DNA of 64,000 nucleotides from a virus: positions 1 through 64,000 of IMG/VR virus record IMGVR_UViG_3300009502_001749. One strand, written 5' to 3'. The notes under the pieces are model-generated. The model saw nothing but the letters and a program-made list of their open reading frames with translations. It ran no database searches and had not been told where the DNA came from. Made by a program: the position numbers and the translations under genes. Numbering within the stretch: the first letter of the stretch is position 1; every line of letters begins with the position of its first letter. Shown one piece after another: positions 1 to 64,000 of the stretch.

Positions 1-1
1 A

Positions 2-139
2 TATAGATTTCCAGCGTTAGAAATTGAATCTCTTTTAGAGATAGCTTGGTGGAATTGGTCTGAAGAAAAAATAAAAGATGAATGTAATTTATTGTGGAGT
101 TCAAATATTAATGAGTTTATTAAAAAGTATAAGGAGTGA
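2..139 (+). CDS. C-terminus of a CatB/Vat-like (xenobiotic) acetyltransferase, partial
   Basis: The window opens inside a reading frame whose last 45 residues include RFPALEIESLLEIAWWNWS followed by EEKI. This ending (RFP, then a Trp-Trp-x-Trp segment and EEKI) is typical of the C-terminal helix of hexapeptide-repeat CatB/Vat-type O-acetyltransferases. The catalytic left-handed beta-helix would lie outside the window. It stops at TGA just before the ribosome site of the next gene. A role in acetylating a sugar would fit the glycosyltransferase downstream, but that is inference. The frame is clear; the family call rests on a short tail. Confidence 0.55.
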   Translation, partial: YRFPALEIESLLEIAWWNWSEEKIKDECNLLWSSNINEFIKKYKE

Positions 140-143
140 AATT

Positions 144-512
144 ATGATTAGTATTTGTGAAGCATTAAGTGAAGATGAACGTAAGAAATATGAAGATCAT
201 ATACAAGGACTAAGAACCGGTAAAACATATCAACATATTTCTGATAGATTTTATAGTGGTCGTAGTAAAAATCCAGAAATTGATAGATCATTAATTGATC
301 ATGCTAAAGATAGGATAAGAGAAGCAAAAACTAATTTAGGTGCTGCAGAAGTAAGAAGCAATCTCAATGATAGATTTTCAATTTGGAATAAACTTAAAGA
401 TAATTATGCACAAAATATGAAGGATCAAGATTCAAAATATTCTAAATTATCAGCTCAGAATGCTTCAAATAAAATGGCTAATTTTAAACAAAATAAATAT
501 AATAAACCTTAA
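144..512 (+). CDS. Small charged protein with capsid-targeting-like N-terminus
   Basis: The frame is open from position 78, but the ATG at 144 follows AAGGAG at 131-136, so I start there (122 residues). It begins MISICEALSEDE, one of many N-termini in this window of the form M-(I/L)-S-(I/V) followed by Leu/Ile-x-Glu (here L-S-E). The rest is hydrophilic and probably helical (DRIREAKTNLGAAEVRSNLN) and ends in Asn/Lys-rich sequence. I recognise no domain. By analogy with T4 internal head proteins it may be packaged and trimmed after LSE. Confidence 0.7.
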   Translation: MISICEALSEDERKKYEDHIQGLRTGKTYQHISDRFYSGRSKNPEIDRSLIDHAKDRIREAKTNLGAAEVRSNLNDRFSIWNKLKDNYAQNMKDQDSKYSKLSAQNASNKMANFKQNKYNKP

Positions 513-530
513 ATATAAACTTCATCTTTT

Positions 531-546
531 ACATAGAAATATTATA
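531..546 (+). promoter_or_regulatory. Possible promoter (CATAGAAAT motif)
   Basis: The 105-base gap before the arginine decarboxylase holds CATAGAAAT followed by ATTATATTTAT. It resembles the ATATAGAAAT element seen before other transcription units here, but it is the weakest member of the set. Confidence 0.3.
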
Positions 547-617
547 TTTATAAAAATGATCAACTGGAGGTTTTATGCCTTAGCTTTTTAAAATTAATTT
601 TTTGGAGGTAGACAAAA

Positions 618-1103
618 GTGATTATTAAAACACCTAATTGTTTCTTTCTTGTTTCAGGTAGTTCAGATGGTTTTTCTTTATTAAATGCTTTCGATGGTGC
701 TTTATTATCATCTGGAGTTGGAGACACAAATTTAGTTAGAATGAGTAGTATTCTTCCTCCAAGATGTAAAGAGATAGAAAAAGTAAAATTACCTTATGGT
801 GCTTTAATACCAGTTGCTTATGCGTCAATGACTAGTGATGTTAATGGTAATGTTATTTCTTCTGCAGTCGCAATAGGTATTCCAGAAGATTCAGAATTAG
901 CTGGTTTGATTATGGAATATTCTGCAAAAGATAGTAAAGAGATAGTTGAAGGACAAGTAAGAAAAATGGTAGAAGAAGGAATGAAAGTTAGAAATAGAAA
1001 AATTAAAGAAATAAAATCAATAGCAGCAACACATTATATAGCATCTAATTTTGGTGCTACATTTGCAGGTGTTGTACTTTGGGATGATGAGGTGATATTA
1101 TGA
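618..1103 (+). CDS. Pyruvoyl-dependent arginine decarboxylase (PvlArgDC)
   Basis: 161 residues, the usual length of the family. It would convert arginine to agmatine, the first step of a polyamine route. The N-terminal half holds VSGSSDGFSLLNAFDGALLS and then GVGDTNLVRMSSILPP. In known enzymes the Ser-Ser pair in this motif (here Ser43-Ser44) is the self-cleavage site that makes the pyruvoyl group. GLIMEY around Glu100 matches the region of the catalytic Glu. The start is GTG at 618 with GGAGG at 604-608. Its stop overlaps the ATG of the next gene (ATGA). Histidine-type enzymes of the same pyruvoyl fold are an alternative, but the SSILPP context favours arginine. Finding this on a phage is unusual. 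Confidence 0.88.
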   Translation: MIIKTPNCFFLVSGSSDGFSLLNAFDGALLSSGVGDTNLVRMSSILPPRCKEIEKVKLPYGALIPVAYASMTSDVNGNVISSAVAIGIPEDSELAGLIMEYSAKDSKEIVEGQVRKMVEEGMKVRNRKIKEIKSIAATHYIASNFGATFAGVVLWDDEVIL

Positions 1104-1333
1104 TTAGTATGAGTTATTTATTTGAAGAAGATCCAAATTGGATACAAGATGCTAAACCAAAGAAAGGTTTACTTCATCAGAAACTTGGAGTACCTCAAGA
1201 TGAAAAAATTCCACAACAGAAATTACAAAGTATAAAAGATAGATTACATAATAAAGCTGAGAAAGGTAGTTTAGCACCATCAGAACTTAAATTATCAAGA
1301 GAAGTTAATTTTGCAATAAATGCACAAGGTTAG
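1100..1333 (+). CDS. Small protein with MISMSYLFE leader
   Basis: 77 residues beginning MISMSYLFEEDPNW, a clear copy of the shared leader with L-F-E as the possible protease site. The body is Lys/Gln-rich (KKGLLHQKLGVPQDEKIPQQ) with no domain I recognise. The ATG overlaps the stop of the decarboxylase gene, so translation is probably coupled. Inferred to be a packaged head protein. Confidence 0.75.
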   Translation: MISMSYLFEEDPNWIQDAKPKKGLLHQKLGVPQDEKIPQQKLQSIKDRLHNKAEKGSLAPSELKLSREVNFAINAQG

Positions 1334-1361
1334 TAAAAATAAAAATGGAGGCGTTGTAGAA

Positions 1362-1946
1362 ATGGAAGAACAGAAAAAAGTAGTAGAAAATAAACCAGTA
1401 GATTTTATTTCTAGACAACAGAGACGTCAGCAAGAAAGAGAAGATGAAAAATATAATAAAATGATGAAGAAACAATTAGCAGCAATGGCTACAAAAGGTG
1501 ATTTGATGATGTTAGTTGAAGCCTTTAATAAATTAAGAGATCGTTTATTTCAGATGGATATAATAAATTCAGCATTAGAAAAGATTATAATTAATAAAGG
1601 TTTAGCAACAAGAGATGAAATTATGGTAGCTGTTAAATGTGAAGCAGACAGAGCAATGAAAATGAAAGAAGTAAATGATGAAAAAGAAAATTATGAAAAG
1701 AGACTTGAGACTTGTTTGGAGTTTGATATTGATCCAAATTTTACTAGTGTTCCTTTACAGATTTTTCAGGATACTAATTTAACAGTTGATCAGAAAAGAG
1801 ATCTTGCCGTTAAATATAATTTAGAAACAGTTTTAGAAAAATTACCAAAAGAAGAAAGTAAAGAAGTAATTGAACAAAAAGAAAAGATTGTTAAATTGTT
1901 AGATGAAATTAAACCAAAGGAAGAAAAAGAAAAATGTTTGATTTAG
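1362..1946 (+). CDS. Helical protein of unknown function
   Basis: The frame runs from 1320, but the ATG at 1362 sits after GGAGGCG, giving 194 residues. The protein is rich in Lys, Glu and Gln and likely helical or coiled-coil through most of its length (QQRRQQEREDEKYNKMMKKQ). Its last codons overlap the start of the glycosyltransferase gene by 13 bases in another frame, which suggests coupling. I recognise no family. Confidence 0.65.
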   Translation: MEEQKKVVENKPVDFISRQQRRQQEREDEKYNKMMKKQLAAMATKGDLMMLVEAFNKLRDRLFQMDIINSALEKIIINKGLATRDEIMVAVKCEADRAMKMKEVNDEKENYEKRLETCLEFDIDPNFTSVPLQIFQDTNLTVDQKRDLAVKYNLETVLEKLPKEESKEVIEQKEKIVKLLDEIKPKEEKEKCLI

Positions 1947-4900
1947 TATTAGGTCATAGTAGTTTTTTGGGTCATACCGGGTATGCTCATCATTCAAGAG
2001 AATTTTTCACTGAATTAAATAAACGTATTCCAGTTCGTATTAGAAATTTTGCATATGTTGATAATCTTGATTATTTAACACAAATTCAAAAAGATATGGT
2101 GATTTATCAGAAGTGGAATAATGCACCATATGAAGTTGGAACACCTTTTGAAAGAAATCCAAAAGATAAGGTTATTAATATAATTCTTAATGAAACTAAT
2201 CATTATTATTATTATGATAAATATGATGGTCCAAAGATTGCATATAATGTTTGGGAGAGCACTCTACAACCAGAACAATTTTTTAAGAAGTTGTTAGAGT
2301 TTGATCAGCTCTGGGTTCCCACCACTTGGCAACGTGATTGTTCGATTGGACAAGGTTTTCCAGCGGCGCGAGTTAAAATTATTCCAGAAGGAATTGATGG
2401 AAATAAATTTTGTCCTGGTGAGAGTGATATAGATTTAACTCAACTCAGAAAGGAAGAATTCAATTTCGTTCTATTTGGTCGCTGGGATAATCGTAAATCA
2501 ACAACTGAAATTATTAGAGCTTTTTTAAATGAATTTAAAGTAGAAGAACCAGTTAATTTATATCTTCATATTGATAATCCTTGGGGAGAAAGAATAGATG
2601 GATTTAAAACAACTCAGGAACGTATGGTTCATTATGGTTTTGATCCAAAACATAAAAGACTTATACTTCTTCATGGACTTGAAAATGCAGATAAAGATGA
2701 TTTATATATTAATTATTTAAGAAATGCTAATTGTTTTGTAAGTTGTGCAAAAGCGGAAGGTTGGAATATTCCATTGATTCAAGGAATTTCTGTTGGTACT
2801 CCAACAATATCCTCAAATTATGGAGCTCAATTAGATTTTGCCGGTGAAGCATCTCATCTTGTAAACATAAAAAAATATGTAAAACCTTATAAAGTTTTTA
2901 TGCAAGATGATAATACACCAGGATTAGTTGCTCAACCTGACTATGAACATTTACAATTTGTAATGAGAGATATTTATAATAATTATAATCAGTATAAACA
3001 AAAAGCTTTAGAAGATTCTATAATCATTAGAGAGAAATTTAGTTGGGAGAAAGCAGCTGATAAAGCTATGGTAGCACTTGAAGAACTTTATCAAACTTGT
3101 TATCCACCAAGAAAGAGACTTAATATTGGTTGTGGTAATGATATTAAAGATGGATATATTAATATTGATGAATTTGTTGAAAATAATAGTATTACAAAAA
3201 TGAGTATGCTTAATTTAGATTTTGCCGGTAATTTTATTGATGAAATATATACATCACATTCTCTCGAACATTTTGGTAAAGATGGAGTAAAACAAGTTCT
3301 TAAAGAATGTTATAGGGTATTAAAAACAGATGGTATTCTTAAAATTGAAGTTCCTAATCTTGAAAAAGTTTTACAGAATTGGTTAGATACAAAAGAAGAA
3401 GATAGATGGGGATTTCCTTTAGATACTATTTTTGGTATTCAAGATAATCCAGGTGAGTTTCATAAAACAGGATTTACGAAACAACATTTAATAGATACTG
3501 TTAAACAGGCTGGATTTGATATTGATGAAATTAATGATGTATATAGTCATGCACAAGATTGTATTGAATTAAAAGCTCATAAAATTAATATTAGAGATAA
3601 TAGTGTTATTATAGTTGATTGTTATCCTGATACTGATGAAAAACAAGATCTTTTAGTTAAACAAATTATTTATCTTAAACAGTTTGGTATGCCGCTTTTA
3701 TTAACTACCCATTATTCAGATATACCGAGAGAAATTATTGACTTAGTTGATTATATTGTTTATGATAGAAAAAACATTTTAAGTGATGATAGTATTGATT
3801 TTTTCTTTGTTATGAAAGATTTTATTAAAATTAAAAGTAAAGTATCAAAGAAATATCATTCAGTTGCAGTTCACACAAATCTTAAAAATGCTTTAAAGTT
3901 TTGTAAAGATAAATTTAGATATGCACATTTTATAGAATATGATACAAGTGTTGATTTTTCAAAACATTTGCAGATAGCTGAAAAATCTTTATTTGATGTT
4001 AAAGCTTGTATGTATTCTTATGATGAAGAACAAAAAGGAATCAGACAAATTTCAAATGATAATTCTATTATTGGATTAATAACAAATCTTATGTCATTTG
4101 ATATTAAGTGGTTTGATGATAATCTTGCCGATGTAAATTCATGGGAAGAATATAAAAATATTACTTTAGAATCATCAAAGAAACTCAATAAATATACAGA
4201 TTTAATTTATGAAAATTGGATGTATGATTATTTTAAATCCAATAATTTACTTAAAAATATTGGTGTAATTGATAATGAAACAAAAAATAAAATAATCAAA
4301 GAAAGAAGTAAAATAGTATCAGGAAAATTTGAAGATGATAATCTTATTATTTTATTATCAGAAACAAATCAACATGATGTTCTTATATTTGCAATAAACG
4401 ATTATAAAGATCATAAAGTTGATTATAGATTTACATGTAATGGAAAAGTTACAGAAGGACAAGTACCAACAAATGGATTTGCATATTATGTTGCAAATAA
4501 AATAGACAAAGTTCAAGTTATGCTTGATACTAAAGTAACAGATTTAGAATTTGATTATACAAAATTATACAGTTTAACAACTAGATTTAAATTTGTTGAT
4601 GATAGAATTAAATGTTTTGAATGGACAGAAAATGATGATAATGGATTTACAGTTAAAAAAGATGTTCCAGTTAGTGTAAAATATCATTTTGTTGATGGAG
4701 CATTTGTTGAAATATTAGGAAATAATGAAGAATCAAAAGATTATACTGTTGAATTTATAGATCAAAATGATAATAATAAAATAATATTTTCAACAAATAT
4801 ATCACCTAATAATTGGACAAGACCTAATTTAAAATATTTTATAAACTGGAAAACCCTTGTAAAACATAAAAATAAAATAATATTTGAACATTTATATAAC

Positions 4901-5755
4901 GCAAAAGATAAAAGAATATTAATAAATATAGATAGCAAAGCTCTGGGTGACACTATTGCTTGGATGCCTTATCTTGATGAATTTAGAAAGAAACATGAAT
5001 GTAAAGTTATTGCAACAACATTTTGGAATACACTTTTTAAAGATACTTATCCAGAAATTGAATTTTTTGAACCTGGACAATCTTTTAAAGATTTATATGC
5101 ACAATATATTGTTGGTGTATTTGATGGTGATTATAATCATAATAAAATTCACTGGAGATCTGGTCCATTACAAAAAGTTGCTTCTGATATTCTTGGTTTA
5201 GATTATAAAGAAGTTATTCCAAAAATTTCAGTTGTTAAAAAAGAAAGAGAAATTAAAGAAAAGTATGTTGCTATATCACAACATAGTACTTTTCAATGTA
5301 AATTTTGGATACACGCTAAAGGATGGCAATTCATAATTGATTATTTGAATAGTATAGGATATAAAGTTGTAGTTGTATCTTTACAAAAACCATTAGATAT
5401 TATTAATGTTGTTGATTATACAGGAAGATCAATTCCAGACACTATTAATATTATTAAAAATTCAGAGTTTTTTATAGGAGTTAGCTCTGGTTTATCTTGG
5501 TTAGCTTGGGCATTAAACATTCCAACAATTTTAATTTCTGGTTATAGTTCTGAATGGGCTGAAATGAATGAAACGGAAAAAGCTATTAGAGTTATAAATA
5601 AAAATGTATGTAATAGTTGTTGGCAAGATATAAGTTTGCCAATAGATCGTGGTAATTTTAATTGGTGTCCTAGAAATAAAGATATGGAATGCACAAAAGA
5701 AATAACTTCACAGATGGTAATTGAAGCAATAGAAAAAATAAAGGATAAGAAATGA
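1934..5755 (+). CDS. Fusion: GT4 glycosyltransferase / SAM methyltransferase / TibC-like heptosyltransferase
   Basis: 1273 residues in at least three modules. Residues 1-390 look like a GT4 glycosyltransferase: FVLFGRWDNRKSTTEII and the donor-site pattern AEGWNIPLIQGISVGTP. Residues about 393-550 are a class I methyltransferase: LNIGCGNDIKDGYINID, then SHSLEHF and ECYRVLKTDGILKIEVPN. About 555-990 is a less clear region, possibly another sugar transferase plus a beta-rich domain. About 990-1273 matches the bacterial autotransporter heptosyltransferases (Aah/TibC, GT9 fold): INIDSKALGDTIAWMPYL, then GVSSGLSWLAWAL, then four cysteines (1226, 1229, 1245, 1253) in VCNSC and NWCP/ECTKEI contexts like the TibC iron site. 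Known TibC-type enzymes attach heptose to serines of adhesins. The next gene overlaps by ATGA. Confidence 0.85.
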   Translation: MFDLVLGHSSFLGHTGYAHHSREFFTELNKRIPVRIRNFAYVDNLDYLTQIQKDMVIYQKWNNAPYEVGTPFERNPKDKVINIILNETNHYYYYDKYDGPKIAYNVWESTLQPEQFFKKLLEFDQLWVPTTWQRDCSIGQGFPAARVKIIPEGIDGNKFCPGESDIDLTQLRKEEFNFVLFGRWDNRKSTTEIIRAFLNEFKVEEPVNLYLHIDNPWGERIDGFKTTQERMVHYGFDPKHKRLILLHGLENADKDDLYINYLRNANCFVSCAKAEGWNIPLIQGISVGTPTISSNYGAQLDFAGEASHLVNIKKYVKPYKVFMQDDNTPGLVAQPDYEHLQFVMRDIYNNYNQYKQKALEDSIIIREKFSWEKAADKAMVALEELYQTCYPPRKRLNIGCGNDIKDGYINIDEFVENNSITKMSMLNLDFAGNFIDEIYTSHSLEHFGKDGVKQVLKECYRVLKTDGILKIEVPNLEKVLQNWLDTKEEDRWGFPLDTIFGIQDNPGEFHKTGFTKQHLIDTVKQAGFDIDEINDVYSHAQDCIELKAHKINIRDNSVIIVDCYPDTDEKQDLLVKQIIYLKQFGMPLLLTTHYSDIPREIIDLVDYIVYDRKNILSDDSIDFFFVMKDFIKIKSKVSKKYHSVAVHTNLKNALKFCKDKFRYAHFIEYDTSVDFSKHLQIAEKSLFDVKACMYSYDEEQKGIRQISNDNSIIGLITNLMSFDIKWFDDNLADVNSWEEYKNITLESSKKLNKYTDLIYENWMYDYFKSNNLLKNIGVIDNETKNKIIKERSKIVSGKFEDDNLIILLSETNQHDVLIFAINDYKDHKVDYRFTCNGKVTEGQVPTNGFAYYVANKIDKVQVMLDTKVTDLEFDYTKLYSLTTRFKFVDDRIKCFEWTENDDNGFTVKKDVPVSVKYHFVDGAFVEILGNNEESKDYTVEFIDQNDNNKIIFSTNISPNNWTRPNLKYFINWKTLVKHKNKIIFEHLYNAKDKRILINIDSKALGDTIAWMPYLDEFRKKHECKVIATTFWNTLFKDTYPEIEFFEPGQSFKDLYAQYIVGVFDGDYNHNKIHWRSGPLQKVASDILGLDYKEVIPKISVVKKEREIKEKYVAISQHSTFQCKFWIHAKGWQFIIDYLNSIGYKVVVVSLQKPLDIINVVDYTGRSIPDTINIIKNSEFFIGVSSGLSWLAWALNIPTILISGYSSEWAEMNETEKAIRVINKNVCNSCWQDISLPIDRGNFNWCPRNKDMECTKEITSQMVIEAIEKIKDKK

Positions 5756-6180
5756 AAGAAGTAATAGTTATAACATCAGGATATTTTGATCCAATACATG
5801 TTGGACATTTAGAATGTTTAGAACTTGCTAAACAATTAGGAGATAAATTAATTGTAATTTTAAATTCTGATAAAGCTGCTATAAGAAAGAAGGGTTATTT
5901 TTTTATGCCTTCAGAAGAACGTGCTAAGATTCTTGCCGCTATTAAATATGTTGATATTGTTTGGAAATCTATTGATACAGATATGTCTGTTAAAGAATCA
6001 ATAAGAGATATTCATTCACATTTTAAAGATAATTATTTAATATTTGCAAAAGGTGGAGATGTATTTAAAGATAATATTATTGAAAAAGATTTATGTGAAG
6101 AATTAGGAATTAAAATTATTGATAGATTGGGTGAAAAAATCCAGTCAAGTTCAGAATTAGTTAAAAAGATAAAGAAATAG
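5752..6180 (+). CDS. Cytidylyltransferase-family nucleotidyltransferase (HldE-C/TagD-like)
   Basis: 142 residues. SGYFDPIHVGHLECLELAK carries the HxGH motif of the nucleotidyltransferase superfamily, and the C-terminus has the expected (here divergent) IQSSSELVKKI in place of the usual ISSS/T loop. The length and sequence resemble the adenylyltransferase half of HldE, which makes ADP-heptose, or glycerol-3-phosphate cytidylyltransferase (TagD). The ATGA overlap with the heptosyltransferase gene makes an activated-heptose role attractive, but the substrate is inferred. Confidence 0.82.
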   Translation: MKEVIVITSGYFDPIHVGHLECLELAKQLGDKLIVILNSDKAAIRKKGYFFMPSEERAKILAAIKYVDIVWKSIDTDMSVKESIRDIHSHFKDNYLIFAKGGDVFKDNIIEKDLCEELGIKIIDRLGEKIQSSSELVKKIKK

Positions 6181-6191
6181 AGTTTTATTTT

Positions 6192-6232
6192 AAAAGGTCA
6201 ATATCTTTAAATAATAAGATATTGACCTTTTT
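6192..6232 (+). terminator. Rho-independent terminator after the glycosylation operon
   Basis: A 15-base-pair perfect stem (AAAAGGTCAATATCT, right arm from 6217) with a loop of about ten bases, ending in a run of T. It closes the 5' enzyme operon. Confidence 0.85.
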
Positions 6233-6254
6233 AATTAAGGAGGGAAATATATTT

Positions 6255-6605
6255 ATGTCTGATTTTAAATATGAAGAAACTATGGAACAACCTTTTGTAA
6301 ATTTAGTTTTGGGAACAACTAATAATAATATTGTTATTGAAAATTATAAAAAGTTTAGAATAACTGGACCAACTGAAGAATTTACAATTTCAGGTATTAC
6401 TGGTGGAACAGATGGAAGAGAAATATTATTATATAATAGTGTAGCTTTTAAAATGACAATTAATAATGATAGTGCAAATTCAAGTGCAGCTAATAGAATT
6501 TTGACTTTATCTGGTGGAGATTTTCAAACAACAACAGTAGGTTCTGTGACTTTAATATATGATGGAGCTGCATCAAGATGGATTTTTAAAGGTAGTATAG
6601 CATAG
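6255..6605 (+). CDS. Small beta-rich virion protein
   Basis: The frame opens at 6222 but the ATG at 6255 follows AAGGAGGG (6237-6244), giving 116 residues. The C-terminal half (NRILTLSGGDFQTTT, then SVTLIYDGAASRWIFKGS) resembles a beta-structured module seen at the ends of many phage fibre and decoration proteins. It leads the structural operon that begins after the terminator. The exact role is unknown. Confidence 0.65.
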   Translation: MSDFKYEETMEQPFVNLVLGTTNNNIVIENYKKFRITGPTEEFTISGITGGTDGREILLYNSVAFKMTINNDSANSSAANRILTLSGGDFQTTTVGSVTLIYDGAASRWIFKGSIA

Positions 6606-6627
6606 TAATTAAAGGAGAGGTTAAATT

Positions 6628-7722
6628 ATGCCTAAATATTTGAATGAAGCAAGTTATCCAATTTTTTACGGTGGTACAACATTTGTACCTGGAAAACCAA
6701 TTGAAACATTAGATGTTATAAATAATGAAGCTTTTGTATTTGGAACAGTTGGAGAAACTTATGCTATAGTTGCTGGTGTGAATGATAGTTTGTTAATTAG
6801 ATTTAATAATGAGACTGTTTTGACAACAGTAACACTTACAGCTGGAGTAGCACAAACAATAGATAATGTTGTAACAGATATTAATACTGCCTATGGTTAT
6901 ACTGTTGCATATAATGAAGGTGGAAGACTTAAGATAGTTGCTCCAAAAAGAGAGTCTGATATATCTGCTGTTTGGATAGAAAATACTAATGGAACGGCAA
7001 ATGCTACATTGGGTTTAATCGGACATGATTGTAATCCATCTGGTTTAGTGGCAATAAAAGCTTTTATTAATTCAACAAAATTATCAACATTTAATATTAC
7101 AACTGCTAACAATAAATTCATTTTTAAATTTAATAGTGATGATTGGATAACAGTTACATTAACTGTTGGAGCGGCAAGAACTGCACAAGAAATTGCCGAT
7201 GAAATTAATACTGCATATAGAATTGCTACTGGAAAATTTGAAATTGTTGCAAAAGCTGTTGAACTCATAACTGGTGGTGGAGATATTGTATTACAATTAA
7301 TTTCACCAGTTGTTAGCAATTATACATCATCAGTTTTTATCAGAACATTAAACAATACAGCTCTTACAGTTCTTGGATTTGATAGTGATGATAAATTACC
7401 TTTAGTTAGTAATGGTTATCCACAACTAACTATGCAAGAGATCTTGCCGTTATATAATCCTCTTGTATCATACACATTATTAACTTTCCCTGGAGCTGGT
7501 CTTACAACTTTTTATACAAATGCTGGTGTTACTGCTTTTGAATTTATTAGAGTAACTGGTGCTGCTGTTAATATTTTCATTGAAGATGTTCATAATCTCC
7601 CACCTATTAATTTAGCAGTTGGTGAAAAGATAACTATTGAACATAAAATTGCAAGAATTAACAAATTTATATTTCAGTCTTTGGGAGCTGGTACAATTAC
7701 AATTTTGGAATTAAATAATTAA
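6628..7722 (+). CDS. Virion protein with two repeated beta/alpha modules
   Basis: 364 residues. Two internal modules of about 110 residues each have the same order: a strand pair, TVTLTAGVAQTIDNVVTDIN or TVTLTVGAARTAQEIADEIN, then strands and a C-terminal LGL/LGF. This layout recalls the IN-type motif of flagellin-like and fibre proteins. The last 90 residues are a separate beta-rich domain. GGAGAGG precedes the ATG. Probably a fibre, whisker or decoration protein. Confidence 0.65.
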   Translation: MPKYLNEASYPIFYGGTTFVPGKPIETLDVINNEAFVFGTVGETYAIVAGVNDSLLIRFNNETVLTTVTLTAGVAQTIDNVVTDINTAYGYTVAYNEGGRLKIVAPKRESDISAVWIENTNGTANATLGLIGHDCNPSGLVAIKAFINSTKLSTFNITTANNKFIFKFNSDDWITVTLTVGAARTAQEIADEINTAYRIATGKFEIVAKAVELITGGGDIVLQLISPVVSNYTSSVFIRTLNNTALTVLGFDSDDKLPLVSNGYPQLTMQEILPLYNPLVSYTLLTFPGAGLTTFYTNAGVTAFEFIRVTGAAVNIFIEDVHNLPPINLAVGEKITIEHKIARINKFIFQSLGAGTITILELNN

Positions 7723-7745
7723 TAGAATTTTGGAGGTTTATTAAT

Positions 7746-8528
7746 ATGGAAGATGAAAGAATTTATATTGGTAGAGGTATGGGAACATCTGGAACAAGTG
7801 GAACTGGAACTAGCGGAAGTTCTGGTACATCTGGAACAGGAATAACAAGCGGCAGTTCAGGAACATCTGGTTCTAGCGGTTCTTCTGGAAGTTCAGGCAC
7901 TTCTGGTTCTAGTGGAACATCTGGAAGTTCAGGATCATCAGGTTCTTCCGGAACATCAGCAACTTCTGTAACATCTGGTAGTTCTGGAACAAGTGGTAGC
8001 TCTGGAACAAGTGGTAGCTCTGGAACAAGTGGTTCTTCAGGCACTAGTGGTTCTTCAGGAACAAGTGGAGCAATAGGTACTGGTGGCAGTTCAGGAACAT
8101 CTGGTAGTAGCGGTTCTTCTGGAACATCTGCAACATCAGTAACATCAGGTTCTTCTGGGGCTAATGGTTCTTCTGGGGCTAATGGTTCTTCTGGTACAAG
8201 TGGAAGTTCTGGTACTTCAATTGTAAATATTAGTTTAAAATATTATGATTATGATCAAGCTGTTGCTGATGATGCATCTTTTGATCTTCCTGCAATTACA
8301 AATGTTGGAAATGGTTGGGTTATAGCTGGTCAGAATCAAGAAAGAAGTTGGTTTGTTGTAGGTCCAGTTGGTACAGTTACATTAATAAATAATACAACAA
8401 ATGTTATTGCCGGTGCAGATACAAATGGTAAATTTTGTATTGGAACAGCTGAATCTCAAGAACCATTAACAATTAAGAATAGACTTGGTTCATCTATGAA
8501 TGTAATGTTACAGATGTGGTATGATTAA
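7746..8528 (+). CDS. Gly-Ser-Thr repeat fibre-like protein
   Basis: 260 residues. Residues about 14-158 are an almost unbroken run of GSSGTSG-type units, and the remaining 100 residues are a compact beta-rich tail (NVGNGWVIAGQNQERSWFVV). Such flexible repeats are found in phage fibres and surface proteins. The high Ser/Thr content offers many potential O-glycosylation sites, notable because a TibC-like heptosyltransferase lies 2 kb upstream. Glycosylation is inference. GGAGG precedes the ATG. Confidence 0.75.
   Translation: MEDERIYIGRGMGTSGTSGTGTSGSSGTSGTGITSGSSGTSGSSGSSGSSGTSGSSGTSGSSGSSGSSGTSATSVTSGSSGTSGSSGTSGSSGTSGSSGTSGSSGTSGAIGTGGSSGTSGSSGSSGTSATSVTSGSSGANGSSGANGSSGTSGSSGTSIVNISLKYYDYDQAVADDASFDLPAITNVGNGWVIAGQNQERSWFVVGPVGTVTLINNTTNVIAGADTNGKFCIGTAESQEPLTIKNRLGSSMNVMLQMWYD
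7788..8220 (+). repeat. Degenerate GGA-AGT-TCT / GGA-ACA repeats coding GSSGTSG
   Basis: Tandem short DNA repeats coding Gly-Ser-Ser-Gly-Thr. Neighbouring copies differ in synonymous codons, but some blocks are exact (for example around 7990-8030, where AGTGGTAGCTCTGGAAC recurs). Such tracts can gain or lose units by slippage. Confidence 0.85.
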
Positions 8529-8546
8529 TTTTAGGAGGTTTTATTT

Positions 8547-9488
8547 ATGAATTTACCACCTTATGGAGATGATAATAAACGTGTATTAGCTCATTTTGGA
8601 GTTCTTAGGGTTTCTCCTCAAGATGTTCCAAGTATGACTGTGAAAGTTTCACCTGGAGGGTTCTGGTACTACACTAGTACTGGACCAGTATATACTGAAT
8701 TTGCTGGTGGTAATTCACCAACGATAAGTGCTCCAGGTACTAATGCAAAATGGGTAATGGTTGTTTTAAATTCTTCTTGTCAAATTGTTTTAATTGATGG
8801 TACCATTAGTTCACATCCTCAGATACCAACAATTCCAAGAGGAAGAATAATTCTCGCTGCAGTATATGTACAAACAGGAACAACAAAAATTACAAGCGAT
8901 ATAATTTTTGATGTTAGAACTTTATTTGCTCAATTTCCAACTGATCATAGAGATTTAGCTGGAACATCCGAGGTATCAGCACATCCAATATCTTCTATTA
9001 TTGATCTACAAACAACTTTAGACACATTAGTAACAGAAACAACTTTAGATTCAGAATTAGAATCTAAAGCTGATCAAACTGGTACTAATGAAACTTCTTT
9101 TATTTTAAATAAAGATTTTATTGGTACTCCTGCATCAAATGTTGAAATTTTAGTTGAAAGAGGTAGTGAATCTAATGTTGGTATTAAATGGAATGAAACT
9201 TTAGATCAATGGCAAGTTACTTCTGATGGAACAACTTGGAATACATTTGGTTCAGTTATGACAAGTGGATCTTCTGGAAGTTCCGGAACATCAGGTTCTA
9301 GCGGCACGAGTGGAAGTAGTGGAACATCTGGAAGTAGTGGAACATCTGGAAGTAGTGGAACATCTGGAAGTTCCGGAACAAGTGGTACATCTATGACCGG
9401 AGGAACTTCAGGAACATTTAGTATGACAAGTGGTGGAACAATTATTGTTCTTGATGGATTAGTTACGTCAATTTCAGGACCACCGTAA
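8547..9488 (+). CDS. Tail-fibre-type protein with C-terminal GSSGTSG tract
   Basis: 313 residues. The N-terminal 230 residues begin MNLPPYGDDNKRVLAHFGVL and are clearly related to the product of 9570-10463 (shared PPYGD, DHRDL, SHPIS, and KADQ-GTN segments). The central DHRDLAGTSEVSAHPIS is typical of fibre linkers. A GSSGTSG tract fills residues about 242-290, followed by a short hydrophobic end. Preceded by GGAGG. Likely a baseplate or fibre component; the paralogue pair probably arose by duplication. Confidence 0.72.
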   Translation: MNLPPYGDDNKRVLAHFGVLRVSPQDVPSMTVKVSPGGFWYYTSTGPVYTEFAGGNSPTISAPGTNAKWVMVVLNSSCQIVLIDGTISSHPQIPTIPRGRIILAAVYVQTGTTKITSDIIFDVRTLFAQFPTDHRDLAGTSEVSAHPISSIIDLQTTLDTLVTETTLDSELESKADQTGTNETSFILNKDFIGTPASNVEILVERGSESNVGIKWNETLDQWQVTSDGTTWNTFGSVMTSGSSGSSGTSGSSGTSGSSGTSGSSGTSGSSGTSGSSGTSGTSMTGGTSGTFSMTSGGTIIVLDGLVTSISGPP

Positions 9489-9511
9489 CATGATTATATA
9501 AAATAAATAAC

Positions 9512-9543
9512 ATCGGCAAGATCTGAAATAAAATCTTGCCGAT
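9512..9543. terminator. Hairpin of the ATCGGCAAGAT family (copy 1)
   Basis: ATCGGCAAGAT at 9512-9522 pairs perfectly with ATCTTGCCGAT at 9533-9543. It is one of six intergenic hairpins built from the same inverted 11-12 base unit. No long T run follows on the plus strand, so a simple rho-independent role is not certain. Confidence 0.7.
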
Positions 9544-9569
9544 AAAAATTTATATGGAGGTAAATTTTA

Positions 9570-10463
9570 ATGAATATTCCGCCTTATGGAGATAGTTATA
9601 AAAGAGTAGGAGCTTATTTTTCAAATCTACAAGTTTCAGCAAAATCAACACCAAATATGACAGTTAAAATATCAGCTGGTGGTTATTGGTATTATTCAGC
9701 AACAGGAGCTACATATGTAGAATATGTTGGCGGAAGTTCTCCAACTATTACAGCTCCAACAGGTACTGGTAATGCAAAGTGGGTTATTATAGCAATGGGA
9801 CCAAGTGGAGTTGTTTCCAATATTGATGGTGCAGCTGCTTCAAATCCTGTTTTACCAACGGTTCCTGGAAGAGCAAGAATACCTCTTGCTGCTATTTATA
9901 TTCAAACTGGAACAACAACAATTACAAATGATATGATTTATGATGTTAGACCAATGTTTCCATTGGAAGTAAGAGATCATAGAGATTTAGAAGGATTAAC
10001 ATCAACAGGTTCACATCCAATTTCTGCAATCTCAAATCTTACTGAGACTATTGCTAATCTTGTTACATCTTCAGCATTAACAACACTTCTTGCCGATAAA
10101 GCAGATCAAGATGGAACAAATGATACTACTTTTACTTTAAATAAAGATTATAGTGGTGCTCCTGCTTCAGATTGTTTATTTGAAGTTGAAAGAGGTAGTG
10201 GTGATAATGTTGGTATTAAATGGCATGAAGATATATCAAAGTGGCAATTTACTGATGATGGAACAAATTGGATAAATTTTGGAGATCTTTTTATAAATAC
10301 AGGAACACAAGAATTGAATATGTTAGTATATTCACAGAATGCAGAACCAACTTTGACAGTTGGAAATGTAGCGTTATGGATAGATACTAACAATTCAGAT
10401 AAAGTGTATTTGATTTATAGTAGGGGCTCTGCAGATCAAGTAAAAGTTGAATTAACTCAGTAA
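9570..10463 (+). CDS. Tail-fibre-type protein, paralogue of the preceding gene
   Basis: 297 residues beginning MNIPPYGDSYKRVGAYFSNL. It aligns along about 230 residues with the 8547-9488 product (SPTITAP, RIPLAAIYIQTGTTTIT, DHRDLEG, SHPIS, NKDYSGAP). Here the C-terminus lacks the Gly-Ser repeats and ends in a short domain with VGNVALWIDTNNSDKVYLIY. Preceded by a hairpin of the TTGCCG family and GGAGG. Confidence 0.72.
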   Translation: MNIPPYGDSYKRVGAYFSNLQVSAKSTPNMTVKISAGGYWYYSATGATYVEYVGGSSPTITAPTGTGNAKWVIIAMGPSGVVSNIDGAAASNPVLPTVPGRARIPLAAIYIQTGTTTITNDMIYDVRPMFPLEVRDHRDLEGLTSTGSHPISAISNLTETIANLVTSSALTTLLADKADQDGTNDTTFTLNKDYSGAPASDCLFEVERGSGDNVGIKWHEDISKWQFTDDGTNWINFGDLFINTGTQELNMLVYSQNAEPTLTVGNVALWIDTNNSDKVYLIYSRGSADQVKVELTQ

Positions 10464-10615
10464 AAGTTCTTATTGACTACACATTAATTTTGTAAACCCT
10501 TTACATTTTTTTAGTCAGGTTTAGACACATAACTATATTTATAGAAAGGTAAATGTGGTTATGATGTCGTAAATCTGATTATAGAGTTAAATAAGATTAG
10601 AGAGGAGATCTAATT
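10464..10615 (+). promoter_or_regulatory. 152-base intergenic region with possible promoter
   Basis: No gene. It contains AAACCCTTTAC (10495 onward) and TTTATAGAAAG near 10538-10548, the latter like the ATATAGAAAT elements. An AAACCCTTTTAAC element also occurs in the gap at 62962-63120. This would give the inserted endonuclease its own promoter. Confidence 0.3.
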
Positions 10616-11308
10616 ATGGCTAATCAAGAAATTGATAGTTTATCAAAATCTTGTTCAATTTCAGGTTGTACTGGTAAATATAAAGCTAAAGGGTTTTGCG
10701 GAAGACATTTACAACAAATTTATAAATATGGAGAAATTATAAACATTGGAAGAAGTAAATTAGATTCTAATGAAATTATTATAGAAAATAATATAGCTAA
10801 AATGAAATTATATGATCATAATGGAAATCAAATTGAAGAGACTATTTTTGATTCTAAATATGTTAATATCATATCACAATATAAATGGCATTTATTTACA
10901 TCAACAAAATATGTTGGTGGTGGTTGGAAAGATAATGATGTTTGGAAAGATATGTTATTACATAGATTTTTATTATATTTAGAAGATGGAAAATTTGATA
11001 CTGAAGTTGATCATAAAGATGGAAATAGATTAAATAATTTAATTAGTAATTTACGTAGATGTACTATTCAACAAAATAATCAAAATGCTAAGAAAACATC
11101 AAAAATAACATCTAGTAAATATAAAGGTGTTAATTTTTCTACGTATCATATGAAATTTAAAGCTTCCATTTCCGTTAATAAAATAAGTATATATTTAGGA
11201 ATTTTTTCATCAGAAATTGATGCAGCTAAAGCTTATAATGAAGCTGCTATAAAATATTTTGGTGAGTTTGCTTGGTTAAATAAATTTGAAGAGGTGAATC
11301 AATTATGA
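10616..11308 (+). CDS. Free-standing HNH homing endonuclease with AP2 DNA-binding domain
   Basis: 230 residues. An N-terminal Cys-rich finger (SISGCTGKYKAKGFCGRH) is followed by an HNH nuclease core (LLHRFLLY, then VDHKDGNRLNNLISNLRRC, then QNNQNA) and a C-terminal AP2 domain (SSKYKGVNFS, then SVNKISIYLGIFSSEIDAAK and YNEAAIKYFGEFAWLN). This layout is typical of mobile phage endonucleases. It sits between structural genes; its stop overlaps the ATG of 11305 (ATGA). Confidence 0.9.
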   Translation: MANQEIDSLSKSCSISGCTGKYKAKGFCGRHLQQIYKYGEIINIGRSKLDSNEIIIENNIAKMKLYDHNGNQIEETIFDSKYVNIISQYKWHLFTSTKYVGGGWKDNDVWKDMLLHRFLLYLEDGKFDTEVDHKDGNRLNNLISNLRRCTIQQNNQNAKKTSKITSSKYKGVNFSTYHMKFKASISVNKISIYLGIFSSEIDAAKAYNEAAIKYFGEFAWLNKFEEVNQL

Positions 11309-11646
11309 GTAATCAATTTAAAGTTCAGGAAGCTGTGACCTTCTCACAGCAATCTCCACCTGAAACATTTAGACTTATGGATGTAACAATTCAAATCGTT
11401 CCTGTTGCATATGAACATGGAATGGTTATAGCTGAGAGTGAAGTTGTTGATCTTGAAGTTGCTGGAGAAGTTAATATCTTTATTTTAAATTGTGCTTCTG
11501 GGGTGAGTTTAAAGATAGGAAGTACAACAAACCCAGCGTTAACCAATGTTACACATTTTTCATATCAAGGAGCTAAAACAAGTTTTTATGTTTCTAATGC
11601 TGGAACAGAAGATATTACTATTAGTTTTGCTACTGCTAGTATCTAA
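11305..11646 (+). CDS. Small beta-rich virion protein
   Basis: 113 residues, mostly beta-strand (VEVAGEV-like and SFYVSNAGTEDITISFA segments) without cysteine pairs or catalytic motifs. The style matches small head or tail decoration proteins. Its ribosome site (GAAGAGGTG) lies inside the upstream endonuclease gene, which suggests that the endonuclease was inserted just before an existing structural gene. Function unknown. Confidence 0.6.
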   Translation: MSNQFKVQEAVTFSQQSPPETFRLMDVTIQIVPVAYEHGMVIAESEVVDLEVAGEVNIFILNCASGVSLKIGSTTNPALTNVTHFSYQGAKTSFYVSNAGTEDITISFATASI

Positions 11647-11656
11647 AGAGGTAATA

Positions 11657-11860
11657 ATGATTAGTATAAGTTATTTATTTGAGAATCCAAATGTACAATC
11701 AGAACATCCAAGTGGACTTGTTGCTCCATTTGGAAGTTATAATCCGAGAAAAGATAATGATGATAGATTAGCAAAGTTACAAGATCTGAATAAATTTTCT
11801 CCGGATCAACAAACTAAAAGATTACGTGATGTTGGAGTTAATATTAATGATTTCATGTAA
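11657..11860 (+). CDS. Small protein with MISISYLFE leader
   Basis: The long frame opens at 11546, but the ATG at 11657 follows AAAGAGGT and yields MISISYLFENPNVQSEHPSG, the shared leader. The mature part would be 58 residues, with no known domain; its end resembles a small helical segment (TKRLRDVGVNINDF). Inferred packaged protein. Confidence 0.72.
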   Translation: MISISYLFENPNVQSEHPSGLVAPFGSYNPRKDNDDRLAKLQDLNKFSPDQQTKRLRDVGVNINDFM

Positions 11861-11873
11861 TTAAGGAAAGATT

Positions 11874-13502
11874 ATGCTGATACACAATTTTTATGCTGAC
11901 TTATTACTTTCAGTAAGAGTTTTATTTGATAATTTTATATTTCAGAATGATCAATATATAAAAAGATATGAATTCAATGTGGGTAATAGAAGCTTTCAGA
12001 TGCCTAAAGATTTTAAAACACAATTTGAATTTCCAAATGTTATAGCAACTATTAATGATGAAATGCCAGCGTTTGGTCAACGTCCAGATGTATCACAAAC
12101 TATTTCTGGTTATAATGTTGATCAGGTTCCAGTTTTGTATAATTCAACAAATGAAAATGTTTTATATCTTCAGGAAGAACTTGTAACAGTTCCAATCTCT
12201 ATAATAATAAATTGTGAATCACCATTACAAGCAAAAGAAGTTGGAAATGTTATAAGACGATGGCTACCTTATAATAAGTTTATTCAATTTTTGGAGTATA
12301 CTTCATTTTTAGAAATTTCAAAACCATTTCTTGCCGATAATGGTTTTGATTTTAATAGTGATAACATTTCAAATCTTTATACAAAATTAAATCATCGCGA
12401 TGGTGAAATTTATAATTGTTTTTCAGTACAATATAAACCTTTTATTAGAATGGATGGTGTAGGCTCAACAATTCCAGATTCAACTCAAAGATCTTTTCAA
12501 GTGAGTGTTGATTTAACTTATATGGTTCAATTTCCTTTATGGCTTTTTAGTAACATAAAAGAAGGAACTATTGAAAGAATTGATATTGCTTTTAATATGG
12601 GTACTTTTGAGACTATAGCTGATTATCCATCGGCAAAATTAGTAAATCAATCTCTTAGTACAGTTCTTAATTTGAGAAAAGGTTATATACGAAGAAATTA
12701 TTTAGTTTATGATAATAATTCAACTGAAAATATTATCATGTTGGATAATTTATTATTAGATGTTAATATGGTAACGGCAAAAACATCAAAGTTAGAAGCA
12801 ACAAGAAAAGCTACAAATTTTGTTTATATAACTGTTAATGGAGATGAAACCTGCCGATATAAAGCAAACACTAATAATCTACCAATTGATGGTTTAACAA
12901 TTCCAATAGATGCTGATTATTATTTAATAGTTACAAGTGATGATTATGGAAATTTAAATATTGGGTATAGAAAGAAAGGAAAAGATTTAGTTATTCAATT
13001 TAGTAAAGATGATTTTATAATAGAACCAAGATATACATATAATTTACTTTGTAGATCTACAAGAATAATAAATTTTTTAGAATATCAACTAGATACCAAT
13101 TTAAATTATGTAACATTTTCAATTTCTGAAAGTTTATGGGCAAGTCTTTCTCCATCATTAACAAGTCCATTAATAGTTCAATTTTATGATGATGATTTTG
13201 AACAATCACATCAATATGGTGGAATAGCACCAGTATTAAACAATATTAAAGTAGCTCAAAAAAGTTCAAGTTCTGCAACTATTACATGGACATCTAGTTC
13301 TGAAACAACAACTTGTGTTGAATATGGACCAACTGCAGAATATGGATACTTTTCAGAAATTAAAACAGATTATGTACAAACACATAATTCAATAATTTAT
13401 TCTTTACAACCTTTTACTTTTTATCATTATCGAATTAATACAACTGATATTGATGGAAATGAAATTATATCTGATAATTATACATTTACAACAAGTCCTT
13501 AG
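11874..13502 (+). CDS. Virion protein with C-terminal fibronectin type III domain
   Basis: 542 residues. The first 430 residues are a structural protein I do not recognise (FRSFQMPKDF-like, then VPISIIINCESPLQAKEVGN and QRSFQVSVDLTYMVQFPLWL). Residues about 445-542 form a fibronectin type III domain (SATITWTSSSETTTCVEYG ... LQPFTFYHYRINTTDIDGNE). Such domains often decorate phage tails or baseplates and bind cell-surface sugars. No strong ribosome site; AAGGAAAG is near. Confidence 0.68.
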   Translation: MLIHNFYADLLLSVRVLFDNFIFQNDQYIKRYEFNVGNRSFQMPKDFKTQFEFPNVIATINDEMPAFGQRPDVSQTISGYNVDQVPVLYNSTNENVLYLQEELVTVPISIIINCESPLQAKEVGNVIRRWLPYNKFIQFLEYTSFLEISKPFLADNGFDFNSDNISNLYTKLNHRDGEIYNCFSVQYKPFIRMDGVGSTIPDSTQRSFQVSVDLTYMVQFPLWLFSNIKEGTIERIDIAFNMGTFETIADYPSAKLVNQSLSTVLNLRKGYIRRNYLVYDNNSTENIIMLDNLLLDVNMVTAKTSKLEATRKATNFVYITVNGDETCRYKANTNNLPIDGLTIPIDADYYLIVTSDDYGNLNIGYRKKGKDLVIQFSKDDFIIEPRYTYNLLCRSTRIINFLEYQLDTNLNYVTFSISESLWASLSPSLTSPLIVQFYDDDFEQSHQYGGIAPVLNNIKVAQKSSSSATITWTSSSETTTCVEYGPTAEYGYFSEIKTDYVQTHNSIIYSLQPFTFYHYRINTTDIDGNEIISDNYTFTTSP

Positions 13503-13513
13503 GGAGGAAGTTT

Positions 13514-13774
13514 ATGGTTTCGATTGTTATGGAGTTTGATTTTGGTGAAGCAGGTGAAAATATTATAGGTGGAGTTAAAAAATTAGGAACAGGAGTAGGT
13601 CAAGCAATTGGAACTGGAACTGGATATGTTGGACAAGGGTTACAGAAACTTGGTCAATATGCTCAAGAAGGTGGACAATTAATAAAAAGAAATCCATTAA
13701 CATCTACAGCAATTTTAGGTGGAGCTGCTATTGGTGGTGGAATTATGGCGAAAAGGAGAAAACAAAGTTTTTAG
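13514..13774 (+). CDS. Small Gly-rich protein with hydrophobic C-terminus
   Basis: 86 residues. Begins MVSIVMEFDFGEAGENI (a variant of the leader) and ends NPLTSTAILGGAAIGGGIMA followed by KRRKQSF: a Gly/Ala-rich hydrophobic helix and a basic tail. This two-part plan recurs in the next genes. GGGAGG precedes ATG. Possible head-packaged, membrane-active protein; inferred. Confidence 0.7.
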   Translation: MVSIVMEFDFGEAGENIIGGVKKLGTGVGQAIGTGTGYVGQGLQKLGQYAQEGGQLIKRNPLTSTAILGGAAIGGGIMAKRRKQSF

Positions 13775-13782
13775 GAGTTATT

Positions 13783-14211
13783 ATGATATCTATAATTTAT
13801 GAATTTTTAGGATTTCAATCTTATAATGATTATAAAAGAGAACGAGCTGAAAAAGGAAGAGAATCTTTAAGTAATGATATAAATGAAAAAATCGCAGAGA
13901 GAGAACAAAAAATTGCAGAAAAAACAAATTTAACAAAGAAATTTAATGATGATAAAGATGTTATGAATTCACATTTAAAGTCTGGAAAGATTACACAACA
14001 GGAACATGCAGAATATTTAAAACAACATAAAAGTCTAAAAAAATCTGCAGGAATAATTGATGATGTTCCTTCAACACCAAAACCATCTGGAGGAATTACA
14101 GACGCTATTTCTGATCATCCAATATTAGCTGGTGCCGCTGGAGCACTTGGTGTTGGATTAATTGCTAAAAAATTAATAGATAATAAAAATAGAAAACCAC
14201 AATATGCTTAA
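13783..14211 (+). CDS. Small protein: leader, helical body, Ala/Gly helix, basic tail
   Basis: 142 residues. Begins MISIIYEFLGFQSYNDYKRE; then a Lys/Glu helix and HLKSGKITQQEHAEYLKQHK, like a SHOCT-type short helix pair; ends HPILAGAAGALGVGLIAKKL with a basic tail. It lies 9 bases after the previous gene. The same plan as its neighbours suggests a common job. Confidence 0.7.
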   Translation: MISIIYEFLGFQSYNDYKRERAEKGRESLSNDINEKIAEREQKIAEKTNLTKKFNDDKDVMNSHLKSGKITQQEHAEYLKQHKSLKKSAGIIDDVPSTPKPSGGITDAISDHPILAGAAGALGVGLIAKKLIDNKNRKPQYA

Positions 14212-14237
14212 AAATAATTTTTCGGAGGTACAATTTT

Positions 14238-14759
14238 ATGAGTTTAGATATTAATAAAGTTATTATGGAAGCAACAAATAGTCTTTTGGAAACTACAAAA
14301 CCATCAGATGATAAAGGTGATAAGGCACAGACTGGAGCTGATAAGAATAGTTATCATGTTGGAGATGATAAAGTTCCTGGTGAGCCAACATCTGCAACAA
14401 AAGAAGTAACAGAGAATAAAGATATCGTTACAGAAGGAAAAAAAGTTGGTAAAGTAGATTATGAACCAGGTCCTTATGGTTCAGCTAATGTTGGAAAAGG
14501 TTACAGTGAACATGATTCAGAAATGCCAAAACAACATAGTTATCATGATTCAGATAATCCATCAGCAGTTAGTGAAATTGGTAGAAAAGCTTCAAGAGTA
14601 GTTGGTAATACTGTTCATGGTGCTATTGATGCAGTTAAACAGGAACCAATTGCAACTGGTACAGCAGCAGCTATCGCAGCTGGTCTTGGCGCAGTAGCGT
14701 TGGCAAAGAAACTCAGAAAAGAGAAAAAGAAATCAACACTTGTAAAAGCTAAAGCGTAA
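14238..14759 (+). CDS. Small protein with hydrophobic Ala/Gly helix and Lys tail
   Basis: 173 residues. N-terminus MSLDINKVIMEATNSLLETT has I-M-E followed by Ala, fitting the Leu/Ile-x-Glu rule. The middle is acidic and polar. The C-terminus is TGTAAAIAAGLGAVALAKKL then a run of Lys. The AAGLGAVALAKKLR segment is shared almost exactly with the next gene, so they share a C-terminal module. GGAGG upstream. Confidence 0.7.
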   Translation: MSLDINKVIMEATNSLLETTKPSDDKGDKAQTGADKNSYHVGDDKVPGEPTSATKEVTENKDIVTEGKKVGKVDYEPGPYGSANVGKGYSEHDSEMPKQHSYHDSDNPSAVSEIGRKASRVVGNTVHGAIDAVKQEPIATGTAAAIAAGLGAVALAKKLRKEKKKSTLVKAKA

Positions 14760-14791
14760 AAAAGAAATAAATAATATATGGAGGTTTTAAA

Positions 14792-15073
14792 ATGAATCTT
14801 AGTAAAATTATAGACGAATCGGTAAAAACTGTTATTAATGATGTTAATGTTGATGATGCTGTTGATACTTTGAAAAAAGCTGTTAAAAGTGCTAAAGGAA
14901 AATTTGAAAATAGTGCAACTGATGATGTTGCTAGTAAACTTGGTTATATATCAAAAGGAAAAGCAGCTTTAGGTGCAGGTGGTGCTGGTGCAGCTGGTAT
15001 TGCAGCCGGTCTTGGTGCAGTTGCTTTAGCGAAGAAACTTCGTCAGAAAAAGAAAGCTGCGGCTAAGGCATAA
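14792..15073 (+). CDS. Small protein sharing the AAGLGAVALAKKLR C-terminal module
   Basis: 93 residues. Begins MNLSKIIDESVKTVINDVNV (I-D-E then Ser). The C-terminal AGGAGAAGIAAGLGAVALAK followed by KLRQKKKAAAKA nearly repeats the end of the previous protein. The hydrophobic segment is long enough to cross a membrane. Preceded by GGAGG. Confidence 0.7.
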   Translation: MNLSKIIDESVKTVINDVNVDDAVDTLKKAVKSAKGKFENSATDDVASKLGYISKGKAALGAGGAGAAGIAAGLGAVALAKKLRQKKKAAAKA

Positions 15074-15096
15074 AAATAAGTTTGAGGAGTCAATTT

Positions 15097-15759
15097 ATGA
15101 AATTAAATATGATTAAATTCATAACAGAAGATAATTCAGGTATATATAAACAAGCAGAAGATGCTGGTAAAAAAGCAAATGAAGAATTAACTTCAGGTAT
15201 ATCTAAAGGAGTTAAAAAAGCTTCTAATGCTGTTGAAGCTAAATTAGGATCTGGTGTTGAATCTGCTATAGATGCTGGTAAATCTCTTGAAAGAAAAGCT
15301 GGAGGTTTTACATTTAGTCTTCTGGGACAAAATAAAGCAACAGAAGATGCAAAACAAGCAGCTGATCTTGGTACTCGAATGGGAAAAGTAGCTGGTAAAA
15401 AATCTGTAAAAGCTTTAGCTGCAAAAGAAGAAGCAGGAAAAGATTTCCTACAGATTCCAAAGAAACCAATTAAAGCTAGTTTATTAGATAAAACTGATAA
15501 AGAGATTATGGCTTCTAAAGCTCGTCAAACAAAAGCTGAAGTCCAAGACGAATTATCAAAATCAGCAGTTCGTCAGAAAGATGCAGAAAGTGGAATAGTT
15601 GATTTTAAAACAAAAGCAATTAATAAAGGTAAATCTCTTTTAAAATCAGTTGAAGATATGCCAACAAATCACAAACTAGCAGCTGCTGTTGCTGCTGGAG
15701 CTTTAGCTGTTGGTGGTAATATGTTATATAATAACAAAAAGAAAAAAGCTTATGCTTAA
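15097..15759 (+). CDS. Ala/Lys-rich helical protein with hydrophobic C-terminal helix
   Basis: The frame opens with TTG at 15082, but the ATG at 15097 follows GAGGAG (15085-15090), giving 220 residues. N-terminus MKLNMIKFITEDNSG has I-T-E then Asp. The body is Ala/Lys-rich amphipathic helix, and the end is AAAVAAGALAVGGNMLYNNK with a KKKKAYA tail. No domain recognised. Confidence 0.7.
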   Translation: MKLNMIKFITEDNSGIYKQAEDAGKKANEELTSGISKGVKKASNAVEAKLGSGVESAIDAGKSLERKAGGFTFSLLGQNKATEDAKQAADLGTRMGKVAGKKSVKALAAKEEAGKDFLQIPKKPIKASLLDKTDKEIMASKARQTKAEVQDELSKSAVRQKDAESGIVDFKTKAINKGKSLLKSVEDMPTNHKLAAAVAAGALAVGGNMLYNNKKKKAYA

Positions 15760-15792
15760 AATAATAAACAAATAACAATGGAGGTTATTAAT

Positions 15793-16092
15793 ATGTTAGA
15801 CAGAATTAATGCACTTATGGAAAGTGAAGATACACAGAAACTTTTGACTGAAAATGAGCAGTTGCTTACTGAAGCAGTAGGAGAAACTGTACAGTTTTCT
15901 AATACGTTGAAGGCATTCGTAATTAAACATCCTGATGAATTTCTTGGCGAAAGCACACAGGAAACATACAAAAATATTAGATTGTTTTCTGAAGTAGCAA
16001 CTTCACAGTTTCTTACCGAAGTTACACATGTTTATGGATCACAGATTCCAGTTCCAGTTCAGGAAGGGGATGCATTAAACGATTATCTGTAA
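15793..16092 (+). CDS. Probable abundant virion protein, codon-biased
   Basis: ATG at 15793 follows GGAGG (15780-15784); the frame is open from 15778. 99 residues, MLDRINALMESEDTQKLLTE with several L-x-E tripeptides. Codon choice differs from neighbours (CAG for Gln, CTT for Leu, GGC and AGC used), as in the 20698 gene. This suggests high expression. Function unknown. Confidence 0.65.
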   Translation: MLDRINALMESEDTQKLLTENEQLLTEAVGETVQFSNTLKAFVIKHPDEFLGESTQETYKNIRLFSEVATSQFLTEVTHVYGSQIPVPVQEGDALNDYL

Positions 16093-16104
16093 AAAGAGGG
16101 TGTT

Positions 16105-16356
16105 ATGCCAATTAGAACAATCAGCGAAAATTCAGATTTAGTTTTACCTGCTTTGGCCGCTGGTATAGCAGCTTATGCTGGTCATAAGCTTTACAAAAAA
16201 TATAAACAAAAACAATTATTTAAAAAGTATGGTATTAAAGAAGAGCCGAAAAAAGATGTTAATCCTGATGATGAAGATATTAAAAGAGATATGGCTTATT
16301 ATATTGCTGCAGATTTGCCAACACATCTTGCTTATTCATCACAAGTAAAGAGGTAG
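16105..16356 (+). CDS. Small membrane-type protein
   Basis: 83 residues, MPIRTISENSDLVLPALAAG then a short hydrophobic segment and YKKYKQKQLFKKYG. This is the same hydrophobic helix plus basic stretch as nearby genes but at the N-terminus. I-S-E is present at residues 5-7. GAGGG precedes the ATG. Confidence 0.6.
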   Translation: MPIRTISENSDLVLPALAAGIAAYAGHKLYKKYKQKQLFKKYGIKEEPKKDVNPDDEDIKRDMAYYIAADLPTHLAYSSQVKR

Positions 16357-16358
16357 AT

Positions 16359-16580
16359 ATGGTGTCTGTAATTGGATATTTAAATGAGGGTAAGGTTTGG
16401 TCTTCTATAAAGTCTAGTTTTGCTAATCTTTTTGGTGGACCAACAAAAGTTAAAAAATCTGAATTAACTTCAAATGATAAAATTAATAATGCAGAAGCAA
16501 CATATCGTAGATTAACACCTAAATCTTTGGCATCTTCAAGAAATAAGCTTGGTTATAAACCTAAAAAAACAACAGTTTAA
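16359..16580 (+). CDS. Small basic protein with MVSVIGYLNE leader
   Basis: 73 residues, beginning MVSVIGYLNEGKVWSSIKSS, where L-N-E then Gly fits the cleavage rule. The mature part would be strongly basic. It begins 2 bases after the previous stop, with AAGAGG as ribosome site, and is the last gene before a shared bidirectional hairpin. Confidence 0.65.
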   Translation: MVSVIGYLNEGKVWSSIKSSFANLFGGPTKVKKSELTSNDKINNAEATYRRLTPKSLASSRNKLGYKPKKTTV

Positions 16581-16593
16581 ACCTAAAAAGAAA

Positions 16594-16628
16594 TATCGGC
16601 AAGATCTTATAAATAGATCTTGCCGATA
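16594..16628. terminator. Hairpin of the ATCGGCAAGAT family (copy 2), between convergent genes
   Basis: TATCGGCAAGATCT at 16594-16607 pairs perfectly with 16615-16628 around a 7-base loop. Its place between two genes that point at each other fits a bidirectional terminator. Confidence 0.78.
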
Positions 16629-16632
16629 AAAT

Positions 16633-17973
16633 TTAATTATTTATCATTATTTGTGAGATGTTGGTATAACTTGAATCGAATGATATTAATTTTCCACCTT
16701 TTGTTATAATGAAAGTTAAAGGAATATTATTTCTGATCCAATTATAATCTTTGTAATAACTACCAATATCAGAATACATGTCTGTTAAACTTATAACCAT
16801 ACTTAATTCATCTTTATTTTTATCCCAGTATTCTTTTTCAACAAATTCAAAAACATATCTATGAGATGTTCCACCACGACCTTGATAACCTTCTTTTTTG
16901 AGGAACTCATAGAACATGTTAATATTTTCTAAATTAAATATTTTCTGTTGATGAATTTGTACATCATGTGTAATTAAATGAATTTCTTTAAAAAATCTCA
17001 TACTATTTTCTACTACATTTGAAAATTGTTTAAGATTTTTATCAGAAATTGAACCAGATGTATCTACAAATATTATTAATGTTCCAACACCTTCAATATC
17101 TTCTGTAAGAGAATATCCTGGAAGTATTAAACCATGTGGGATATATATTTTATTTAAATTTCTCCATGATCTATCATCTGGTTTCATAATAATATTTGTT
17201 TTAATTGATTTTTCAACTAGACGTTCCCAAGGAATTTCTACTTTTAAAAGTTCTTCTAAATAAGTAGTTAAATATCCTGGTAAGTCACCTTTTGATTTTA
17301 TTGTTTCAAAAACAGCTCTTGCTTCAGAAATTAATTGATTGAGCTGATAAATGGCTTCTGGAGAATCAGTCATATCTTCTTTTTCAGATTGTGAAAGATC
17401 ATCTGTCATTTCAAATAATATATTTCCATTTTGATCTTTTACAACTATTGTATCTGGACTATCTCCATCTCCCAATTCAACTTCAATCTCAATAAATTTT
17501 TCATTTTTTACTAACCAATCATATGCTTTTTCTACAGAACAATTAGGCTCTTCTGATTCTAATCTTTCTACGATATTGTATCTATTTTGATATGGTTTTA
17601 TAAGATGAGATAAATTTTTTCTAAGGTAAACTTCAATAACATGATCTGCTGCAACACACCAAATTTTATGGATTCTATCATCTTTTCTTAATCCATGTCT
17701 ATTTAGTATGTGTAGAAGTTCATGACAAAGAAGATATACTAAATGTATAAAAGTATAATCTAATTTATTTAAATAAATTTCATTTAAATGAATCTTGCCG
17801 CTCTCAATGGTTGATAAATCTTTTTCATTAAATACAACATATCCTTCCATTGACGGATGAAATTCATAAACTGTCCAATCAAATCTATGAAGCATCATAC
17901 CGAAAAAGATTAATTCTTTTGTGAATAATTTTATTTTACTTAATTTAATTAACTCATTAATTTTTGGAGTCAT
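16633..17973 (-). CDS. VWA-like protein with N-terminal metallopeptidase domain (DUF2201 type)
   Basis: 446 residues. The N-terminal domain holds CHELLHILNRHG (His84, Glu85, His88, His93), a zinc-metallopeptidase motif. The C-terminal part from about residue 300 holds FVDTSGSIS, the MIDAS-type DxSxS of von Willebrand A-like domains. This pairing matches the putative metallopeptidase/VWA proteins that work with MoxR-family ATPases. It follows the AAA+ gene on the same strand with a 3-base gap, so the two form one operon. Substrate unknown; a chaperone-like or protein-remodelling role is inferred. Confidence 0.82.
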   Translation of the reverse strand: MTPKINELIKLSKIKLFTKELIFFGMMLHRFDWTVYEFHPSMEGYVVFNEKDLSTIESGKIHLNEIYLNKLDYTFIHLVYLLCHELLHILNRHGLRKDDRIHKIWCVAADHVIEVYLRKNLSHLIKPYQNRYNIVERLESEEPNCSVEKAYDWLVKNEKFIEIEVELGDGDSPDTIVVKDQNGNILFEMTDDLSQSEKEDMTDSPEAIYQLNQLISEARAVFETIKSKGDLPGYLTTYLEELLKVEIPWERLVEKSIKTNIIMKPDDRSWRNLNKIYIPHGLILPGYSLTEDIEGVGTLIIFVDTSGSISDKNLKQFSNVVENSMRFFKEIHLITHDVQIHQQKIFNLENINMFYEFLKKEGYQGRGGTSHRYVFEFVEKEYWDKNKDELSMVISLTDMYSDIGSYYKDYNWIRNNIPLTFIITKGGKLISFDSSYTNISQIMINN

Positions 17974-17976
17974 TAT

Positions 17977-19218
17977 TTATACACCAGACATTAATTGATT
18001 GATTTCGTTTACTGATGATAAAATTTCTGTAGATCTGGAAGGATCAATTTTTTGAATTTCCATCAATATTTTAACAACAATATTTTTCTTATTTAATGTT
18101 TTTTCTAATTGTTTCATTTCTTTGAGCATCATAATAGAAAGTTCAGGTGCATGTATCATAAAAAGATCAATCAAATATGCTAAATTTTGTGTATATTTAG
18201 ATCTATCTTCTTTACCAATATAATTTGTTATTAATGCGTATGCTAAAGCATATCTTTTAACTGCATCGTTTGGAAGTTCATAATTTGTAGCATCCATTAA
18301 AATAGTGTCGATATCAAATTCTGAATAAACTTTATAATAAAGTACAAAGTCGCTTGCTCCTTCTTTTCCAACATAACCTGTTCCAAGATAAGAACATATG
18401 TCTGAAGAAATTGTTTTATTGTACCACTGTTCTCTTATTGCAAGTTCTCTGGCAAAACGAGTCCAAGATCTTGGAGATCCCCAAGCTTGATCGACTTGTT
18501 CTTCTTCATGGAAATATTTTCTATATTGATTATGTCCAAGAAATGAAATAACTGATGGATGAACATTTGTACCTTCTGTTAAAGCATAATTAGTTTTCCA
18601 ACCGTCAAAATCCGTATAAACTGGCATCATAACACATCTGTTAATGATAGCACTAAATATTGTTTTAGCACCTGATTTGTTAGATGTATTTCCTGCCATA
18701 ACAATTGCAACATTTGATGGAAGTTTATAACCTCTCAATGTGCGTTCTGTTAAAAGTTCATACAAAAGAGCCATGTGAACTGGACTTAAAAGATGTGAAT
18801 CATCAAGTAACCAAATAGTAAGTTTTGGTTCATCTTTTATTTCTTCTTCACCTTTTGCATTTTTTACTTTTACTTTTTTAGTTTCACTTGCTAGATAATA
18901 CAATGCTTTCATAATATCTGGAAAAGACCAAATTGTTCCAAGCATTGGTTTTCCATTTATTATGATATTTTCAAATTGTGGGATACCACCTGTTTCTTCA
19001 AGTGGCTTTAATGCTAAATGTGTAGATAAAACTCCAAAATTATATTGTGTACTTAAATAATGTAAGCTTGCTGTTTTTCCACCGCCTGGCGCACCACAAA
19101 TAAAAGGTGTACCAACATCATAACCACGTACTTGTAGATAACAATTTTCAACTACAAGACTAACGACTTCATGTAAAGCCTTTGCTCCTTTTGTAAACTG
19201 TTCATTATCTGTTAACAT
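17977..19218 (-). CDS. MoxR-like AAA+ ATPase
   Basis: 413 residues. Walker A GAPGGGKT at 42-49, Walker B LTIWLLDD at 133-140, and a sensor-1-like AGNTSN at 175-180. Domain order and size match MoxR-type AAA+ proteins, which are usually encoded beside VWA proteins, as here. TAAGGAGG precedes the ATG on the minus strand. With the 16633 gene it makes the only minus-strand unit in the window, expressed from the divergent promoter region at 19219-19314. Confidence 0.85.
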   Translation of the reverse strand: MLTDNEQFTKGAKALHEVVSLVVENCYLQVRGYDVGTPFICGAPGGGKTASLHYLSTQYNFGVLSTHLALKPLEETGGIPQFENIIINGKPMLGTIWSFPDIMKALYYLASETKKVKVKNAKGEEEIKDEPKLTIWLLDDSHLLSPVHMALLYELLTERTLRGYKLPSNVAIVMAGNTSNKSGAKTIFSAIINRCVMMPVYTDFDGWKTNYALTEGTNVHPSVISFLGHNQYRKYFHEEEQVDQAWGSPRSWTRFARELAIREQWYNKTISSDICSYLGTGYVGKEGASDFVLYYKVYSEFDIDTILMDATNYELPNDAVKRYALAYALITNYIGKEDRSKYTQNLAYLIDLFMIHAPELSIMMLKEMKQLEKTLNKKNIVVKILMEIQKIDPSRSTEILSSVNEINQLMSGV

Positions 19219-19266
19219 TATGCCTCCTTAGGTTTTTTATGAAACAAAAATAATTATAACATTATT

Positions 19267-19276
19267 ATTTCTATAT
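19267..19276 (-). promoter_or_regulatory. Candidate promoter ATATAGAAAT, minus strand
   Basis: Read on the minus strand, ATATAGAAAT lies 49 bases upstream of the AAA+ gene start. It overlaps the plus-strand element at 19272-19281; together they form the near-palindrome ATTTCTATATGAAAT. Confidence 0.5.
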
Positions 19277-19281
19277 GAAAT
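19272..19281 (+). promoter_or_regulatory. Candidate promoter TATATGAAAT, plus strand
   Basis: A one-base variant of the ATATAGAAAT family, 34 bases upstream of the 19315 start and overlapping the minus-strand element. Confidence 0.4.
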
Positions 19282-19314
19282 GTTTGAAAACTAAATTTTT
19301 AGAGGGTTAATAGG

Positions 19315-19686
19315 ATGGCAGAACAACAAGTAAATGTGAAAGAGTATTATCAATTTCAACCTTATGATGTCAAAAAAGTTTTTTCAGAATTTTCTAAACC
19401 AATTTTAGATAACATATTTTTTAATAATTTAGCAACATTAAGAATGAATGCAGATTATATTAATTTTAAAGTAGACAAATGGCAATATCGACCAACAGTT
19501 TTTTGTAATGATATTTATAATGAACCACAATTATTTCCGGTGATCATGTTAGTTAATAATATTAAAAGTTTTTTAGAGTTTATTCCTGAATATTTTCCAA
19601 GAGTTCGGGAACCACCGTATCAAAGTTATGTAATAATTGCACCTTACCGTTCCGAAATTAAAAGAATATTGAATTTTGTTTCATAG
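19315..19686 (+). CDS. Possible gp53-like baseplate wedge protein
   Basis: 123 residues. The middle (YRPTVFCNDIYNEPQLFPVI then MLVNNI) resembles the T4 gp53 family, in which a RPDxxAxxxYGDPxxxWxIxxxN pattern is followed by a hydrophobic stretch. This is a motif resemblance only. It begins the rightward structural operon after the divergent promoter. Confidence 0.45.
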   Translation: MAEQQVNVKEYYQFQPYDVKKVFSEFSKPILDNIFFNNLATLRMNADYINFKVDKWQYRPTVFCNDIYNEPQLFPVIMLVNNIKSFLEFIPEYFPRVREPPYQSYVIIAPYRSEIKRILNFVS

Positions 19687-19698
19687 GAGTTTTGGTAT

Positions 19699-20676
19699 AT
19701 GTCGAATATAGATAAACTTTTTCAACCTAAGTTCTTTTCTAATTCTGATGTGAATAATATTTTACTTGATAGTGAACAGAAGATGTTAGTTATCGATAAA
19801 AATTCTGAATCAGAAAGTATTTACACAAATTTTTATAATGATCTTTCAACATATATTTCTAAATTATCAAACAATTCTGTTAAGAGTCAAGTACAAAATT
19901 TATTGAATAAGGATCTAATATATCTTGGTTTATCGAAAACCAAAATAGATAATATTTTTTCTAGGCTGCTTATAACAACTGATAATAAATTGGCAGGAAT
20001 AGTTTTAGACACTCAACAATTAGCAATAGATCCAATAACAGGATCTTGTGAGTCTGCTGATGAATGTACTTATGCTGTTTATTTTGGTTTAGTTCGAGCC
20101 GCTGTTGTACTCAATAAAGATGAAATTAGAAAAGATAAAGATCTACATAAATTAATGACAACTTATTTGTATTTATTATTATTGAAAGCAGTTGGTATTG
20201 ATAAAATATATTCTGAGAAATTTAAAGTTTTCATTCACATTTTAGCTATTTATATGTATTATAAATATTATTTAAAAGAGAAACATAATTTTATTATATC
20301 TATTCTTGAGAATGATTATGAACCTTTCATTGGAAAGAAAAATATTGAAGAATTCTTACCAACTATTGAAAAATTTGTAGATTATCAATCAATTAAAGAT
20401 TTTCCAAAAATGTTAATTGATGCAAAACTTTGGACTGAGAATCCAAATATTATTACAATTGCATTATTAAAAACTTTAAAACCAACTGGGTTTTATTGTT
20501 TATTAGGTCCATTAGATTATTTTGTAAGTTTAGCAGTTGTTTCAAAATATCCGGTTGAATTTTTTTCCAAGAAAAGTTTAGTGAATGAAAAATTACAAGA
20601 TGCAATAGAAGAAATTATAGTAAAGTATATTAACAAAATAAAATATGATTTGAGTGTGATTCAAAAAAAGAAATAA
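19699..20676 (+). CDS. Structural-region protein of unknown function
   Basis: 325 residues, mainly helical, with hydrophobic patches around TYLYLLLLKAVG and HILAIYMYYKYYL. It carries no motif I recognise. AGGAG precedes its ATG. Position between a gp53-like gene and an abundant structural gene suggests a virion or assembly role. Confidence 0.55.
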   Translation: MSNIDKLFQPKFFSNSDVNNILLDSEQKMLVIDKNSESESIYTNFYNDLSTYISKLSNNSVKSQVQNLLNKDLIYLGLSKTKIDNIFSRLLITTDNKLAGIVLDTQQLAIDPITGSCESADECTYAVYFGLVRAAVVLNKDEIRKDKDLHKLMTTYLYLLLLKAVGIDKIYSEKFKVFIHILAIYMYYKYYLKEKHNFIISILENDYEPFIGKKNIEEFLPTIEKFVDYQSIKDFPKMLIDAKLWTENPNIITIALLKTLKPTGFYCLLGPLDYFVSLAVVSKYPVEFFSKKSLVNEKLQDAIEEIIVKYINKIKYDLSVIQKKK

Positions 20677-20697
20677 ATCTTTAGGAGGATAAATTTT

Positions 20698-21852
20698 ATG
20701 TTACCAAGACAAGATTCTAATGAATTTTTTATGGAAATTGCTAGAGGAAACGTTAATGGAATGTCAGCTCTTCGTATGTATGGTTATAATGGAGATGTTG
20801 ATGCAGGTACAGAAGATCTTTGGAAAACAGTAGCAGCTGGTGATGGTGCAATAGCAACAAGAACTCTTTTCACCACAGCAAAGTCACTTTCAATTTCTTC
20901 TTCAAATGCCGGGGATACAACTCAGTATGTTACAGTAATTGGTCTTGATATAAATTATAATATCATTACTGCAACAAAGAAACTCGCAGGTCAGACAGAA
21001 ACAGCATTAAGTTCAACACTTTCATTTTTCAGAGTTTTATCAGCAAGTCTTAATGCTGCTTGTGCTGGAAATGTTTTTATTTATGATGCTTCGGATACAG
21101 CATCATCTGGTGTACCTACTACAGGTGCAAAAGTTCAGGCTATAATTCCTATTGCTGATCTTGAAACAAAAATATCAGCATATACAATGCCAGCTGGACA
21201 GAAAGGTTGGTTGTATAATACTGCTTGGAATTCTTACAATGCAACTACAGAAAAAGGAGTTATTATATTTTTAGTTGTAACGACTGCAGCTGGTGTAACT
21301 ACAACAACAGTTCTTGCTCGTTATGAAGATCCGGCTTCTGGTCAGTTTCAGACTTGTTATTCACCAATCGAAATTCCTGAATTTGCAGATGTTAAACTTC
21401 AGGTAACTCTTGAAGCATCCGGCTCAAATATGGTTATTGAAGGATGGGCAGATATAGTACTTGAAGATATTACAACGACTCCTGCTACAGTAACAGTGTT
21501 AACAAAATCTCAGTTTGATGCTCAGCTTTCACCTCATACTCTTGCTTCAACGAAACTTTATCTTGTTGGTCTTGATGAAGTTCCTACAGTTTTTCCTACA
21601 GCAGTGGATCTTAATGATACACTTGCTATTATAACTGGCACAACAGCATATAATGTTGCTGCAACAGTTGAAGTAGCATTTAATATCGATATTTTCAGAA
21701 CAGGACTTTTGATTCAGACAACGCAGAAAGCTATTGCGTGCGTTTGGAGATGTGTTGACTCTAATGGTGATGTATTGTATAACTCTGGCTTGTCACCTAA
21801 GATAATTACTCTTGGTGGTAAAACTTTAAAAACAGTATTTACACAGGCATAA
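20698..21852 (+). CDS. Abundant virion structural protein
   Basis: 384 residues with no signal peptide. N-terminal MLPRQDSNEFFMEIARGNVN then GDVDAGTEDLWKT, followed by Thr/Ala-rich beta strands (SLSISSSNAGDTTQYVTVIG, then SSTLSFFRVLSAS). This arrangement is shared with a widely seen phage virion protein family, but I cannot name the T4 counterpart. Codon use is shifted to CAG, CTT and GGT compared with neighbours, as expected for a highly made protein. TAGGAGGA is an excellent ribosome site, and a strong terminator follows. Confidence 0.75.
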   Translation: MLPRQDSNEFFMEIARGNVNGMSALRMYGYNGDVDAGTEDLWKTVAAGDGAIATRTLFTTAKSLSISSSNAGDTTQYVTVIGLDINYNIITATKKLAGQTETALSSTLSFFRVLSASLNAACAGNVFIYDASDTASSGVPTTGAKVQAIIPIADLETKISAYTMPAGQKGWLYNTAWNSYNATTEKGVIIFLVVTTAAGVTTTTVLARYEDPASGQFQTCYSPIEIPEFADVKLQVTLEASGSNMVIEGWADIVLEDITTTPATVTVLTKSQFDAQLSPHTLASTKLYLVGLDEVPTVFPTAVDLNDTLAIITGTTAYNVAATVEVAFNIDIFRTGLLIQTTQKAIACVWRCVDSNGDVLYNSGLSPKIITLGGKTLKTVFTQA

Positions 21853-21863
21853 TTTTTAAAGTT

Positions 21864-21892
21864 TGGGAGATCAGAATTTTTCTGGTCTCCCA
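21864..21892 (+). terminator. Terminator after the abundant structural gene
   Basis: TGGGAGATCAGA (21864-21875) pairs with TCTGGTCTCCCA (21881-21892), with one G-T wobble and a T-rich loop, followed by CTCTTTAT. Confidence 0.75.
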
Positions 21893-21910
21893 CTCTTTAT
21901 CATATAAAAT

Positions 21911-21920
21911 ATATAGAAAT
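21911..21920 (+). promoter_or_regulatory. Candidate promoter ATATAGAAAT
   Basis: Exact ATATAGAAAT between the terminator at 21864-21892 and the next gene (ATG at 21977), where a new transcript is expected to start. Confidence 0.5.
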
Positions 21921-21976
21921 AAAACATAAAATTGTAAATAATATCTTAAAAAGATTTTAAAATAGAGGAGTAATTC

Positions 21977-22345
21977 ATGTTATCTATTGTTGATTTATTT
22001 AAAGATAAAGTAATTGAAGAGTCTGAATTAGATGGACCTTTGGATGATTATTCATATTTATTACATCATGTTGAAATAGATAATGATGGAGTTGAAAATT
22101 TACATCATTGTTTTGTATATGATCATCTTGGTAATATGTTTACTCAAGATACCATCATCATTAAAGATGGTAAATGTTATGATGAAAATAATAAATTATT
22201 GAAAGATGGAACATATCATACAATTTCAGGTTTAGAACCTGAACAAGAAGTTTGTTGGAGTGATTCACAAGCTGAAGAAAATGGAATTAAACCAAAACGT
22301 ATGGTTGCAGGAATGACATATAAACAGAAAGCTAAGGAGTGGTAA
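21977..22345 (+). CDS. Small acidic protein with MLSIVDLFKD leader
   Basis: 122 residues beginning MLSIVDLFKDKVIEESELDG. This is a divergent leader; L-F-K replaces L-F-E, but I-E-E follows. The body has a HHVEIDNDGVENLHHCFVYD segment and beta-strand character. Its stop overlaps the ATG of the asparagine-synthase-like gene. Function unknown. Confidence 0.6.
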   Translation: MLSIVDLFKDKVIEESELDGPLDDYSYLLHHVEIDNDGVENLHHCFVYDHLGNMFTQDTIIIKDGKCYDENNKLLKDGTYHTISGLEPEQEVCWSDSQAEENGIKPKRMVAGMTYKQKAKEW

Positions 22346-23049
22346 TGATTGTTTATCCAAATACTTGGAGAGAAATAGGAAAAGTTCCTACAATTGAAGA
22401 AATAGAGGATTATATTTTTGAAGTTATTAATAATCTTAATTGTACAAATTTAGCTTTATCTGGTGGAATTGATAGTTCTTATATGTTATGGTGTATGTTA
22501 AAAATTTTTGGAAAAAGAAATGTGAAATGTTATACTATATCTTTAAATCATGATCATCCAGATTATATTTATTCAAAACAAATAGTTAAAGATTTAGGAG
22601 TAATAAATTGGTCTTGTTATTTTCCTTCAAATAATGAAGTTGAAGAATTATTAAAAGATAAAAATGGAGATTCAATAGTTGAAAAATTCTTTGTTTGGTT
22701 AAATAAAGAAAAAGCAGAAGAGATAATTTGTTGTGATGGAATTGATGAGTTTATGGGTGGATATTATGATCATCTTCATAATCCAACTCATGAAACATAT
22801 TATGATTTTATGACTAGATTACAAAAAGAACAATTAGAACCTCTTCATAAAAATTCTGCCGATATCAAAGTATTTTTACCTTATATGAATAAAAAACTTA
22901 TTGAATTATATGATAGAATACCAATGAGTGATAGATTTGATAATAACAACAGAAAAAAGATAATGATAGAATTAGCGAAAGGTAAAATTCCAGAGGAAAT
23001 AATTAATAGAAGAAAATATGGTTTTGTTGATGCTATGAGAATAAAATAG
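22345..23049 (+). CDS. Asparagine-synthase-like PP-loop ATP pyrophosphatase
   Basis: The ATG at 22345, 5 bases after AAGGAG, gives 234 residues. ALSGGIDSSYMLW has the PP-loop SGGxDS (residues 39-45), ICCDGIDEFMGG resembles the GDGADEL-type ATP/Mg loop of asparagine synthetase, and the end RRKYGF matches the family too. It lacks the N-terminal glutaminase domain of AsnB. It could amidate or adenylate a carboxylate, tRNA or sugar; the real substrate cannot be read from the sequence. Confidence 0.78.
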   Translation: MIVYPNTWREIGKVPTIEEIEDYIFEVINNLNCTNLALSGGIDSSYMLWCMLKIFGKRNVKCYTISLNHDHPDYIYSKQIVKDLGVINWSCYFPSNNEVEELLKDKNGDSIVEKFFVWLNKEKAEEIICCDGIDEFMGGYYDHLHNPTHETYYDFMTRLQKEQLEPLHKNSADIKVFLPYMNKKLIELYDRIPMSDRFDNNNRKKIMIELAKGKIPEEIINRRKYGFVDAMRIK

Positions 23050-23067
23050 ATTTTTAGAGGAGTTATT

Positions 23068-23265
23068 ATGTTATCAATTTATAAATTATTTGAATTATCA
23101 CCGTCAGCTGTTGATTCTGTAGTTCAAAATCATATTGGAACTCCAAGAGAACAAGAAGCTAAAACTATAGGATATTTAAGTAAAATTAAAGAGAAAGCAC
23201 CACAATCATATCAAGCTCAAAAACCTATTTTGATGTATCAAATAAAACAAAGTAAAATATCATAG
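23068..23265 (+). CDS. Small protein with MLSIYKLFE leader
   Basis: 65 residues. The first 9 codons are identical in DNA to those of 23628, but the bodies differ. Leader MLSIYKLFELSP. AGAGGAG precedes it. Likely packaged; function unknown. Confidence 0.68.
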   Translation: MLSIYKLFELSPSAVDSVVQNHIGTPREQEAKTIGYLSKIKEKAPQSYQAQKPILMYQIKQSKIS

Positions 23266-23276
23266 AGGAGTTTATT

Positions 23277-23625
23277 ATGATTAGTGTAAATTATTTGTTT
23301 GAAAATGAATATCAAAAAATAGCACAAGAATTAGTAGATTCTTCTGGTGTAAAAGATTGGAAAAAACATTCTTTAAAAAGTTACAATTAATCCAGTTGAT
23401 AATAGTAAAACTTTAGAATCAACAATTCATTTAAAAGATGGTTCTAAACATACATATTCTTTAAATGATAAAAGTTTAAATAAAGTATCAAAATCAATTG
23501 AAAAATTAAAAGATGAAATAAGTAAACATAATAAAGATAAAAAATCATTTTCTAGTCTTAAATTTGATATAGATAAAGATCATAATTTCAAGACAAAATT
23601 TTTATATTCTAAGAATGGAGATTAA
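23277..23625 (+). pseudogene. Leader-bearing small gene split by a +1 frame change
   Basis: ATG at 23277 after AGAGGAG begins MISVNYLFENEYQKIAQELV but stops at TAA 23388-23390 after 37 residues. Immediately after, the +1 frame runs open to 23625 (VTINPVDNSKTLESTIHLKD and onward, ending FLYSKNGD) just before the next ATG. The run TTTAAAAAG at 23371-23379 could have gained one A. It is either a broken gene, a sequencing error or a +1 frameshift; the two halves clearly make one gene. Confidence 0.7.
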
Positions 23626-23627
23626 TT

Positions 23628-24071
23628 ATGTTATCAATTTATAAATTATTTGAAGGTGATGAATCTGGAGAACCTAAAGGTGCTATATCTGATGAAGATA
23701 TTTTAAAAGATGAAAATAAAACACAAGAACTTCAAAGTGCTGTTATAAAACTTATTTTAGATAAAAAATTGAGACCAGATGATGATGATATTCATAATCT
23801 TGCCGGTAAATTTAATATGGAACCACATGAATTTGAAGAAGTTATTTATGCACTTCTTGGTGATTTAATTAAAGGTGTGGGAAAACATAAAGATGTTCCA
23901 TTATCAAAGTTTGATCCGGAACAAATTAAAATAGGAATAGATATTGAAAAAGAACATACAGATAATCCAGCAGTAAGACTTGAAATTGCAAAAGATCATT
24001 TAGCTGAATTTCCAGATTATTATACAAGATTACTTAAATTGGAAAAAGAAGCTAAAGCCGCTAAAAAATAA
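23628..24071 (+). CDS. Small acidic protein with MLSIYKLFE leader
   Basis: 147 residues, MLSIYKLFEGDESGEPKGAI, with L-F-E then Gly. The body is helical (DDDIHNLAGKFNMEPHEFEE) and ends in Lys/Ala. No known domain. The leader DNA (27 bases) is identical to that at 23068. Confidence 0.7.
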   Translation: MLSIYKLFEGDESGEPKGAISDEDILKDENKTQELQSAVIKLILDKKLRPDDDDIHNLAGKFNMEPHEFEEVIYALLGDLIKGVGKHKDVPLSKFDPEQIKIGIDIEKEHTDNPAVRLEIAKDHLAEFPDYYTRLLKLEKEAKAAKK

Positions 24072-24085
24072 ATAGGAGTTAAATT

Positions 24086-24379
24086 ATGATTAGTGTTTCT
24101 TATTTATTTGAAGATGAAACTTTTCGAAAGAAGTTTGATCAAGGTTCTTTAAGACAAGATATGATGATGGGTGCATTAATAGCTCCAACATCATTAGCTT
24201 TAAAAACTGCTATAGTTGATAAAGATATATTACATAAATTAAATGTTGATCATCCTATGGCTGCTCCTACTGCTTTAGCTGCAGCTGCACTTGTAGGAGC
24301 TGGTAGTTCTGCAGCAGTTCATGGAGCAATTAAAGGATATTATAAGTTAAAGGATAAAGTAATTAATAAGAGGAAATAA
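24086..24379 (+). CDS. Small protein: MISVSYLFE leader and Ala-rich hydrophobic segment
   Basis: 97 residues, MISVSYLFEDETFRKKFDQG, followed by MAAPTALAAAALVGAGSSAA, a membrane-type helix, and a KLKDKVINKRK basic tail. This is the two-part plan seen at 13.5-16 kb. AGGAG precedes ATG. Confidence 0.7.
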   Translation: MISVSYLFEDETFRKKFDQGSLRQDMMMGALIAPTSLALKTAIVDKDILHKLNVDHPMAAPTALAAAALVGAGSSAAVHGAIKGYYKLKDKVINKRK

Positions 24380-24397
24380 TTTTATGTAGGAGATATT

Positions 24398-25144
24398 ATG
24401 ATATCTGTTATTTTGGAAATTTGGAATCCACCACCGAAAGTGAATTTTACACAAAAAGTCATTAATAGATTTAGTGGTGAAAAACCACCCCCTCCGCCTC
24501 CTCCATCAGGATTTGATAGATACAAATCAGTAATTACTAATAAACAAGTTGAAAATAAAGATGCACGTTCAAATATTAATTGGAGAGATTTTGGTAAAAT
24601 AAAAGAAAATATATCAAATTATAAACAATCTAAAGATGTTGAAAAAGGTTTAAATGAAAAATTAACTAGAGCAACAGCTGTTAAAAATACTAATGATGCT
24701 AGTAAACAATCTGCAAAATCTGCTGGTGAATTAGCAGCAACAGAAGCTCAATCAGCAGCTTATAGTCAACAACATCCTATAAAAGCTGGATTAAAAAATT
24801 TACTTAGAATAGGATATTCTCCGGAAGAAAAAGCTCGAATATATGCAGATGCTGATCGAGAAAAATATGATTATAATAAAAATATATCTGATTCATTAAG
24901 AAATAAAAGTCAATCTTATAACAATGCAAATGAAGTTTTGCGTACTAATAAAACAACTTCACAAGAAGAACCAAAAGCTGTAACAACTGGACAACAAGCT
25001 ATTCCTGTTGGTTCTGCTCCAAAAGCTTTACCGCCAGCCTCAAATAATAATATTCCAATTAGAAGACCAGTTGGTCCTTTAAATATGGATGAATTATTAA
25101 GAGATAAATTAAATAAAAAGAAAAGAGAACAAGTTAATATATAA
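24398..25144 (+). CDS. Polar Lys/Pro-rich protein with leader-like N-terminus
   Basis: 248 residues beginning MISVILEIWNPPPKVNFTQ (L-E-I replaces L-x-E). A Pro run (KPPPPPPPSGF) at about residue 30 and polar low-complexity sequence follow. Probably disordered; function unknown. Confidence 0.62.
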   Translation: MISVILEIWNPPPKVNFTQKVINRFSGEKPPPPPPPSGFDRYKSVITNKQVENKDARSNINWRDFGKIKENISNYKQSKDVEKGLNEKLTRATAVKNTNDASKQSAKSAGELAATEAQSAAYSQQHPIKAGLKNLLRIGYSPEEKARIYADADREKYDYNKNISDSLRNKSQSYNNANEVLRTNKTTSQEEPKAVTTGQQAIPVGSAPKALPPASNNNIPIRRPVGPLNMDELLRDKLNKKKREQVNI

Positions 25145-25162
25145 TTTTATATTGGAGAATAT

Positions 25163-25678
25163 ATGAAATCAATTAGAGAACAGTTATTTGAGAGTAAGAA
25201 AGAACATTCTGGTTATAAAATGGAAGATGTTGGTTCTGGTGCTGGTAAAGCAATTGGTGTAGCAGTAGGTAGTGTTCCAGGTATGGCTATTGGTCATTAT
25301 ATTGGAAAAGATTCACCACAACATCCTGATAATTCAATTGATGAAAAGAAAAAATCACATCGAGTTGGAGCTATGTTTAATGAAAGATATAATGCAAAAA
25401 GAATGGCTAAGGGTGCTGGTATAGGCGCTGGTATAGGTGCTGGTATAAGTGCTGCCACAAGTGATTATAATCAAGATTTAAAAACAAATTTAATACACAC
25501 TGCTGTTTCAGCTGGTATGGGTGCTATACCAGGTATAATTGGTGGAAAAATGGTTGGAGGTTATAAAGCTGCTAAGAAACTTGGATATGGATCAGTAGGA
25601 AAAACATTTGCAACAACAATTCCTGGTTCTCTCACAGGACTTACAACACCAAAAAGACAAAAAGAAGAAAAGAAATAA
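25163..25678 (+). CDS. Small protein with MKSIREQLFE leader and glycine zippers
   Basis: 171 residues. MKSIREQLFESKKEHSG is nearly the same leader as the 29170 gene (MKTIREQLFEGKK) and is very like the T4 IPIII leader. The body has glycine-zipper segments (AGIGAGIGAGISAATSDYNQ) that often form membrane helices. It ends in a Lys-rich tail. GGAG upstream. Confidence 0.72.
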   Translation: MKSIREQLFESKKEHSGYKMEDVGSGAGKAIGVAVGSVPGMAIGHYIGKDSPQHPDNSIDEKKKSHRVGAMFNERYNAKRMAKGAGIGAGIGAGISAATSDYNQDLKTNLIHTAVSAGMGAIPGIIGGKMVGGYKAAKKLGYGSVGKTFATTIPGSLTGLTTPKRQKEEKK

Positions 25679-25692
25679 ATAGGAGGATTACA

Positions 25693-25932
25693 ATGATATC
25701 AGTTTGTAGATTATTTGAAATAAGTAAAGGTGGAGCTGCAGCATTAGGAGTAGCAGGTGGAACAGCAGCTGGAGTTGCCGGTGTAGCAGCAAAGAAAATG
25801 TATGATGAAGAAATGGCAAATCGAGTAAGAGAAGCAAATCCTATTAGAAAAGGTGCAAAATTTGTAGCGAAAATGTTTGATGATGGTGGACAATGGATTG
25901 GACGTAAAATTTGGGATGCTCATAATGGATAA
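25693..25932 (+). CDS. Small protein with MISVCRLFE leader and Ala/Gly helix
   Basis: 79 residues. MISVCRLFEISKGGAAALGV continues into an Ala/Gly-rich hydrophobic helix directly after the L-F-E site, followed by a basic segment. AGGAGG precedes ATG. Same class as its neighbours. Confidence 0.68.
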   Translation: MISVCRLFEISKGGAAALGVAGGTAAGVAGVAAKKMYDEEMANRVREANPIRKGAKFVAKMFDDGGQWIGRKIWDAHNG

Positions 25933-25946
25933 AAATAAGGTGTAAA

Positions 25947-26825
25947 ATGGAAATTAAAGATCAAGAATTTCTTGGAGTTATATTACCTGATAAAGATAAT
26001 AAACATCAAGGGCGTTATAAAGTTTATATACCAGTTCTTCAACCTTTTATGAAAGATAATGAAGGTATATGGGCTAAGAATCACGTTACTGATTATAGAA
26101 ATACACCTTCAGCAGATGGTGTTTATGGAAGTTATTTTCCTTTACATGCAAAAACTCAAGTTATTGTTAAATTTTATACTGAGCAATACACAAGTGCTTA
26201 TATTACTAGAATCACCTCAGATCACAATCCTGAATCTATGCCGTTCAAAATTATTGATAGAGACAGTTACTATCAACTTATTAGAACCCCAAAAAATAAT
26301 CATTTAATTGCTTTATGTGAAGATACTGCAACTGGTGGAGCTGCCACAACTGCAAACTCAATTCACATATATTATAATAATAAAGCGATTACATTAATAA
26401 TGGATAGTTCAGGAATGAGTATTAACGTAACAGCTGGAGATATAAATCTCAAAGGAGTTGCAAATACAAACATCCAAGTTGGTCAAGATTTAAATATAAA
26501 AGTAACTGGTGTTTGTAATATTCAATCTGATGCTGATGTTCATATTAAAGCTGGAGGAGATGCTAATATTGAAGCTGGTGGAAATGCCAATGTTAAAGCT
26601 GGTGGAGATGCTAATATTCAATCTGGTGGAAGTGTTAGTATAAAAGCAGGAGGAGTTTGTAATATTGATGGTTCTATGGTTAATTTAAATGGTGGTGGTT
26701 CTTCAGCTGCTAAAGCGGCAAGATCTTCTGGTGCTGCTGGAACTGGAACACCAATCACAACAACAGATGAATTTAAATATTATGAAGGAAAAGATGGAAC
26801 TGCAATTATAACAGCTAAAGGATAA
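25947..26825 (+). CDS. Tail spike protein (gp5/VgrG-like OB fold and beta-helix)
   Basis: 292 residues. The N-terminus (EFLGVILPDKDNKHQGRYKV, then YFPLHAKTQVIVKF) is an OB-fold as in gp5 or gpV-type spikes. From about residue 160 a regular beta-helix repeat follows (HIKAGGDANIEAGGNANVKA), as in the gp5 C-terminal needle. It is the membrane-piercing tip of a contractile tail. The T4 lysozyme domain is absent. It stands alone among small leader-bearing genes. Confidence 0.85.
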   Translation: MEIKDQEFLGVILPDKDNKHQGRYKVYIPVLQPFMKDNEGIWAKNHVTDYRNTPSADGVYGSYFPLHAKTQVIVKFYTEQYTSAYITRITSDHNPESMPFKIIDRDSYYQLIRTPKNNHLIALCEDTATGGAATTANSIHIYYNNKAITLIMDSSGMSINVTAGDINLKGVANTNIQVGQDLNIKVTGVCNIQSDADVHIKAGGDANIEAGGNANVKAGGDANIQSGGSVSIKAGGVCNIDGSMVNLNGGGSSAAKAARSSGAAGTGTPITTTDEFKYYEGKDGTAIITAKG

Positions 26826-26831
26826 TTAATT

Positions 26832-27164
26832 ATGATATCAATTATGAATTTATTTTATGAAAATAAAAGTGAAGAGAAAGAGATAAAAGATTTTTTAAAG
26901 AAAGAAGTTACTAAAAGTCATATAAAAAATGTTTTATCAACAGGAGCTCTTGTTGGTACTGCTGTAACTGGTGGAACAGGATTATATAATATGTATAAAG
27001 GTGGAAGTTTTGTTGGAGATGAACCTGGAAGTTATGATTCTTTAAAAAGTGGATTACGTTCTGGAGTTGGTTCTGCAGCTTTAACAGGATTATTTAATAT
27101 TGGAAATGTTAGAAATCAACGAAAAGAGATTGATAGTTTAAAATTTAAAAAGAAAAAATCTTAG
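26832..27164 (+). CDS. Small protein with MISIMNLFYE leader and Gly-rich segment
   Basis: 110 residues, MISIMNLFYENKSEEKEIK (the site is one residue later, F-Y-E), a Gly/Val segment LVGTAVTGGTGLYNMYKGGS, and a KFKKKKS tail. Follows the spike gene by 6 bases. Confidence 0.65.
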   Translation: MISIMNLFYENKSEEKEIKDFLKKEVTKSHIKNVLSTGALVGTAVTGGTGLYNMYKGGSFVGDEPGSYDSLKSGLRSGVGSAALTGLFNIGNVRNQRKEIDSLKFKKKKS

Positions 27165-27175
27165 GAGATTTAATT

Positions 27176-27373
27176 ATGATTTCAATTGTTATGGAAATTA
27201 GTCCAGAATTTATTCAGAATAGAAATTTAACAGGTGATAATAAATTTTCTCAAGAACAAATTCGAAATGCATTAGTAGAAAAAGCAAAATCGCCTGTTGG
27301 TTCTGTTGCTAGAGCTGAAGCTGATAAAGTTATTAAAGACACAAGAGCAACATTTCCTTATCGTAAAAAATAA
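27176..27373 (+). CDS. Small basic protein with MISIVMEIS leader
   Basis: 65 residues, MISIVMEISPEFIQNRNLTG. The leader is partly degenerate (V-M-E, then I-S-P-E). The mature part has alternating polar and basic residues. Unknown function. Confidence 0.58.
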   Translation: MISIVMEISPEFIQNRNLTGDNKFSQEQIRNALVEKAKSPVGSVARAEADKVIKDTRATFPYRKK

Positions 27374-27410
27374 GATTTTGCCGGTAAAAATAATACTTAG
27401 TGAGATTAAT

Positions 27411-27692
27411 ATGTTATCAATTATGGAAACCAAATTTGGTGTAGCAATATTGAATGAAGTTGGAAATAGCAGAGTAATGAGAGAAAGATTAGCAACTAGT
27501 TATGATCAAAATTATAAAAATAATCCACTTAAAGCAGAAAAAGCTGCATTTTTAAATTTGAGAATAAGAGCAAATAGAAATGAATTAACACCTTTTGAAA
27601 AAGGTAGTTCAGATAATGACCCGAATAAAGTTAAAGAATATATAAAATCTTATTTACCAACACTAAATGAAAAAATTAGAACAAATAAATAA
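27411..27692 (+). CDS. Small basic protein with MLSIMETKFG leader
   Basis: 93 residues; ATG at 27411 (frame open from 27297). MLSIMETKFGVAILNEVG: the KFGVAIL segment is shared with the 28391 product, and L-N-E follows. AGTGAG is a weak ribosome site. Unknown. Confidence 0.6.
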   Translation: MLSIMETKFGVAILNEVGNSRVMRERLATSYDQNYKNNPLKAEKAAFLNLRIRANRNELTPFEKGSSDNDPNKVKEYIKSYLPTLNEKIRTNK

Positions 27693-27711
27693 TACTTTAG
27701 AGGTTAAAATA

Positions 27712-28362
27712 ATGTATATCAATTATGATAATACATATAAGTTACTTACAGAAGATGAAATTGATGAAATGATTAATAACCTTGGGCGTTTGGACAGTAC
27801 AGCTGACAGACCAGCAATACAAAATAAATTCACAATCAATATGAGACCACAAGGTATAATTGTATACGATTCATACAACAATCCATTTTATCCTATTAGA
27901 CCACGCCCAAGAATTGATACTTCAAAAATGGATTTATTTGAAATTTATAAAAGAACTAGAGAATTATATGAAGATTTTGCTCCAACTCTTTTACCATGGC
28001 ATTATGTAATTGAGTTTATTAATGATCGTTATTATGTGTTTAATACACGCCCGATCGATATGAAATTTCCCGTTTCAAATGTTGATGTAACTGATGATCG
28101 GCAAAAGTTCTGGGATAATACAACAAAACAATTTATGAAAGATCAAATTTTTGATATTAGAGAAGCAATTCATATTTTAATTCTTGGAGATTCAAATATT
28201 GATGTTTATACTAAGAAGTTTTATGAGTTATTAGGTCGTATTTGTATTGTTCCATTTATAAGATTTTTTAAGTTACCTGAAGGAATAGGTGAACGTATAT
28301 TTTATCTAAATATGGGTGAAAAATTTCACGGTCAACAAATAATGAAATTTATAAGAAAATAA
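27712..28362 (+). CDS. Structural-region protein of unknown function
   Basis: ATG at 27712 after TAGAGG; 216 residues. MYINYDNTYKLLTEDEIDEM has L-L-T-E. It is unlike the surrounding small proteins: folded, with aromatic-rich stretches (PWHYVIEFINDRYYVFNTRP). Possibly a neck or tail protein; no match recalled. Confidence 0.58.
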   Translation: MYINYDNTYKLLTEDEIDEMINNLGRLDSTADRPAIQNKFTINMRPQGIIVYDSYNNPFYPIRPRPRIDTSKMDLFEIYKRTRELYEDFAPTLLPWHYVIEFINDRYYVFNTRPIDMKFPVSNVDVTDDRQKFWDNTTKQFMKDQIFDIREAIHILILGDSNIDVYTKKFYELLGRICIVPFIRFFKLPEGIGERIFYLNMGEKFHGQQIMKFIRK

Positions 28363-28390
28363 TAATCAAAAACAAAAGGAGAGTAATATT

Positions 28391-28594
28391 ATGAAGACGA
28401 ATGAAGCAAAGTTTGGCGTAGCAGTAGTAGCATCAGTATTTGAAGTAGAAAATGCAATTCCTACAGATGGTGCATCTGATGTAACAACACCTGAAATTAT
28501 AGCAAAAGCTATAAAGAGTGTTCTTGGAGTAGAAGGTTCTGATAGCGTTGCAGAAGCAAAAACAACTGGTGGAGATGCAACAGCAGATAGATAA
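28391..28594 (+). CDS. Small codon-biased protein sharing KFGVA with 27411
   Basis: 67 residues, MKTNEAKFGVAVVASVFEVE, acidic Ala/Ser-rich. Codon use (GGC, AGC, TCT, CTT) is like that of abundant proteins. The KFGVA element matches the 27411 product. V-F-E follows at 17-19. GGAGAG upstream. Confidence 0.62.
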   Translation: MKTNEAKFGVAVVASVFEVENAIPTDGASDVTTPEIIAKAIKSVLGVEGSDSVAEAKTTGGDATADR

Positions 28595-28609
28595 TTTCGG
28601 AGGTTTATT

Positions 28610-29151
28610 GTGATTAGTGTAAGTTATTTATTTGAGCTCGATACTTCAAATTTTACAAGAGAAGAAAAGAGACAATATCGTGAAGGTGCAAGAAAATTTC
28701 ATCCTGATTTTAATGGTGGTAAAGATGAAGAAATGAAAAAACATAATAGTAGATGGGAACAGTTTGCTCACGCAAAAAAGTCTGGTTATAATAAATCATT
28801 TGATGATTATGCTGCTGAACAGAAAGCAAAAAACAACAATCTTCTGGTTCTCAGCAACAATCTTCTGGAACGAATCAACCTGGTTCTCAGCAACAAAAGA
28901 CAAATACTAGTTATGGTCACACTTATAATAAAGGACAAGATTCTGGAACAAATCAATCTGGTTCTCAGAAAAACACAAATTCACAAAGTTCTAATTCTAA
29001 ACAGAACACTGGAACAACAAATCAAAAACAAAGCACAAATCAACAATCTTCTGCTGGAATAAATCAATCTAGTTCACAACAGAAAACAAGTTCAAAGCAA
29101 TTTTATCCTGGATTTAAAAGTTCAATTTTTTCACAAATAAGAAGAAAATAA
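28610..29151 (+). CDS. J-domain-like protein with leader; probable -1 frameshift to a Gln/Ser-rich tail
   Basis: Start GTG at 28610, AATTTCGGAGG upstream. The leader MISVSYLFELDTSNFT (L-F-E) is followed by a J-domain-like core: YREGARKFHPDFNGGKDEEM with HPD at residues 31-33. In the zero frame the gene stops at 29062 after an odd Leu/Asn-rich stretch. In the -1 frame, entered exactly at A AAA AAC (28828-28834, in the correct phase), the frame stays open to TAA 29149-29151 with a natural-looking tail QQSSGSQQQSSGTNQPGSQQ. Shifted product about 180 residues. The J-domain call rests on the HPD motif and Lys-rich flank. Confidence 0.75.
28828..28834 (+). promoter_or_regulatory. -1 ribosomal frameshift heptamer A AAA AAC
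   Basis: The heptamer lies in the zero-frame codons gcA AAA AAC. After slipping back one base the next codon is CAA, which opens the Gln/Ser-rich frame to 29149. This is a canonical X XXY YYZ site. I did not detect a clear stimulatory Shine-Dalgarno upstream; a downstream structure was not tested. Confidence 0.68.
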
Positions 29152-29169
29152 TTTGGAGGTTTATTATAC

Positions 29170-29601
29170 ATGAAAACAATTAGAGAACAATTATTTGAAG
29201 GTAAGAAAGAAGATAATAAATTGAATAAAGCAGCAAAAATTGCTGGCACAACAGCTTTAACTGGCGCAGGTTTATATGGTGGAAAAGAATTAACAAGAGC
29301 TGTTATTGATGCATCAGAAGGTGGCGCACCTGCATCAGATACAATAGATGCTGTCGCATCACTTCATAATTCTACTATTGGAAAAATAGCAAGAGGAGTT
29401 AGCAAAGGTATTAGAAAAACTTTTACAAATGAACATCCTTTATCAATTGAAGCAAAAGATAAAATGGGTGAATTAGCAGCTGGTACTTGGAAAGGAGCAA
29501 ATCAAATTGGAGATATTGGAGGAGCTGTTGCAATTCCTGCGACAGTAACAGCATTAGGATTAGCAGCTTATAATAAATTAAAAAAAAATAAGAAGAAATA
29601 G
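29170..29601 (+). CDS. Small protein with MKTIREQLFE leader and Ala/Gly-rich helices
   Basis: 143 residues. MKTIREQLFEGKKEDNKLNK, then AGTTALTGAGLYGGKE and, near the end, ATVTALGLAAYNKLKKNKKK: hydrophobic helix plus poly-Lys tail. Best T4-like leader of the set. GGAGG upstream. Confidence 0.72.
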   Translation: MKTIREQLFEGKKEDNKLNKAAKIAGTTALTGAGLYGGKELTRAVIDASEGGAPASDTIDAVASLHNSTIGKIARGVSKGIRKTFTNEHPLSIEAKDKMGELAAGTWKGANQIGDIGGAVAIPATVTALGLAAYNKLKKNKKK

Positions 29602-29617
29602 TTTTGGAGGTTTATTT

Positions 29618-29797
29618 ATGATTTCAATAATGGAATCATTTTTTTGGACAGTAGAAGGTTTTGGAGAAAAAACTCCAAAAGAGGCATATACAATAACAGA
29701 TGAATTTAAGCCTGATACAGAAATCAATAAAGATAACTTATTAATACGAGATGAAGGAATAGGAACAGCAAAAAATAATTATGAGTCTCAAAGATAA
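29618..29797 (+). CDS. Small acidic protein with MISIMESFFW leader
   Basis: 59 residues: MISIMESFFWTVEGFGEKTP and on to NNYESQR. TTGGAGG at 29604-29610 precedes the ATG. Another leader relative (I-M-E then Ser). Confidence 0.6.
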   Translation: MISIMESFFWTVEGFGEKTPKEAYTITDEFKPDTEINKDNLLIRDEGIGTAKNNYESQR

Positions 29798-29844
29798 AAC
29801 AAATTGATATGAAGTTGAGAACTAATTTCTCTGCTTCTAAAAAT

Positions 29845-29854
29845 ATATAGAAAT
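29845..29854 (+). promoter_or_regulatory. Candidate promoter ATATAGAAAT
   Basis: Exact ATATAGAAAT in the 102-base gap between 29797 and the gene at 29900. Confidence 0.5.
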
Positions 29855-29899
29855 TATATTTTATGAAAGGCTTTTAAAAGAATAAAATGTGAGGAAAAA

Positions 29900-31177
29900 A
29901 TGTTTTTAGAGGCATATGGATTAAATCCTTCCAAATCTGATACAAGTTTAGATATTTCTTATAAGCTTTTATTTTATCATATTAATGATGAATTAATAAA
30001 AGCAGCTAGTGATAATAATATTATTATTGCCACTAAATTGATCGAGAAGTATTGGGTGGAACTGAAAAATAATTTTGAATCATCAATTCAAGATAGACAC
30101 CCATTAGTTAAAGGTTTGTTTTATTTATATCAAACTGGTAATGCTTTGAATAGGTACAACACATTAGATTTAAAAATATCTAAAATTAAGTTTCGTTCAA
30201 AGGTTCTGTTTCCTTATTTAATTTATATTCTCCAACAATATTTACCTAATGTTCGGCAATTTCTTCAATATATTGTTTGGTCATCTTATGAAGAAATGAA
30301 AAAGAAATCTGCCGGTGCAGTTAATTTTTATGTTAATTCATTATATCTTGATCAAGATGTTATTAAACATGATGTGTTATTAGAGTTTTTAGGTAATGCT
30401 TTAATTAAATTTACACCATTAAGTGTTGGAAATGTTAACGCATTTTATAAAAAGATATTCAGAAACATTTTTAATTGGTATTTTAAAAATAAACAAGAAA
30501 ATCAACCAATTTGGTCAAATTTTTGGAATATTGAAAATGCATTAACATCAATTAACACTTCTGTGAGATTATCTATTTATCGAGATGTTTTATATGGTCT
30601 TGAAGTTGAGAAACTTTACAAACAATCACCAGTATTATCTCAACTAGGTTATAATTATAAGATTTTTAGAAATTTAATTATTAATAATGAAATTCAAGAT
30701 ATTTATATGTCACTTGATAAGTATAATTCAGCTGGAATTACAAATAATGAATACAAACTACTTAAGATTTATGATGATGATATTATGAATGAACAGATTA
30801 TAGAAAAAATTCGTAAATTACCAACGATTTTTAAACTATTGAAATGTGTTCATATTGTTAATCCAAAAGGTAAACCACACAATGAAATGGTTATAAAGCC
30901 TGAGTTATTGAAATTTGCCGTTAGAGATGAATTAATACATCCTTTTAGAAATTTCTTTAATGAAAATTATTTATTACCTATTTTAGAAAAAGTTGCTGAA
31001 AATTTTGTAAATTCATTATTGATGGGTGATTATATTAATTTAATAACGTTGGCACCCATTAAAATTAATCAGATTAGTTTTGTAGAACAAGTACGTAAAT
31101 TTGTTCGTATTTGTTTGGATGAAATGTCCAACGTTGGAGGCGAAACGGAAGATGTCAGGATCAGAGCAGTTCGATAA
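29900..31177 (+). CDS. Large structural-region protein of unknown function
   Basis: 425 residues, mostly helical with many aromatic residues (FLQYIVWSSYEEMKKKSAGA). No recognised motif. MFLEAYGLNPSKSD starts it, with L-E at 3-4. Preceded by a candidate promoter. Its end overlaps the next gene. Confidence 0.6.
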   Translation: MFLEAYGLNPSKSDTSLDISYKLLFYHINDELIKAASDNNIIIATKLIEKYWVELKNNFESSIQDRHPLVKGLFYLYQTGNALNRYNTLDLKISKIKFRSKVLFPYLIYILQQYLPNVRQFLQYIVWSSYEEMKKKSAGAVNFYVNSLYLDQDVIKHDVLLEFLGNALIKFTPLSVGNVNAFYKKIFRNIFNWYFKNKQENQPIWSNFWNIENALTSINTSVRLSIYRDVLYGLEVEKLYKQSPVLSQLGYNYKIFRNLIINNEIQDIYMSLDKYNSAGITNNEYKLLKIYDDDIMNEQIIEKIRKLPTIFKLLKCVHIVNPKGKPHNEMVIKPELLKFAVRDELIHPFRNFFNENYLLPILEKVAENFVNSLLMGDYINLITLAPIKINQISFVEQVRKFVRICLDEMSNVGGETEDVRIRAVR

Positions 31178-31634
31178 ACAAGAAATATCATCTAAAATTG
31201 AAGATCAAAAATCACAATTAGAAACACAAATTACACAATTAGGTACTAGAATTTTAAATTTACAAAAATACATTATAACTCTTGAACATGCTAATAATGT
31301 TATTGAACAATTAGCTAATAACGAAAAAGATGGCGCAAAAATAAAATCATATTATGCTGCAGTAAAACAGAATATTGAATTATTAGCTAAAATTTTTGAA
31401 GTTATTAAAGAGTATGAAGGTGTTAAATTTAAATATTATAAAGAAATAGATGATATTATAATTAGTAAGTATAAAATGATTTCTATTGATATTAAAAAAT
31501 TAGAAGAAAAACTTAACGGTTCAGATGATGTATTTGGATTTTTTGAAAGATTAACAGATGCATTAAAAAATTCAGGTGCTAAACGAGAACAAGTTACAAG
31601 TGAATTACAAAATGATCCAGATTATAAGTTGTAG
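31152..31634 (+). CDS. Coiled-coil protein
   Basis: ATG at 31152 (frame open from 31101, the upstream part overlapping the previous gene). 160 residues with a long heptad-type helix (QEISSKIEDQKSQLETQITQ). The GGAGGCG at 31137-31143 is the ribosome site. Overlap with the previous gene suggests coupled translation. Function unknown; a chaperone or assembly protein is possible. Confidence 0.62.
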   Translation: MSGSEQFDKQEISSKIEDQKSQLETQITQLGTRILNLQKYIITLEHANNVIEQLANNEKDGAKIKSYYAAVKQNIELLAKIFEVIKEYEGVKFKYYKEIDDIIISKYKMISIDIKKLEEKLNGSDDVFGFFERLTDALKNSGAKREQVTSELQNDPDYKL

Positions 31635-31642
31635 GAGGAAAC

Positions 31643-32008
31643 ATGATTTCTATTATAAGACCGAATGCATTTTTAGGTGGAAGAGATTCTGATGATAGAA
31701 CTAATAATTTTATTCCACTCGGTGGTAATATAATCAGAATAATCAAAATAAGATCAGTTCCAACAGAAACGGAAGAAGAGGTAAAAAATATGTCAGATTA
31801 TGATGATGATAATATAGCAGATGACTATGATGATGAAAACATACAAGATCCAGATTTTTCTGAATTTCAAGATGAATTAGATCAAATTCCAGATGATGAT
31901 GAAACACTTGATTCACTTCCAGATATTGATATTGATGAATTAGATGTTGAAGATTTTGAAAATAGAGATGAAGAAGAAGATTTTGAGGGAATGGAAGATG
32001 ACTTATAA
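31643..32008 (+). CDS. Very acidic protein, possible leader
   Basis: 121 residues if started at 31643 (GGAGG): MISIIRPNAFLGGRDSDDRT. From residue 50 it is almost wholly Asp/Glu (SDYDDDNIADDYDDENIQDP). An inner ATG at 31790 with AGAAGAGG before it may start a shorter acidic form. Acidic proteins of this kind are found in phage scaffolds and DNA mimics; the function is open. Confidence 0.58.
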   Translation: MISIIRPNAFLGGRDSDDRTNNFIPLGGNIIRIIKIRSVPTETEEEVKNMSDYDDDNIADDYDDENIQDPDFSEFQDELDQIPDDDETLDSLPDIDIDELDVEDFENRDEEEDFEGMEDDL

Positions 32009-32183
32009 AGATGATCAAAAAATAGATTTAGATGAATTAATTACTGAATTTATGAATATGGTTAATGAAGATGGTACTGATTTAAGTACTGATCCTAATG
32101 TTAAAAGAGTAAAAGTAATTAAAGCAAGTGGTGGTTGTGCTTGTGGAAATTGTTTAGATGAAGAAGATGTTATGGAGGCGTAA
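31998..32183 (+). CDS. Small acidic protein with CACGNC motif
   Basis: 61 residues starting MTYKDDQKIDLDELITEF at ATG 31998, inside the end of the previous gene. It carries GGCACGNCLDEE, a Cys-x-Cys-x-x-Cys group that could bind metal. Unknown. Confidence 0.55.
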   Translation: MTYKDDQKIDLDELITEFMNMVNEDGTDLSTDPNVKRVKVIKASGGCACGNCLDEEDVMEA

Positions 32184-32188
32184 ATAAA

Positions 32189-32425
32189 ATGAAGTTAACA
32201 AAATTTGATAATCAGATAAGTGAAAGGATTATTAAAAGTGTTATTTTTGAAAATTGGATGGAAATAACAAAACAAAAAATTAAAGATTGTTTAGAAGATA
32301 TAATTCATGGGTGGTATCAATTTAATTTTAATATTAGTCTAATATCAAATAGTATTATAATTAATTTTACTTATTGTCCTAGTGAATTTAAAATGAAAAC
32401 ACTTTGTATTAAAGTTGGAGGCTAA
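32189..32425 (+). CDS. Small unknown protein
   Basis: 78 residues, ATGGAGGCG 9-16 bases upstream. Mixed beta/helical (IIFE-like and KIKDCLEDIIHG). Lies just before the recombinase gene; could be an accessory protein, but nothing in the sequence says so. Confidence 0.55.
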   Translation: MKLTKFDNQISERIIKSVIFENWMEITKQKIKDCLEDIIHGWYQFNFNISLISNSIIINFTYCPSEFKMKTLCIKVGG

Positions 32426-32435
32426 AAAATAAACA

Positions 32436-34158
32436 ATGGCAAGAAAAAAAGAAGATACAAATAAAAGTGCAAACAATAGTAGTTATGATTCTTCAAATTT
32501 TGAAAGTGCATCAACTAGTCAAGCTGAACTTTTGGGAACAGCATTTGAATCTATTATTACAACTAAATATGGATTTGCTAGAGCACCAGAACCTTATCTT
32601 ACTCCATTTGGAATTCAACATTTGGATGGTTTAATTGGTGGAGGAATAACTTCTTCAGCACCAGTTATGTTAACATCAACTCCAGAAACAGGTAAAAGTA
32701 CATTAGCTTTTCAGCTTTCAAAGATATTTCAAACATTATATCCAAATTCGATGGTTGTTTATTTGGATATTGAAACAGCAGCAAATAAATCTAATAAAAA
32801 TAATGCAATGTCTCGAGTTAATATATTTGAGATTGATGAAAAGAGATTCAGGTATGAACCTTTGGTTATTGATATAAACCAGTTGTTTGAGTTGATCGAA
32901 CAGTTGTGTCAAGTAAAACAAATGTTTGAACAAAAGTCACAGAAAGAGTTTAAAGTATTTATTATTTGGGATAGTATAGCGGCAACACCTTCTTCTAAAG
33001 TTGCTGACGCTGAAGATCCAAATAAAATAATTGGGGTTAGCTCTAGGCTTTGGCTCCAATAAAATCTTGTGAATTGCTGGAACACCCTTAAAACTTTTCT
33101 ACTACAAAGTAATCTGAAAAGATAAACTTGAATGTTTAAAAAAGAAAAGATTGGGCAATCAGCAGCCGAGCTCCTAAAGAATCTGCTAAATTTTATGGAG
33201 AAGGTTCAACGACTAGTCGAAAGACGTAGAGTTTAAGTAAACTCGAAGCGCAAGACATTCAGAAATGAATGAAGATATAGTCTGATCTATATGGAAACAT
33301 ATAGCTGAATAAAATTCAGAAGAAGAATTAACGATTCTTCTTAAACACAAATGAAAAGCTCGCCAGTTAACATTTGCATTAGAAAAATATTTGCCAATGA
33401 TGGCTTTTAACAGAATCACATTTCTTGCTATTGATCAAGTTCGTGCAAATCTTCAGATTGATCCTTACGCTCAAAAAGAAAAGTCAGTCGGGATCTTTAA
33501 AGATTATCGCGCCGCTACATCAATATCAGCTCTCAATCATAGAGTTGCTCAATGGTTATTTTTATCCAGAAAAGCAGCTATAACACCAGATGATGGTTTG
33601 GGTATTAATGGTTGGCAGATGAATCTATATGTAGAGAAGAATAAAATTGCACCATCTCAAGAATCAATTACATGTGTTTTTGATAAAAGAAATGGTCTTC
33701 ATAAATTTTGGAGTGAGTATATTTTCCTTAGTGAAATGATGCCATCTGAAAAGAAATATTATAAAACTGAAGAAAAAATACCTTATCCATTATCAATTAT
33801 AAAATCTGGACCTCAGGTTCATCTTGAGTTTATAGATCCAACAACTGGAAATGTTACTTATTCATCAGATAATATGTATAAGAAAAATATGAACAAAGCA
33901 TATGATTCAGATGCTCAATTTAAAGCTGCTTTTGATTATGTTGTTAGTATGGCTGTTGAACTTAGAATTAAACAAGGTCTTTTTAGAGAGAATGAATCAA
34001 AAGTTAATTTAAGTTCTGAAGAGATTGAAGAATTTGAAACTGAAAGTCTTGTTGATGAAGATATAAATACACCTAAAATATCTGCCGCTGAACAAATTGT
34101 AGCAGAAATACCTTCAACTAATATTGAAACCGAAGCAACATATGAATCAATATTTTAA
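32436..34158 (+). CDS. RecA/UvsX-like recombinase, split by a group I intron
   Basis: Exon 1 32436-33037 and exon 2 33354-34158 join in frame (468 residues). Walker A TPETGKST at 82-89 and Walker B VFIIWDSIAA with Asp179 are RecA-type; exon 2 opens with KARQLTFALEKYLPMMAFNR, then FLAIDQVRANL and FKDYRAATSISALNHR. The splice is supported by reading-frame continuity (V-K-A across the join), U at the exon end and G at the intron end. Family role: strand exchange and recombination-dependent replication. The N-terminal 30 residues are polar and the C-terminal 60 are acidic. Weak ribosome site (GGAGGC) 16 bases before ATG. Confidence 0.88.
33038..33353 (+). ncRNA. Group I intron without an ORF, in the recombinase gene
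   Basis: 316 bases. P1 is formed by exon ATTGGGGT (33030-33037) and GGCTCCAAT (33052-33060), with a U-G pair at the splice site. Core elements: AATTGCTGGAA (P-like), AATCAGCAGCCGAGCTCC (Q-like), GTTCAACGACTAGTCGAAAG (R-like) and AAGATATAGTC (S-like). No HNH gene lies inside. The 3' end is AAATG, then A AAA GCT of exon 2. Confidence 0.85.
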
Positions 34159-34181
34159 TATTGTTGTGTAGAGGAGTTATT

Positions 34182-35156
34182 ATGGATGTTAGATTTTTGA
34201 AAGAAATTAGTGAAGCATATATTATGGACACAGAACTTGATGCTTTTCCAGAACAAATATTTAATGAATTATATGGAATCACCAAATATATTCAAGCGAA
34301 TGATCTGGAATTATATAATGAACTTTATGAATCAAGCAGAATCACTCAACAAAGAATTTTAAAAACATATCTTGATTGTGTTTTTGAATTAGATGTTCCT
34401 GAAAAAGTTGATGAAGAATTGTTAACTGAAGATCCTGGAGTTGGAGCTGTTATTGGTATATTGGGTTCAATTGTAATTGGATTATATCGTAAAGGAATAA
34501 CAAAAAGCTTAATGAAAGCTGCATCTGAACTTGGAAAATTTTCTGAGTATATTGGAAAATTTCTAACTAAGAAAGGTAAATATTTTCAGCTTAGATATTC
34601 TATTATTCAGGAAAATTATAAAAAATGTTATGTTAAATGTGGAATTGAAAAACCTTCTGATATTAGTGCGCTTTCATATGGTTCTATTTCTTCATCGGCA
34701 AATTTCGCATCTAAAAAGTCAGCAGAGCAAGCAAAGTGTCTTAGAGAATGTTATCTTGAAAATTTAATAGAAACAATTTGTTTGCATATGGAAGGATATT
34801 TCGCTTGTTTAAAAAGAACTGGAAATTTTGCCGCTATACAAAATTCTGATTCTGATGATCTTATGAAACTTATATCTTCAACTAATATTGGAGCTGCATG
34901 TGCAGATTATTATGATTTAGCTCAATCATCTCTTGGAAATTTTTACAAAGTTCTTGAATTAGTTTATAATGAGATGGAAGAAGGAGATAAAAAATTAGAA
35001 TGGATCAACAAACTCAGAGGAAGATTATATCAAACAAGACAACAAGTACAAAAATATGATAATAATCAGTTACAAAAATATGATTCTAATAGCGGACAAA
35101 GACCAGATTTCAAAAACAATCAAAGACCTGATTTTAAAAAGTTTCAAAGGTCTTAA
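34182..35156 (+). CDS. Helical protein with leader-like N-terminus and C-terminal repeats
   Basis: ATG at 34182 (GAGGAG upstream; frame open from 34161). 324 residues. MDVRFLKEISEAYIMD has I-S-E then Ala, matching the T4-type cleavage rule. A hydrophobic segment (PGVGAVIGILGSIVIGLYRK) follows near residue 90. The C-terminus has short QRPDFKN repeats. Cys-rich middle (CYVKCGIE, AKCLRECYLE). Unknown. Confidence 0.62.
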   Translation: MDVRFLKEISEAYIMDTELDAFPEQIFNELYGITKYIQANDLELYNELYESSRITQQRILKTYLDCVFELDVPEKVDEELLTEDPGVGAVIGILGSIVIGLYRKGITKSLMKAASELGKFSEYIGKFLTKKGKYFQLRYSIIQENYKKCYVKCGIEKPSDISALSYGSISSSANFASKKSAEQAKCLRECYLENLIETICLHMEGYFACLKRTGNFAAIQNSDSDDLMKLISSTNIGAACADYYDLAQSSLGNFYKVLELVYNEMEEGDKKLEWINKLRGRLYQTRQQVQKYDNNQLQKYDSNSGQRPDFKNNQRPDFKKFQRS

Positions 35157-35219
35157 AAGAAATTTATTCCCATTAGGAGGGGTGTTTAAAATATCCTAGA
35201 TTCAATCAGAGGAGAAAAT

Positions 35220-35483
35220 ATGATTAGAGCTACAATGTCTAAACGTAGTAAAGCTGGAAAAATGAATGCACTTGGTGGTGCTTTTGCAATGAGAATTGCG
35301 AGAGAAAAAGGCGATCCTCTTTATGTTAAAATGAAGAAACTTAAATTTTTATACAAAGCTGCGAAACTAACACTTCTTAAAAGATATGGTTCAAAGGGTA
35401 AAATGGCTGCTCGTTTGGCTGCTATGGGCAAAGTTCAGAGTTTTGCTCCTCATGTTTCTGGTCAACCTGTTCACAAAAAATAA
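35220..35483 (+). CDS. Small strongly basic protein
   Basis: 87 residues, MIRATMSKRSKAGKMNALGG, about a quarter Lys/Arg, with KKLKFLYKAAKLTLLKRYGS. GAGGAG precedes it. It is followed by a terminator, so it is the end of a transcript. A DNA-binding or DNA-condensing role is plausible but not shown. Confidence 0.62.
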   Translation: MIRATMSKRSKAGKMNALGGAFAMRIAREKGDPLYVKMKKLKFLYKAAKLTLLKRYGSKGKMAARLAAMGKVQSFAPHVSGQPVHKK

Positions 35484-35491
35484 AAATTTTA

Positions 35492-35528
35492 AATATTTGG
35501 GAAGGTGTCAAAAGCCTTCCCAAATATT
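35492..35528 (+). terminator. Terminator after the basic protein gene
   Basis: AATATTTGGGAAGG (35492-35505) pairs with CCTTCCCAAATATT (35515-35528), a 14-base-pair stem with a 9-base loop. Confidence 0.78.
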
Positions 35529-35543
35529 ATATTTGCAATTTAT

Positions 35544-35553
35544 ATATAGAAAT
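35544..35553 (+). promoter_or_regulatory. Candidate promoter ATATAGAAAT
   Basis: Exact ATATAGAAAT after the terminator at 35492-35528 and 38 bases before the gene at 35591. Confidence 0.52.
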
Positions 35554-35590
35554 TATATCTTATATAAACTATATTAAATGGAGGCGTTGT

Positions 35591-36559
35591 TTGAGTGACT
35601 TAATTAATTTAATGGAAATGATCGAAACACCACAGGATATTATTGAAGATATTATTGAAAGAGAGAAAAGTTCTGAAATTGTAGACTGTCCTTCATATGA
35701 AATTGTAACACCAAATATTCCACAATCTTATTCTTTATTCGATATTGATAAATTTACAAAAGAATTGTATGATAAATCTGCCGCTAAAAATCAAGCTTAT
35801 CGTGAAATAGTTCAGAATATTAATGCATATGATTTAGCAAAAAATTGTATAAGAGATATTGTTTATAAATTATTAAATACACCAGTTGAATCTTTTGCCG
35901 ATAAATGGTTACCTATTTTATTAAGATCAACTTTAGGAAATGCTATACATAATTTCATTCAAGATAATTCTAATCAATTTACTGAAAGAGAAGTTTCTAT
36001 AAAAGTTCCATCTAAAAGAATGTCTGTTAGATTAGATAATCTTATCGGTCCAAATATTTTAGTAGAAATTAAAAGTTTACCTTATTTAGAATATGAAAAA
36101 ATAATTAGAACTTGCAAACCAAGATTGGCAGATTTTTATCAAGGAGTAACTTATAAATATTTATTAGAGAATCATTTAGAAGAAGCAAAAAATTCTGGAG
36201 GAAAAGGAAAAACAAGAACTGATCCTCCGGCTTTAGATAAATATGATATTCAACAAATTCAGTTCATTTATGTTGCACATGATGTAACAGCAAATGATGT
36301 TGAATCTTTAGCTGAAATTTTAGAACGAATCAAACAATTAAAAAGACTTCTTAAGTCTAAGTCTAATACATTTTTCTTCATAACAACATTATCAATTGAT
36401 GTAACAAATAATGTTGCAGATCCTTATATTAATCATATTAAAAATAAATTAGAAAGGATTAATTATTATTTAGATAATAATAAGATACCACCTGATGATG
36501 ATAAATATATGGAAAAAGAATGTTTTTTCTGTCTATACAAAAAGTTATGTGGAAAATAA
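35591..36559 (+). CDS. PD-(D/E)xK nuclease, Cas4/RecB-like with Fe-S cysteines
   Basis: Starts at TTG 35591 after GGAGGCG; 322 residues. Nuclease core: LGNAIHNFIQ (His120), RLDNLIGPNILVEIKS (Asp149, Glu159, Lys161), then QGVTYKYLL (QxxxY at 184-188). The end has C-x2-C-x5-C (311, 314, 320). With Cys33 this could bind an iron-sulphur cluster as in Cas4 and AddB. It would cut or resect DNA ends. It follows the recombinase region, suggesting recombination work. Confidence 0.82.
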   Translation: MSDLINLMEMIETPQDIIEDIIEREKSSEIVDCPSYEIVTPNIPQSYSLFDIDKFTKELYDKSAAKNQAYREIVQNINAYDLAKNCIRDIVYKLLNTPVESFADKWLPILLRSTLGNAIHNFIQDNSNQFTEREVSIKVPSKRMSVRLDNLIGPNILVEIKSLPYLEYEKIIRTCKPRLADFYQGVTYKYLLENHLEEAKNSGGKGKTRTDPPALDKYDIQQIQFIYVAHDVTANDVESLAEILERIKQLKRLLKSKSNTFFFITTLSIDVTNNVADPYINHIKNKLERINYYLDNNKIPPDDDKYMEKECFFCLYKKLCGK

Positions 36560-36597
36560 TAATTTAGAGAAGAGTTAAATCTCTTCTCTAAATTATT
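36558..36597 (+). terminator. Terminator after the nuclease gene
   Basis: AATAATTTAGAGAAGAG (36558-36574) pairs perfectly with CTCTTCTCTAAATTATT (36581-36597); 6-base loop, T-rich downstream. Confidence 0.8.
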
Positions 36598-36610
36598 ATT
36601 TGGAGATAAA

Positions 36611-36811
36611 ATGGAAACGAAGGATGAACTATTAAATAAATATAAACATGATCCTTATTTGTTTATGAAAGATTTTATTATGAAACCAGGTCAAATATTT
36701 GATAAAAATCATGAAAAATTATTTATAAATTTACGCGAATTTTTAAAGAAAAGAATTAAAGCTAATGTGCCGATAGAAGATATCATTCATAAGGAGAGAT
36801 ATAATGATTAG
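36611..36811 (+). CDS. Small unknown protein
   Basis: 66 residues, METKDELLNKYKHDPYLFMK; weak ribosome site TTTGGAG. Overlaps the next gene start by 8 bases (ATAATGATTAGTG). Nothing recognised. Confidence 0.55.
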   Translation: METKDELLNKYKHDPYLFMKDFIMKPGQIFDKNHEKLFINLREFLKKRIKANVPIEDIIHKERYND

Positions 36812-37241
36812 TGTTAAACATTTATTTGAATCGTTAAATCAATCAAAGAAAATTGGAATTGTAGGATATTCTGCAATGAAGTTTGATGAAGATTTAGCTA
36901 AAAAATTAATTAATGAAGGACTAGATAATGTTGATGCTAAAGAAGGAGATGAACTAGTTTCTGGATTAACAGATTTAGGAATACCAGGATTGGCTTACAG
37001 AATTGGTAAAGAACGAAATATGAAACTTATAGGTATAGCTTGTGAAAAAGCACATGATGAAGATAGTGTTTGTTATCCTGTTGATAGAGAAATAATAGTT
37101 GGAAAAAATTGGGGAGATGAATCAAAAACTTTTTTAGATTATATAGATGTTTTAATTAAAGTTGGTGGTGGAAAACAATCTAAAGAAGAATATGAAAAGT
37201 TTGATGGTCCTAAGATTAATTTTGAATTAGAATCTAAGTGA
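36804..37241 (+). CDS. SLOG-like Rossmann protein with MISVKHLFE leader
   Basis: 145 residues. MISVKHLFESLNQSKKIGIV links the shared leader (L-F-E) to a Rossmann-like fold of the SLOG/LOG type: KIGIVGYSAMKFD, GLTDLGIPGLAYRIGKER, MKLIGIACEKAHD and LDYIDVLIKVGGGKQSKEEY. Such domains bind nucleotides or nucleotide-derived signals. GAGAG upstream. It is striking that a folded domain carries the small-protein leader. The SLOG call is from pattern memory. Confidence 0.65.
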   Translation: MISVKHLFESLNQSKKIGIVGYSAMKFDEDLAKKLINEGLDNVDAKEGDELVSGLTDLGIPGLAYRIGKERNMKLIGIACEKAHDEDSVCYPVDREIIVGKNWGDESKTFLDYIDVLIKVGGGKQSKEEYEKFDGPKINFELESK

Positions 37242-37251
37242 GGAAATTATT

Positions 37252-37383
37252 ATGAGAGATTTAGGTTTTCCACCTGATAAGTGTGATAAATGTGGTAATA
37301 CTTCTTTTAATTTATCTTTTTCTGAATCTGAAGTTATTTTTATTTGTGGTAAATGTGGAAATGTTATAAGAGGAGAGAAATGA
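37252..37383 (+). CDS. Tiny zinc-ribbon protein
   Basis: 43 residues, MRDLGFPPDKCDKCGN then ICGKCGNVIRGEK: two CxxC pairs 20 residues apart. Stop overlaps the next ATG. Classic zinc ribbon; role unknown. Confidence 0.7.
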   Translation: MRDLGFPPDKCDKCGNTSFNLSFSESEVIFICGKCGNVIRGEK

Positions 37384-37752
37384 ATTTTGAAAAATTTTTA
37401 GATTTTTATGATAAACATCCAGAATATGTTAATCATAATTTTTTTAAATTATCAAGAGAATCTGTTTTGAAATTATTAAAAAATAATTCTCAAGTTATTG
37501 TTTCTCTAGTAAATCCAGCAATATTTACAATTTCCTAATATTTATATAACTTATAAAAGATTAATATTTAAAGAAGAATTTAAAAATCATGATTTTATAA
37601 AAAATATAGATCAAATAATATATTCTTGCAATTTTAAAATAAATAGAGAAATAGATAATAAATTTGAGTGGAATTTTATAACTGAAGAATTTAAATATAA
37701 TAATAAACAAATTCAATATGTTGGATTTGAAAGATATATTGAGGAGAGATAA
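37380..37752 (+). pseudogene. Small gene interrupted by a stop; continues in the +1 frame
   Basis: ATG at 37380 (overlaps the zinc-ribbon stop) gives MNFEKFLDFYDKHPEYVNHN and stops at TAA 37536-37538. The +1 frame is then open from NIYITYKRLIFKEEFKNHDF to a stop at 37750-37752, just before the next gene. No start codon is seen for the second part, so it looks like one gene of about 120 residues with a +1 frame change near UCC UAA. Either disrupted, a sequence error or recoded. Confidence 0.55.
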
Positions 37753-37755
37753 ATA

Positions 37756-37905
37756 ATGGGATTTGTGCCATTTGGATTAGTTCCAAGAAAACATTTCATT
37801 TCAAATCAAAAAGGTTATGATTTTGTTTTAAATGAAATTAAATATGCTAAACAAAAAAGTTTAATAAGTAAAATTATTAATTTTTTAAGAAGGAAGAATA
37901 AATGA
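37756..37905 (+). CDS. Tiny basic protein
   Basis: 49 residues, MGFVPFGLVPRKHFISNQKG, ends KIINFLRRKNK. GAGGAGAG upstream. Stop overlaps the next ATG. Unknown. Confidence 0.5.
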   Translation: MGFVPFGLVPRKHFISNQKGYDFVLNEIKYAKQKSLISKIINFLRRKNK

Positions 37906-38432
37906 AATTATTTTTCGATACAGAGTTTACAGGATTACATAAGAATACAACTTTAATTTCTTTAGGAATAATTTCAGATAATAATAAAACATTTTATGCT
38001 GAATTTACAGATTTTGATGTGAGTCAATGTGATCATTGGATTTTTGATAATGTTGTGAAAAAATTAACTTTATGCGGTAAAACTGGAACATGTTATATTA
38101 ATGATGAAAACAATATACAAATTTGTAATAAAACCTTTACAATTAAAAAAGAACTTGAAAGATGGTTAGAACAATTTGATCAAGTTGAGATGTGGTCTGA
38201 TTGTCTATCATATGATTGGGTTTTATTTAATGATTTATTTGGAACAGCTTTTAATATACCTAAAAATATATATTATATTCCTTTTGATATTTGTACACTT
38301 TTTAAAATTAAGGGTGTTGATCCTGATATTAATCGTGAAGAATTTGCCGGTAGTCATTCTTTAGTTGATAAACATAATGCTTTACATGATGCTAAAATCA
38401 TTAAATTGTGTTATGAAAAATTGATGGAATAG
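37902..38432 (+). CDS. 3'-5' exonuclease (DEDDh type)
   Basis: 176 residues. MKLFFDTEFTGL has the Exo I Asp-Glu, YDWVLFNDLFG is the Exo II region, and HNALHDAKIIK is the Exo III His/Asp. Similar to small RNase T- or ribonuclease-type exonucleases. AAGGAAG upstream, ATGA overlap with the preceding gene. Confidence 0.78.
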   Translation: MKLFFDTEFTGLHKNTTLISLGIISDNNKTFYAEFTDFDVSQCDHWIFDNVVKKLTLCGKTGTCYINDENNIQICNKTFTIKKELERWLEQFDQVEMWSDCLSYDWVLFNDLFGTAFNIPKNIYYIPFDICTLFKIKGVDPDINREEFAGSHSLVDKHNALHDAKIIKLCYEKLME

Positions 38433-38438
38433 GGAGAT

Positions 38439-39047
38439 ATGATGTTATCATTAAGTTATCTTTTTGAAGAAGATGAAGATTTTGATAGAGAAGATATGAT
38501 TGATCATTTTAACGAAAGAACACATAACCATATTTTTCTCGTAGAGAAATATTTAGATAAAATTATTAATTTAGAAGATTCAAATTTGGACAATTCTATT
38601 TTAGAAAAAGAAAAAGAAGGACATGATGAAAGTAAATTTTTAGCACCAGAACATGAACCATATTTAAAAATCAATTGGCGTTATCATATGAAAGATAGAG
38701 GAATAGATTATAATCCTGGAAAAAAGATTGAAGATCAAATGCAAGCGGCAACTTTTCATCATGTGAAGAATAATAAACATCATCCCGAATTTTGGGATGA
38801 AAAAAGTACTATAGAAAACGTTAATAATAAAGATCGTGATAAACCACCAGAACAAATTGTGGATGCAACAAAAATGCAGTTAGAGTATATTGCTTGTATG
38901 GTAGCTGATTGGTGTGCTATGTCTGAAGAACGAAATAGTGATCCTTATAAATGGGCAAAAGATAACATCAACGTTAGGTGGCAATTTACTCCAGAGCAAG
39001 AAAATTTTATTTATGATTTATTGGATGAAGTATGGAAAAAGAAATAA
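38439..39047 (+). CDS. DUF5662-like protein with LSLSYLFE leader
   Basis: 202 residues, MMLSLSYLFEEDEDFDREDM (two ATGs; the second at 38442 gives the usual leader). The body has EGHDESKFLAPEHEPYLKIN and AATFHHVKNNKHHPEFWDEK, His-rich segments of the DUF5662 phage protein family, possibly HD-like and metal-binding. Leader fused to a folded domain, as in the SLOG-like gene. Confidence 0.7.
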   Translation: MMLSLSYLFEEDEDFDREDMIDHFNERTHNHIFLVEKYLDKIINLEDSNLDNSILEKEKEGHDESKFLAPEHEPYLKINWRYHMKDRGIDYNPGKKIEDQMQAATFHHVKNNKHHPEFWDEKSTIENVNNKDRDKPPEQIVDATKMQLEYIACMVADWCAMSEERNSDPYKWAKDNINVRWQFTPEQENFIYDLLDEVWKKK

Positions 39048-39064
39048 CTTCATAGAGGGTACTT

Positions 39065-41221
39065 ATGAATATAACAGGACAAAGTCAATACTCGAAAATT
39101 GTAGCGGGTCTGAGAGATCCAAAAACACATCTTGCAGGTCAAGATTTAAATTTAATTTTTGTTTATCCAATCTTATTACCTAACAAATTACCTGATCTGC
39201 GAAATGTAGAAACAATAATAAGAAATTTCATATCAACAACATTTTTAAAAGAGATATTCATACAAAACACAATTAGTATGATTTCTTTAGCAAATCAAAT
39301 TCAACCTCTTTCAGATGAAAGTGGAATGAAAATTGATCCAAACACAACCATAGCACAAGTAATTCAAAATGTTCAAGCAACTGGATCTTCTGCTGGAATG
39401 GTAAGATCAGATACATCATCACCAAATTATAACGTGAGTTCAGGTTATCGTGATCAAATTCAAAGAAAGATTAATGAGAAGACAGCAGTAATTCAAAAAA
39501 TAGTAAAAACAGATCCAGTAATGAGTAAGTTAAATCCTTATATTGAAATGATAACAATGGGAAATCTTATTGATGTTCCTGTTATTGTTGGTACAAAAAC
39601 ATTTCAAGTTGATACTTTATCATTGATTCATATTTTATTAGCTTCTATTGCAATGGATAAAAAATTAAATCATGTTGATAATTTAAATTTTATTTGTGAT
39701 AAACTTAACGGTTTAAATGAAGAACAATATTGGCTCTTATTAAATAATCTTGCCGCTGCAGATAAATCATTCAATATGTGGCAATGGACTAAAGAACTTG
39801 GTGGTAAAATAGGTGATAAAATTCCTAATGTTTCACAATTTGTTGGAAAACAAACTGGAAAAATTGGATCTTTTTTATCTGGAATTAAATCATCAACTCA
39901 AAATTTTGCCGGTAACAAAAATGAATTTGTTGAAAATCCATCCTTTGATATTTTAAGAATTTTAAAAACCAAATTGGATGAAACAAAATTATTTTTTAGA
40001 TTTGTTTTAGATAGAGATTTTTTAAAATCTCAAATTGGACTTAATCCATATGATGCAAATGGTGCTAAAACAAAATTAATTTCAGATCTTTTTCCTGATT
40101 TGCAAAGGGCAAGTTCATCAACAATTCCCGGATTTCAAGATGCATTATCAAGCACAGGATTATCTGCTTTAAGATCAAGTGTAACTTTGGTTGAACCTGA
40201 ACCATTAATGTCTGATAATATTGATTTACTTGATTTGATAAGAAATGAAATAAATGAAAAATTAATAATTGGAATAGCACAATCAAATAAAGATTTATAT
40301 GAAAAAATAGCAGAAGGATTAAATAAAACTAATTTTGATACGACTAAAGGTGATGTTAATATTATTAAAAATTTAAGTTCATTTGATACCGGTGATGAAA
40401 TTCAAAAAGTTGGTTCAAAACTTCAAAATGAACTACCAGTAAATTTTTCAGATAGTCAGTATGAACAATTTTTACAAACATTAGATCAAGCTGGTCAATT
40501 ATCAGTATTAAAAAGTAAGCAGATTGAGAATATAATAACTGGATTTGGTGATGTTAGACAAGATATTATGAAAATTTTAAATGAAATTAGATCTATGATA
40601 AGAAATCAAATTAAAGTTATATTTGATAATTGTACTCGTCAATATATTTCTTCAGGTACAGTTGGAATGTCTCATTTACCAAGGGTAACAGTTAGAACAA
40701 ATGATAAACGAACAATGGCAGATGTTATTCAAGGTATTATACCAACATTAATCACTTATCTTACAGAATATTTTTATTTTTTATTTTTATCATCAGTTAA
40801 ATTATCAATTAAAAAATTTATGATGAAAGCTGAAATATCAATTGATACAGCTTCAAATGATGTAACTGAATGGCCAAATTATACATTAGTTTTGCCGATA
40901 GAAATTGTTTCTGCACTACATGCTGCAATGGTTTCTAAAGGTTGGTATAATTTAACAACTAATACTAAAACAGGTATTAAATTAACTAGTGAAGAATTAG
41001 CAAAAGGTAATGTTATTCATGTGACAGATAATTATGTTAAAGGAATAGTTAAGTTTGTAAGTATGAAATTAGGTGTTCCAAATTTTATAGTTATTGATTC
41101 TAAGAAAGGAGATGTTTATTATAAATTAATGAACCAATCTGGAATTAATAAAACTAAATTATCTACATTAGAAACATTTGTAACTGAGTCTTTAAATAAA
41201 CCAGTAATTAACTATTATTAA
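39065..41221 (+). CDS. Large virion-region protein of unknown function
   Basis: 718 residues. No domain recognised. Low-complexity Ser/Thr region near 110-130, then helical stretches, and a hydrophobic segment around residue 570 (LITYLTEYFYFLFLSSVKLS). AGAGGG upstream. Part of the late structural block. Confidence 0.6.
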   Translation: MNITGQSQYSKIVAGLRDPKTHLAGQDLNLIFVYPILLPNKLPDLRNVETIIRNFISTTFLKEIFIQNTISMISLANQIQPLSDESGMKIDPNTTIAQVIQNVQATGSSAGMVRSDTSSPNYNVSSGYRDQIQRKINEKTAVIQKIVKTDPVMSKLNPYIEMITMGNLIDVPVIVGTKTFQVDTLSLIHILLASIAMDKKLNHVDNLNFICDKLNGLNEEQYWLLLNNLAAADKSFNMWQWTKELGGKIGDKIPNVSQFVGKQTGKIGSFLSGIKSSTQNFAGNKNEFVENPSFDILRILKTKLDETKLFFRFVLDRDFLKSQIGLNPYDANGAKTKLISDLFPDLQRASSSTIPGFQDALSSTGLSALRSSVTLVEPEPLMSDNIDLLDLIRNEINEKLIIGIAQSNKDLYEKIAEGLNKTNFDTTKGDVNIIKNLSSFDTGDEIQKVGSKLQNELPVNFSDSQYEQFLQTLDQAGQLSVLKSKQIENIITGFGDVRQDIMKILNEIRSMIRNQIKVIFDNCTRQYISSGTVGMSHLPRVTVRTNDKRTMADVIQGIIPTLITYLTEYFYFLFLSSVKLSIKKFMMKAEISIDTASNDVTEWPNYTLVLPIEIVSALHAAMVSKGWYNLTTNTKTGIKLTSEELAKGNVIHVTDNYVKGIVKFVSMKLGVPNFIVIDSKKGDVYYKLMNQSGINKTKLSTLETFVTESLNKPVINYY

Positions 41222-41237
41222 GTTAGGAGGAGTTATT

Positions 41238-41924
41238 ATGTATAATTTTTTAACAGATCAAGATCATTTCAAAGTAATGAATGAATCAGCAGAAGCACTT
41301 AGAAAAATGAAAAATGAAAAAGTCATAAAGAGAGATCCATTGGTAGTTTTATCGGAGCATCTTCAAGGTATAAATATTAATACTGAACTTTTTGAATCTT
41401 TTGATATAACTGTTTGGGAAGGAAAAGTTAAAGTTGATGTATTATATTTTGAACAATTACTTCAGAAATTAAATGAAGATCAGATTGAATTAGTTGAAAA
41501 TGCACTTGGTGTATATTTTAAAGATATAAGAATGATATATGAATTCATTAATCTTAAACCAGAAGTGTATGGAAAAAATATTGATATTAAGATTTTAGAA
41601 GATTCAAATGAAATGTGTCAACAGAAATTATCAAGTGTTATTTATGAATATTTTGATATTTATTTTTATGGATTATCTCCTGATAAAAGAGTTGATAAAT
41701 ATATTGAAACTTCTCGAGAATTATCCAGATCTTTAATTAATGAAGGAATAGAGCCAGATGAGGCTATTGAATTTAGTATAAAAACAACTATAATGGAAAA
41801 TTTACTTACAAAGATTGCTTTTCCGTTTGCAACATGGTCCAGAATAAATTATCTAATAGAATCTGAAGATTATGGCAAAGTATTCGATCAGAAAACATTG
41901 ATTGAATTGGTCGAATCATTTTAG
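41238..41924 (+). CDS. Virion-region protein of unknown function
   Basis: 228 residues, MYNFLTDQDHFKVMNESAEA, acidic and helical; contains M-N-E then Ser at 14-17. AGGAGGAG precedes it. Unknown. Confidence 0.58.
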   Translation: MYNFLTDQDHFKVMNESAEALRKMKNEKVIKRDPLVVLSEHLQGININTELFESFDITVWEGKVKVDVLYFEQLLQKLNEDQIELVENALGVYFKDIRMIYEFINLKPEVYGKNIDIKILEDSNEMCQQKLSSVIYEYFDIYFYGLSPDKRVDKYIETSRELSRSLINEGIEPDEAIEFSIKTTIMENLLTKIAFPFATWSRINYLIESEDYGKVFDQKTLIELVESF

Positions 41925-41996
41925 AAAAAGGTAGGTTCAATATCGAAGATAGCCGCGGCTGTAATATAAATAAAGAAAACACAAGAGGGGTGTATC

Positions 41997-43226
41997 GTGT
42001 CTAAAGTTATCGAAATGTACAATAAATTAGATCAAACTTTAAGTTCAAATGTGACTCTTGTTAATAATTTAAATACAGAATTGAGTAGATTAGTTTCACA
42101 AGCGTATTCACAAGCAATGGATTCTGATGAAGGATTTTGTTTTAAATTTACTCTTCCAATTACAGCAGTAATGAATTTATTTTCACTTGTAAAACTTGAT
42201 GTTGAAGAAGTGGGAAAAGCTTTTCAGAATGATTGGGATTATCCATCAAATGCAAATATGTATGCTGATCCATATTATCATATATTAATATTATTAATAT
42301 ATTATGGTCTTCGTAAAAAGAAAGATATTTTAGTTAATCATGCTTTGTTTATTATAATGATGAAGACATGGAATGGAAGGAAAGCTAAATATTTAAAGTA
42401 TTGTGATAAGAGAGTTATGAATTATGTTGTAACACATATGGTTAATAATAAACATTTAGTTTCAAAATATGATTCACCATTAACTTTAATAAAAGAATAT
42501 TTTGTTCCTAGTTTATTATCAAAATATGGTAGTGAAATTTTAAAAGATCCTTATAGATTAAGACAACTATTTATGCAGATATGGGTTAGAATAGATCAAT
42601 TATTTGCTTTTAATATGAGAGTAAATCCATTAACACAAGCTAACGAAGCACAGGGTGGATTATTACCATTATATATGAAAGCAAAGAAAGAAAATTTAAC
42701 TTTAACCACTCCAACAATTTCAACAGGTGAAGAAGAAGAACCAGAATTTGATCAATATTCAACAATACACAATAGAGATGAAATAACATCAGGTACAACA
42801 GATTTTATTATTATGAATGTTCAAACACAGTATCCTACAAATTTCATATCAACTGTTAATGATTATACAAAAGTATCATCACATATAATTGAAGAAATGT
42901 TAAAATCATTACACAATCATAAATATTATGATATTATTCATAATATAATCTCTATTATTTTAACAAGAACAAATGTTGTTGATAAGAGCGATATTTGTGG
43001 TTCTAATTTTTTATTGAATGTAAAAAAGAATATAATTTCATCTAAGAATAATACTGATGTTCAAAATATTCAGAAGTTATTAGATGCTCTTTGTATTCAG
43101 ATATTTATGGCACCAAATTTGAATTTAGATTTTAATAAGTATAGTAATGTTCAAAGAATTCAAATTAGAAATGTTTTGATTTACGGATTGATTTATAATT
43201 TGAAGAAATTAAATTGTCAGGGATAA
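41997..43226 (+). CDS. Virion-region protein of unknown function
   Basis: 409 residues, GTG start (AGAGGGGTGT upstream): MSKVIEMYNKLDQTLSSNVT. Helical N-terminus, tyrosine-rich middle. No motif recognised. Followed by the third TTGCCG-type hairpin. Confidence 0.6.
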   Translation: MSKVIEMYNKLDQTLSSNVTLVNNLNTELSRLVSQAYSQAMDSDEGFCFKFTLPITAVMNLFSLVKLDVEEVGKAFQNDWDYPSNANMYADPYYHILILLIYYGLRKKKDILVNHALFIIMMKTWNGRKAKYLKYCDKRVMNYVVTHMVNNKHLVSKYDSPLTLIKEYFVPSLLSKYGSEILKDPYRLRQLFMQIWVRIDQLFAFNMRVNPLTQANEAQGGLLPLYMKAKKENLTLTTPTISTGEEEEPEFDQYSTIHNRDEITSGTTDFIIMNVQTQYPTNFISTVNDYTKVSSHIIEEMLKSLHNHKYYDIIHNIISIILTRTNVVDKSDICGSNFLLNVKKNIISSKNNTDVQNIQKLLDALCIQIFMAPNLNLDFNKYSNVQRIQIRNVLIYGLIYNLKKLNCQG

Positions 43227-43230
43227 AATT

Positions 43231-43268
43231 AATATCGGCAGAATCTTTAACTAGATCTTGCCGATATT
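43231..43268. terminator. Hairpin of the ATCGGCAAGAT family (copy 3), imperfect
   Basis: AATATCGGCAGAATCT pairs with AGATCTTGCCGATATT (43253-43268) except at two positions where AG has become GA on the left arm. TTTTT follows closely. Confidence 0.7.
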
Positions 43269-43286
43269 TTTAAAATGAGGTAATAC

Positions 43287-44411
43287 ATGGAAACATTAAT
43301 AGAATATATAAACCAAGCTTTCTTTACAGAAGACTCTGGTGTTATGAATTATTTTTACCAACAACAATATCAAGATTATGCACCAGATATAAATGGATAT
43401 TTACTTTGTTTTATGGTTCCACCAGATCTTAGCGCATATGCACAAAAATACTCAGATGGAATATATGGTCAAAATGATCCCAATTCATATATGGGAGAAG
43501 TAGCTAATATGATGTCTTTTTTAGCTGTTGATTTTACTTCTCCTCAAAGTCAAGTTAATACTGAACAGATATCTTCTAGAACTGGAGCTATACCTTATGC
43601 AACAGAAGTCACAGAATCTGAAAATTGTTCTATCACATATATTGACACAAAAGATTTAGATATATATCATTTTCATCATTTATGGATAGAATATATTCGT
43701 GAAGTTTTAGAAGGAGTAATAGAACCAAAACCACAATATTTTATGAGAGAACAAGCTAATGATTTTGCTCCATCATCTGGGTTATCATATGGTGGTATTG
43801 ATTATGCAGCTTCTCTTTATATTGTGAAATATAGACCAGATATGAAAACAATAACATATGTTGCAAAATGTATGGGAATTTTTCCACAAGGTTTACCTAA
43901 TAAAGAATTAATAGGAACTAGAACATCAAATGAATTAACAACTTTACCATTTACTTATTTTTGCACAGCATTTAGAGAAGCAACAAGTCTTGATTCTGGA
44001 AATGCTAAATGGATACTTGGTGAATTAGAAAGTTTTATTTTTAAGAAATTTACAGGATCTTCTAGATCTATAATTGGATTATTAAGTGGATTAGGAATGA
44101 GATCATTACTTGAAACTAATACAGGTGCAAGATTACTTAAATCTGTTGGACAAATAGGTGATGATGTTGTAAAATATGCAGATTCAGCTTCAACAATTTA
44201 TAAATCTGCTACAAAATTTGGACAAATTTTTGGAGTGGGTCAATCAGCAGGAAGCTCAAAAGGTGGTATTGCTAGTGTAATAAATAGTTTTCCAAGTCCA
44301 TTTAGTTCTTCAAAAGATTCAGGTAGTAATTATGAAGCTCCTCCAGTTAGTGAATATAATGATATAACTCCTGAACAACAATATGAATATGATGTAGAAG
44401 AAAATAATTAA
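43287..44411 (+). CDS. Possible tail-tube/baseplate-type virion protein
   Basis: 374 residues. A central region (DLDIYHFHHLWIEYIREVLE, then PNKELIGTRTSNELTTLPFT) resembles tube-type baseplate proteins such as T4 gp48/gp54, on fold-pattern grounds only. C-terminal 80 residues are Ser-rich and flexible. ATGAGGT upstream. Confidence 0.5.
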   Translation: METLIEYINQAFFTEDSGVMNYFYQQQYQDYAPDINGYLLCFMVPPDLSAYAQKYSDGIYGQNDPNSYMGEVANMMSFLAVDFTSPQSQVNTEQISSRTGAIPYATEVTESENCSITYIDTKDLDIYHFHHLWIEYIREVLEGVIEPKPQYFMREQANDFAPSSGLSYGGIDYAASLYIVKYRPDMKTITYVAKCMGIFPQGLPNKELIGTRTSNELTTLPFTYFCTAFREATSLDSGNAKWILGELESFIFKKFTGSSRSIIGLLSGLGMRSLLETNTGARLLKSVGQIGDDVVKYADSASTIYKSATKFGQIFGVGQSAGSSKGGIASVINSFPSPFSSSKDSGSNYEAPPVSEYNDITPEQQYEYDVEENN

Positions 44412-44428
44412 AATAAAAGAGGCATAAT

Positions 44429-47400
44429 ATGGCAGATTTACCAACTCTTAGTAATTCGTCACCAGAAGATTTTATTAATTATTATTTTAATAATTTAAAA
44501 TCAGATTTAGGAGTTTTTAATGTTGAAATAGCAAAAGTTGGTCTTATTGGTTTTTTAATGAATGTTCTAGGAAATACACATTTTGATCAAAAAATGTACT
44601 ATGATGGTTTATTTAAGGAAGCATTCATAGCAACAGCACAAAATGAAGAAACACAAAATCTTCATGCATCAATATATGGATATCTTCCTGGATTTGCAAA
44701 TCCAGCAACAGCAAATGGAGTTATTGAATTTGATTTTAATACTTGCATATCAACAAAACAATCAGATGTTGTTAAAAGAGAAGTATTTCTTGGTTATAGA
44801 GTAGTTGATGGAGTGGTATCAAAAATAAGTAGTTCATTCGATTCAGTAAATTATAAATTTACAATTGATGCTATTTATAAATTTGTTGAAGATAGAGGAA
44901 ATAATCCATTAAATTCACCTTCATATTTTACAGAGGTGTTAACAGCAGATGGAACAAAATTAATAATTCCTTCAGCTTCAGCTTCAATATCTGTTCCTCT
45001 TTATTCTACAACACAATATAATTTTGTTGAATACTTTTTTCAAATTCCTAAATATAGTTTAGGATCATATCAAACATATTATTTTACAATCAATAGTGGT
45101 TATTATTTATCTGATGTTAAAGTTTATATTACTCCACCAGGTGGAACAGAAGAACAATATGATATTCAATATGTTAAATATCTTGCCGGTGGAAATGATA
45201 AAGTTGTATTTCTTAAAAAATTATCAGCAACAAATTATATGATTGAATTTGGCTCAGGTATTCGTGGAGTTTGGGCTTCTCAATATACTGCACGAATTGT
45301 AGTTGAATATTGTGAAGGAACAGCTGGAAATTTAATAGATTCAACTTCAACAAAAATACCTGTTATCGGCGAAACAATATTACATGATTATACATATAAT
45401 TCTATTACTGGAGGTTTAGTTCCAACAGCAACTTCACCATCTCTTTTAAATAATATTGTTGTTGATTTTTTAAATTCTAGCGGTGGAACAAATACTTTAA
45501 CAGGTGAAAATTTAAGAAAAGAAATTGTTAATTTCATACAAACAAGAAATAATTTAATTAGTGAAGTTGATTATTATAATCTTGCCGTTCAAAATGGTTT
45601 TTCAAGAGATTTTAAATTTCTATTTAAAAAAGTAAATGTATTTGATAATATATTTTATCTTTACAGAGCTTTTAGAGATAAAAATCAAGATGTTAGTTAC
45701 ACGACAAATCATTTAATTCCAGTTGTAAATACTAATTTAAGTCCAACTAGTTTAGCGGCAGTTTCTGCTGTTGATGCTTCTGGAACATTAATTCCAGGTA
45801 ATACATATGCATATCGAGTTGATGCATATGATTTATGGGGTAGATGTATTCCTTGTACACAAGTCAGTCTTGTTTTAGCTGCTTTTAATAATAGTGTTTA
45901 TCTTACTTGGGATGCTATGGATAATGCTGTTGGATATAGAGTGTATGGAAGAACTTCTGTTTCTCAATCAATGTATTGGAATACAACAGATTTATTTTTT
46001 ACTGATGTTGGAAGTGCAGGAACTACAGGAACTGTTCCAGCAACTTCAACTCTTGCCGATACAAACTACAATCCAATATTTTATTTAGATAATGCTATTA
46101 GTTGTGTACCAAATGCAACAGATGATCTTTTTGCATGTACAAATAATGGTTTATCTGATGATAATGTTGTTACATTTTCTGGTACTGGAGGCGGAGTAAC
46201 TGTTGGAGTTTATTATTATATTGTTAATTCAACAGATGATACATTTCAAATTTCTCTTACTGAAGGTGGATCTATAATAGATCTTGTAAACACAACAACA
46301 AATGGATTTTATAGACCATTTATCAGTCCTTTCTTTTATAAAGGAAATAATAGAATGGGATATTTTGATGGTTATATTTTAGATCAATCTTTATTAGTTC
46401 AGTTCAGTGAGTTTATTCCAAGTGCATCTGTAATTGGTACTGGTTTAGATAATCCAGCGATATATCTTAATTTAAATTATAATATATCAACAAAACAAAC
46501 AACTATAAAAGTTAAATCATATCAAAATATTTCAACATATTCATTTAAAATTACAATTTTTGGTTACACGTCGATTTCAGATGTTAGTATGGTTTGGACT
46601 GTAGGAACAAGTTCATTTGATTATGTTTATATTAATTCATCAACATTTGGTATTTTAGAAAATGAAATGCAAATTGAAGTAGTTGCGTATCAAACTATTA
46701 GTGGAGTTACCACAGAAAGATTTAGAAGCAGAACTTCTAAGTTTTATCAATTAACAAATATTAGTGATCAATTAAGATTGTTTAGATATATTAATGGAAC
46801 TGATATGTATATTATAAACGTTCCAGTAATTTATTATGGTACTTATATTGAAGATTCAGATTATTATTTAGATAAATTATATCAGTTTATGATTAGTAAT
46901 AATTTTCAAAAGACTAGAATGATAACTGATATAGTTCAAGGTAGATTTTTAAACACATATATATTTGCATCTCCTGCTATTGAAGCTAATTTAGTTCAAA
47001 GAGGAGAAGTTTTTACAGACTATAATTGGTTAGATGATGTTATGATAACCAGAGATAGACCGTATACAACACTTACAATAGGAGATAGATATAAAGTAAG
47101 CGATTCTCCTTATGGAAGTGGAGCTTTTAATGGTCATGCTAAAGAAATAGCAGAATACACTTCAACAGGTTGGTCTTTTTATAGTCCAAGTGTTAATGAT
47201 GGAGTTTATGATTCTGATGCTAAAGTATCTACTATTTGGGGTGGTTCGAGTTGGGGTAGTATTCCATCAATAAGACTTCCTCTAAAAATGACAGTTGATA
47301 TTAAATTAAATAAAGATTTTATTGATAGAAATCCTATGAATTTAGGACAAGCGAAAGATCAGTTGAATTTAATGTTAGCACAACATTTACAAAGGTGGAG

Positions 47401-47656
47401 AACTGGAGTTGATGTTAAATTTTACAACAGTCAAATAGTTGATATAATACATGATACAGGTCCTTGGATTAAATCTGTTATAGTTTCTGTTACAGATTCA
47501 TCTCAAGTTCCGAATAATTTAAATAGTGGAATTGAAATGGTTTCAGTTGATACAACAGTTCTTAGTGATTTACCAGATAAATTTGAGATTTTAAAATATG
47601 TTCCAGCAATGTTATTTTGGGATATAAATGATATTGTTATAAATTTAAGTTTGTAA
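44429..47656 (+). CDS. Baseplate wedge protein (gp6/gpJ-like)
   Basis: 1075 residues. The N-terminus (ARVIEYCEGTAGN-like and RKEIVNFIQTRNNLISEVDY followed by YNLAVQNGF) has the pattern of baseplate J/gp6-type wedge proteins. A fibronectin-like insert (GNTYAYRVDAYDLWGRCIPC, then LTWDAMDNAVGYRVYG) lies around residue 460-530. AGAGGC upstream. It would form the inner ring of the baseplate. The start (MADLPTLSNSSPEDFINYYF) is well supported. Confidence 0.75.
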   Translation: MADLPTLSNSSPEDFINYYFNNLKSDLGVFNVEIAKVGLIGFLMNVLGNTHFDQKMYYDGLFKEAFIATAQNEETQNLHASIYGYLPGFANPATANGVIEFDFNTCISTKQSDVVKREVFLGYRVVDGVVSKISSSFDSVNYKFTIDAIYKFVEDRGNNPLNSPSYFTEVLTADGTKLIIPSASASISVPLYSTTQYNFVEYFFQIPKYSLGSYQTYYFTINSGYYLSDVKVYITPPGGTEEQYDIQYVKYLAGGNDKVVFLKKLSATNYMIEFGSGIRGVWASQYTARIVVEYCEGTAGNLIDSTSTKIPVIGETILHDYTYNSITGGLVPTATSPSLLNNIVVDFLNSSGGTNTLTGENLRKEIVNFIQTRNNLISEVDYYNLAVQNGFSRDFKFLFKKVNVFDNIFYLYRAFRDKNQDVSYTTNHLIPVVNTNLSPTSLAAVSAVDASGTLIPGNTYAYRVDAYDLWGRCIPCTQVSLVLAAFNNSVYLTWDAMDNAVGYRVYGRTSVSQSMYWNTTDLFFTDVGSAGTTGTVPATSTLADTNYNPIFYLDNAISCVPNATDDLFACTNNGLSDDNVVTFSGTGGGVTVGVYYYIVNSTDDTFQISLTEGGSIIDLVNTTTNGFYRPFISPFFYKGNNRMGYFDGYILDQSLLVQFSEFIPSASVIGTGLDNPAIYLNLNYNISTKQTTIKVKSYQNISTYSFKITIFGYTSISDVSMVWTVGTSSFDYVYINSSTFGILENEMQIEVVAYQTISGVTTERFRSRTSKFYQLTNISDQLRLFRYINGTDMYIINVPVIYYGTYIEDSDYYLDKLYQFMISNNFQKTRMITDIVQGRFLNTYIFASPAIEANLVQRGEVFTDYNWLDDVMITRDRPYTTLTIGDRYKVSDSPYGSGAFNGHAKEIAEYTSTGWSFYSPSVNDGVYDSDAKVSTIWGGSSWGSIPSIRLPLKMTVDIKLNKDFIDRNPMNLGQAKDQLNLMLAQHLQRWRTGVDVKFYNSQIVDIIHDTGPWIKSVIVSVTDSSQVPNNLNSGIEMVSVDTTVLSDLPDKFEILKYVPAMLFWDINDIVINLSL

Positions 47657-47665
47657 ATTGTTTTA

Positions 47666-47699
47666 TATCGGCAAGATCTGAAATATGATCTTGCCGATA
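47666..47699. terminator. Hairpin of the ATCGGCAAGAT family (copy 4)
   Basis: TATCGGCAAGATC (47666-47678) pairs perfectly with GATCTTGCCGATA (47687-47699), just before the terminase gene. Confidence 0.72.
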
Positions 47700-47724
47700 A
47701 AATTTGGAGGCGAAAAGAAAATTT

Positions 47725-50583
47725 ATGATACGGGCACCATTTGTTTTAACTAAATATGATGAAGAGTCACTGAATCTTCTTCAAGAAAGTAATGGGATAA
47801 GTATTGATGAAATTAAACAAAACGAATGGTTTAAATGTCGAGAAAATCCTTTTTATTTTATTTTGAACTATGTTTATCTACCAGAAGTTGGTGGAAAATT
47901 AAAATACACAAAAGAGTACTTACACCCAAAATTTAGAAGAATAATCAAATCAATATATAAAAATCATATGGCAATGTTGATGGCAAGTCGGCAGCTTGGG
48001 AAGAGCTCTATCGCTGCATGTCTTTTAGCATGGGCTTTAATCTTTTTTCCAAACAACAGAGTTGTCATTTTAAACTATCGAAAAATTGCCGCTCAAGAAA
48101 ACTTAAAGAAAATAAAGTTTATAATACAAAATTTACCAACATGGATGAAAATTCCTTATAGATCGAAAAGTGAAATTAAGGAATATGCTGAACTTCAAAA
48201 CGGTTCAAGAATAGATACATTTTATCCTTCTTCAACAAGTTCACCATCAACATTAGCTAGATCGCTTACAGTTCCGATTAACTTATAAAGTCGCTTTCAT
48301 CAGTAATGATGATCGAATAATCCGGTGAATTCAGGGAAACTCCTAGTAATAGGACAATCCTGAGCCAAGCTTTAAATCTTGCCGCTAACAAGATTTACTG
48401 AAGGTGCAACGACTATCCCGAAAGGGAGTACATTCAAGCGAGTGGAAGCGCCGGACAACCTTAAAAATGAAAAATAAAAAAGGAAATAAATATGGAAGAA
48501 AATGAATATAATAAAATGAATTATTCTCAAGATATTTTAAAAAGATTTTGGAGTAAGATAGAAATTCCAGTTGATTGGGAAACAAATGATCAATGTTGGA
48601 AATGGAAAGCTAGTACATGGAAAGGATATGGACAATTTTTATTATATGAAAATAAAAAAGTAAGAGCTCATAGATTTATATATGAATATTATTATGGTCC
48701 AATTTTAGATGATTTAATTATAAGACATAAATGTGATAATCCAAGTTGTTGTAATCCTAATCATTTAATAACTGGTACTCAAATAGATAATGTAAATGAT
48801 ATGATTGAAAGAAAAAGACAAAATAATGTTAAAGGTTCTGAAAATGGTAATTCAGTTTTAACAGAAGAACAAGTTATTGAAATTTTAGAAAATATTAAAA
48901 ATGGGTTATATTCAACTCAATTACAAATATCTGATGATTATTTTATTAGTAAATCTGTTATTAATAAAATTTTAAACGGATATTTGTGGAAATCTATTAC
49001 AGATAAATATAATCTTGATGAATTAAGAAAGATATTTACACATCCAAATTCACAATTAACAAAAGAAGAAGTTTTAGAAATTAGAAAATTATTTTTGGAT
49101 GGAAAAAATAATATTGAAATTGGTAAAGAATTTAATGTTTCACCTATCACAATTTCAAGAATAAGAACTGGAAAATTATATAAAAATTTTTAAGGTTGAT
49201 GAGATAGTCTAATCTACATAGTAATATGTAGCAGTCTAACAAGACGGGTAGAGAGTAGCGATCTCTATTGAATACAAATGTTTATATGTTGATGAAGTAG
49301 CATTTATTAGTCATATGGAAGAAATTTATGGGAGCGCACAACAAACACTTTCAAGTGCAAGAGACCAAGCTATAAAGAATGATTATCCTTACTTTATTTT
49401 AATGACTTCAACTCCAAATGGTGTTGAAGGTGATGGAAAATTCTTTTATGATTTTTGGACTAATGCAGTTGAATCAGATGATATTTTTGAAGAAGATCCA
49501 GAAAATGGAATGGAAGATTGGAAACCAGATATATCAGGTCTTCTTAATCAAGCAGATAGAAATAGTTTTATAAGAGTTAAATATCATTGGTCTGAAAATC
49601 CAGATAAAACTATGGCTTGGTATGAACAACAAAAGAAAGAACTTAACTTTGATCTTAGAAAAATAAACCAAGAATTAGATATTCTTTTTGTTGGTGGAAC
49701 AAATTGTATTTTTACTGATGAAGTTTTACAAAAATTAACTTATATACCCAGAACTAATTATATTGAACTTTCAAATCAAGTTCAATTTGATATGTATGGA
49801 GAAATTGATGAACAAGATTATCTTTTAGTTGGAGTTGATACAGCAAGTTCAATTAAAGGAGCTTTTAATGCTATAGAATTGTTTTCTTATAGAGATTTTA
49901 TCCAGTTAGGTGAAGCTAATATTCGTTTGGGTTCATTAACTAAATATGGTGAAACAGTTGATTCATTATTTAGAAATTTATATAAAACAACTAAGAGAAT
50001 ACTTCTTTGTATAGAAAATAACTCAATTGGTAAAGCTGTTATTGAACATTTAATTTATCATGTTAAAGATTTTAATTATATGCCTTTTATATATAAAGAA
50101 AAGAAATTGGATATGACAGATAAAGATGAATTTGGAATATCAACAACAGGTCAATCAAAAGAATTAATGGTTTCACTTTTTTATGATCATATTAATCAAA
50201 ATCCAGGATGTTTAAAGTCACAGAATTTGATTGCTCAGTTAGGTACAATACAAAGATCAAATCGTGGTACTGTTAAAGGTTCTGGTTATAGTGATATGTT
50301 TATGTCTGGTAGTTTTTGTGCATATGTTAGGAATAAAACTTATCTAGATATTTTGCCGCTATTAGGACAATCAAATAAACAAGTACAAGATACATTTTTT
50401 AACTCAGTAAAAACAGCTGCTGAAATGATGAATGTTAAATTAATTATTAAAAATTCAATTCAACAAGAAACAGGATATTTATCTATTGAAGAAGATAGAT
50501 ATAGAGATGAAGAAGCAAGACATGAACATGATACAATAATGGATGAAGATTGGAGAGTGTTTATACCTATTTTAACACCATAG
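47725..50583 (+). CDS. Terminase large subunit, split by a group I intron
   Basis: ATG at 47725 after GGAGG (47706). Exon 1 47725-48278 and exon 2 49281-50583 join in frame to 618 residues. Walker A-like MASRQLGKSS in exon 1. Exon 2 starts at LYVDEVAFI, the Walker B motif, so the intron sits immediately before it. The C-terminal nuclease has VGVDTASSIKGAFN, then IENNSIGKAVIEH and DMFMSGSFCAY. Family role: ATP-driven DNA packaging and cutting. The splice joint (AT/T = Ile) is supported by covarying P1 pairs with the helicase intron. Confidence 0.9.
48279..49280 (+). ncRNA. Group I intron in the terminase gene, carrying an HNH gene
   Basis: 1002 bases. Core elements: AATCCGGTGAATTCAGGG, GGACAATCCTGAGCCAAGC, GTGCAACGACTATCCCGAAA, GGTTGATGAGATAGTCTAAT and AAGACGGGTAGAGAGTAGCG, the last a conserved 3' part. 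P1: exon CCGAT pairs with GTCG (four pairs with U-G at the splice). The 3' end is AAATG. It is nearly the same as the intron at 60649 in its core. Confidence 0.88.
48492..49193 (+). CDS. Intron-encoded HNH homing endonuclease
   Basis: 233 residues. WSKIEIPVDWETNDQCWKWK (Zn-type Cys/Trp), AHRFIYEYYYGP, then IIRHKCDNPSCCNPNHLITG as the HNH core, and a C-terminal helix-turn-helix region (LTKEEVLEIRKLFLDGK ... EFNVSPITISRIRTGKLYK). AAAGGAAAT upstream. It is a paralogue of the 60870 gene. It would cut intronless terminase alleles to spread the intron. Confidence 0.88.
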   Translation: MEENEYNKMNYSQDILKRFWSKIEIPVDWETNDQCWKWKASTWKGYGQFLLYENKKVRAHRFIYEYYYGPILDDLIIRHKCDNPSCCNPNHLITGTQIDNVNDMIERKRQNNVKGSENGNSVLTEEQVIEILENIKNGLYSTQLQISDDYFISKSVINKILNGYLWKSITDKYNLDELRKIFTHPNSQLTKEEVLEIRKLFLDGKNNIEIGKEFNVSPITISRIRTGKLYKNF

Positions 50584-50593
50584 GAGAAATAGA

Positions 50594-53500
50594 ATGCCTA
50601 ATTATGCAAATCCTCATTTAGGATTAAATGATAATTTATTAAAGATGCAATTAAAGGCACAAGCTGCCGCTAGAGATTCAGAACAACAAAAAGGTGCTTA
50701 TACGAGACAAGGATATAATGAAGGTGGAATGACTGCCGCTAATGAAATGATTTATCGGCAGTTTCAGAAAAATATTGGTAAAGTTCAGGGTAATAAAGCT
50801 TTTATGGCTGCTTCAATTGCTTTACCAATGGCAGTAGATTATTCAAAAGATATTAGTAAGTTGATTGGTAAAATAAGCGGAAAAGAATTATCAACAAATA
50901 TTGCAGAAACGATGGGTAAAATGGGAGCAATGTTTTATCTTATGCCATCAGCAATGAGTAAAGTTCTTCAATCTAAAAGGGATTCTTTTGAAAAGAATTT
51001 TTCAAGAGAACTTGGTAAAGTTGGAACTGCTTATAAAGTTCTTAATCTTTTGAATCTTATGAGATATCCAATGAGAACTTTACCAGCAGGTTTAGCAATG
51101 TTAGCTGGATTTTCTGGTAAAGGTGTAGGAATAAGACCAGAACAGATTATGGCTGGATTAGGTTTAGCAACTGGAGCTTATAAAGGTGCAAAAGCTGCTG
51201 CTGGATATGGTATTGGAGCTGCTGGTGGACTAGTTAATAAAGTAACTGGTGGAGCAGCTGGAAGAACAGTTGATGCTGTTACTGGAACACAACTTGGTGG
51301 AGCTTCTGCTGGATTAATAAAGAAAGTTTTTGGAGGAGTAGATTCAAAAATTTTATCAATACTTGGTTCACCAATGGGTCTTTCTTTAGCTCTTGCCGGT
51401 GCAACAGTAGGATTATCGATATTGAAATCTATTAAACTGTCAAGATTATTACCATCTAGAAAATCTCCAATGAATTTAGAAAGACAATATTCTGATAGTT
51501 TAGCTTTCGATTCTGTTTTAAATAATTTAACTTCAAGACTTGCTTCTGGTACAATAAAAACAGATCAAGGTATATTAGAATCTAATTTAATAATTGCTCA
51601 AGCATCAATACTTACTGAAAGACATACAAGTCTATTGAGATTAATGGCAGTTGAAACAGAATATAAGAGTCAAGAACGTGAAAAACAAGGTCGTTCATAT
51701 AGTATTGATGTACTTGGTCAAGATCCAGCTGGAATGATTTCACAAGGATTAAATGCAATAACAGGACGTTTACATCATACGATTGCAAAATATGATCCGA
51801 TAACACAAATGTTAAACTTCATATTTTCCGGTGGTAAATTAAGACCAATGGGAGAATTAGGAAGACTCGAAAAAACATATGGTATTGGGATGTATGGAAA
51901 AATTGTAAAAGGTCATGCTAGTAATTTTGGTTTAAGTATGTCAGATGCTAGATTAACAACTATAAATTCAGATGAAGTATTACGTATGGGAATAAGTCAT
52001 GAAGATAGAATGGAAAAATTAGGTCAATGGCAAGGAGATCTCTTAAAAGGAATATATACTGAAAATATAACTCTTCGTACTGGTTTTGGTTTTAAGAAAA
52101 ATGTTTTTACTATACCACATGAAAATTTAATGAAATTTCTCAGAGGAATAAATCCTCTTAACTTACCAGGTATTCATGCTATAAGTAGTTTAGTTCAAGC
52201 CCCATTTAGAGCTGTTAATGCAGTTAGTAGAGGTATTACAAATACAATTGGTTTACATCGTGGACCTGGTGGAATTCTTGGTGCAGTAAAAAATATGTTA
52301 AGACCAGGTGGACCAGATCAATTAGCATTAGGCGGTCCTGGTGGTCCTGCTTTACCAGTTAGAATAATGGGTAAAGGTGGTCCATTTAAGAAATTTTCCC
52401 CTTTCATTGCTGGAGATCAAGGTCCAGAATTGATTTTTCCTAAAAATGATGGAAGAGTTGCTCCACATCGGGAAGTTAGAAATAATCTCGCAAAAGCTTT
52501 ATTTTTAAGAAACAGAACTCTTTCTCAAGAACTTAATGAAGTTTCAGTTGGAAAAGAAAAAGCTGCAACAACTAAACATCAAGGTGATGTTAGTGAATTA
52601 GTAAAATACATGAAACAAGAGAGAACTGCAGGAGCTATTAAAGGTATTATTGGTGGAGCTGGTGGATTAGTTTATAGAGGTGCTGATAAAGCATTTTCTG
52701 CCGGTAAAGGTTTCTTATCATCTGGATTAGGTTTTATTGGTGATATTTTTAAAGGTTTATTAAATTTTGTTGTTCACAATCCTTTATTAACAATTGCAGG
52801 TGGTTTAATAACTTACATAGTTCCAACTTTAATTAAAAAATTAACAGATAAATTCAGTATCAATTGGGATGCTATTCAAGGTAAAATTGGCGACATGATG
52901 AAAGGAGCATTAGATCTATCAAATACTCCTATCGGCAAATATGCTTCTATTGGTTTTGCTATGGGTATTCCTTATGGTGTAACTCCAGGTATTATGGGAG
53001 CTATGGTTGGTGGTGGTCTTGGTGGATTTATTACATTAATGGCAAAAATTAAAGAGAAAGATCCTGATAACATCTGGAAGAAACTACTTGAAGGTGGAAT
53101 GTTAGAGAAAGTTGAACAAGGTGGTTTTGCTTTAGGCGGTGCATTATTAGGATTAAAATTAGGTACAATGGTAGGTGGACCAATTGGTGGTATCGCTGGA
53201 AGTTTACTTGGTGGTGGATTAGCTTGGTATCTCTCACTTTTAAAACAAGATAAAGTAAAACCTGGGTGGGAAGGATTTAAAGAAGTTGCAACTGCTATTT
53301 GGGAAACTGCAAAAATTAATCTTGAAGCTAATCCAATAATTGGTAGACTTGCTGGAATAGGTTTTCTAGCTGGTGTTCCTTTTGGCTTACCAGGTATGAT
53401 TGCTGGAAGTTTACTTGGTGGTGGTCTTGGAGTTTATTTATCATTTTTTAGAACACCTGAAGAAAAAGAGAAAGATGATATATGGAAAAAATTATCAAAT

Positions 53501-55279
53501 CCAAATTCTGAATTAGTAAAAGAAATTGGTGGTATAGCTGGTGGAGTTGCTGGTTTTTCTATTGGAGCTAGTTTTGGTCCAATTGGGGCTATTTTAGGTA
53601 CAACAATTGGTTATTATATTGGAAGTATGGGTCTTATTGGTCAAATGTTTGATAAAGAAAAAGGTGGAGTAAGTGGAGTTTTAGGAAGGGTTATTATACA
53701 ACTTGGTAAAGATGCGTTTAAATTATCAGGTGAACATCCAGTTTATTCTGCTATGGGTGGTGCTTTAGCAGGATTAACTGTAACATTACCATTATTAACA
53801 GTTAATCCAATGATACCTATATATGGTGCACTTACAGGTATGCTTATTGGGGTATTATTCAGTTCAATAAGTGAAATGGTTAGTTTATTTGATAAAGATA
53901 AAGATTGGAAAGATGTAATTTGGACAGTTACTAAATCTATGGCAAGAGGTGTATTTGGTTTACCTGCAACAATAGCTACAAGTGGTTTAGAACGTTATTT
54001 TAAAAATCCACCTAACACTTCTACAACATCAGAAACACCAAAAAGAACTGGTACTTCAGGAGAGTTCAATACTGATCCAATAAAAGAATTATCAGGTAGA
54101 ACACCTAATATAGTTGGACCAGGATCTGGTGGAAATTTAACAAAAGAAGAACAAGATGCAGTAATAAAAGATGCATCTTTAAAAACTGGAGTTCCAATAC
54201 CAATATTACAAGGATTGATTACAACAGAAAGTGGTGGATTAAATAAACAAAATATAGCAGGAAGTCGTGCTTATGGTCCTATGCAAATAATGCCAGGAAC
54301 ATTTGCAGCTCTTAGAGGTCCAGCTGCAAGTTATGGTATTGATCTTACAGCAGATGGTTTAAAAGATCCAGTTCAAAATATATATGCTGGAGCTGTGTTT
54401 GCTGCTAGAAATATAGAAAGATTTAAAAAAATGGGTATAACAGATCCCACAGCTACTGATATGTATATTTCACATTGGTTAGGTCCAGGAGATACACCAA
54501 AATTTTATAACGCATATAAAGAAAATCCAAATCAATTAACATCTAAAATATTACCTAATATAATTGATAAAAATGAACCATATTTTTATTTTGATGAAAA
54601 AAATAAAACTGGCTCTAAATATGATGATAGAAATAAAAAATATCCTATGTCATTACAACAAACTATGAATAAAATTTCTAGTTTAAAAGGTATTAAAACT
54701 GCAACATTAAATACTAATAGTGGTATAGGAACTTCAGATGTTACACCTGTCACAGGTGGATCCGTTGGTGGTTCATTGATGAGTCAAAATTCCCCAAATA
54801 ATTTAGTAGCAAAAGATGATATTGATCTTGAGAGAAAATTAGCTGTGTTAGGAGCATTATATGAAACTGATTATGCTAAAGCAAAAGATGAAATTGATAA
54901 AGTAAAATTAAAAGAAGAATATTTTACAAATGTTCAAAAATTAGTTAATTCTGTTCCTAAACAAACAACAAAATCTTTACCAGAAAAACTTGGAGGAGCA
55001 CTTTCAGCTTTTGGAAAACTTTTCTCTGGAGAAATGTCTCTTGATCAAGTTAAAGAATCATTATCAAAAGCATTTGCTCTTACAGCTGAAGTTGCAAAAG
55101 AAACAAAAGAAGCTGTCGCTTCAACTGCAAGTAATGTAACTAATAATTCTTCAAGTAGTTCTAATGTGTCACCAACAACACAACTTGGTGATACTTCATT
55201 TGAGTCAATGTGTAAAGAATTATTCAGCACAGTCATAAAAGAATTTAAAAATTCTTCAATACTTTATGCAGGTTTATAA
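50594..55279 (+). CDS. Tape measure protein with lytic transglycosylase domain
   Basis: 1561 residues, many Gly-rich hydrophobic helices (GGALLGLKLGTMVGGPIGGI). Residues about 1190-1320 are a soluble lytic transglycosylase: LQGLITTESGGLNKQNIAGS with Glu1212, then AYGPMQIMPGTFAAL and NIYAGAVFAARNIERFK. Length determines tail length (about 0.15 nm per residue by the usual rule, so about 0.2 micrometres). Followed by hairpin copy 5. GGAG upstream of ATG. Confidence 0.9.
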   Translation: MPNYANPHLGLNDNLLKMQLKAQAAARDSEQQKGAYTRQGYNEGGMTAANEMIYRQFQKNIGKVQGNKAFMAASIALPMAVDYSKDISKLIGKISGKELSTNIAETMGKMGAMFYLMPSAMSKVLQSKRDSFEKNFSRELGKVGTAYKVLNLLNLMRYPMRTLPAGLAMLAGFSGKGVGIRPEQIMAGLGLATGAYKGAKAAAGYGIGAAGGLVNKVTGGAAGRTVDAVTGTQLGGASAGLIKKVFGGVDSKILSILGSPMGLSLALAGATVGLSILKSIKLSRLLPSRKSPMNLERQYSDSLAFDSVLNNLTSRLASGTIKTDQGILESNLIIAQASILTERHTSLLRLMAVETEYKSQEREKQGRSYSIDVLGQDPAGMISQGLNAITGRLHHTIAKYDPITQMLNFIFSGGKLRPMGELGRLEKTYGIGMYGKIVKGHASNFGLSMSDARLTTINSDEVLRMGISHEDRMEKLGQWQGDLLKGIYTENITLRTGFGFKKNVFTIPHENLMKFLRGINPLNLPGIHAISSLVQAPFRAVNAVSRGITNTIGLHRGPGGILGAVKNMLRPGGPDQLALGGPGGPALPVRIMGKGGPFKKFSPFIAGDQGPELIFPKNDGRVAPHREVRNNLAKALFLRNRTLSQELNEVSVGKEKAATTKHQGDVSELVKYMKQERTAGAIKGIIGGAGGLVYRGADKAFSAGKGFLSSGLGFIGDIFKGLLNFVVHNPLLTIAGGLITYIVPTLIKKLTDKFSINWDAIQGKIGDMMKGALDLSNTPIGKYASIGFAMGIPYGVTPGIMGAMVGGGLGGFITLMAKIKEKDPDNIWKKLLEGGMLEKVEQGGFALGGALLGLKLGTMVGGPIGGIAGSLLGGGLAWYLSLLKQDKVKPGWEGFKEVATAIWETAKINLEANPIIGRLAGIGFLAGVPFGLPGMIAGSLLGGGLGVYLSFFRTPEEKEKDDIWKKLSNPNSELVKEIGGIAGGVAGFSIGASFGPIGAILGTTIGYYIGSMGLIGQMFDKEKGGVSGVLGRVIIQLGKDAFKLSGEHPVYSAMGGALAGLTVTLPLLTVNPMIPIYGALTGMLIGVLFSSISEMVSLFDKDKDWKDVIWTVTKSMARGVFGLPATIATSGLERYFKNPPNTSTTSETPKRTGTSGEFNTDPIKELSGRTPNIVGPGSGGNLTKEEQDAVIKDASLKTGVPIPILQGLITTESGGLNKQNIAGSRAYGPMQIMPGTFAALRGPAASYGIDLTADGLKDPVQNIYAGAVFAARNIERFKKMGITDPTATDMYISHWLGPGDTPKFYNAYKENPNQLTSKILPNIIDKNEPYFYFDEKNKTGSKYDDRNKKYPMSLQQTMNKISSLKGIKTATLNTNSGIGTSDVTPVTGGSVGGSLMSQNSPNNLVAKDDIDLERKLAVLGALYETDYAKAKDEIDKVKLKEEYFTNVQKLVNSVPKQTTKSLPEKLGGALSAFGKLFSGEMSLDQVKESLSKAFALTAEVAKETKEAVASTASNVTNNSSSSSNVSPTTQLGDTSFESMCKELFSTVIKEFKNSSILYAGL

Positions 55280-55283
55280 AACA

Positions 55284-55324
55284 AATTATCGGCAAGATCT
55301 TTAAATTAGATCTTGCCGATAATT
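55284..55324. terminator. Hairpin of the ATCGGCAAGAT family (copy 5), longest stem
   Basis: AATTATCGGCAAGATCT (55284-55300) pairs with AGATCTTGCCGATAATT (55308-55324): 17 perfect base pairs, 7-base loop. Confidence 0.8.
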
Positions 55325-55345
55325 ATTAGTAGGAGGCGAAAAAAG

Positions 55346-57595
55346 ATGTCAATTGAAAAAATTGTAAATAAAATTTTACCAACTGCAGTTGCAGCAGCAG
55401 CTTTAACTAAAACTGTTACTAATCTATCTGATATGAAATTTATTAATAATGAATTTTTACCCGGAATATCTGCGGTAACTGGTTTAAAATTAGGTCCTAT
55501 TCCAAATTTAAGTGATTTAGCTAAAAATGCTATGGGTTCTGTATCAGATATGTTTGGTTCAGCTAAAGATGCAGTAGGAAATATGTTTGGATCATCCAAA
55601 TCTGATATAATAAAAGAAGATGCAATACATACTTTAGATGAAAGTGTTGGTATGGCTGCTTCTCCAGAAAGTATATGTTGCAATACAATTCCAGTAGATG
55701 AAGCTGTAAAAACAACAGGTGATAGTTTTGGTGGTAATTTTGCTGCTGCGGCAACAAAATCAACATTTTTAGATTCAAATCTTTTACCAGAATTACCTGA
55801 TAATTTAAAGACAATAGAACCTCAATCTTTTGGTGATCTTGGTAGTGATTATGATTCTGCTCCAGAAGGTTATAATCCTTCTTATGAAGGTGAATGGACA
55901 GAACCATCATTTGGTGAATTAGGTAGTGATTATGATTCTCCTTCTTGGGATGAAAATGCTTATGAAGCTCCTCCAGAAGGTTATAATCCTTCTTATGAAG
56001 GTGAATGGTATGAAGATGATTTTAGTATGTTAGGTAGTGATTATGAAGCTCCTCCTCCAGATTTTAGCGAACTTGGAAGTGATTATGAAACACCTCCTTG
56101 GGATGCAGATGCTTATGAAGCTAGTCCTAATTGTATAGGAAATAGTATAGATTCTGGTGAAGAATCAATAACAGACTTTGATTCTCCAAGTGGTGGCGGT
56201 TCAATGCCAACTGGTAGTAGTCTATATGTTATTGGTAAACCAGTAGGATTTAATGAATCTATAGATCCAGGTGGAAGACTTAGTAATTATATTAAATCAA
56301 AAATGAGTGTTATTGATCTTATTCCATGTGATTATAAATTAGATTTTACAAAAATGAAAGAACAAAGTATGGAAGGAGGTAATCCTGTTGGTGATGGACT
56401 TTACACAATAAAATATGATGAAAAAGTTAAAATATATCAAAGGCTCCAGAGACATTATGGATTAGATTCTGGAGATTCTGCAAAATCTGGAGTAAGATTA
56501 TATACAACGGACGATACAACTTCAGTTGATAATTTTAGCATTCAATATAAACCAAATATATTTCAAGGTCCAATTGATAAACTTGGTGATGCTACAAGAT
56601 CATTAGCTGATTTTATGAATTCTGTGGATAGTACTTGGCAAGCAACTGCTAATAAAAAAGTTTCAGAAGGTATTGATTGGTTAAAAACGAAAATGGGAAA
56701 TAATAATGCTACTAATGCAGCAGGAGCTTTTTTAGAAACTGCAATAACTTCTATTGTGAAAGGTAATAGAGTTTCATTTCCTAAAATTTGGCAGAATACA
56801 TCTTATAATAATACACTATCAACTGTTATTAAATTAGTATCTCCATATGGTCATCCTAAAGCTGTTTATGAGTTTATAATTAAACCATTAACATATTTAA
56901 TTTTATTAGCTTCTCCACAAACAATAGATGGTTTTACATATGGTGGTTCGATACCATTAACAATAAAAGCATATGGTATGAATCATACAACTTTAGGAAC
57001 AATTAGTAATATAACAGCTCGACGCGGTGGAAATGACACAAGTTTTAATGTTTATCGGCAACCTTTATCTATTGATGTTAGTATAACTTTTGAAACATTA
57101 TTTGACGGTTTTGCCGCTTACTTACCAAATGGAAGCGGACAAGGAATAGATGAAATGTTTTCAGCTAAAGATGGTACATTAACAGGTCAATCTGGTCCTG
57201 GAAATGAATTATATCAAAAGACACCAAGAACACCTTTAATGACTGTTGGAAAAGTGCTTGAATCATTAAAACCAATAAAAATTGTTGAAGGTAATTTTGA
57301 TACATATGGTTCTATGAATAGACCTTCAAGAATAAATGCTCCTGGTGCTGGTGGTTTAGGAGATCTTAATCGTTCTCTTGGAAATATTTCTTCTGGTGTA
57401 TCAACAGCAACAAATACAGTTGGAGATTTTTTAGGAATGTCTAATCTTTCAGAATTTACAACTGCAAAAAAATCAATCACAGGTGTTATAAATTCAGTAA
57501 CAGGTTGGGTTGGAGAGAGAACAAAAGATGTATCTGTAGGAGATGCAGCAAAAGAAAAAATATTTGGAAATATGGGAATTAACTTAAAAATGTGA
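55346..57595 (+). CDS. Large structural protein with acidic/aromatic repeats
   Basis: ATG at 55346 after AGGAGGCG; 749 residues. Residues about 165-260 are repeats of GSDYDSAPEGYNPSYEGEW type. The C-terminal half is folded (KGNRVSFPKIWQNTSYNNTL, then DVSITFETLFDGFAAYLP). Position after the tape measure suggests a baseplate hub or tail component; no sure match. Confidence 0.65.
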   Translation: MSIEKIVNKILPTAVAAAALTKTVTNLSDMKFINNEFLPGISAVTGLKLGPIPNLSDLAKNAMGSVSDMFGSAKDAVGNMFGSSKSDIIKEDAIHTLDESVGMAASPESICCNTIPVDEAVKTTGDSFGGNFAAAATKSTFLDSNLLPELPDNLKTIEPQSFGDLGSDYDSAPEGYNPSYEGEWTEPSFGELGSDYDSPSWDENAYEAPPEGYNPSYEGEWYEDDFSMLGSDYEAPPPDFSELGSDYETPPWDADAYEASPNCIGNSIDSGEESITDFDSPSGGGSMPTGSSLYVIGKPVGFNESIDPGGRLSNYIKSKMSVIDLIPCDYKLDFTKMKEQSMEGGNPVGDGLYTIKYDEKVKIYQRLQRHYGLDSGDSAKSGVRLYTTDDTTSVDNFSIQYKPNIFQGPIDKLGDATRSLADFMNSVDSTWQATANKKVSEGIDWLKTKMGNNNATNAAGAFLETAITSIVKGNRVSFPKIWQNTSYNNTLSTVIKLVSPYGHPKAVYEFIIKPLTYLILLASPQTIDGFTYGGSIPLTIKAYGMNHTTLGTISNITARRGGNDTSFNVYRQPLSIDVSITFETLFDGFAAYLPNGSGQGIDEMFSAKDGTLTGQSGPGNELYQKTPRTPLMTVGKVLESLKPIKIVEGNFDTYGSMNRPSRINAPGAGGLGDLNRSLGNISSGVSTATNTVGDFLGMSNLSEFTTAKKSITGVINSVTGWVGERTKDVSVGDAAKEKIFGNMGINLKM

Positions 57596-57605
57596 GGATA
57601 AAAAG

Positions 57606-59459
57606 ATGAGTGTTTTTGCTAATAATTTTTCAAGTTATTTAAATTATACAGCTAATTATACAAATAGATTGACCAATTTAGAATCTATTTTTAAAGAAGC
57701 ATATGAAACAGTTAAAGATCCAAATTTTATTTCAGTTGATTTTTTAGATAAAATTGGTCAGTTTCCGAAATTTCCATATTTTATGAGTATCATGTCAAAA
57801 ACAAATTATTTAAAAATACCAAATATTTATAATGTTTCATTAGATAGACCTGAAAGTTTACTTACAACTATGTTAGAATCAAATATAACTTATTTGAAAT
57901 CAGATTATGATACAGTTCCTAATGAGATTGAAAATATTTTAAGACATGCAAATTTTCAATATACTTATCTAAGTACTGTTAATCAAATTTATGATGTGAA
58001 TAAAACTTGTAAAACAACTAATACAGAAACATCTTATCGTAATTTTTTTACAAATCTTTATTCACAGAAATATTTTAGTGTTGGTTATCCAGTTTCAGCT
58101 GGTTTTGAAAGTAGTTGTTCAATGAACGAACAAGCTTTAATATCATTATTTTCAAATAATTTATCAGCTTCATGTTCATTAACAACTAATTTATTAAAAT
58201 ATATTTTATATTTTAATGCTTTACAACCAGGTGATTTTGGATATTTTCTTGGGATTGAAGCTCAACAAATTAAAAGTGCAAATTTTCAACAAGCTTTTGA
58301 TTATTTTATTATAAATAATAAAGTTGATATGAGTGGAAATATTATAGATTTAATTTCTAAATCACTTTATAATTATAATAATTTATCTACTAGTTTAAAA
58401 AGTGAACTTACAGTTGTTGTTGAACCTCTCATATTAGGTTTATCACAATACTTTACAGATTATTTAAATTCATTTTCAAATTTTGAACCTAATTTTGATA
58501 TCACTTCAAATTTTATTGATTCTCTATATTATCTTTGTTCTGTTGATTTAACGTCTTTGTGTTTTAAAGATGCTACAATTATGGAACAGGCAAATTCAAA
58601 TATTTTGGCTATTGAAGAAGATGCAAAATTTACATTATATATGAATAAAATTGATTCCATGAATATTCAAGATTATCTCTTTCTTGTTTATCTTTATAAG
58701 TTCTGGCCGCTAAAATTTGTGAATGTTTTACAAATGGTTGTTAAAGAATATATTCAAAATATAATAAAAACAGTAGATATTGAAGATAATGCTTTTGATA
58801 TTTCAGAATTTACAGAATTCATGGGAAGACTTTACGCCGATACATATACACCTTTTGATCCATTACATCCTTTTGTAAACTCTAAAATAAATTATACTGC
58901 TCTTGATACTTTTATTCAATCAATATTTACATTAACTCCAGATAATTATCTTTGGAGAATGGAAAACACAAAAGAAGTTTCTAAATTTGCTTGTGAATTA
59001 TATTATATTCAATTGATAGATAATTTTATGGCAAGTGAATATTATATTGATTTTACAAAAGATTTATTGAAAACTATTTTTGAATATTTACGTGATAATG
59101 GACATGTTAGTTATTTATTTAATTGGTATAATAACCATGAAGTTGTTGATATCTTTATTAAAACATTTTTAAGATATCGAATTTTTAGTGAGGATAGTAA
59201 AGGACCAGGAACAAGATTATTTCATTCTATAACGGCAAATTTTAAAGCAATTTTTGATAGAGTTGTAACAAATACAACTGGCGAACCAGTATATGATATA
59301 TCTATTACTTACAAAACACCACAACAATTAAATGATCAATTTAAAAATTTAGTTGAAGGTGCAACAATTAATAGAATGTATCAATTTAATGAAAATTTAT
59401 ATTTATCAAGTTTGACATGTGAAAGTTTTTATGCAATACTTGGAAAATTCTTTTCATAA
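57606..59459 (+). CDS. Large structural-region protein of unknown function
   Basis: 617 residues, MSVFANNFSSYLNYTANYTN, helical and aromatic-rich throughout, with few charged clusters. No motif recognised. TGAGGA upstream of ATG. Confidence 0.58.
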   Translation: MSVFANNFSSYLNYTANYTNRLTNLESIFKEAYETVKDPNFISVDFLDKIGQFPKFPYFMSIMSKTNYLKIPNIYNVSLDRPESLLTTMLESNITYLKSDYDTVPNEIENILRHANFQYTYLSTVNQIYDVNKTCKTTNTETSYRNFFTNLYSQKYFSVGYPVSAGFESSCSMNEQALISLFSNNLSASCSLTTNLLKYILYFNALQPGDFGYFLGIEAQQIKSANFQQAFDYFIINNKVDMSGNIIDLISKSLYNYNNLSTSLKSELTVVVEPLILGLSQYFTDYLNSFSNFEPNFDITSNFIDSLYYLCSVDLTSLCFKDATIMEQANSNILAIEEDAKFTLYMNKIDSMNIQDYLFLVYLYKFWPLKFVNVLQMVVKEYIQNIIKTVDIEDNAFDISEFTEFMGRLYADTYTPFDPLHPFVNSKINYTALDTFIQSIFTLTPDNYLWRMENTKEVSKFACELYYIQLIDNFMASEYYIDFTKDLLKTIFEYLRDNGHVSYLFNWYNNHEVVDIFIKTFLRYRIFSEDSKGPGTRLFHSITANFKAIFDRVVTNTTGEPVYDISITYKTPQQLNDQFKNLVEGATINRMYQFNENLYLSSLTCESFYAILGKFFS

Positions 59460-59472
59460 AAATTCTATTTTT

Positions 59473-59482
59473 ATATAGAAAT
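59473..59482 (+). promoter_or_regulatory. Candidate promoter ATATAGAAAT
   Basis: Exact ATATAGAAAT in the 44-base gap before the ATG at 59504. Confidence 0.52.
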
Positions 59483-59503
59483 AATTATTTTAAAGAGGTG
59501 TAT

Positions 59504-59737
59504 ATGATTTCAATTACAAATTTATTTGAAGAAATTTCAGCAGTAGATGATAGAATGAATTATGCTAGTGAAAGAATTGCTACATTACAAAGAGCTTTTA
59601 AAGCTGGAAGAATATCTGCAAAAATTTATCAACAACAATTAAAACAATTCCAACAAGTTAAACGTGGAGTTCCATCGAAAGAAATGCCTGAAAGTGAAAT
59701 TAAAGCAGCAGGCACATATTTAAATACTCAACAATAG
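59504..59737 (+). CDS. Small protein with MISITNLFE leader
   Basis: 77 residues, MISITNLFEEISAVDDRMNY; L-F-E at 7-9. A short helical hairpin (AFKAGRISAKIYQQQLKQFQ, SHOCT-like) follows. AGAGGTG upstream, directly downstream of the candidate promoter. Confidence 0.68.
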   Translation: MISITNLFEEISAVDDRMNYASERIATLQRAFKAGRISAKIYQQQLKQFQQVKRGVPSKEMPESEIKAAGTYLNTQQ

Positions 59738-59751
59738 TAAAGAGGAGGCGT

Positions 59752-62613
59752 ATGGATTTTGCATCAAACAGTACAAAAAAAGTTGTATCAAATTCTTTAT
59801 TAAAAGCTTTCATATCAAGATATGTTGCAGAAGATTTTTTTACAAATATTGCAAGAATAATTCTTTATCCATCTGATTTTGGTAATTTTATTTCAGATAG
59901 AACAAATTCTGTAATTGATTATATGCAAGAATTTTTAAAGAGTTTATCAATTTTTTCTGGTAAATTACAACTGCAAAATACTAAAGTTGTTAGAAGTCAA
60001 ATTGCTATTTTAAGTTCTTTATTAACAATTAGAGAAACAAGTCCAATTTTATTAACTTATGATAATGTGAATCAACATTTAATGCCAGGACAAGATTTAA
60101 TTGTTACTAAACTTATTCAAAAATGTGTTGATGAAAGAATTACTGATCCTGATGAATTTAGAAAAATTACAGATGAAATTATCAGTACAATTTCTTCTTA
60201 TTATGAAATGATGTCAGCTTCAGATAGTATTACTATGGTTGGGAATCTTTATGATTTGATTAATGAAGGTAATCTTGTGCCGATGGAAACATTAAAAAGT
60301 TATAAAGATGTTATTAATGTTGCATATAACGATTTATCTAAATTACAATCTTTAAGTAAAGCTGAAACAGCTGCAGATTATTTTGTTATTTCAGATGATA
60401 AGTCTTGTGATGCATTATCAAAAACATTAGTTAATTATGTGTCAAAAGGTTTTTCAGTATTTAAAACTGGTTTTGATTTATTTGATAAATATATTAATGG
60501 AATTGAAAGTTCCAGCGTACATTTGATAGGGGCTCCGAGCAACCACGCTAAGAGTTTGTTTACGATTAATCTCTCATATAGAATGATAAAAAATAATCTT
60601 GCCGATTTCGATAAACAAGATTGTATATTATTTGTAACATTAGAAGATTTAGTTAATAACTAACTTTGTCTCTTTTACTGGTGACAGTAATTGAAAAAAT
60701 CCGGTGAATTCAGGGAACATCCTAGTAATAGGACAATCCTGAGCCAAGCTTTAAATCTTGCCGCTAACAAGATTTATTGAAGGTGCAACGACTATCCCGA
60801 AAGGGAGTACACTCAAGCGAGTGGAAGCGCCGGACATCTTGAGAAATTTAATATTATGGAGTTATTAAAATGTTTAATGAAATGAATTACCCAGAAAAAT
60901 ATATTATAAGATTTTGGGACAAAGTAAATGTTCCAAAAGATTGGGCTGAAAAAGATCAATGTTGGAAATGGAATGGACTTTTATTTATAAAAACTAATTA
61001 TGGAAGTTTTTCTTTTAATGGTAAAAATCTTAAAGCTCACAGATTCTCATATGAAATTCATTATGGTCCAATTCCTGAAGGATTAGATGTTATGCACAAA
61101 TGTGATAATCGAAAATGTGTAAATCCAAATCATTTAAAAGTTGGTTCCAGAAAAGAAAATATGGAAGATTGTGTTGAAAAAGGAAGATCAAAATTTGGTT
61201 CTAAAAATAATATGTCTAAGTTAACAGAAAATAATATTATAGATATTATTAATAAAAGTTTAAATGGAACATATACAAATAGAAATCAAGTTATTAATGA
61301 TTATAAAATATCATTATCAGAACTTTCAAATATTCTTTGTGGAAAAAGATGGACACATATAACTTCTAATTTTACACAACAAGAAATTGAAAAAGTAAAA
61401 TATTTATTAGGATGTAGGTTATCAATAGAAGATATTGCTGATATAAAAATGAGATTAGATAAAGGTGAATCACAAAGTTCAATAGCTAGAAGTTATAATA
61501 TATCTCAACCGGTAATATCAAATATGATAAAATTTATAAAACTCAAGATGATGAGATAGTCTAATCTTATAGGTAACTATAAGCAGTCTAATAAGACGGG
61601 TAGGGAGTAGCGATCTCTATTGAATAAAAATGGATATTTACAAATTAATTCGTAGGTTCGCGTCAATATATGGAAATTATAAATTTGAATCTTTAAAAAG
61701 ATTATTTTCAAAATCATATGAAATGACAAGAGCAACACAAATAATGGACATGTCAACTGAAGCAAGTTCAAGATTGTATAATAATTTAGACGGGATGTTT
61801 AAAAATGTTTTAAAAACAAGTATTGCTAAAGTAACACAAGGTAAAGTTAATATAGCAATTAAACATTGTTCAGAGAATTCGTTTTCTCCTGGTGATTTAG
61901 GAAGATTTATAGATCGTTTGAATATTGAAGGTTATAAGATTAAGATGGTCTTTGTAGATTACTTAGATGTTATGTCTGCGACAATTAACAGATTTGGTGG
62001 AGCAGGGAAAGAATATGATATACTCGGTCAGATCACACAAGAACTTCGTAACTTAGCTCGTATACATAAAGTACCAATAATAAGTCCTACACAGAATAGA
62101 AGAGAGTCAGAGAATGTAAGCACAAAACTAAGTAATGAACAAACTGGTGATTCATATAAAAAAATCAGATATTCGGATTTTATATATTCATGTAGATTAA
62201 GACCAGATTTAGATTTTCTATCTGAAGGAGTTAGACATCATGTGATTCCAACAAAAGTAAGTCCAGATGGAACAATTGCAGATTTTATTTCTCCAGAACT
62301 TATAAAACTTAAAGAAAGCTTATTTAGAGTATTAGTACCTTTTGAAGTTAAAATTACAAAGTCAAAAGATTCAGAAAAAGATTCAACAAAATTTTTCTTA
62401 TTTTGTAAAGAAAATTTGAGAATGTATAATAATGTAGATGAATATATTAAAGATGCTCCTGTTCTTGTTGCTAATAGTGAAAAGTTAGAGAAAGATATTG
62501 CTATATTAACTGAATTAGCTATTACAAGTGTTTCAAGTGGAATTAATGAATTTTTTGATAATGATCAGAGTGATATTGAATTTGGTGATATTCCAAATGT
62601 TGTTTTTGGATAA
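59752..62613 (+). CDS. Replicative DnaB-type helicase, split by a group I intron
   Basis: Exon 1 59752-60648, exon 2 61633-62613: joined 625 residues. Exon 1 ends ILFVTLED; exon 2 begins DIYKLIRRFASIYGNY. Walker A is LIGAPSNHAKS (Gly260 to Ser268), where the usual Gly before Lys is Ala. Walker B KMVFVDYLDVM and SPTQNRRES (motif H4 type) are in exon 2. The DNA-unwinding role is established for the family. AGGAGGCG upstream. Confidence 0.85.
60649..61632 (+). ncRNA. Group I intron in the helicase gene, carrying an HNH gene
   Basis: 984 bases. Core nearly identical to the terminase intron (AATCCGGTGAATTCAGGG; ATCCTAGTAATAGGACAATC; AAATCTTGCCGCTAACAAGA; GTGCAACGACTATCCCGAAA; GGTAGGGAGTAGCGATCTCT). 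P1: exon AGAT pairs with GTCT, U-G at the splice, a compensatory change against the terminase intron (CGAT with GTCG). 3' end AAATG. Confidence 0.88.
60870..61559 (+). CDS. Intron-encoded HNH homing endonuclease
   Basis: 229 residues, paralogue of 48492: WDKVNVPKDWAEKDQCWKWN, AHRFSYEIHYGP, LDVMHKCDNRKCVNPNHLKV, and a C-terminal recognition part (LCGKRWTHIT and SIARSYNISQPVISNMIKFI). ATGGAG upstream. Confidence 0.87.
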   Translation: MFNEMNYPEKYIIRFWDKVNVPKDWAEKDQCWKWNGLLFIKTNYGSFSFNGKNLKAHRFSYEIHYGPIPEGLDVMHKCDNRKCVNPNHLKVGSRKENMEDCVEKGRSKFGSKNNMSKLTENNIIDIINKSLNGTYTNRNQVINDYKISLSELSNILCGKRWTHITSNFTQQEIEKVKYLLGCRLSIEDIADIKMRLDKGESQSSIARSYNISQPVISNMIKFIKLKMMR

Positions 62614-62658
62614 TGGAGATTAATATGAAAAAAGATCCAACAGAAGATTAATATTTTA

Positions 62659-62691
62659 ATCGGCAAGATTTAGAAATAAGATCTTGCCGAT
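62659..62691. terminator. Hairpin of the ATCGGCAAGAT family (copy 6)
   Basis: ATCGGCAAGAT (62659-62669) pairs with ATCTTGCCGAT (62681-62691), then TTTT. It follows the helicase gene. Confidence 0.75.
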
Positions 62692-62721
62692 ATTTTAAAC
62701 TAATAGGGGGAAACTGATAAA

Positions 62722-62961
62722 ATGGATTTAGTGGATAATCCAACTAATTGTAATCAACTTGAAAGTAATTCTGCTCAAAATTTTAGAAATTTTTATTGTT
62801 GTGAATATGATAATTGCCTCGATAAAGCTATTGAAAATAATTGGAGAAGTTTTAGTTGTCAAGATTGTTGGAAATTTTCTTATAAAGAATCTATGAAAAA
62901 ATTATATTTATTATCATCATTTTTATTATTAATTAAAAATAGATATGGATTAATAGTTTAA
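62722..62961 (+). CDS. Small Cys-rich (zinc-binding) protein
   Basis: 79 residues. FYCCEYDNCLDKAIENNWRS then FSCQDCWKF has Cys residues spaced as in a small treble-clef or zinc-ribbon finger. GGGG precedes. Function unknown; possibly a regulator. Confidence 0.58.
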   Translation: MDLVDNPTNCNQLESNSAQNFRNFYCCEYDNCLDKAIENNWRSFSCQDCWKFSYKESMKKLYLLSSFLLLIKNRYGLIV

Positions 62962-63120
62962 TTTTTAAAAAGTTGAAACCCTTTTAACAAATACATGAAA
63001 ATAGTCTACATATAATGAAAAATGTAATGGGGTAACTATATTAATAACCGGAAAAGTATTAACAAAATGTTGTGAATCAATAGTGATTCAACAAAAAATT
63101 AATTTAATGGAGGTTTTTAC
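62962..63120 (+). promoter_or_regulatory. 159-base intergenic region with possible promoter and hairpin
   Basis: Contains AAACCCTTTTAAC like the 10464 region, a TATAAT at 63011-63016, and a small stem GAATCA/TGATTC at 63075-63090. A start for the codon-biased acidic gene downstream is likely. No gene seen. Confidence 0.35.
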
Positions 63121-63369
63121 ATGTTAAGAGAGTTTATACAGTTGGTAGACGAAGCAGTCGATGAGGGTTATGATCGCGGACTTAATCTTTTTATGGAAAG
63201 TCTTGAAGAGGATCTTACTAAGAATGAAGTCATTGCTGAAAGTGGTGGTTTTGACAAGGTAATTTCTGAGATGATGACTGCAGATGGTATCGAACTTCTG
63301 AATGAGGAAGAAATTAGTGAAGATCAGATCGATGCCCTTTTAAAAGAATTAGAGAAAGAGGAGAAATAA
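63121..63369 (+). CDS. Small acidic scaffold-like protein
   Basis: 82 residues, MLREFIQLVDEAVDEGYDRG, strongly acidic helix, with V-I-A-E then Ser and other L/I-x-E sites. Codon use is biased (CAG, CTT, GAG) as in abundant proteins. GGAGG upstream. Resembles small prohead core proteins of T4-type phages (gp67/68-like), located before a probable portal. Inferred. Confidence 0.58.
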   Translation: MLREFIQLVDEAVDEGYDRGLNLFMESLEEDLTKNEVIAESGGFDKVISEMMTADGIELLNEEEISEDQIDALLKELEKEEK

Positions 63370-63750
63370 TTGTATAATATTTTTGCAATATGCTTATCAT
63401 TAATTGAAATAGGAGTTTTGTTATTAATTTTATTAAAATTTGATAAAGAAAGAATTCATGAAGATGAATTTGTAATTTCTAACACAGTTTTAAATAATGT
63501 TATGAATAATTATTATGAATCAATTCTTGTTTTTAAAATTGAAGAATTGAAGAAAAATTATGACTTAGATCCGAGTTCAAAAACGAATTCAATTAAGCCA
63601 TTTACAGAAAATTATAATATAATGCTTAAAGATTGTTCTAAAGAAATTATAACTTCTTATTTATCAAAAAATTGTTTAAGTGTATTGTTGAAATATTATA
63701 GCGTTGAGAGTCTTGTTTTAATTATAATATCAAATTTGAAGAAAAGGTAA
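63370..63750 (+). CDS. Small protein with N-terminal membrane helix
   Basis: 126 residues from TTG 63370, directly after the previous stop (AGAGGAG upstream). Residues 3-24 (NIFAICLSLIEIGVLLLILL) are hydrophobic. The rest is helical and polar. Unknown; may be a membrane-anchored assembly factor. Confidence 0.55.
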   Translation: MYNIFAICLSLIEIGVLLLILLKFDKERIHEDEFVISNTVLNNVMNNYYESILVFKIEELKKNYDLDPSSKTNSIKPFTENYNIMLKDCSKEIITSYLSKNCLSVLLKYYSVESLVLIIISNLKKR

Positions 63751-63753
63751 TTT

Positions 63754-64000
63754 ATGTCATTATTTGGCCAGTTTTTTAAAGATGATTCACTTGAAAATTT
63801 TGATGCTAGAATAGATTCACTTGTTAGTCAATTTCCTTCTACTGAAAAAGGAGAACCAGTTGATTTGTTATCTGGAGATTTTATTTCATCGTTTATGGAA
63901 CATTCATCTAAAGATGAACTTGAAAAAGTACTTGCAGGAATATCTGTTTCTAGAGATAGACTTGAAAGATATGCTGTTTATGATGAAGCATATAAATATG
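63754..64000 (+). CDS. Probable portal protein, N-terminus (partial)
   Basis: Open to the window end from ATG 63754: MSLFGQFFKDDSLENF, and further on GISVSRDRLERYAVYDEAYK. The RxxRYxxYDExY-type segment is characteristic of T4-like portal proteins just after the N-terminal arm. Only about 82 residues are visible. If right, the head genes lie beyond the right edge. Confidence 0.6.
   Translation, partial: MSLFGQFFKDDSLENFDARIDSLVSQFPSTEKGEPVDLLSGDFISSFMEHSSKDELEKVLAGISVSRDRLERYAVYDEAYKY

Follow-up and report, generated by a model that had tools for sequence, protein, structure and literature searches.

A phage-encoded BAHT-type heptosyltransferase domain beside collagen-like tail-fibre genes: a likely O-glycosylation system for the phage particle

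The open reading frame at 1934..5755 encodes a glycan-assembly protein of 1273 aa with several domains: GT4, methyltransferase, GT-A-like and, as sequence and structure comparison shows, a full BAHT-type heptosyltransferase. That it is active, with which sugar and at which sites, is inferred. The window, the whole stretch of DNA analysed, comprises 64,000 nt of the 87.8 kb viral record IMGVR_UViG_3300009502_001749, and all window features given below lie on the + strand. As the BAHT-matching enzyme stands beside collagen-like fibres and heptose-making genes are found in the same record, the phage probably sugar-coats its own particles, and the locus is likely to be a phage-borne protein O-glycosylation system; no transfer was measured. 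A first-pass annotation had noted here a TibC-like enzyme, a nucleotidyltransferase and Ser/Thr repeat proteins and had proposed such a system. Its observation was right and understated, and its interpretation is supported.

The heptosyltransferase domain and its fusion partners

The BAHT (TibC/Aah-type) O-heptosyltransferase domain (residues 910–1269, 4661..5740) scored 287.5 bits against TIGR04414, well over the curated equivalog cut-off of 200, which was also exceeded in 44/44 scanned viral records. In phmmer, the TibC structures 4rb4 and 4rap match residues 912–1269 (1.6e-54 and 3e-54, respectively). A comparison with the TibC structure, proposed in the first-pass annotation, was run with an AlphaFold2 model of the domain (pLDDT 92.5) and gave a TM of 0.87 (E 4.9e-38) to 4rap, versus 0.52 for the next fold, WaaF. 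The N-terminal β-barrel of TibC is present, and the domain spans about 903–1273; the limits of 990–1273 first assigned to it were too short. The four-cysteine iron-site pattern held at its exact positions: C1226, C1229, C1245 and C1253 (iron finger, 5609..5692) align with TibC C339, C342, C358 and C370 (TibC numbering from PMC4358343). The catalytic base Asp110 corresponds to D1006, and the donor residues Thr226, Lys230 and Trp305 to T1119, K1123 and W1189. The iron cysteines and the equivalents of Asp110, Lys230 and Trp305, seven residues in all, are kept in 84/84 compared viral homologues, and the cysteines also in 42/43 genome homologues. The TibC-like call is thus supported by the equivalog threshold, the structure comparison and the active-site residues. 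There is no sign of a decayed gene, the frame being open and the catalytic residues retained.

Two features depart from TibC. The adenine-contact residue Arg286 is replaced by Thr1170, and arginine occupies this position in only 21/84 viral homologues, so the ADP specificity of the phage enzyme is not assured; since it is found in just 31/43 genome homologues, Arg286 is not invariant across the wider BAHT family either. The thumb, a β-hairpin involved in the TibC dodecamer, is a 23-residue segment in the phage protein, about 8–9 residues shorter than in TibC (mostly 32 residues in genome homologues, 21–36 in viral ones). With the TibC-type thumb shortened, the ring of twelve and the recognition of a β-helix may be absent.

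Two alternatives raised with the original proposal bear on these results. The enzyme's target could be LPS or an adhesin on the host cell, for instance as a defence against superinfection: ADP-heptose is the donor for the LPS inner core, there is a distant GT9 relation to WaaC/WaaF, and phage glycosyltransferases that alter the host serotype exist (PMC12619734). However, the β-barrel and iron finger are BAHT-specific, the TM to WaaF is low, the models for LPS heptosyltransferases scored far below their cut-offs (17 versus 185 and 16 versus 170 bits), and the gene sits in a region of tail genes. Identity as LPS heptosyltransferase I–III was rejected on family scores and fold, and the host-surface reading as a whole is very unlikely. 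Glycosyltransferases also act on the DNA of other phages (PMC12619734), but modification of phage DNA can be almost ruled out here, as BAHT is a family of protein serine transferases, the gene lies in the tail region, and bacterial BAHTs pair with secreted-type Gly-X-Y proteins.

The same polypeptide carries a GT4 (GT-B) glycosyltransferase domain (residues 43–385, 2060..3088; phrog_2170, 6.7e-21; PF00534, 22.5 bits, below its cut-off) and a SAM methyltransferase domain (residues about 395–535, 3116..3538; PF08241, 30.7 bits, cut-off 21.2). Both had been recognised earlier and are confirmed; that they build and cap a glycan remains inferred. A further domain, missed in the first-pass annotation, is GT-A-like (residues about 557–780) and, taken together with a β-rich tail, spans residues 536–905 (3539..4648). 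Its AlphaFold2 model (pLDDT 81.4) matched GT-A-fold nucleotide-sugar enzymes in Foldseek with a probability of 1.00 and a TM of only about 0.35, and an EYD-like motif is conserved (alignment, n=14); it is inferred to be a third glycosyltransferase. Relatives are encoded in at least 565 viral stretches. The protein is 71% identical over its full length in the nearest relative, L002, and BAHT fusions of varied architecture occur in many other phages.

Collagen-like neighbours as probable acceptors

Downstream of the enzyme, virion-type repeat proteins had been reported, which held. The protein at 7746..8528 is a collagen-like (Gly-Ser/Thr-Ser)n protein of tail-fibre type (Pfam Collagen, 52.7 bits; PHROG tail fibre families), with its main tracts at 7851–8219 and serine at the Y position in 28/31 triplets. 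A second such protein follows at 8547..9488 (Pfam Collagen, 27.8 bits), with a tract at 9267–9392 in which all 14/14 triplets have serine at Y; its N-terminal domain is 76% identical in L002, and the tracts do not align. Antisense 'VPELPLVPELP' frames across the repeats were discarded as reading-frame shadows of the GTSG repeats, not genes. No autotransporter model was found among the scanned window neighbours that could provide a classical acceptor, the neighbours being these Gly-X-Y proteins. The published BAHT acceptors are β-helical autotransporters, not Gly-X-Y tracts, which speaks against the acceptor proposal.

Both proteins are probable acceptors, a role supported by genomic association in phages and, separately, in bacteria, the transfer itself being inferred. 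Of the fused viral BAHT genes, 29/39 have a Ser/Thr-rich Gly-X-Y gene no more than 9 kb away, as against 0/35 terminase controls (p 2.9e-12), the controls being drawn from other phage lineages than most of the fused loci. Across whole records, Collagen Pfam matches were found in 36/44 with a BAHT and in 0/12 BAHT-free ones of the terminase set. Chance proximity was rejected by these two controls. In several phages (L016, L059 and others) the BAHT gene stands directly between two Gly-X-Y fibre genes, and things are similarly arranged in Mel-JY01, a Microcystis phage whose deposited record names the host. Nine bacterial contigs contain a stand-alone BAHT gene with a Gly-X-Y tract at most 2.5 kb away, and none of the six inspected has a phage module. 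In a quick tree, which gave long-branch warnings and from which only the main split and label counts were used, all 36 tract-associated enzymes fell on one side (36/101, versus 0/26 on the autotransporter-type side).

Tail genes and the genes that modify tails may lie together for unrelated reasons, which weakens the argument from association. A related alternative is that the enzyme glycosylates another virion component, such as the capsid, the tail tube or another fibre domain, and that the Gly-X-Y genes are mere neighbours in the tail module. In its favour, known glycosylation of phage virions concerns the capsid and tail tube (PMC12363180, PMC12619734), the stand-alone 386-aa phage BAHTs have tracts nearby in just 6/27 cases, and some BAHT-containing records lack any Collagen match. 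The nine bacterial pairs, with no phage module in the six inspected, and the phages with a BAHT gene between two Gly-X-Y genes argue against it, and we consider it unlikely.

Genes for an activated heptose

The 142-aa nucleotidyltransferase at 5752..6180 overlaps the preceding frame by ATGA at 5752. Its earlier assignment as HldE-C/TagD-like held as a call to the RfaE-domain-II/TagD superfamily (PF01467, 58.4 bits). HldE-C identity was not reached (TIGR02199, 77.7 bits, cut-off 181.5), the TagD model scored 55.5 bits, and the best matches among solved structures (PDB) are CTP enzymes, the ethanolamine-P and glycerol-3-P cytidylyltransferases; no nucleotidyltransferase gene stands beside the BAHT gene of L002. 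On these three grounds (score below the heptose equivalog cut-off, CTP-enzyme matches, no counterpart in L002) it was rejected as a proven heptose adenylyltransferase, and its supply of an activated sugar is only plausible. In favour of a heptose supply across phages, the nucleotidyltransferase was present at 6/9 BAHT-containing versus 0/71 BAHT-free terminase loci (Fisher p 2.8e-7), and the BAHT gene is followed by adenylyltransferase-like and kinase-like genes at 9/80 viral loci.

Two other genes of the record strengthen the case for heptose. Outside the window, a D,D-heptose-7-P kinase is encoded at 86816–87763 of the record (TIGR02198, 349.8 bits, cut-off 345). The record also encodes a GmhB-like phosphatase, whose top two matches are GmhB models, both below their cut-offs (NF006506, 157.2 bits versus 178; TIGR00213, 147.9 versus 149.6). 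No match to a GmhA isomerase turned up in the 87.8 kb of the record, whose end lies 73 nt beyond the kinase gene; the 285-kb genome of the nearest relative has a GmhA domain at the corresponding place, within a complete ADP-heptose set (GmhA/HldE-N/GmhB/HldE-C).

The proposed system and its relation to known ones

In the proposed system, the BAHT domain would transfer D,D-heptose from ADP-heptose onto serines, most likely the Y-position serine of Gly-(Ser/Thr)-Ser triplets in the phage's own tail fibres, in the cytoplasm and ahead of tail assembly. The remaining glycosyltransferase domains would extend this first sugar, the methyltransferase would cap or decorate the glycan, and the coat may shield or stiffen the fibre shafts. 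The predicted site is supported by comparison with TibA, whose modified serines were reported in N-S-G and T-S-A contexts (PMC4358343); the phage repeats offer T/S-S-G.

The phage domain shares with TibC/TibA and AAH/AIDA-I (TIGR04414; Yao et al. 2014, PMC4358343) the β-barrel and GT-B catalytic fold, the iron finger, the catalytic Asp, Lys and Trp, and a partner gene nearby. Unlike them, it is encoded by a virus and fused to GT4, methyltransferase and GT-A-like domains, its thumb is shorter, Arg286 is replaced, and its partner is a collagen-like tract instead of an autotransporter. A self-contained phage protein-glycosylation route was new to the first-pass annotation; virion glycosylation as such is already known in mycobacteriophages (Freeman et al. 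2023, via PMC12363180, PMC12619734), where phage-encoded glycosyltransferases also modify virion proteins, although the reported targets are the capsid and tail tube. Glycans on a bacterial collagen-like region are found in BclA of Bacillus anthracis and other glycoproteins (cited in PMC3368898). BclA is modified at Thr in GPT triplets with a different sugar, and is not a phage protein. The prophage fibres EPclA/B also have Gly-X-Y tracts, but with Pro-rich triplets, and the recombinant protein was found unglycosylated (PMC3368898). No description of the pairing of a phage heptosyltransferase with a collagen-like fibre was found in the literature searched (phage with heptosyltransferase or virion glycosylation), and self-coating of this kind has probably not been described before.

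A bolder reading is offered tentatively, since as a joint claim it is less likely than not. The native acceptor of the phage-type BAHT clade would be collagen-like tracts of (Gly-Ser/Thr-Ser)n, with full sugar-making and a multidomain glycan-assembly line in phages; triple-helical tail fibres poor in proline would be coated, and perhaps stabilised, by short methylated heptose-based glycans, which replace hydroxyproline, and free-living gammaproteobacteria would apply the same enzyme–substrate pair to secreted proteins.

If the proposed phage system holds, the protein O-heptosyltransferase family known from pathogen adhesins would have hundreds of members in viruses as well, and would gain a new type of acceptor, the Ser/Thr-rich Gly-X-Y tract, which is found in many phage tails and, to our knowledge, is not known to be modified. 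It would also explain why phages carry ADP-heptose genes.

The multidomain protein and its terminal domain

The 1273-residue product of 1934–5755 (plus strand) contains, in order, a GT4 domain, a methyltransferase, a GT-A-like region and a domain of the autotransporter-heptosyltransferase (BAHT; TibC/Aah type) family, and is 71% identical over its full length to its counterpart in the nearest relative, L002 (285 kb). The GT4 domain (residues 43–385) matches phrog_2170 (6.7e-21) and the second domain the SAM methyltransferase family PF08241 (30.7 bits, cut-off 21.2). The following 370-residue region gives no convincing match to any family at the cut-offs applied; its predicted model (pLDDT 81.4) resembles GT-A nucleotide-sugar enzymes (Foldseek probability 1.00, TM only ~0.35). 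The last domain scores 287.5 bits against the TIGR04414 equivalog (cut-off 200), the product matches TibC at 1.6e-54 in a search of PDB sequences, and the domain model, beta-barrel included, gives a TM of 0.87 to TibC versus 0.52 to WaaF. Among the functional residues described for TibC (PMC4358343), Asp110, Thr226, Lys230 and Trp305 correspond to D1006, T1119, K1123 and W1189, and the iron cysteines to C1226, C1229, C1245 and C1253; the Asp, Lys, Trp and four cysteines are invariant in 84 of 84 viral homologues compared. The phage protein differs from TibC at the adenine contact Arg286, which is Thr1170, and in a thumb segment about eight residues shorter. By score, fold and residues, the domain belongs to the BAHT family, as the first-pass annotation had proposed from the cysteine pattern.

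A profile scan of viral contigs returned at least 565 confirmed relatives, 80 of which were retained for study; Microcystis phage Mel-JY01 is among the named carriers, as are uncultured huge phages 636 and 735 kb in length. Multidomain architectures, with variable extra GT-like and methyltransferase-like regions, occur in many of the viral homologues. L002 encodes two distinct BAHT proteins (24–1679 and 7301–11116), the first with a methyltransferase-like region at its C-terminus. Bacterial and archaeal assemblies contributed 43 further loci, part of them likely viral contigs.

Sugar supply

The nucleotidyltransferase gene (142 residues, starting at 5752) shares an ATGA overlap with the 1934–5755 ORF. 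The first-pass annotation saw in it a possible source of activated sugar; since it is only 34% identical to the HldE-C-like domain of L002, and its closest PDB matches are CTP enzymes, that role is no more than plausible. The record from which the window takes the first 64 kb is 87,836 bases long. Towards its far end, on the minus strand, it encodes a GmhB-like phosphatase (86033–86524; 157.2 bits, cut-off 178) and a heptose-7-P kinase (86816–87763; TIGR02198 349.8 bits, cut-off 345), and it ends 73 nt past the kinase gene. In L002 the gene order matches, and the genes there cover each of the four steps that start from sedoheptulose-7-P: one for a GmhB-like protein, one for a kinase (348.6 bits) and one for an HldE-C-like domain fused to a GmhA-like domain, with the GmhB, GmhA and HldE-C domains scoring below full cut-offs. 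The BAHT gene is directly followed by adenylyltransferase-like and kinase-like genes in 9 of 80 other viral loci. Among terminase-anchored loci, a nucleotidyltransferase occurs in 6/9 with BAHT versus 0/71 without (Fisher 2.8e-7).

Gly-X-Y tracts as candidate acceptors

Downstream of the nucleotidyltransferase lie two collagen-like Gly-X-Y proteins (7746–8528 and 8547–9488). Of the 45 triplets in their tracts, 42 have Ser at Y and 42 have Ser or Thr at X; GTS and GSS are the commonest among 7488 viral triplets. TibA is reported to be modified at Ser313 (QNSGG) and Ser322 (NTSAA), contexts which, as inferred from these two sites only, resemble the T/S-S-G of the phage repeat. Fibre domains flanking the tracts are 76–82% identical to those of L002 and the tracts themselves do not align, as expected if composition, not exact sequence, is kept.

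Tracts (at least 8 triplets, >30% Ser/Thr) were counted within 9 kb in loci with at least 9 kb examined. They accompany fused viral BAHT in 29/39 loci, stand-alone viral BAHT in 6/27 and terminase-anchored controls in 0/35 (fused versus control, p 2.9e-12). Over whole records, Pfam Collagen is found in 36/44 with BAHT versus 0/12 BAHT-negative members of the terminase set (p 2.3e-7). Gly-X-Y fibre genes directly flank the BAHT gene on both sides in two loci (L016, L059) and one immediately follows it in three (L037, L043, L083). Conversely, 119 viral stretches (~1 Mb) retrieved by a DNA pattern for Gly-[Ser/Thr]-[Ser/Thr] repeats include 8 with a BAHT gene and 6 with a GT4-like gene, the latter absent from 80 terminase loci. 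Most of the fused loci belong to phage lineages other than those of the controls, and the contigs are fragmentary.

The bacterial BAHT–tract pairing is a second, separate line of association evidence. In 9/43 genome loci the BAHT gene has a tract no more than 2.5 kb away (194 kb examined), and in one locus a tract is found farther off (229 kb examined). In the 6 of these 9 that were read, annotatable neighbours look like bacterial housekeeping rather than phage genes; the start of the tract protein there usually resembles that of a secreted protein or lipoprotein. In a BAHT tree (quick method, SH-aLRT support), one side (support 98) is made up of 26 bacterial members, among them Caballeronia and Selenomonadaceae, and the other of 101 viral and bacterial sequences; tract-associated members (within 5 kb) number 0/26 and 36/101, respectively (p 6e-5). 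The only annotated neighbour on the former side, in Acetobacter, reads like an AIDA-type passenger.

Stand-alone BAHT adjoins a Gly-Thr-Ser/Gly-Ser-Ser repeat protein, secreted-type in most, on gammaproteobacterial-type contigs, including methanotrophs (L090, L092, L096, L099 and L101, ~4.8–8 kb; L100, ~3.5–4.9 kb). L088 and L097, BAHT-bearing contigs binned as archaeal (Nitrosotalea, Pacearchaeota), are probably misbinned viruses, because L088 has tracts and a phage-type fusion. An 886-residue L002 fibre protein (17201–19861) consists mostly of Gly-X-Y tracts far longer than the window's, a tract expansion between close relatives. In Mel-JY01 (L003), a Gly-X-Y region (9152–9986) reads in two overlapping frames, possibly because the repeat was missequenced or contains a frameshift. 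In the window, 6222–6605 resembles the C-terminal end of an 872-residue L002 fibre (11192–13810) and may be a shortened fibre gene; 9570–10463 is apparently a paralogue of the 8547 protein that shares its N-terminal region and lacks a Gly-X-Y tract, which would make it a natural negative control for glycosylation; and 10616–11308, within the tail region, is an HNH/AP2-type homing-endonuclease-like gene, with similar ones in L002 and L136.

Proposed route and its novelty

BAHT enzymes were already known, and so was the glycosylation of phage virions. No description of phage-encoded BAHT enzymes or of collagen-like acceptors for them was found in the literature searched, an absence which is not proof. 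Prophage collagen fibres, as a contrasting case, have Pro-rich triplets and were reported to be unglycosylated as recombinant protein (PMC3368898).

In the proposed route, the sugar would first be activated, by genes that are present and whose activity is inferred. Heptose would then be transferred to Ser, a step for which fold and residues are shown and the acceptor is inferred from genomic association. Elongation by the GT4 and GT-A-like domains, and methylation, are inferred from domain fusion only. Candidate benefits of such a glycan, as yet without supporting data, would be shielding, stiffening, triple-helix stabilisation and adsorption.
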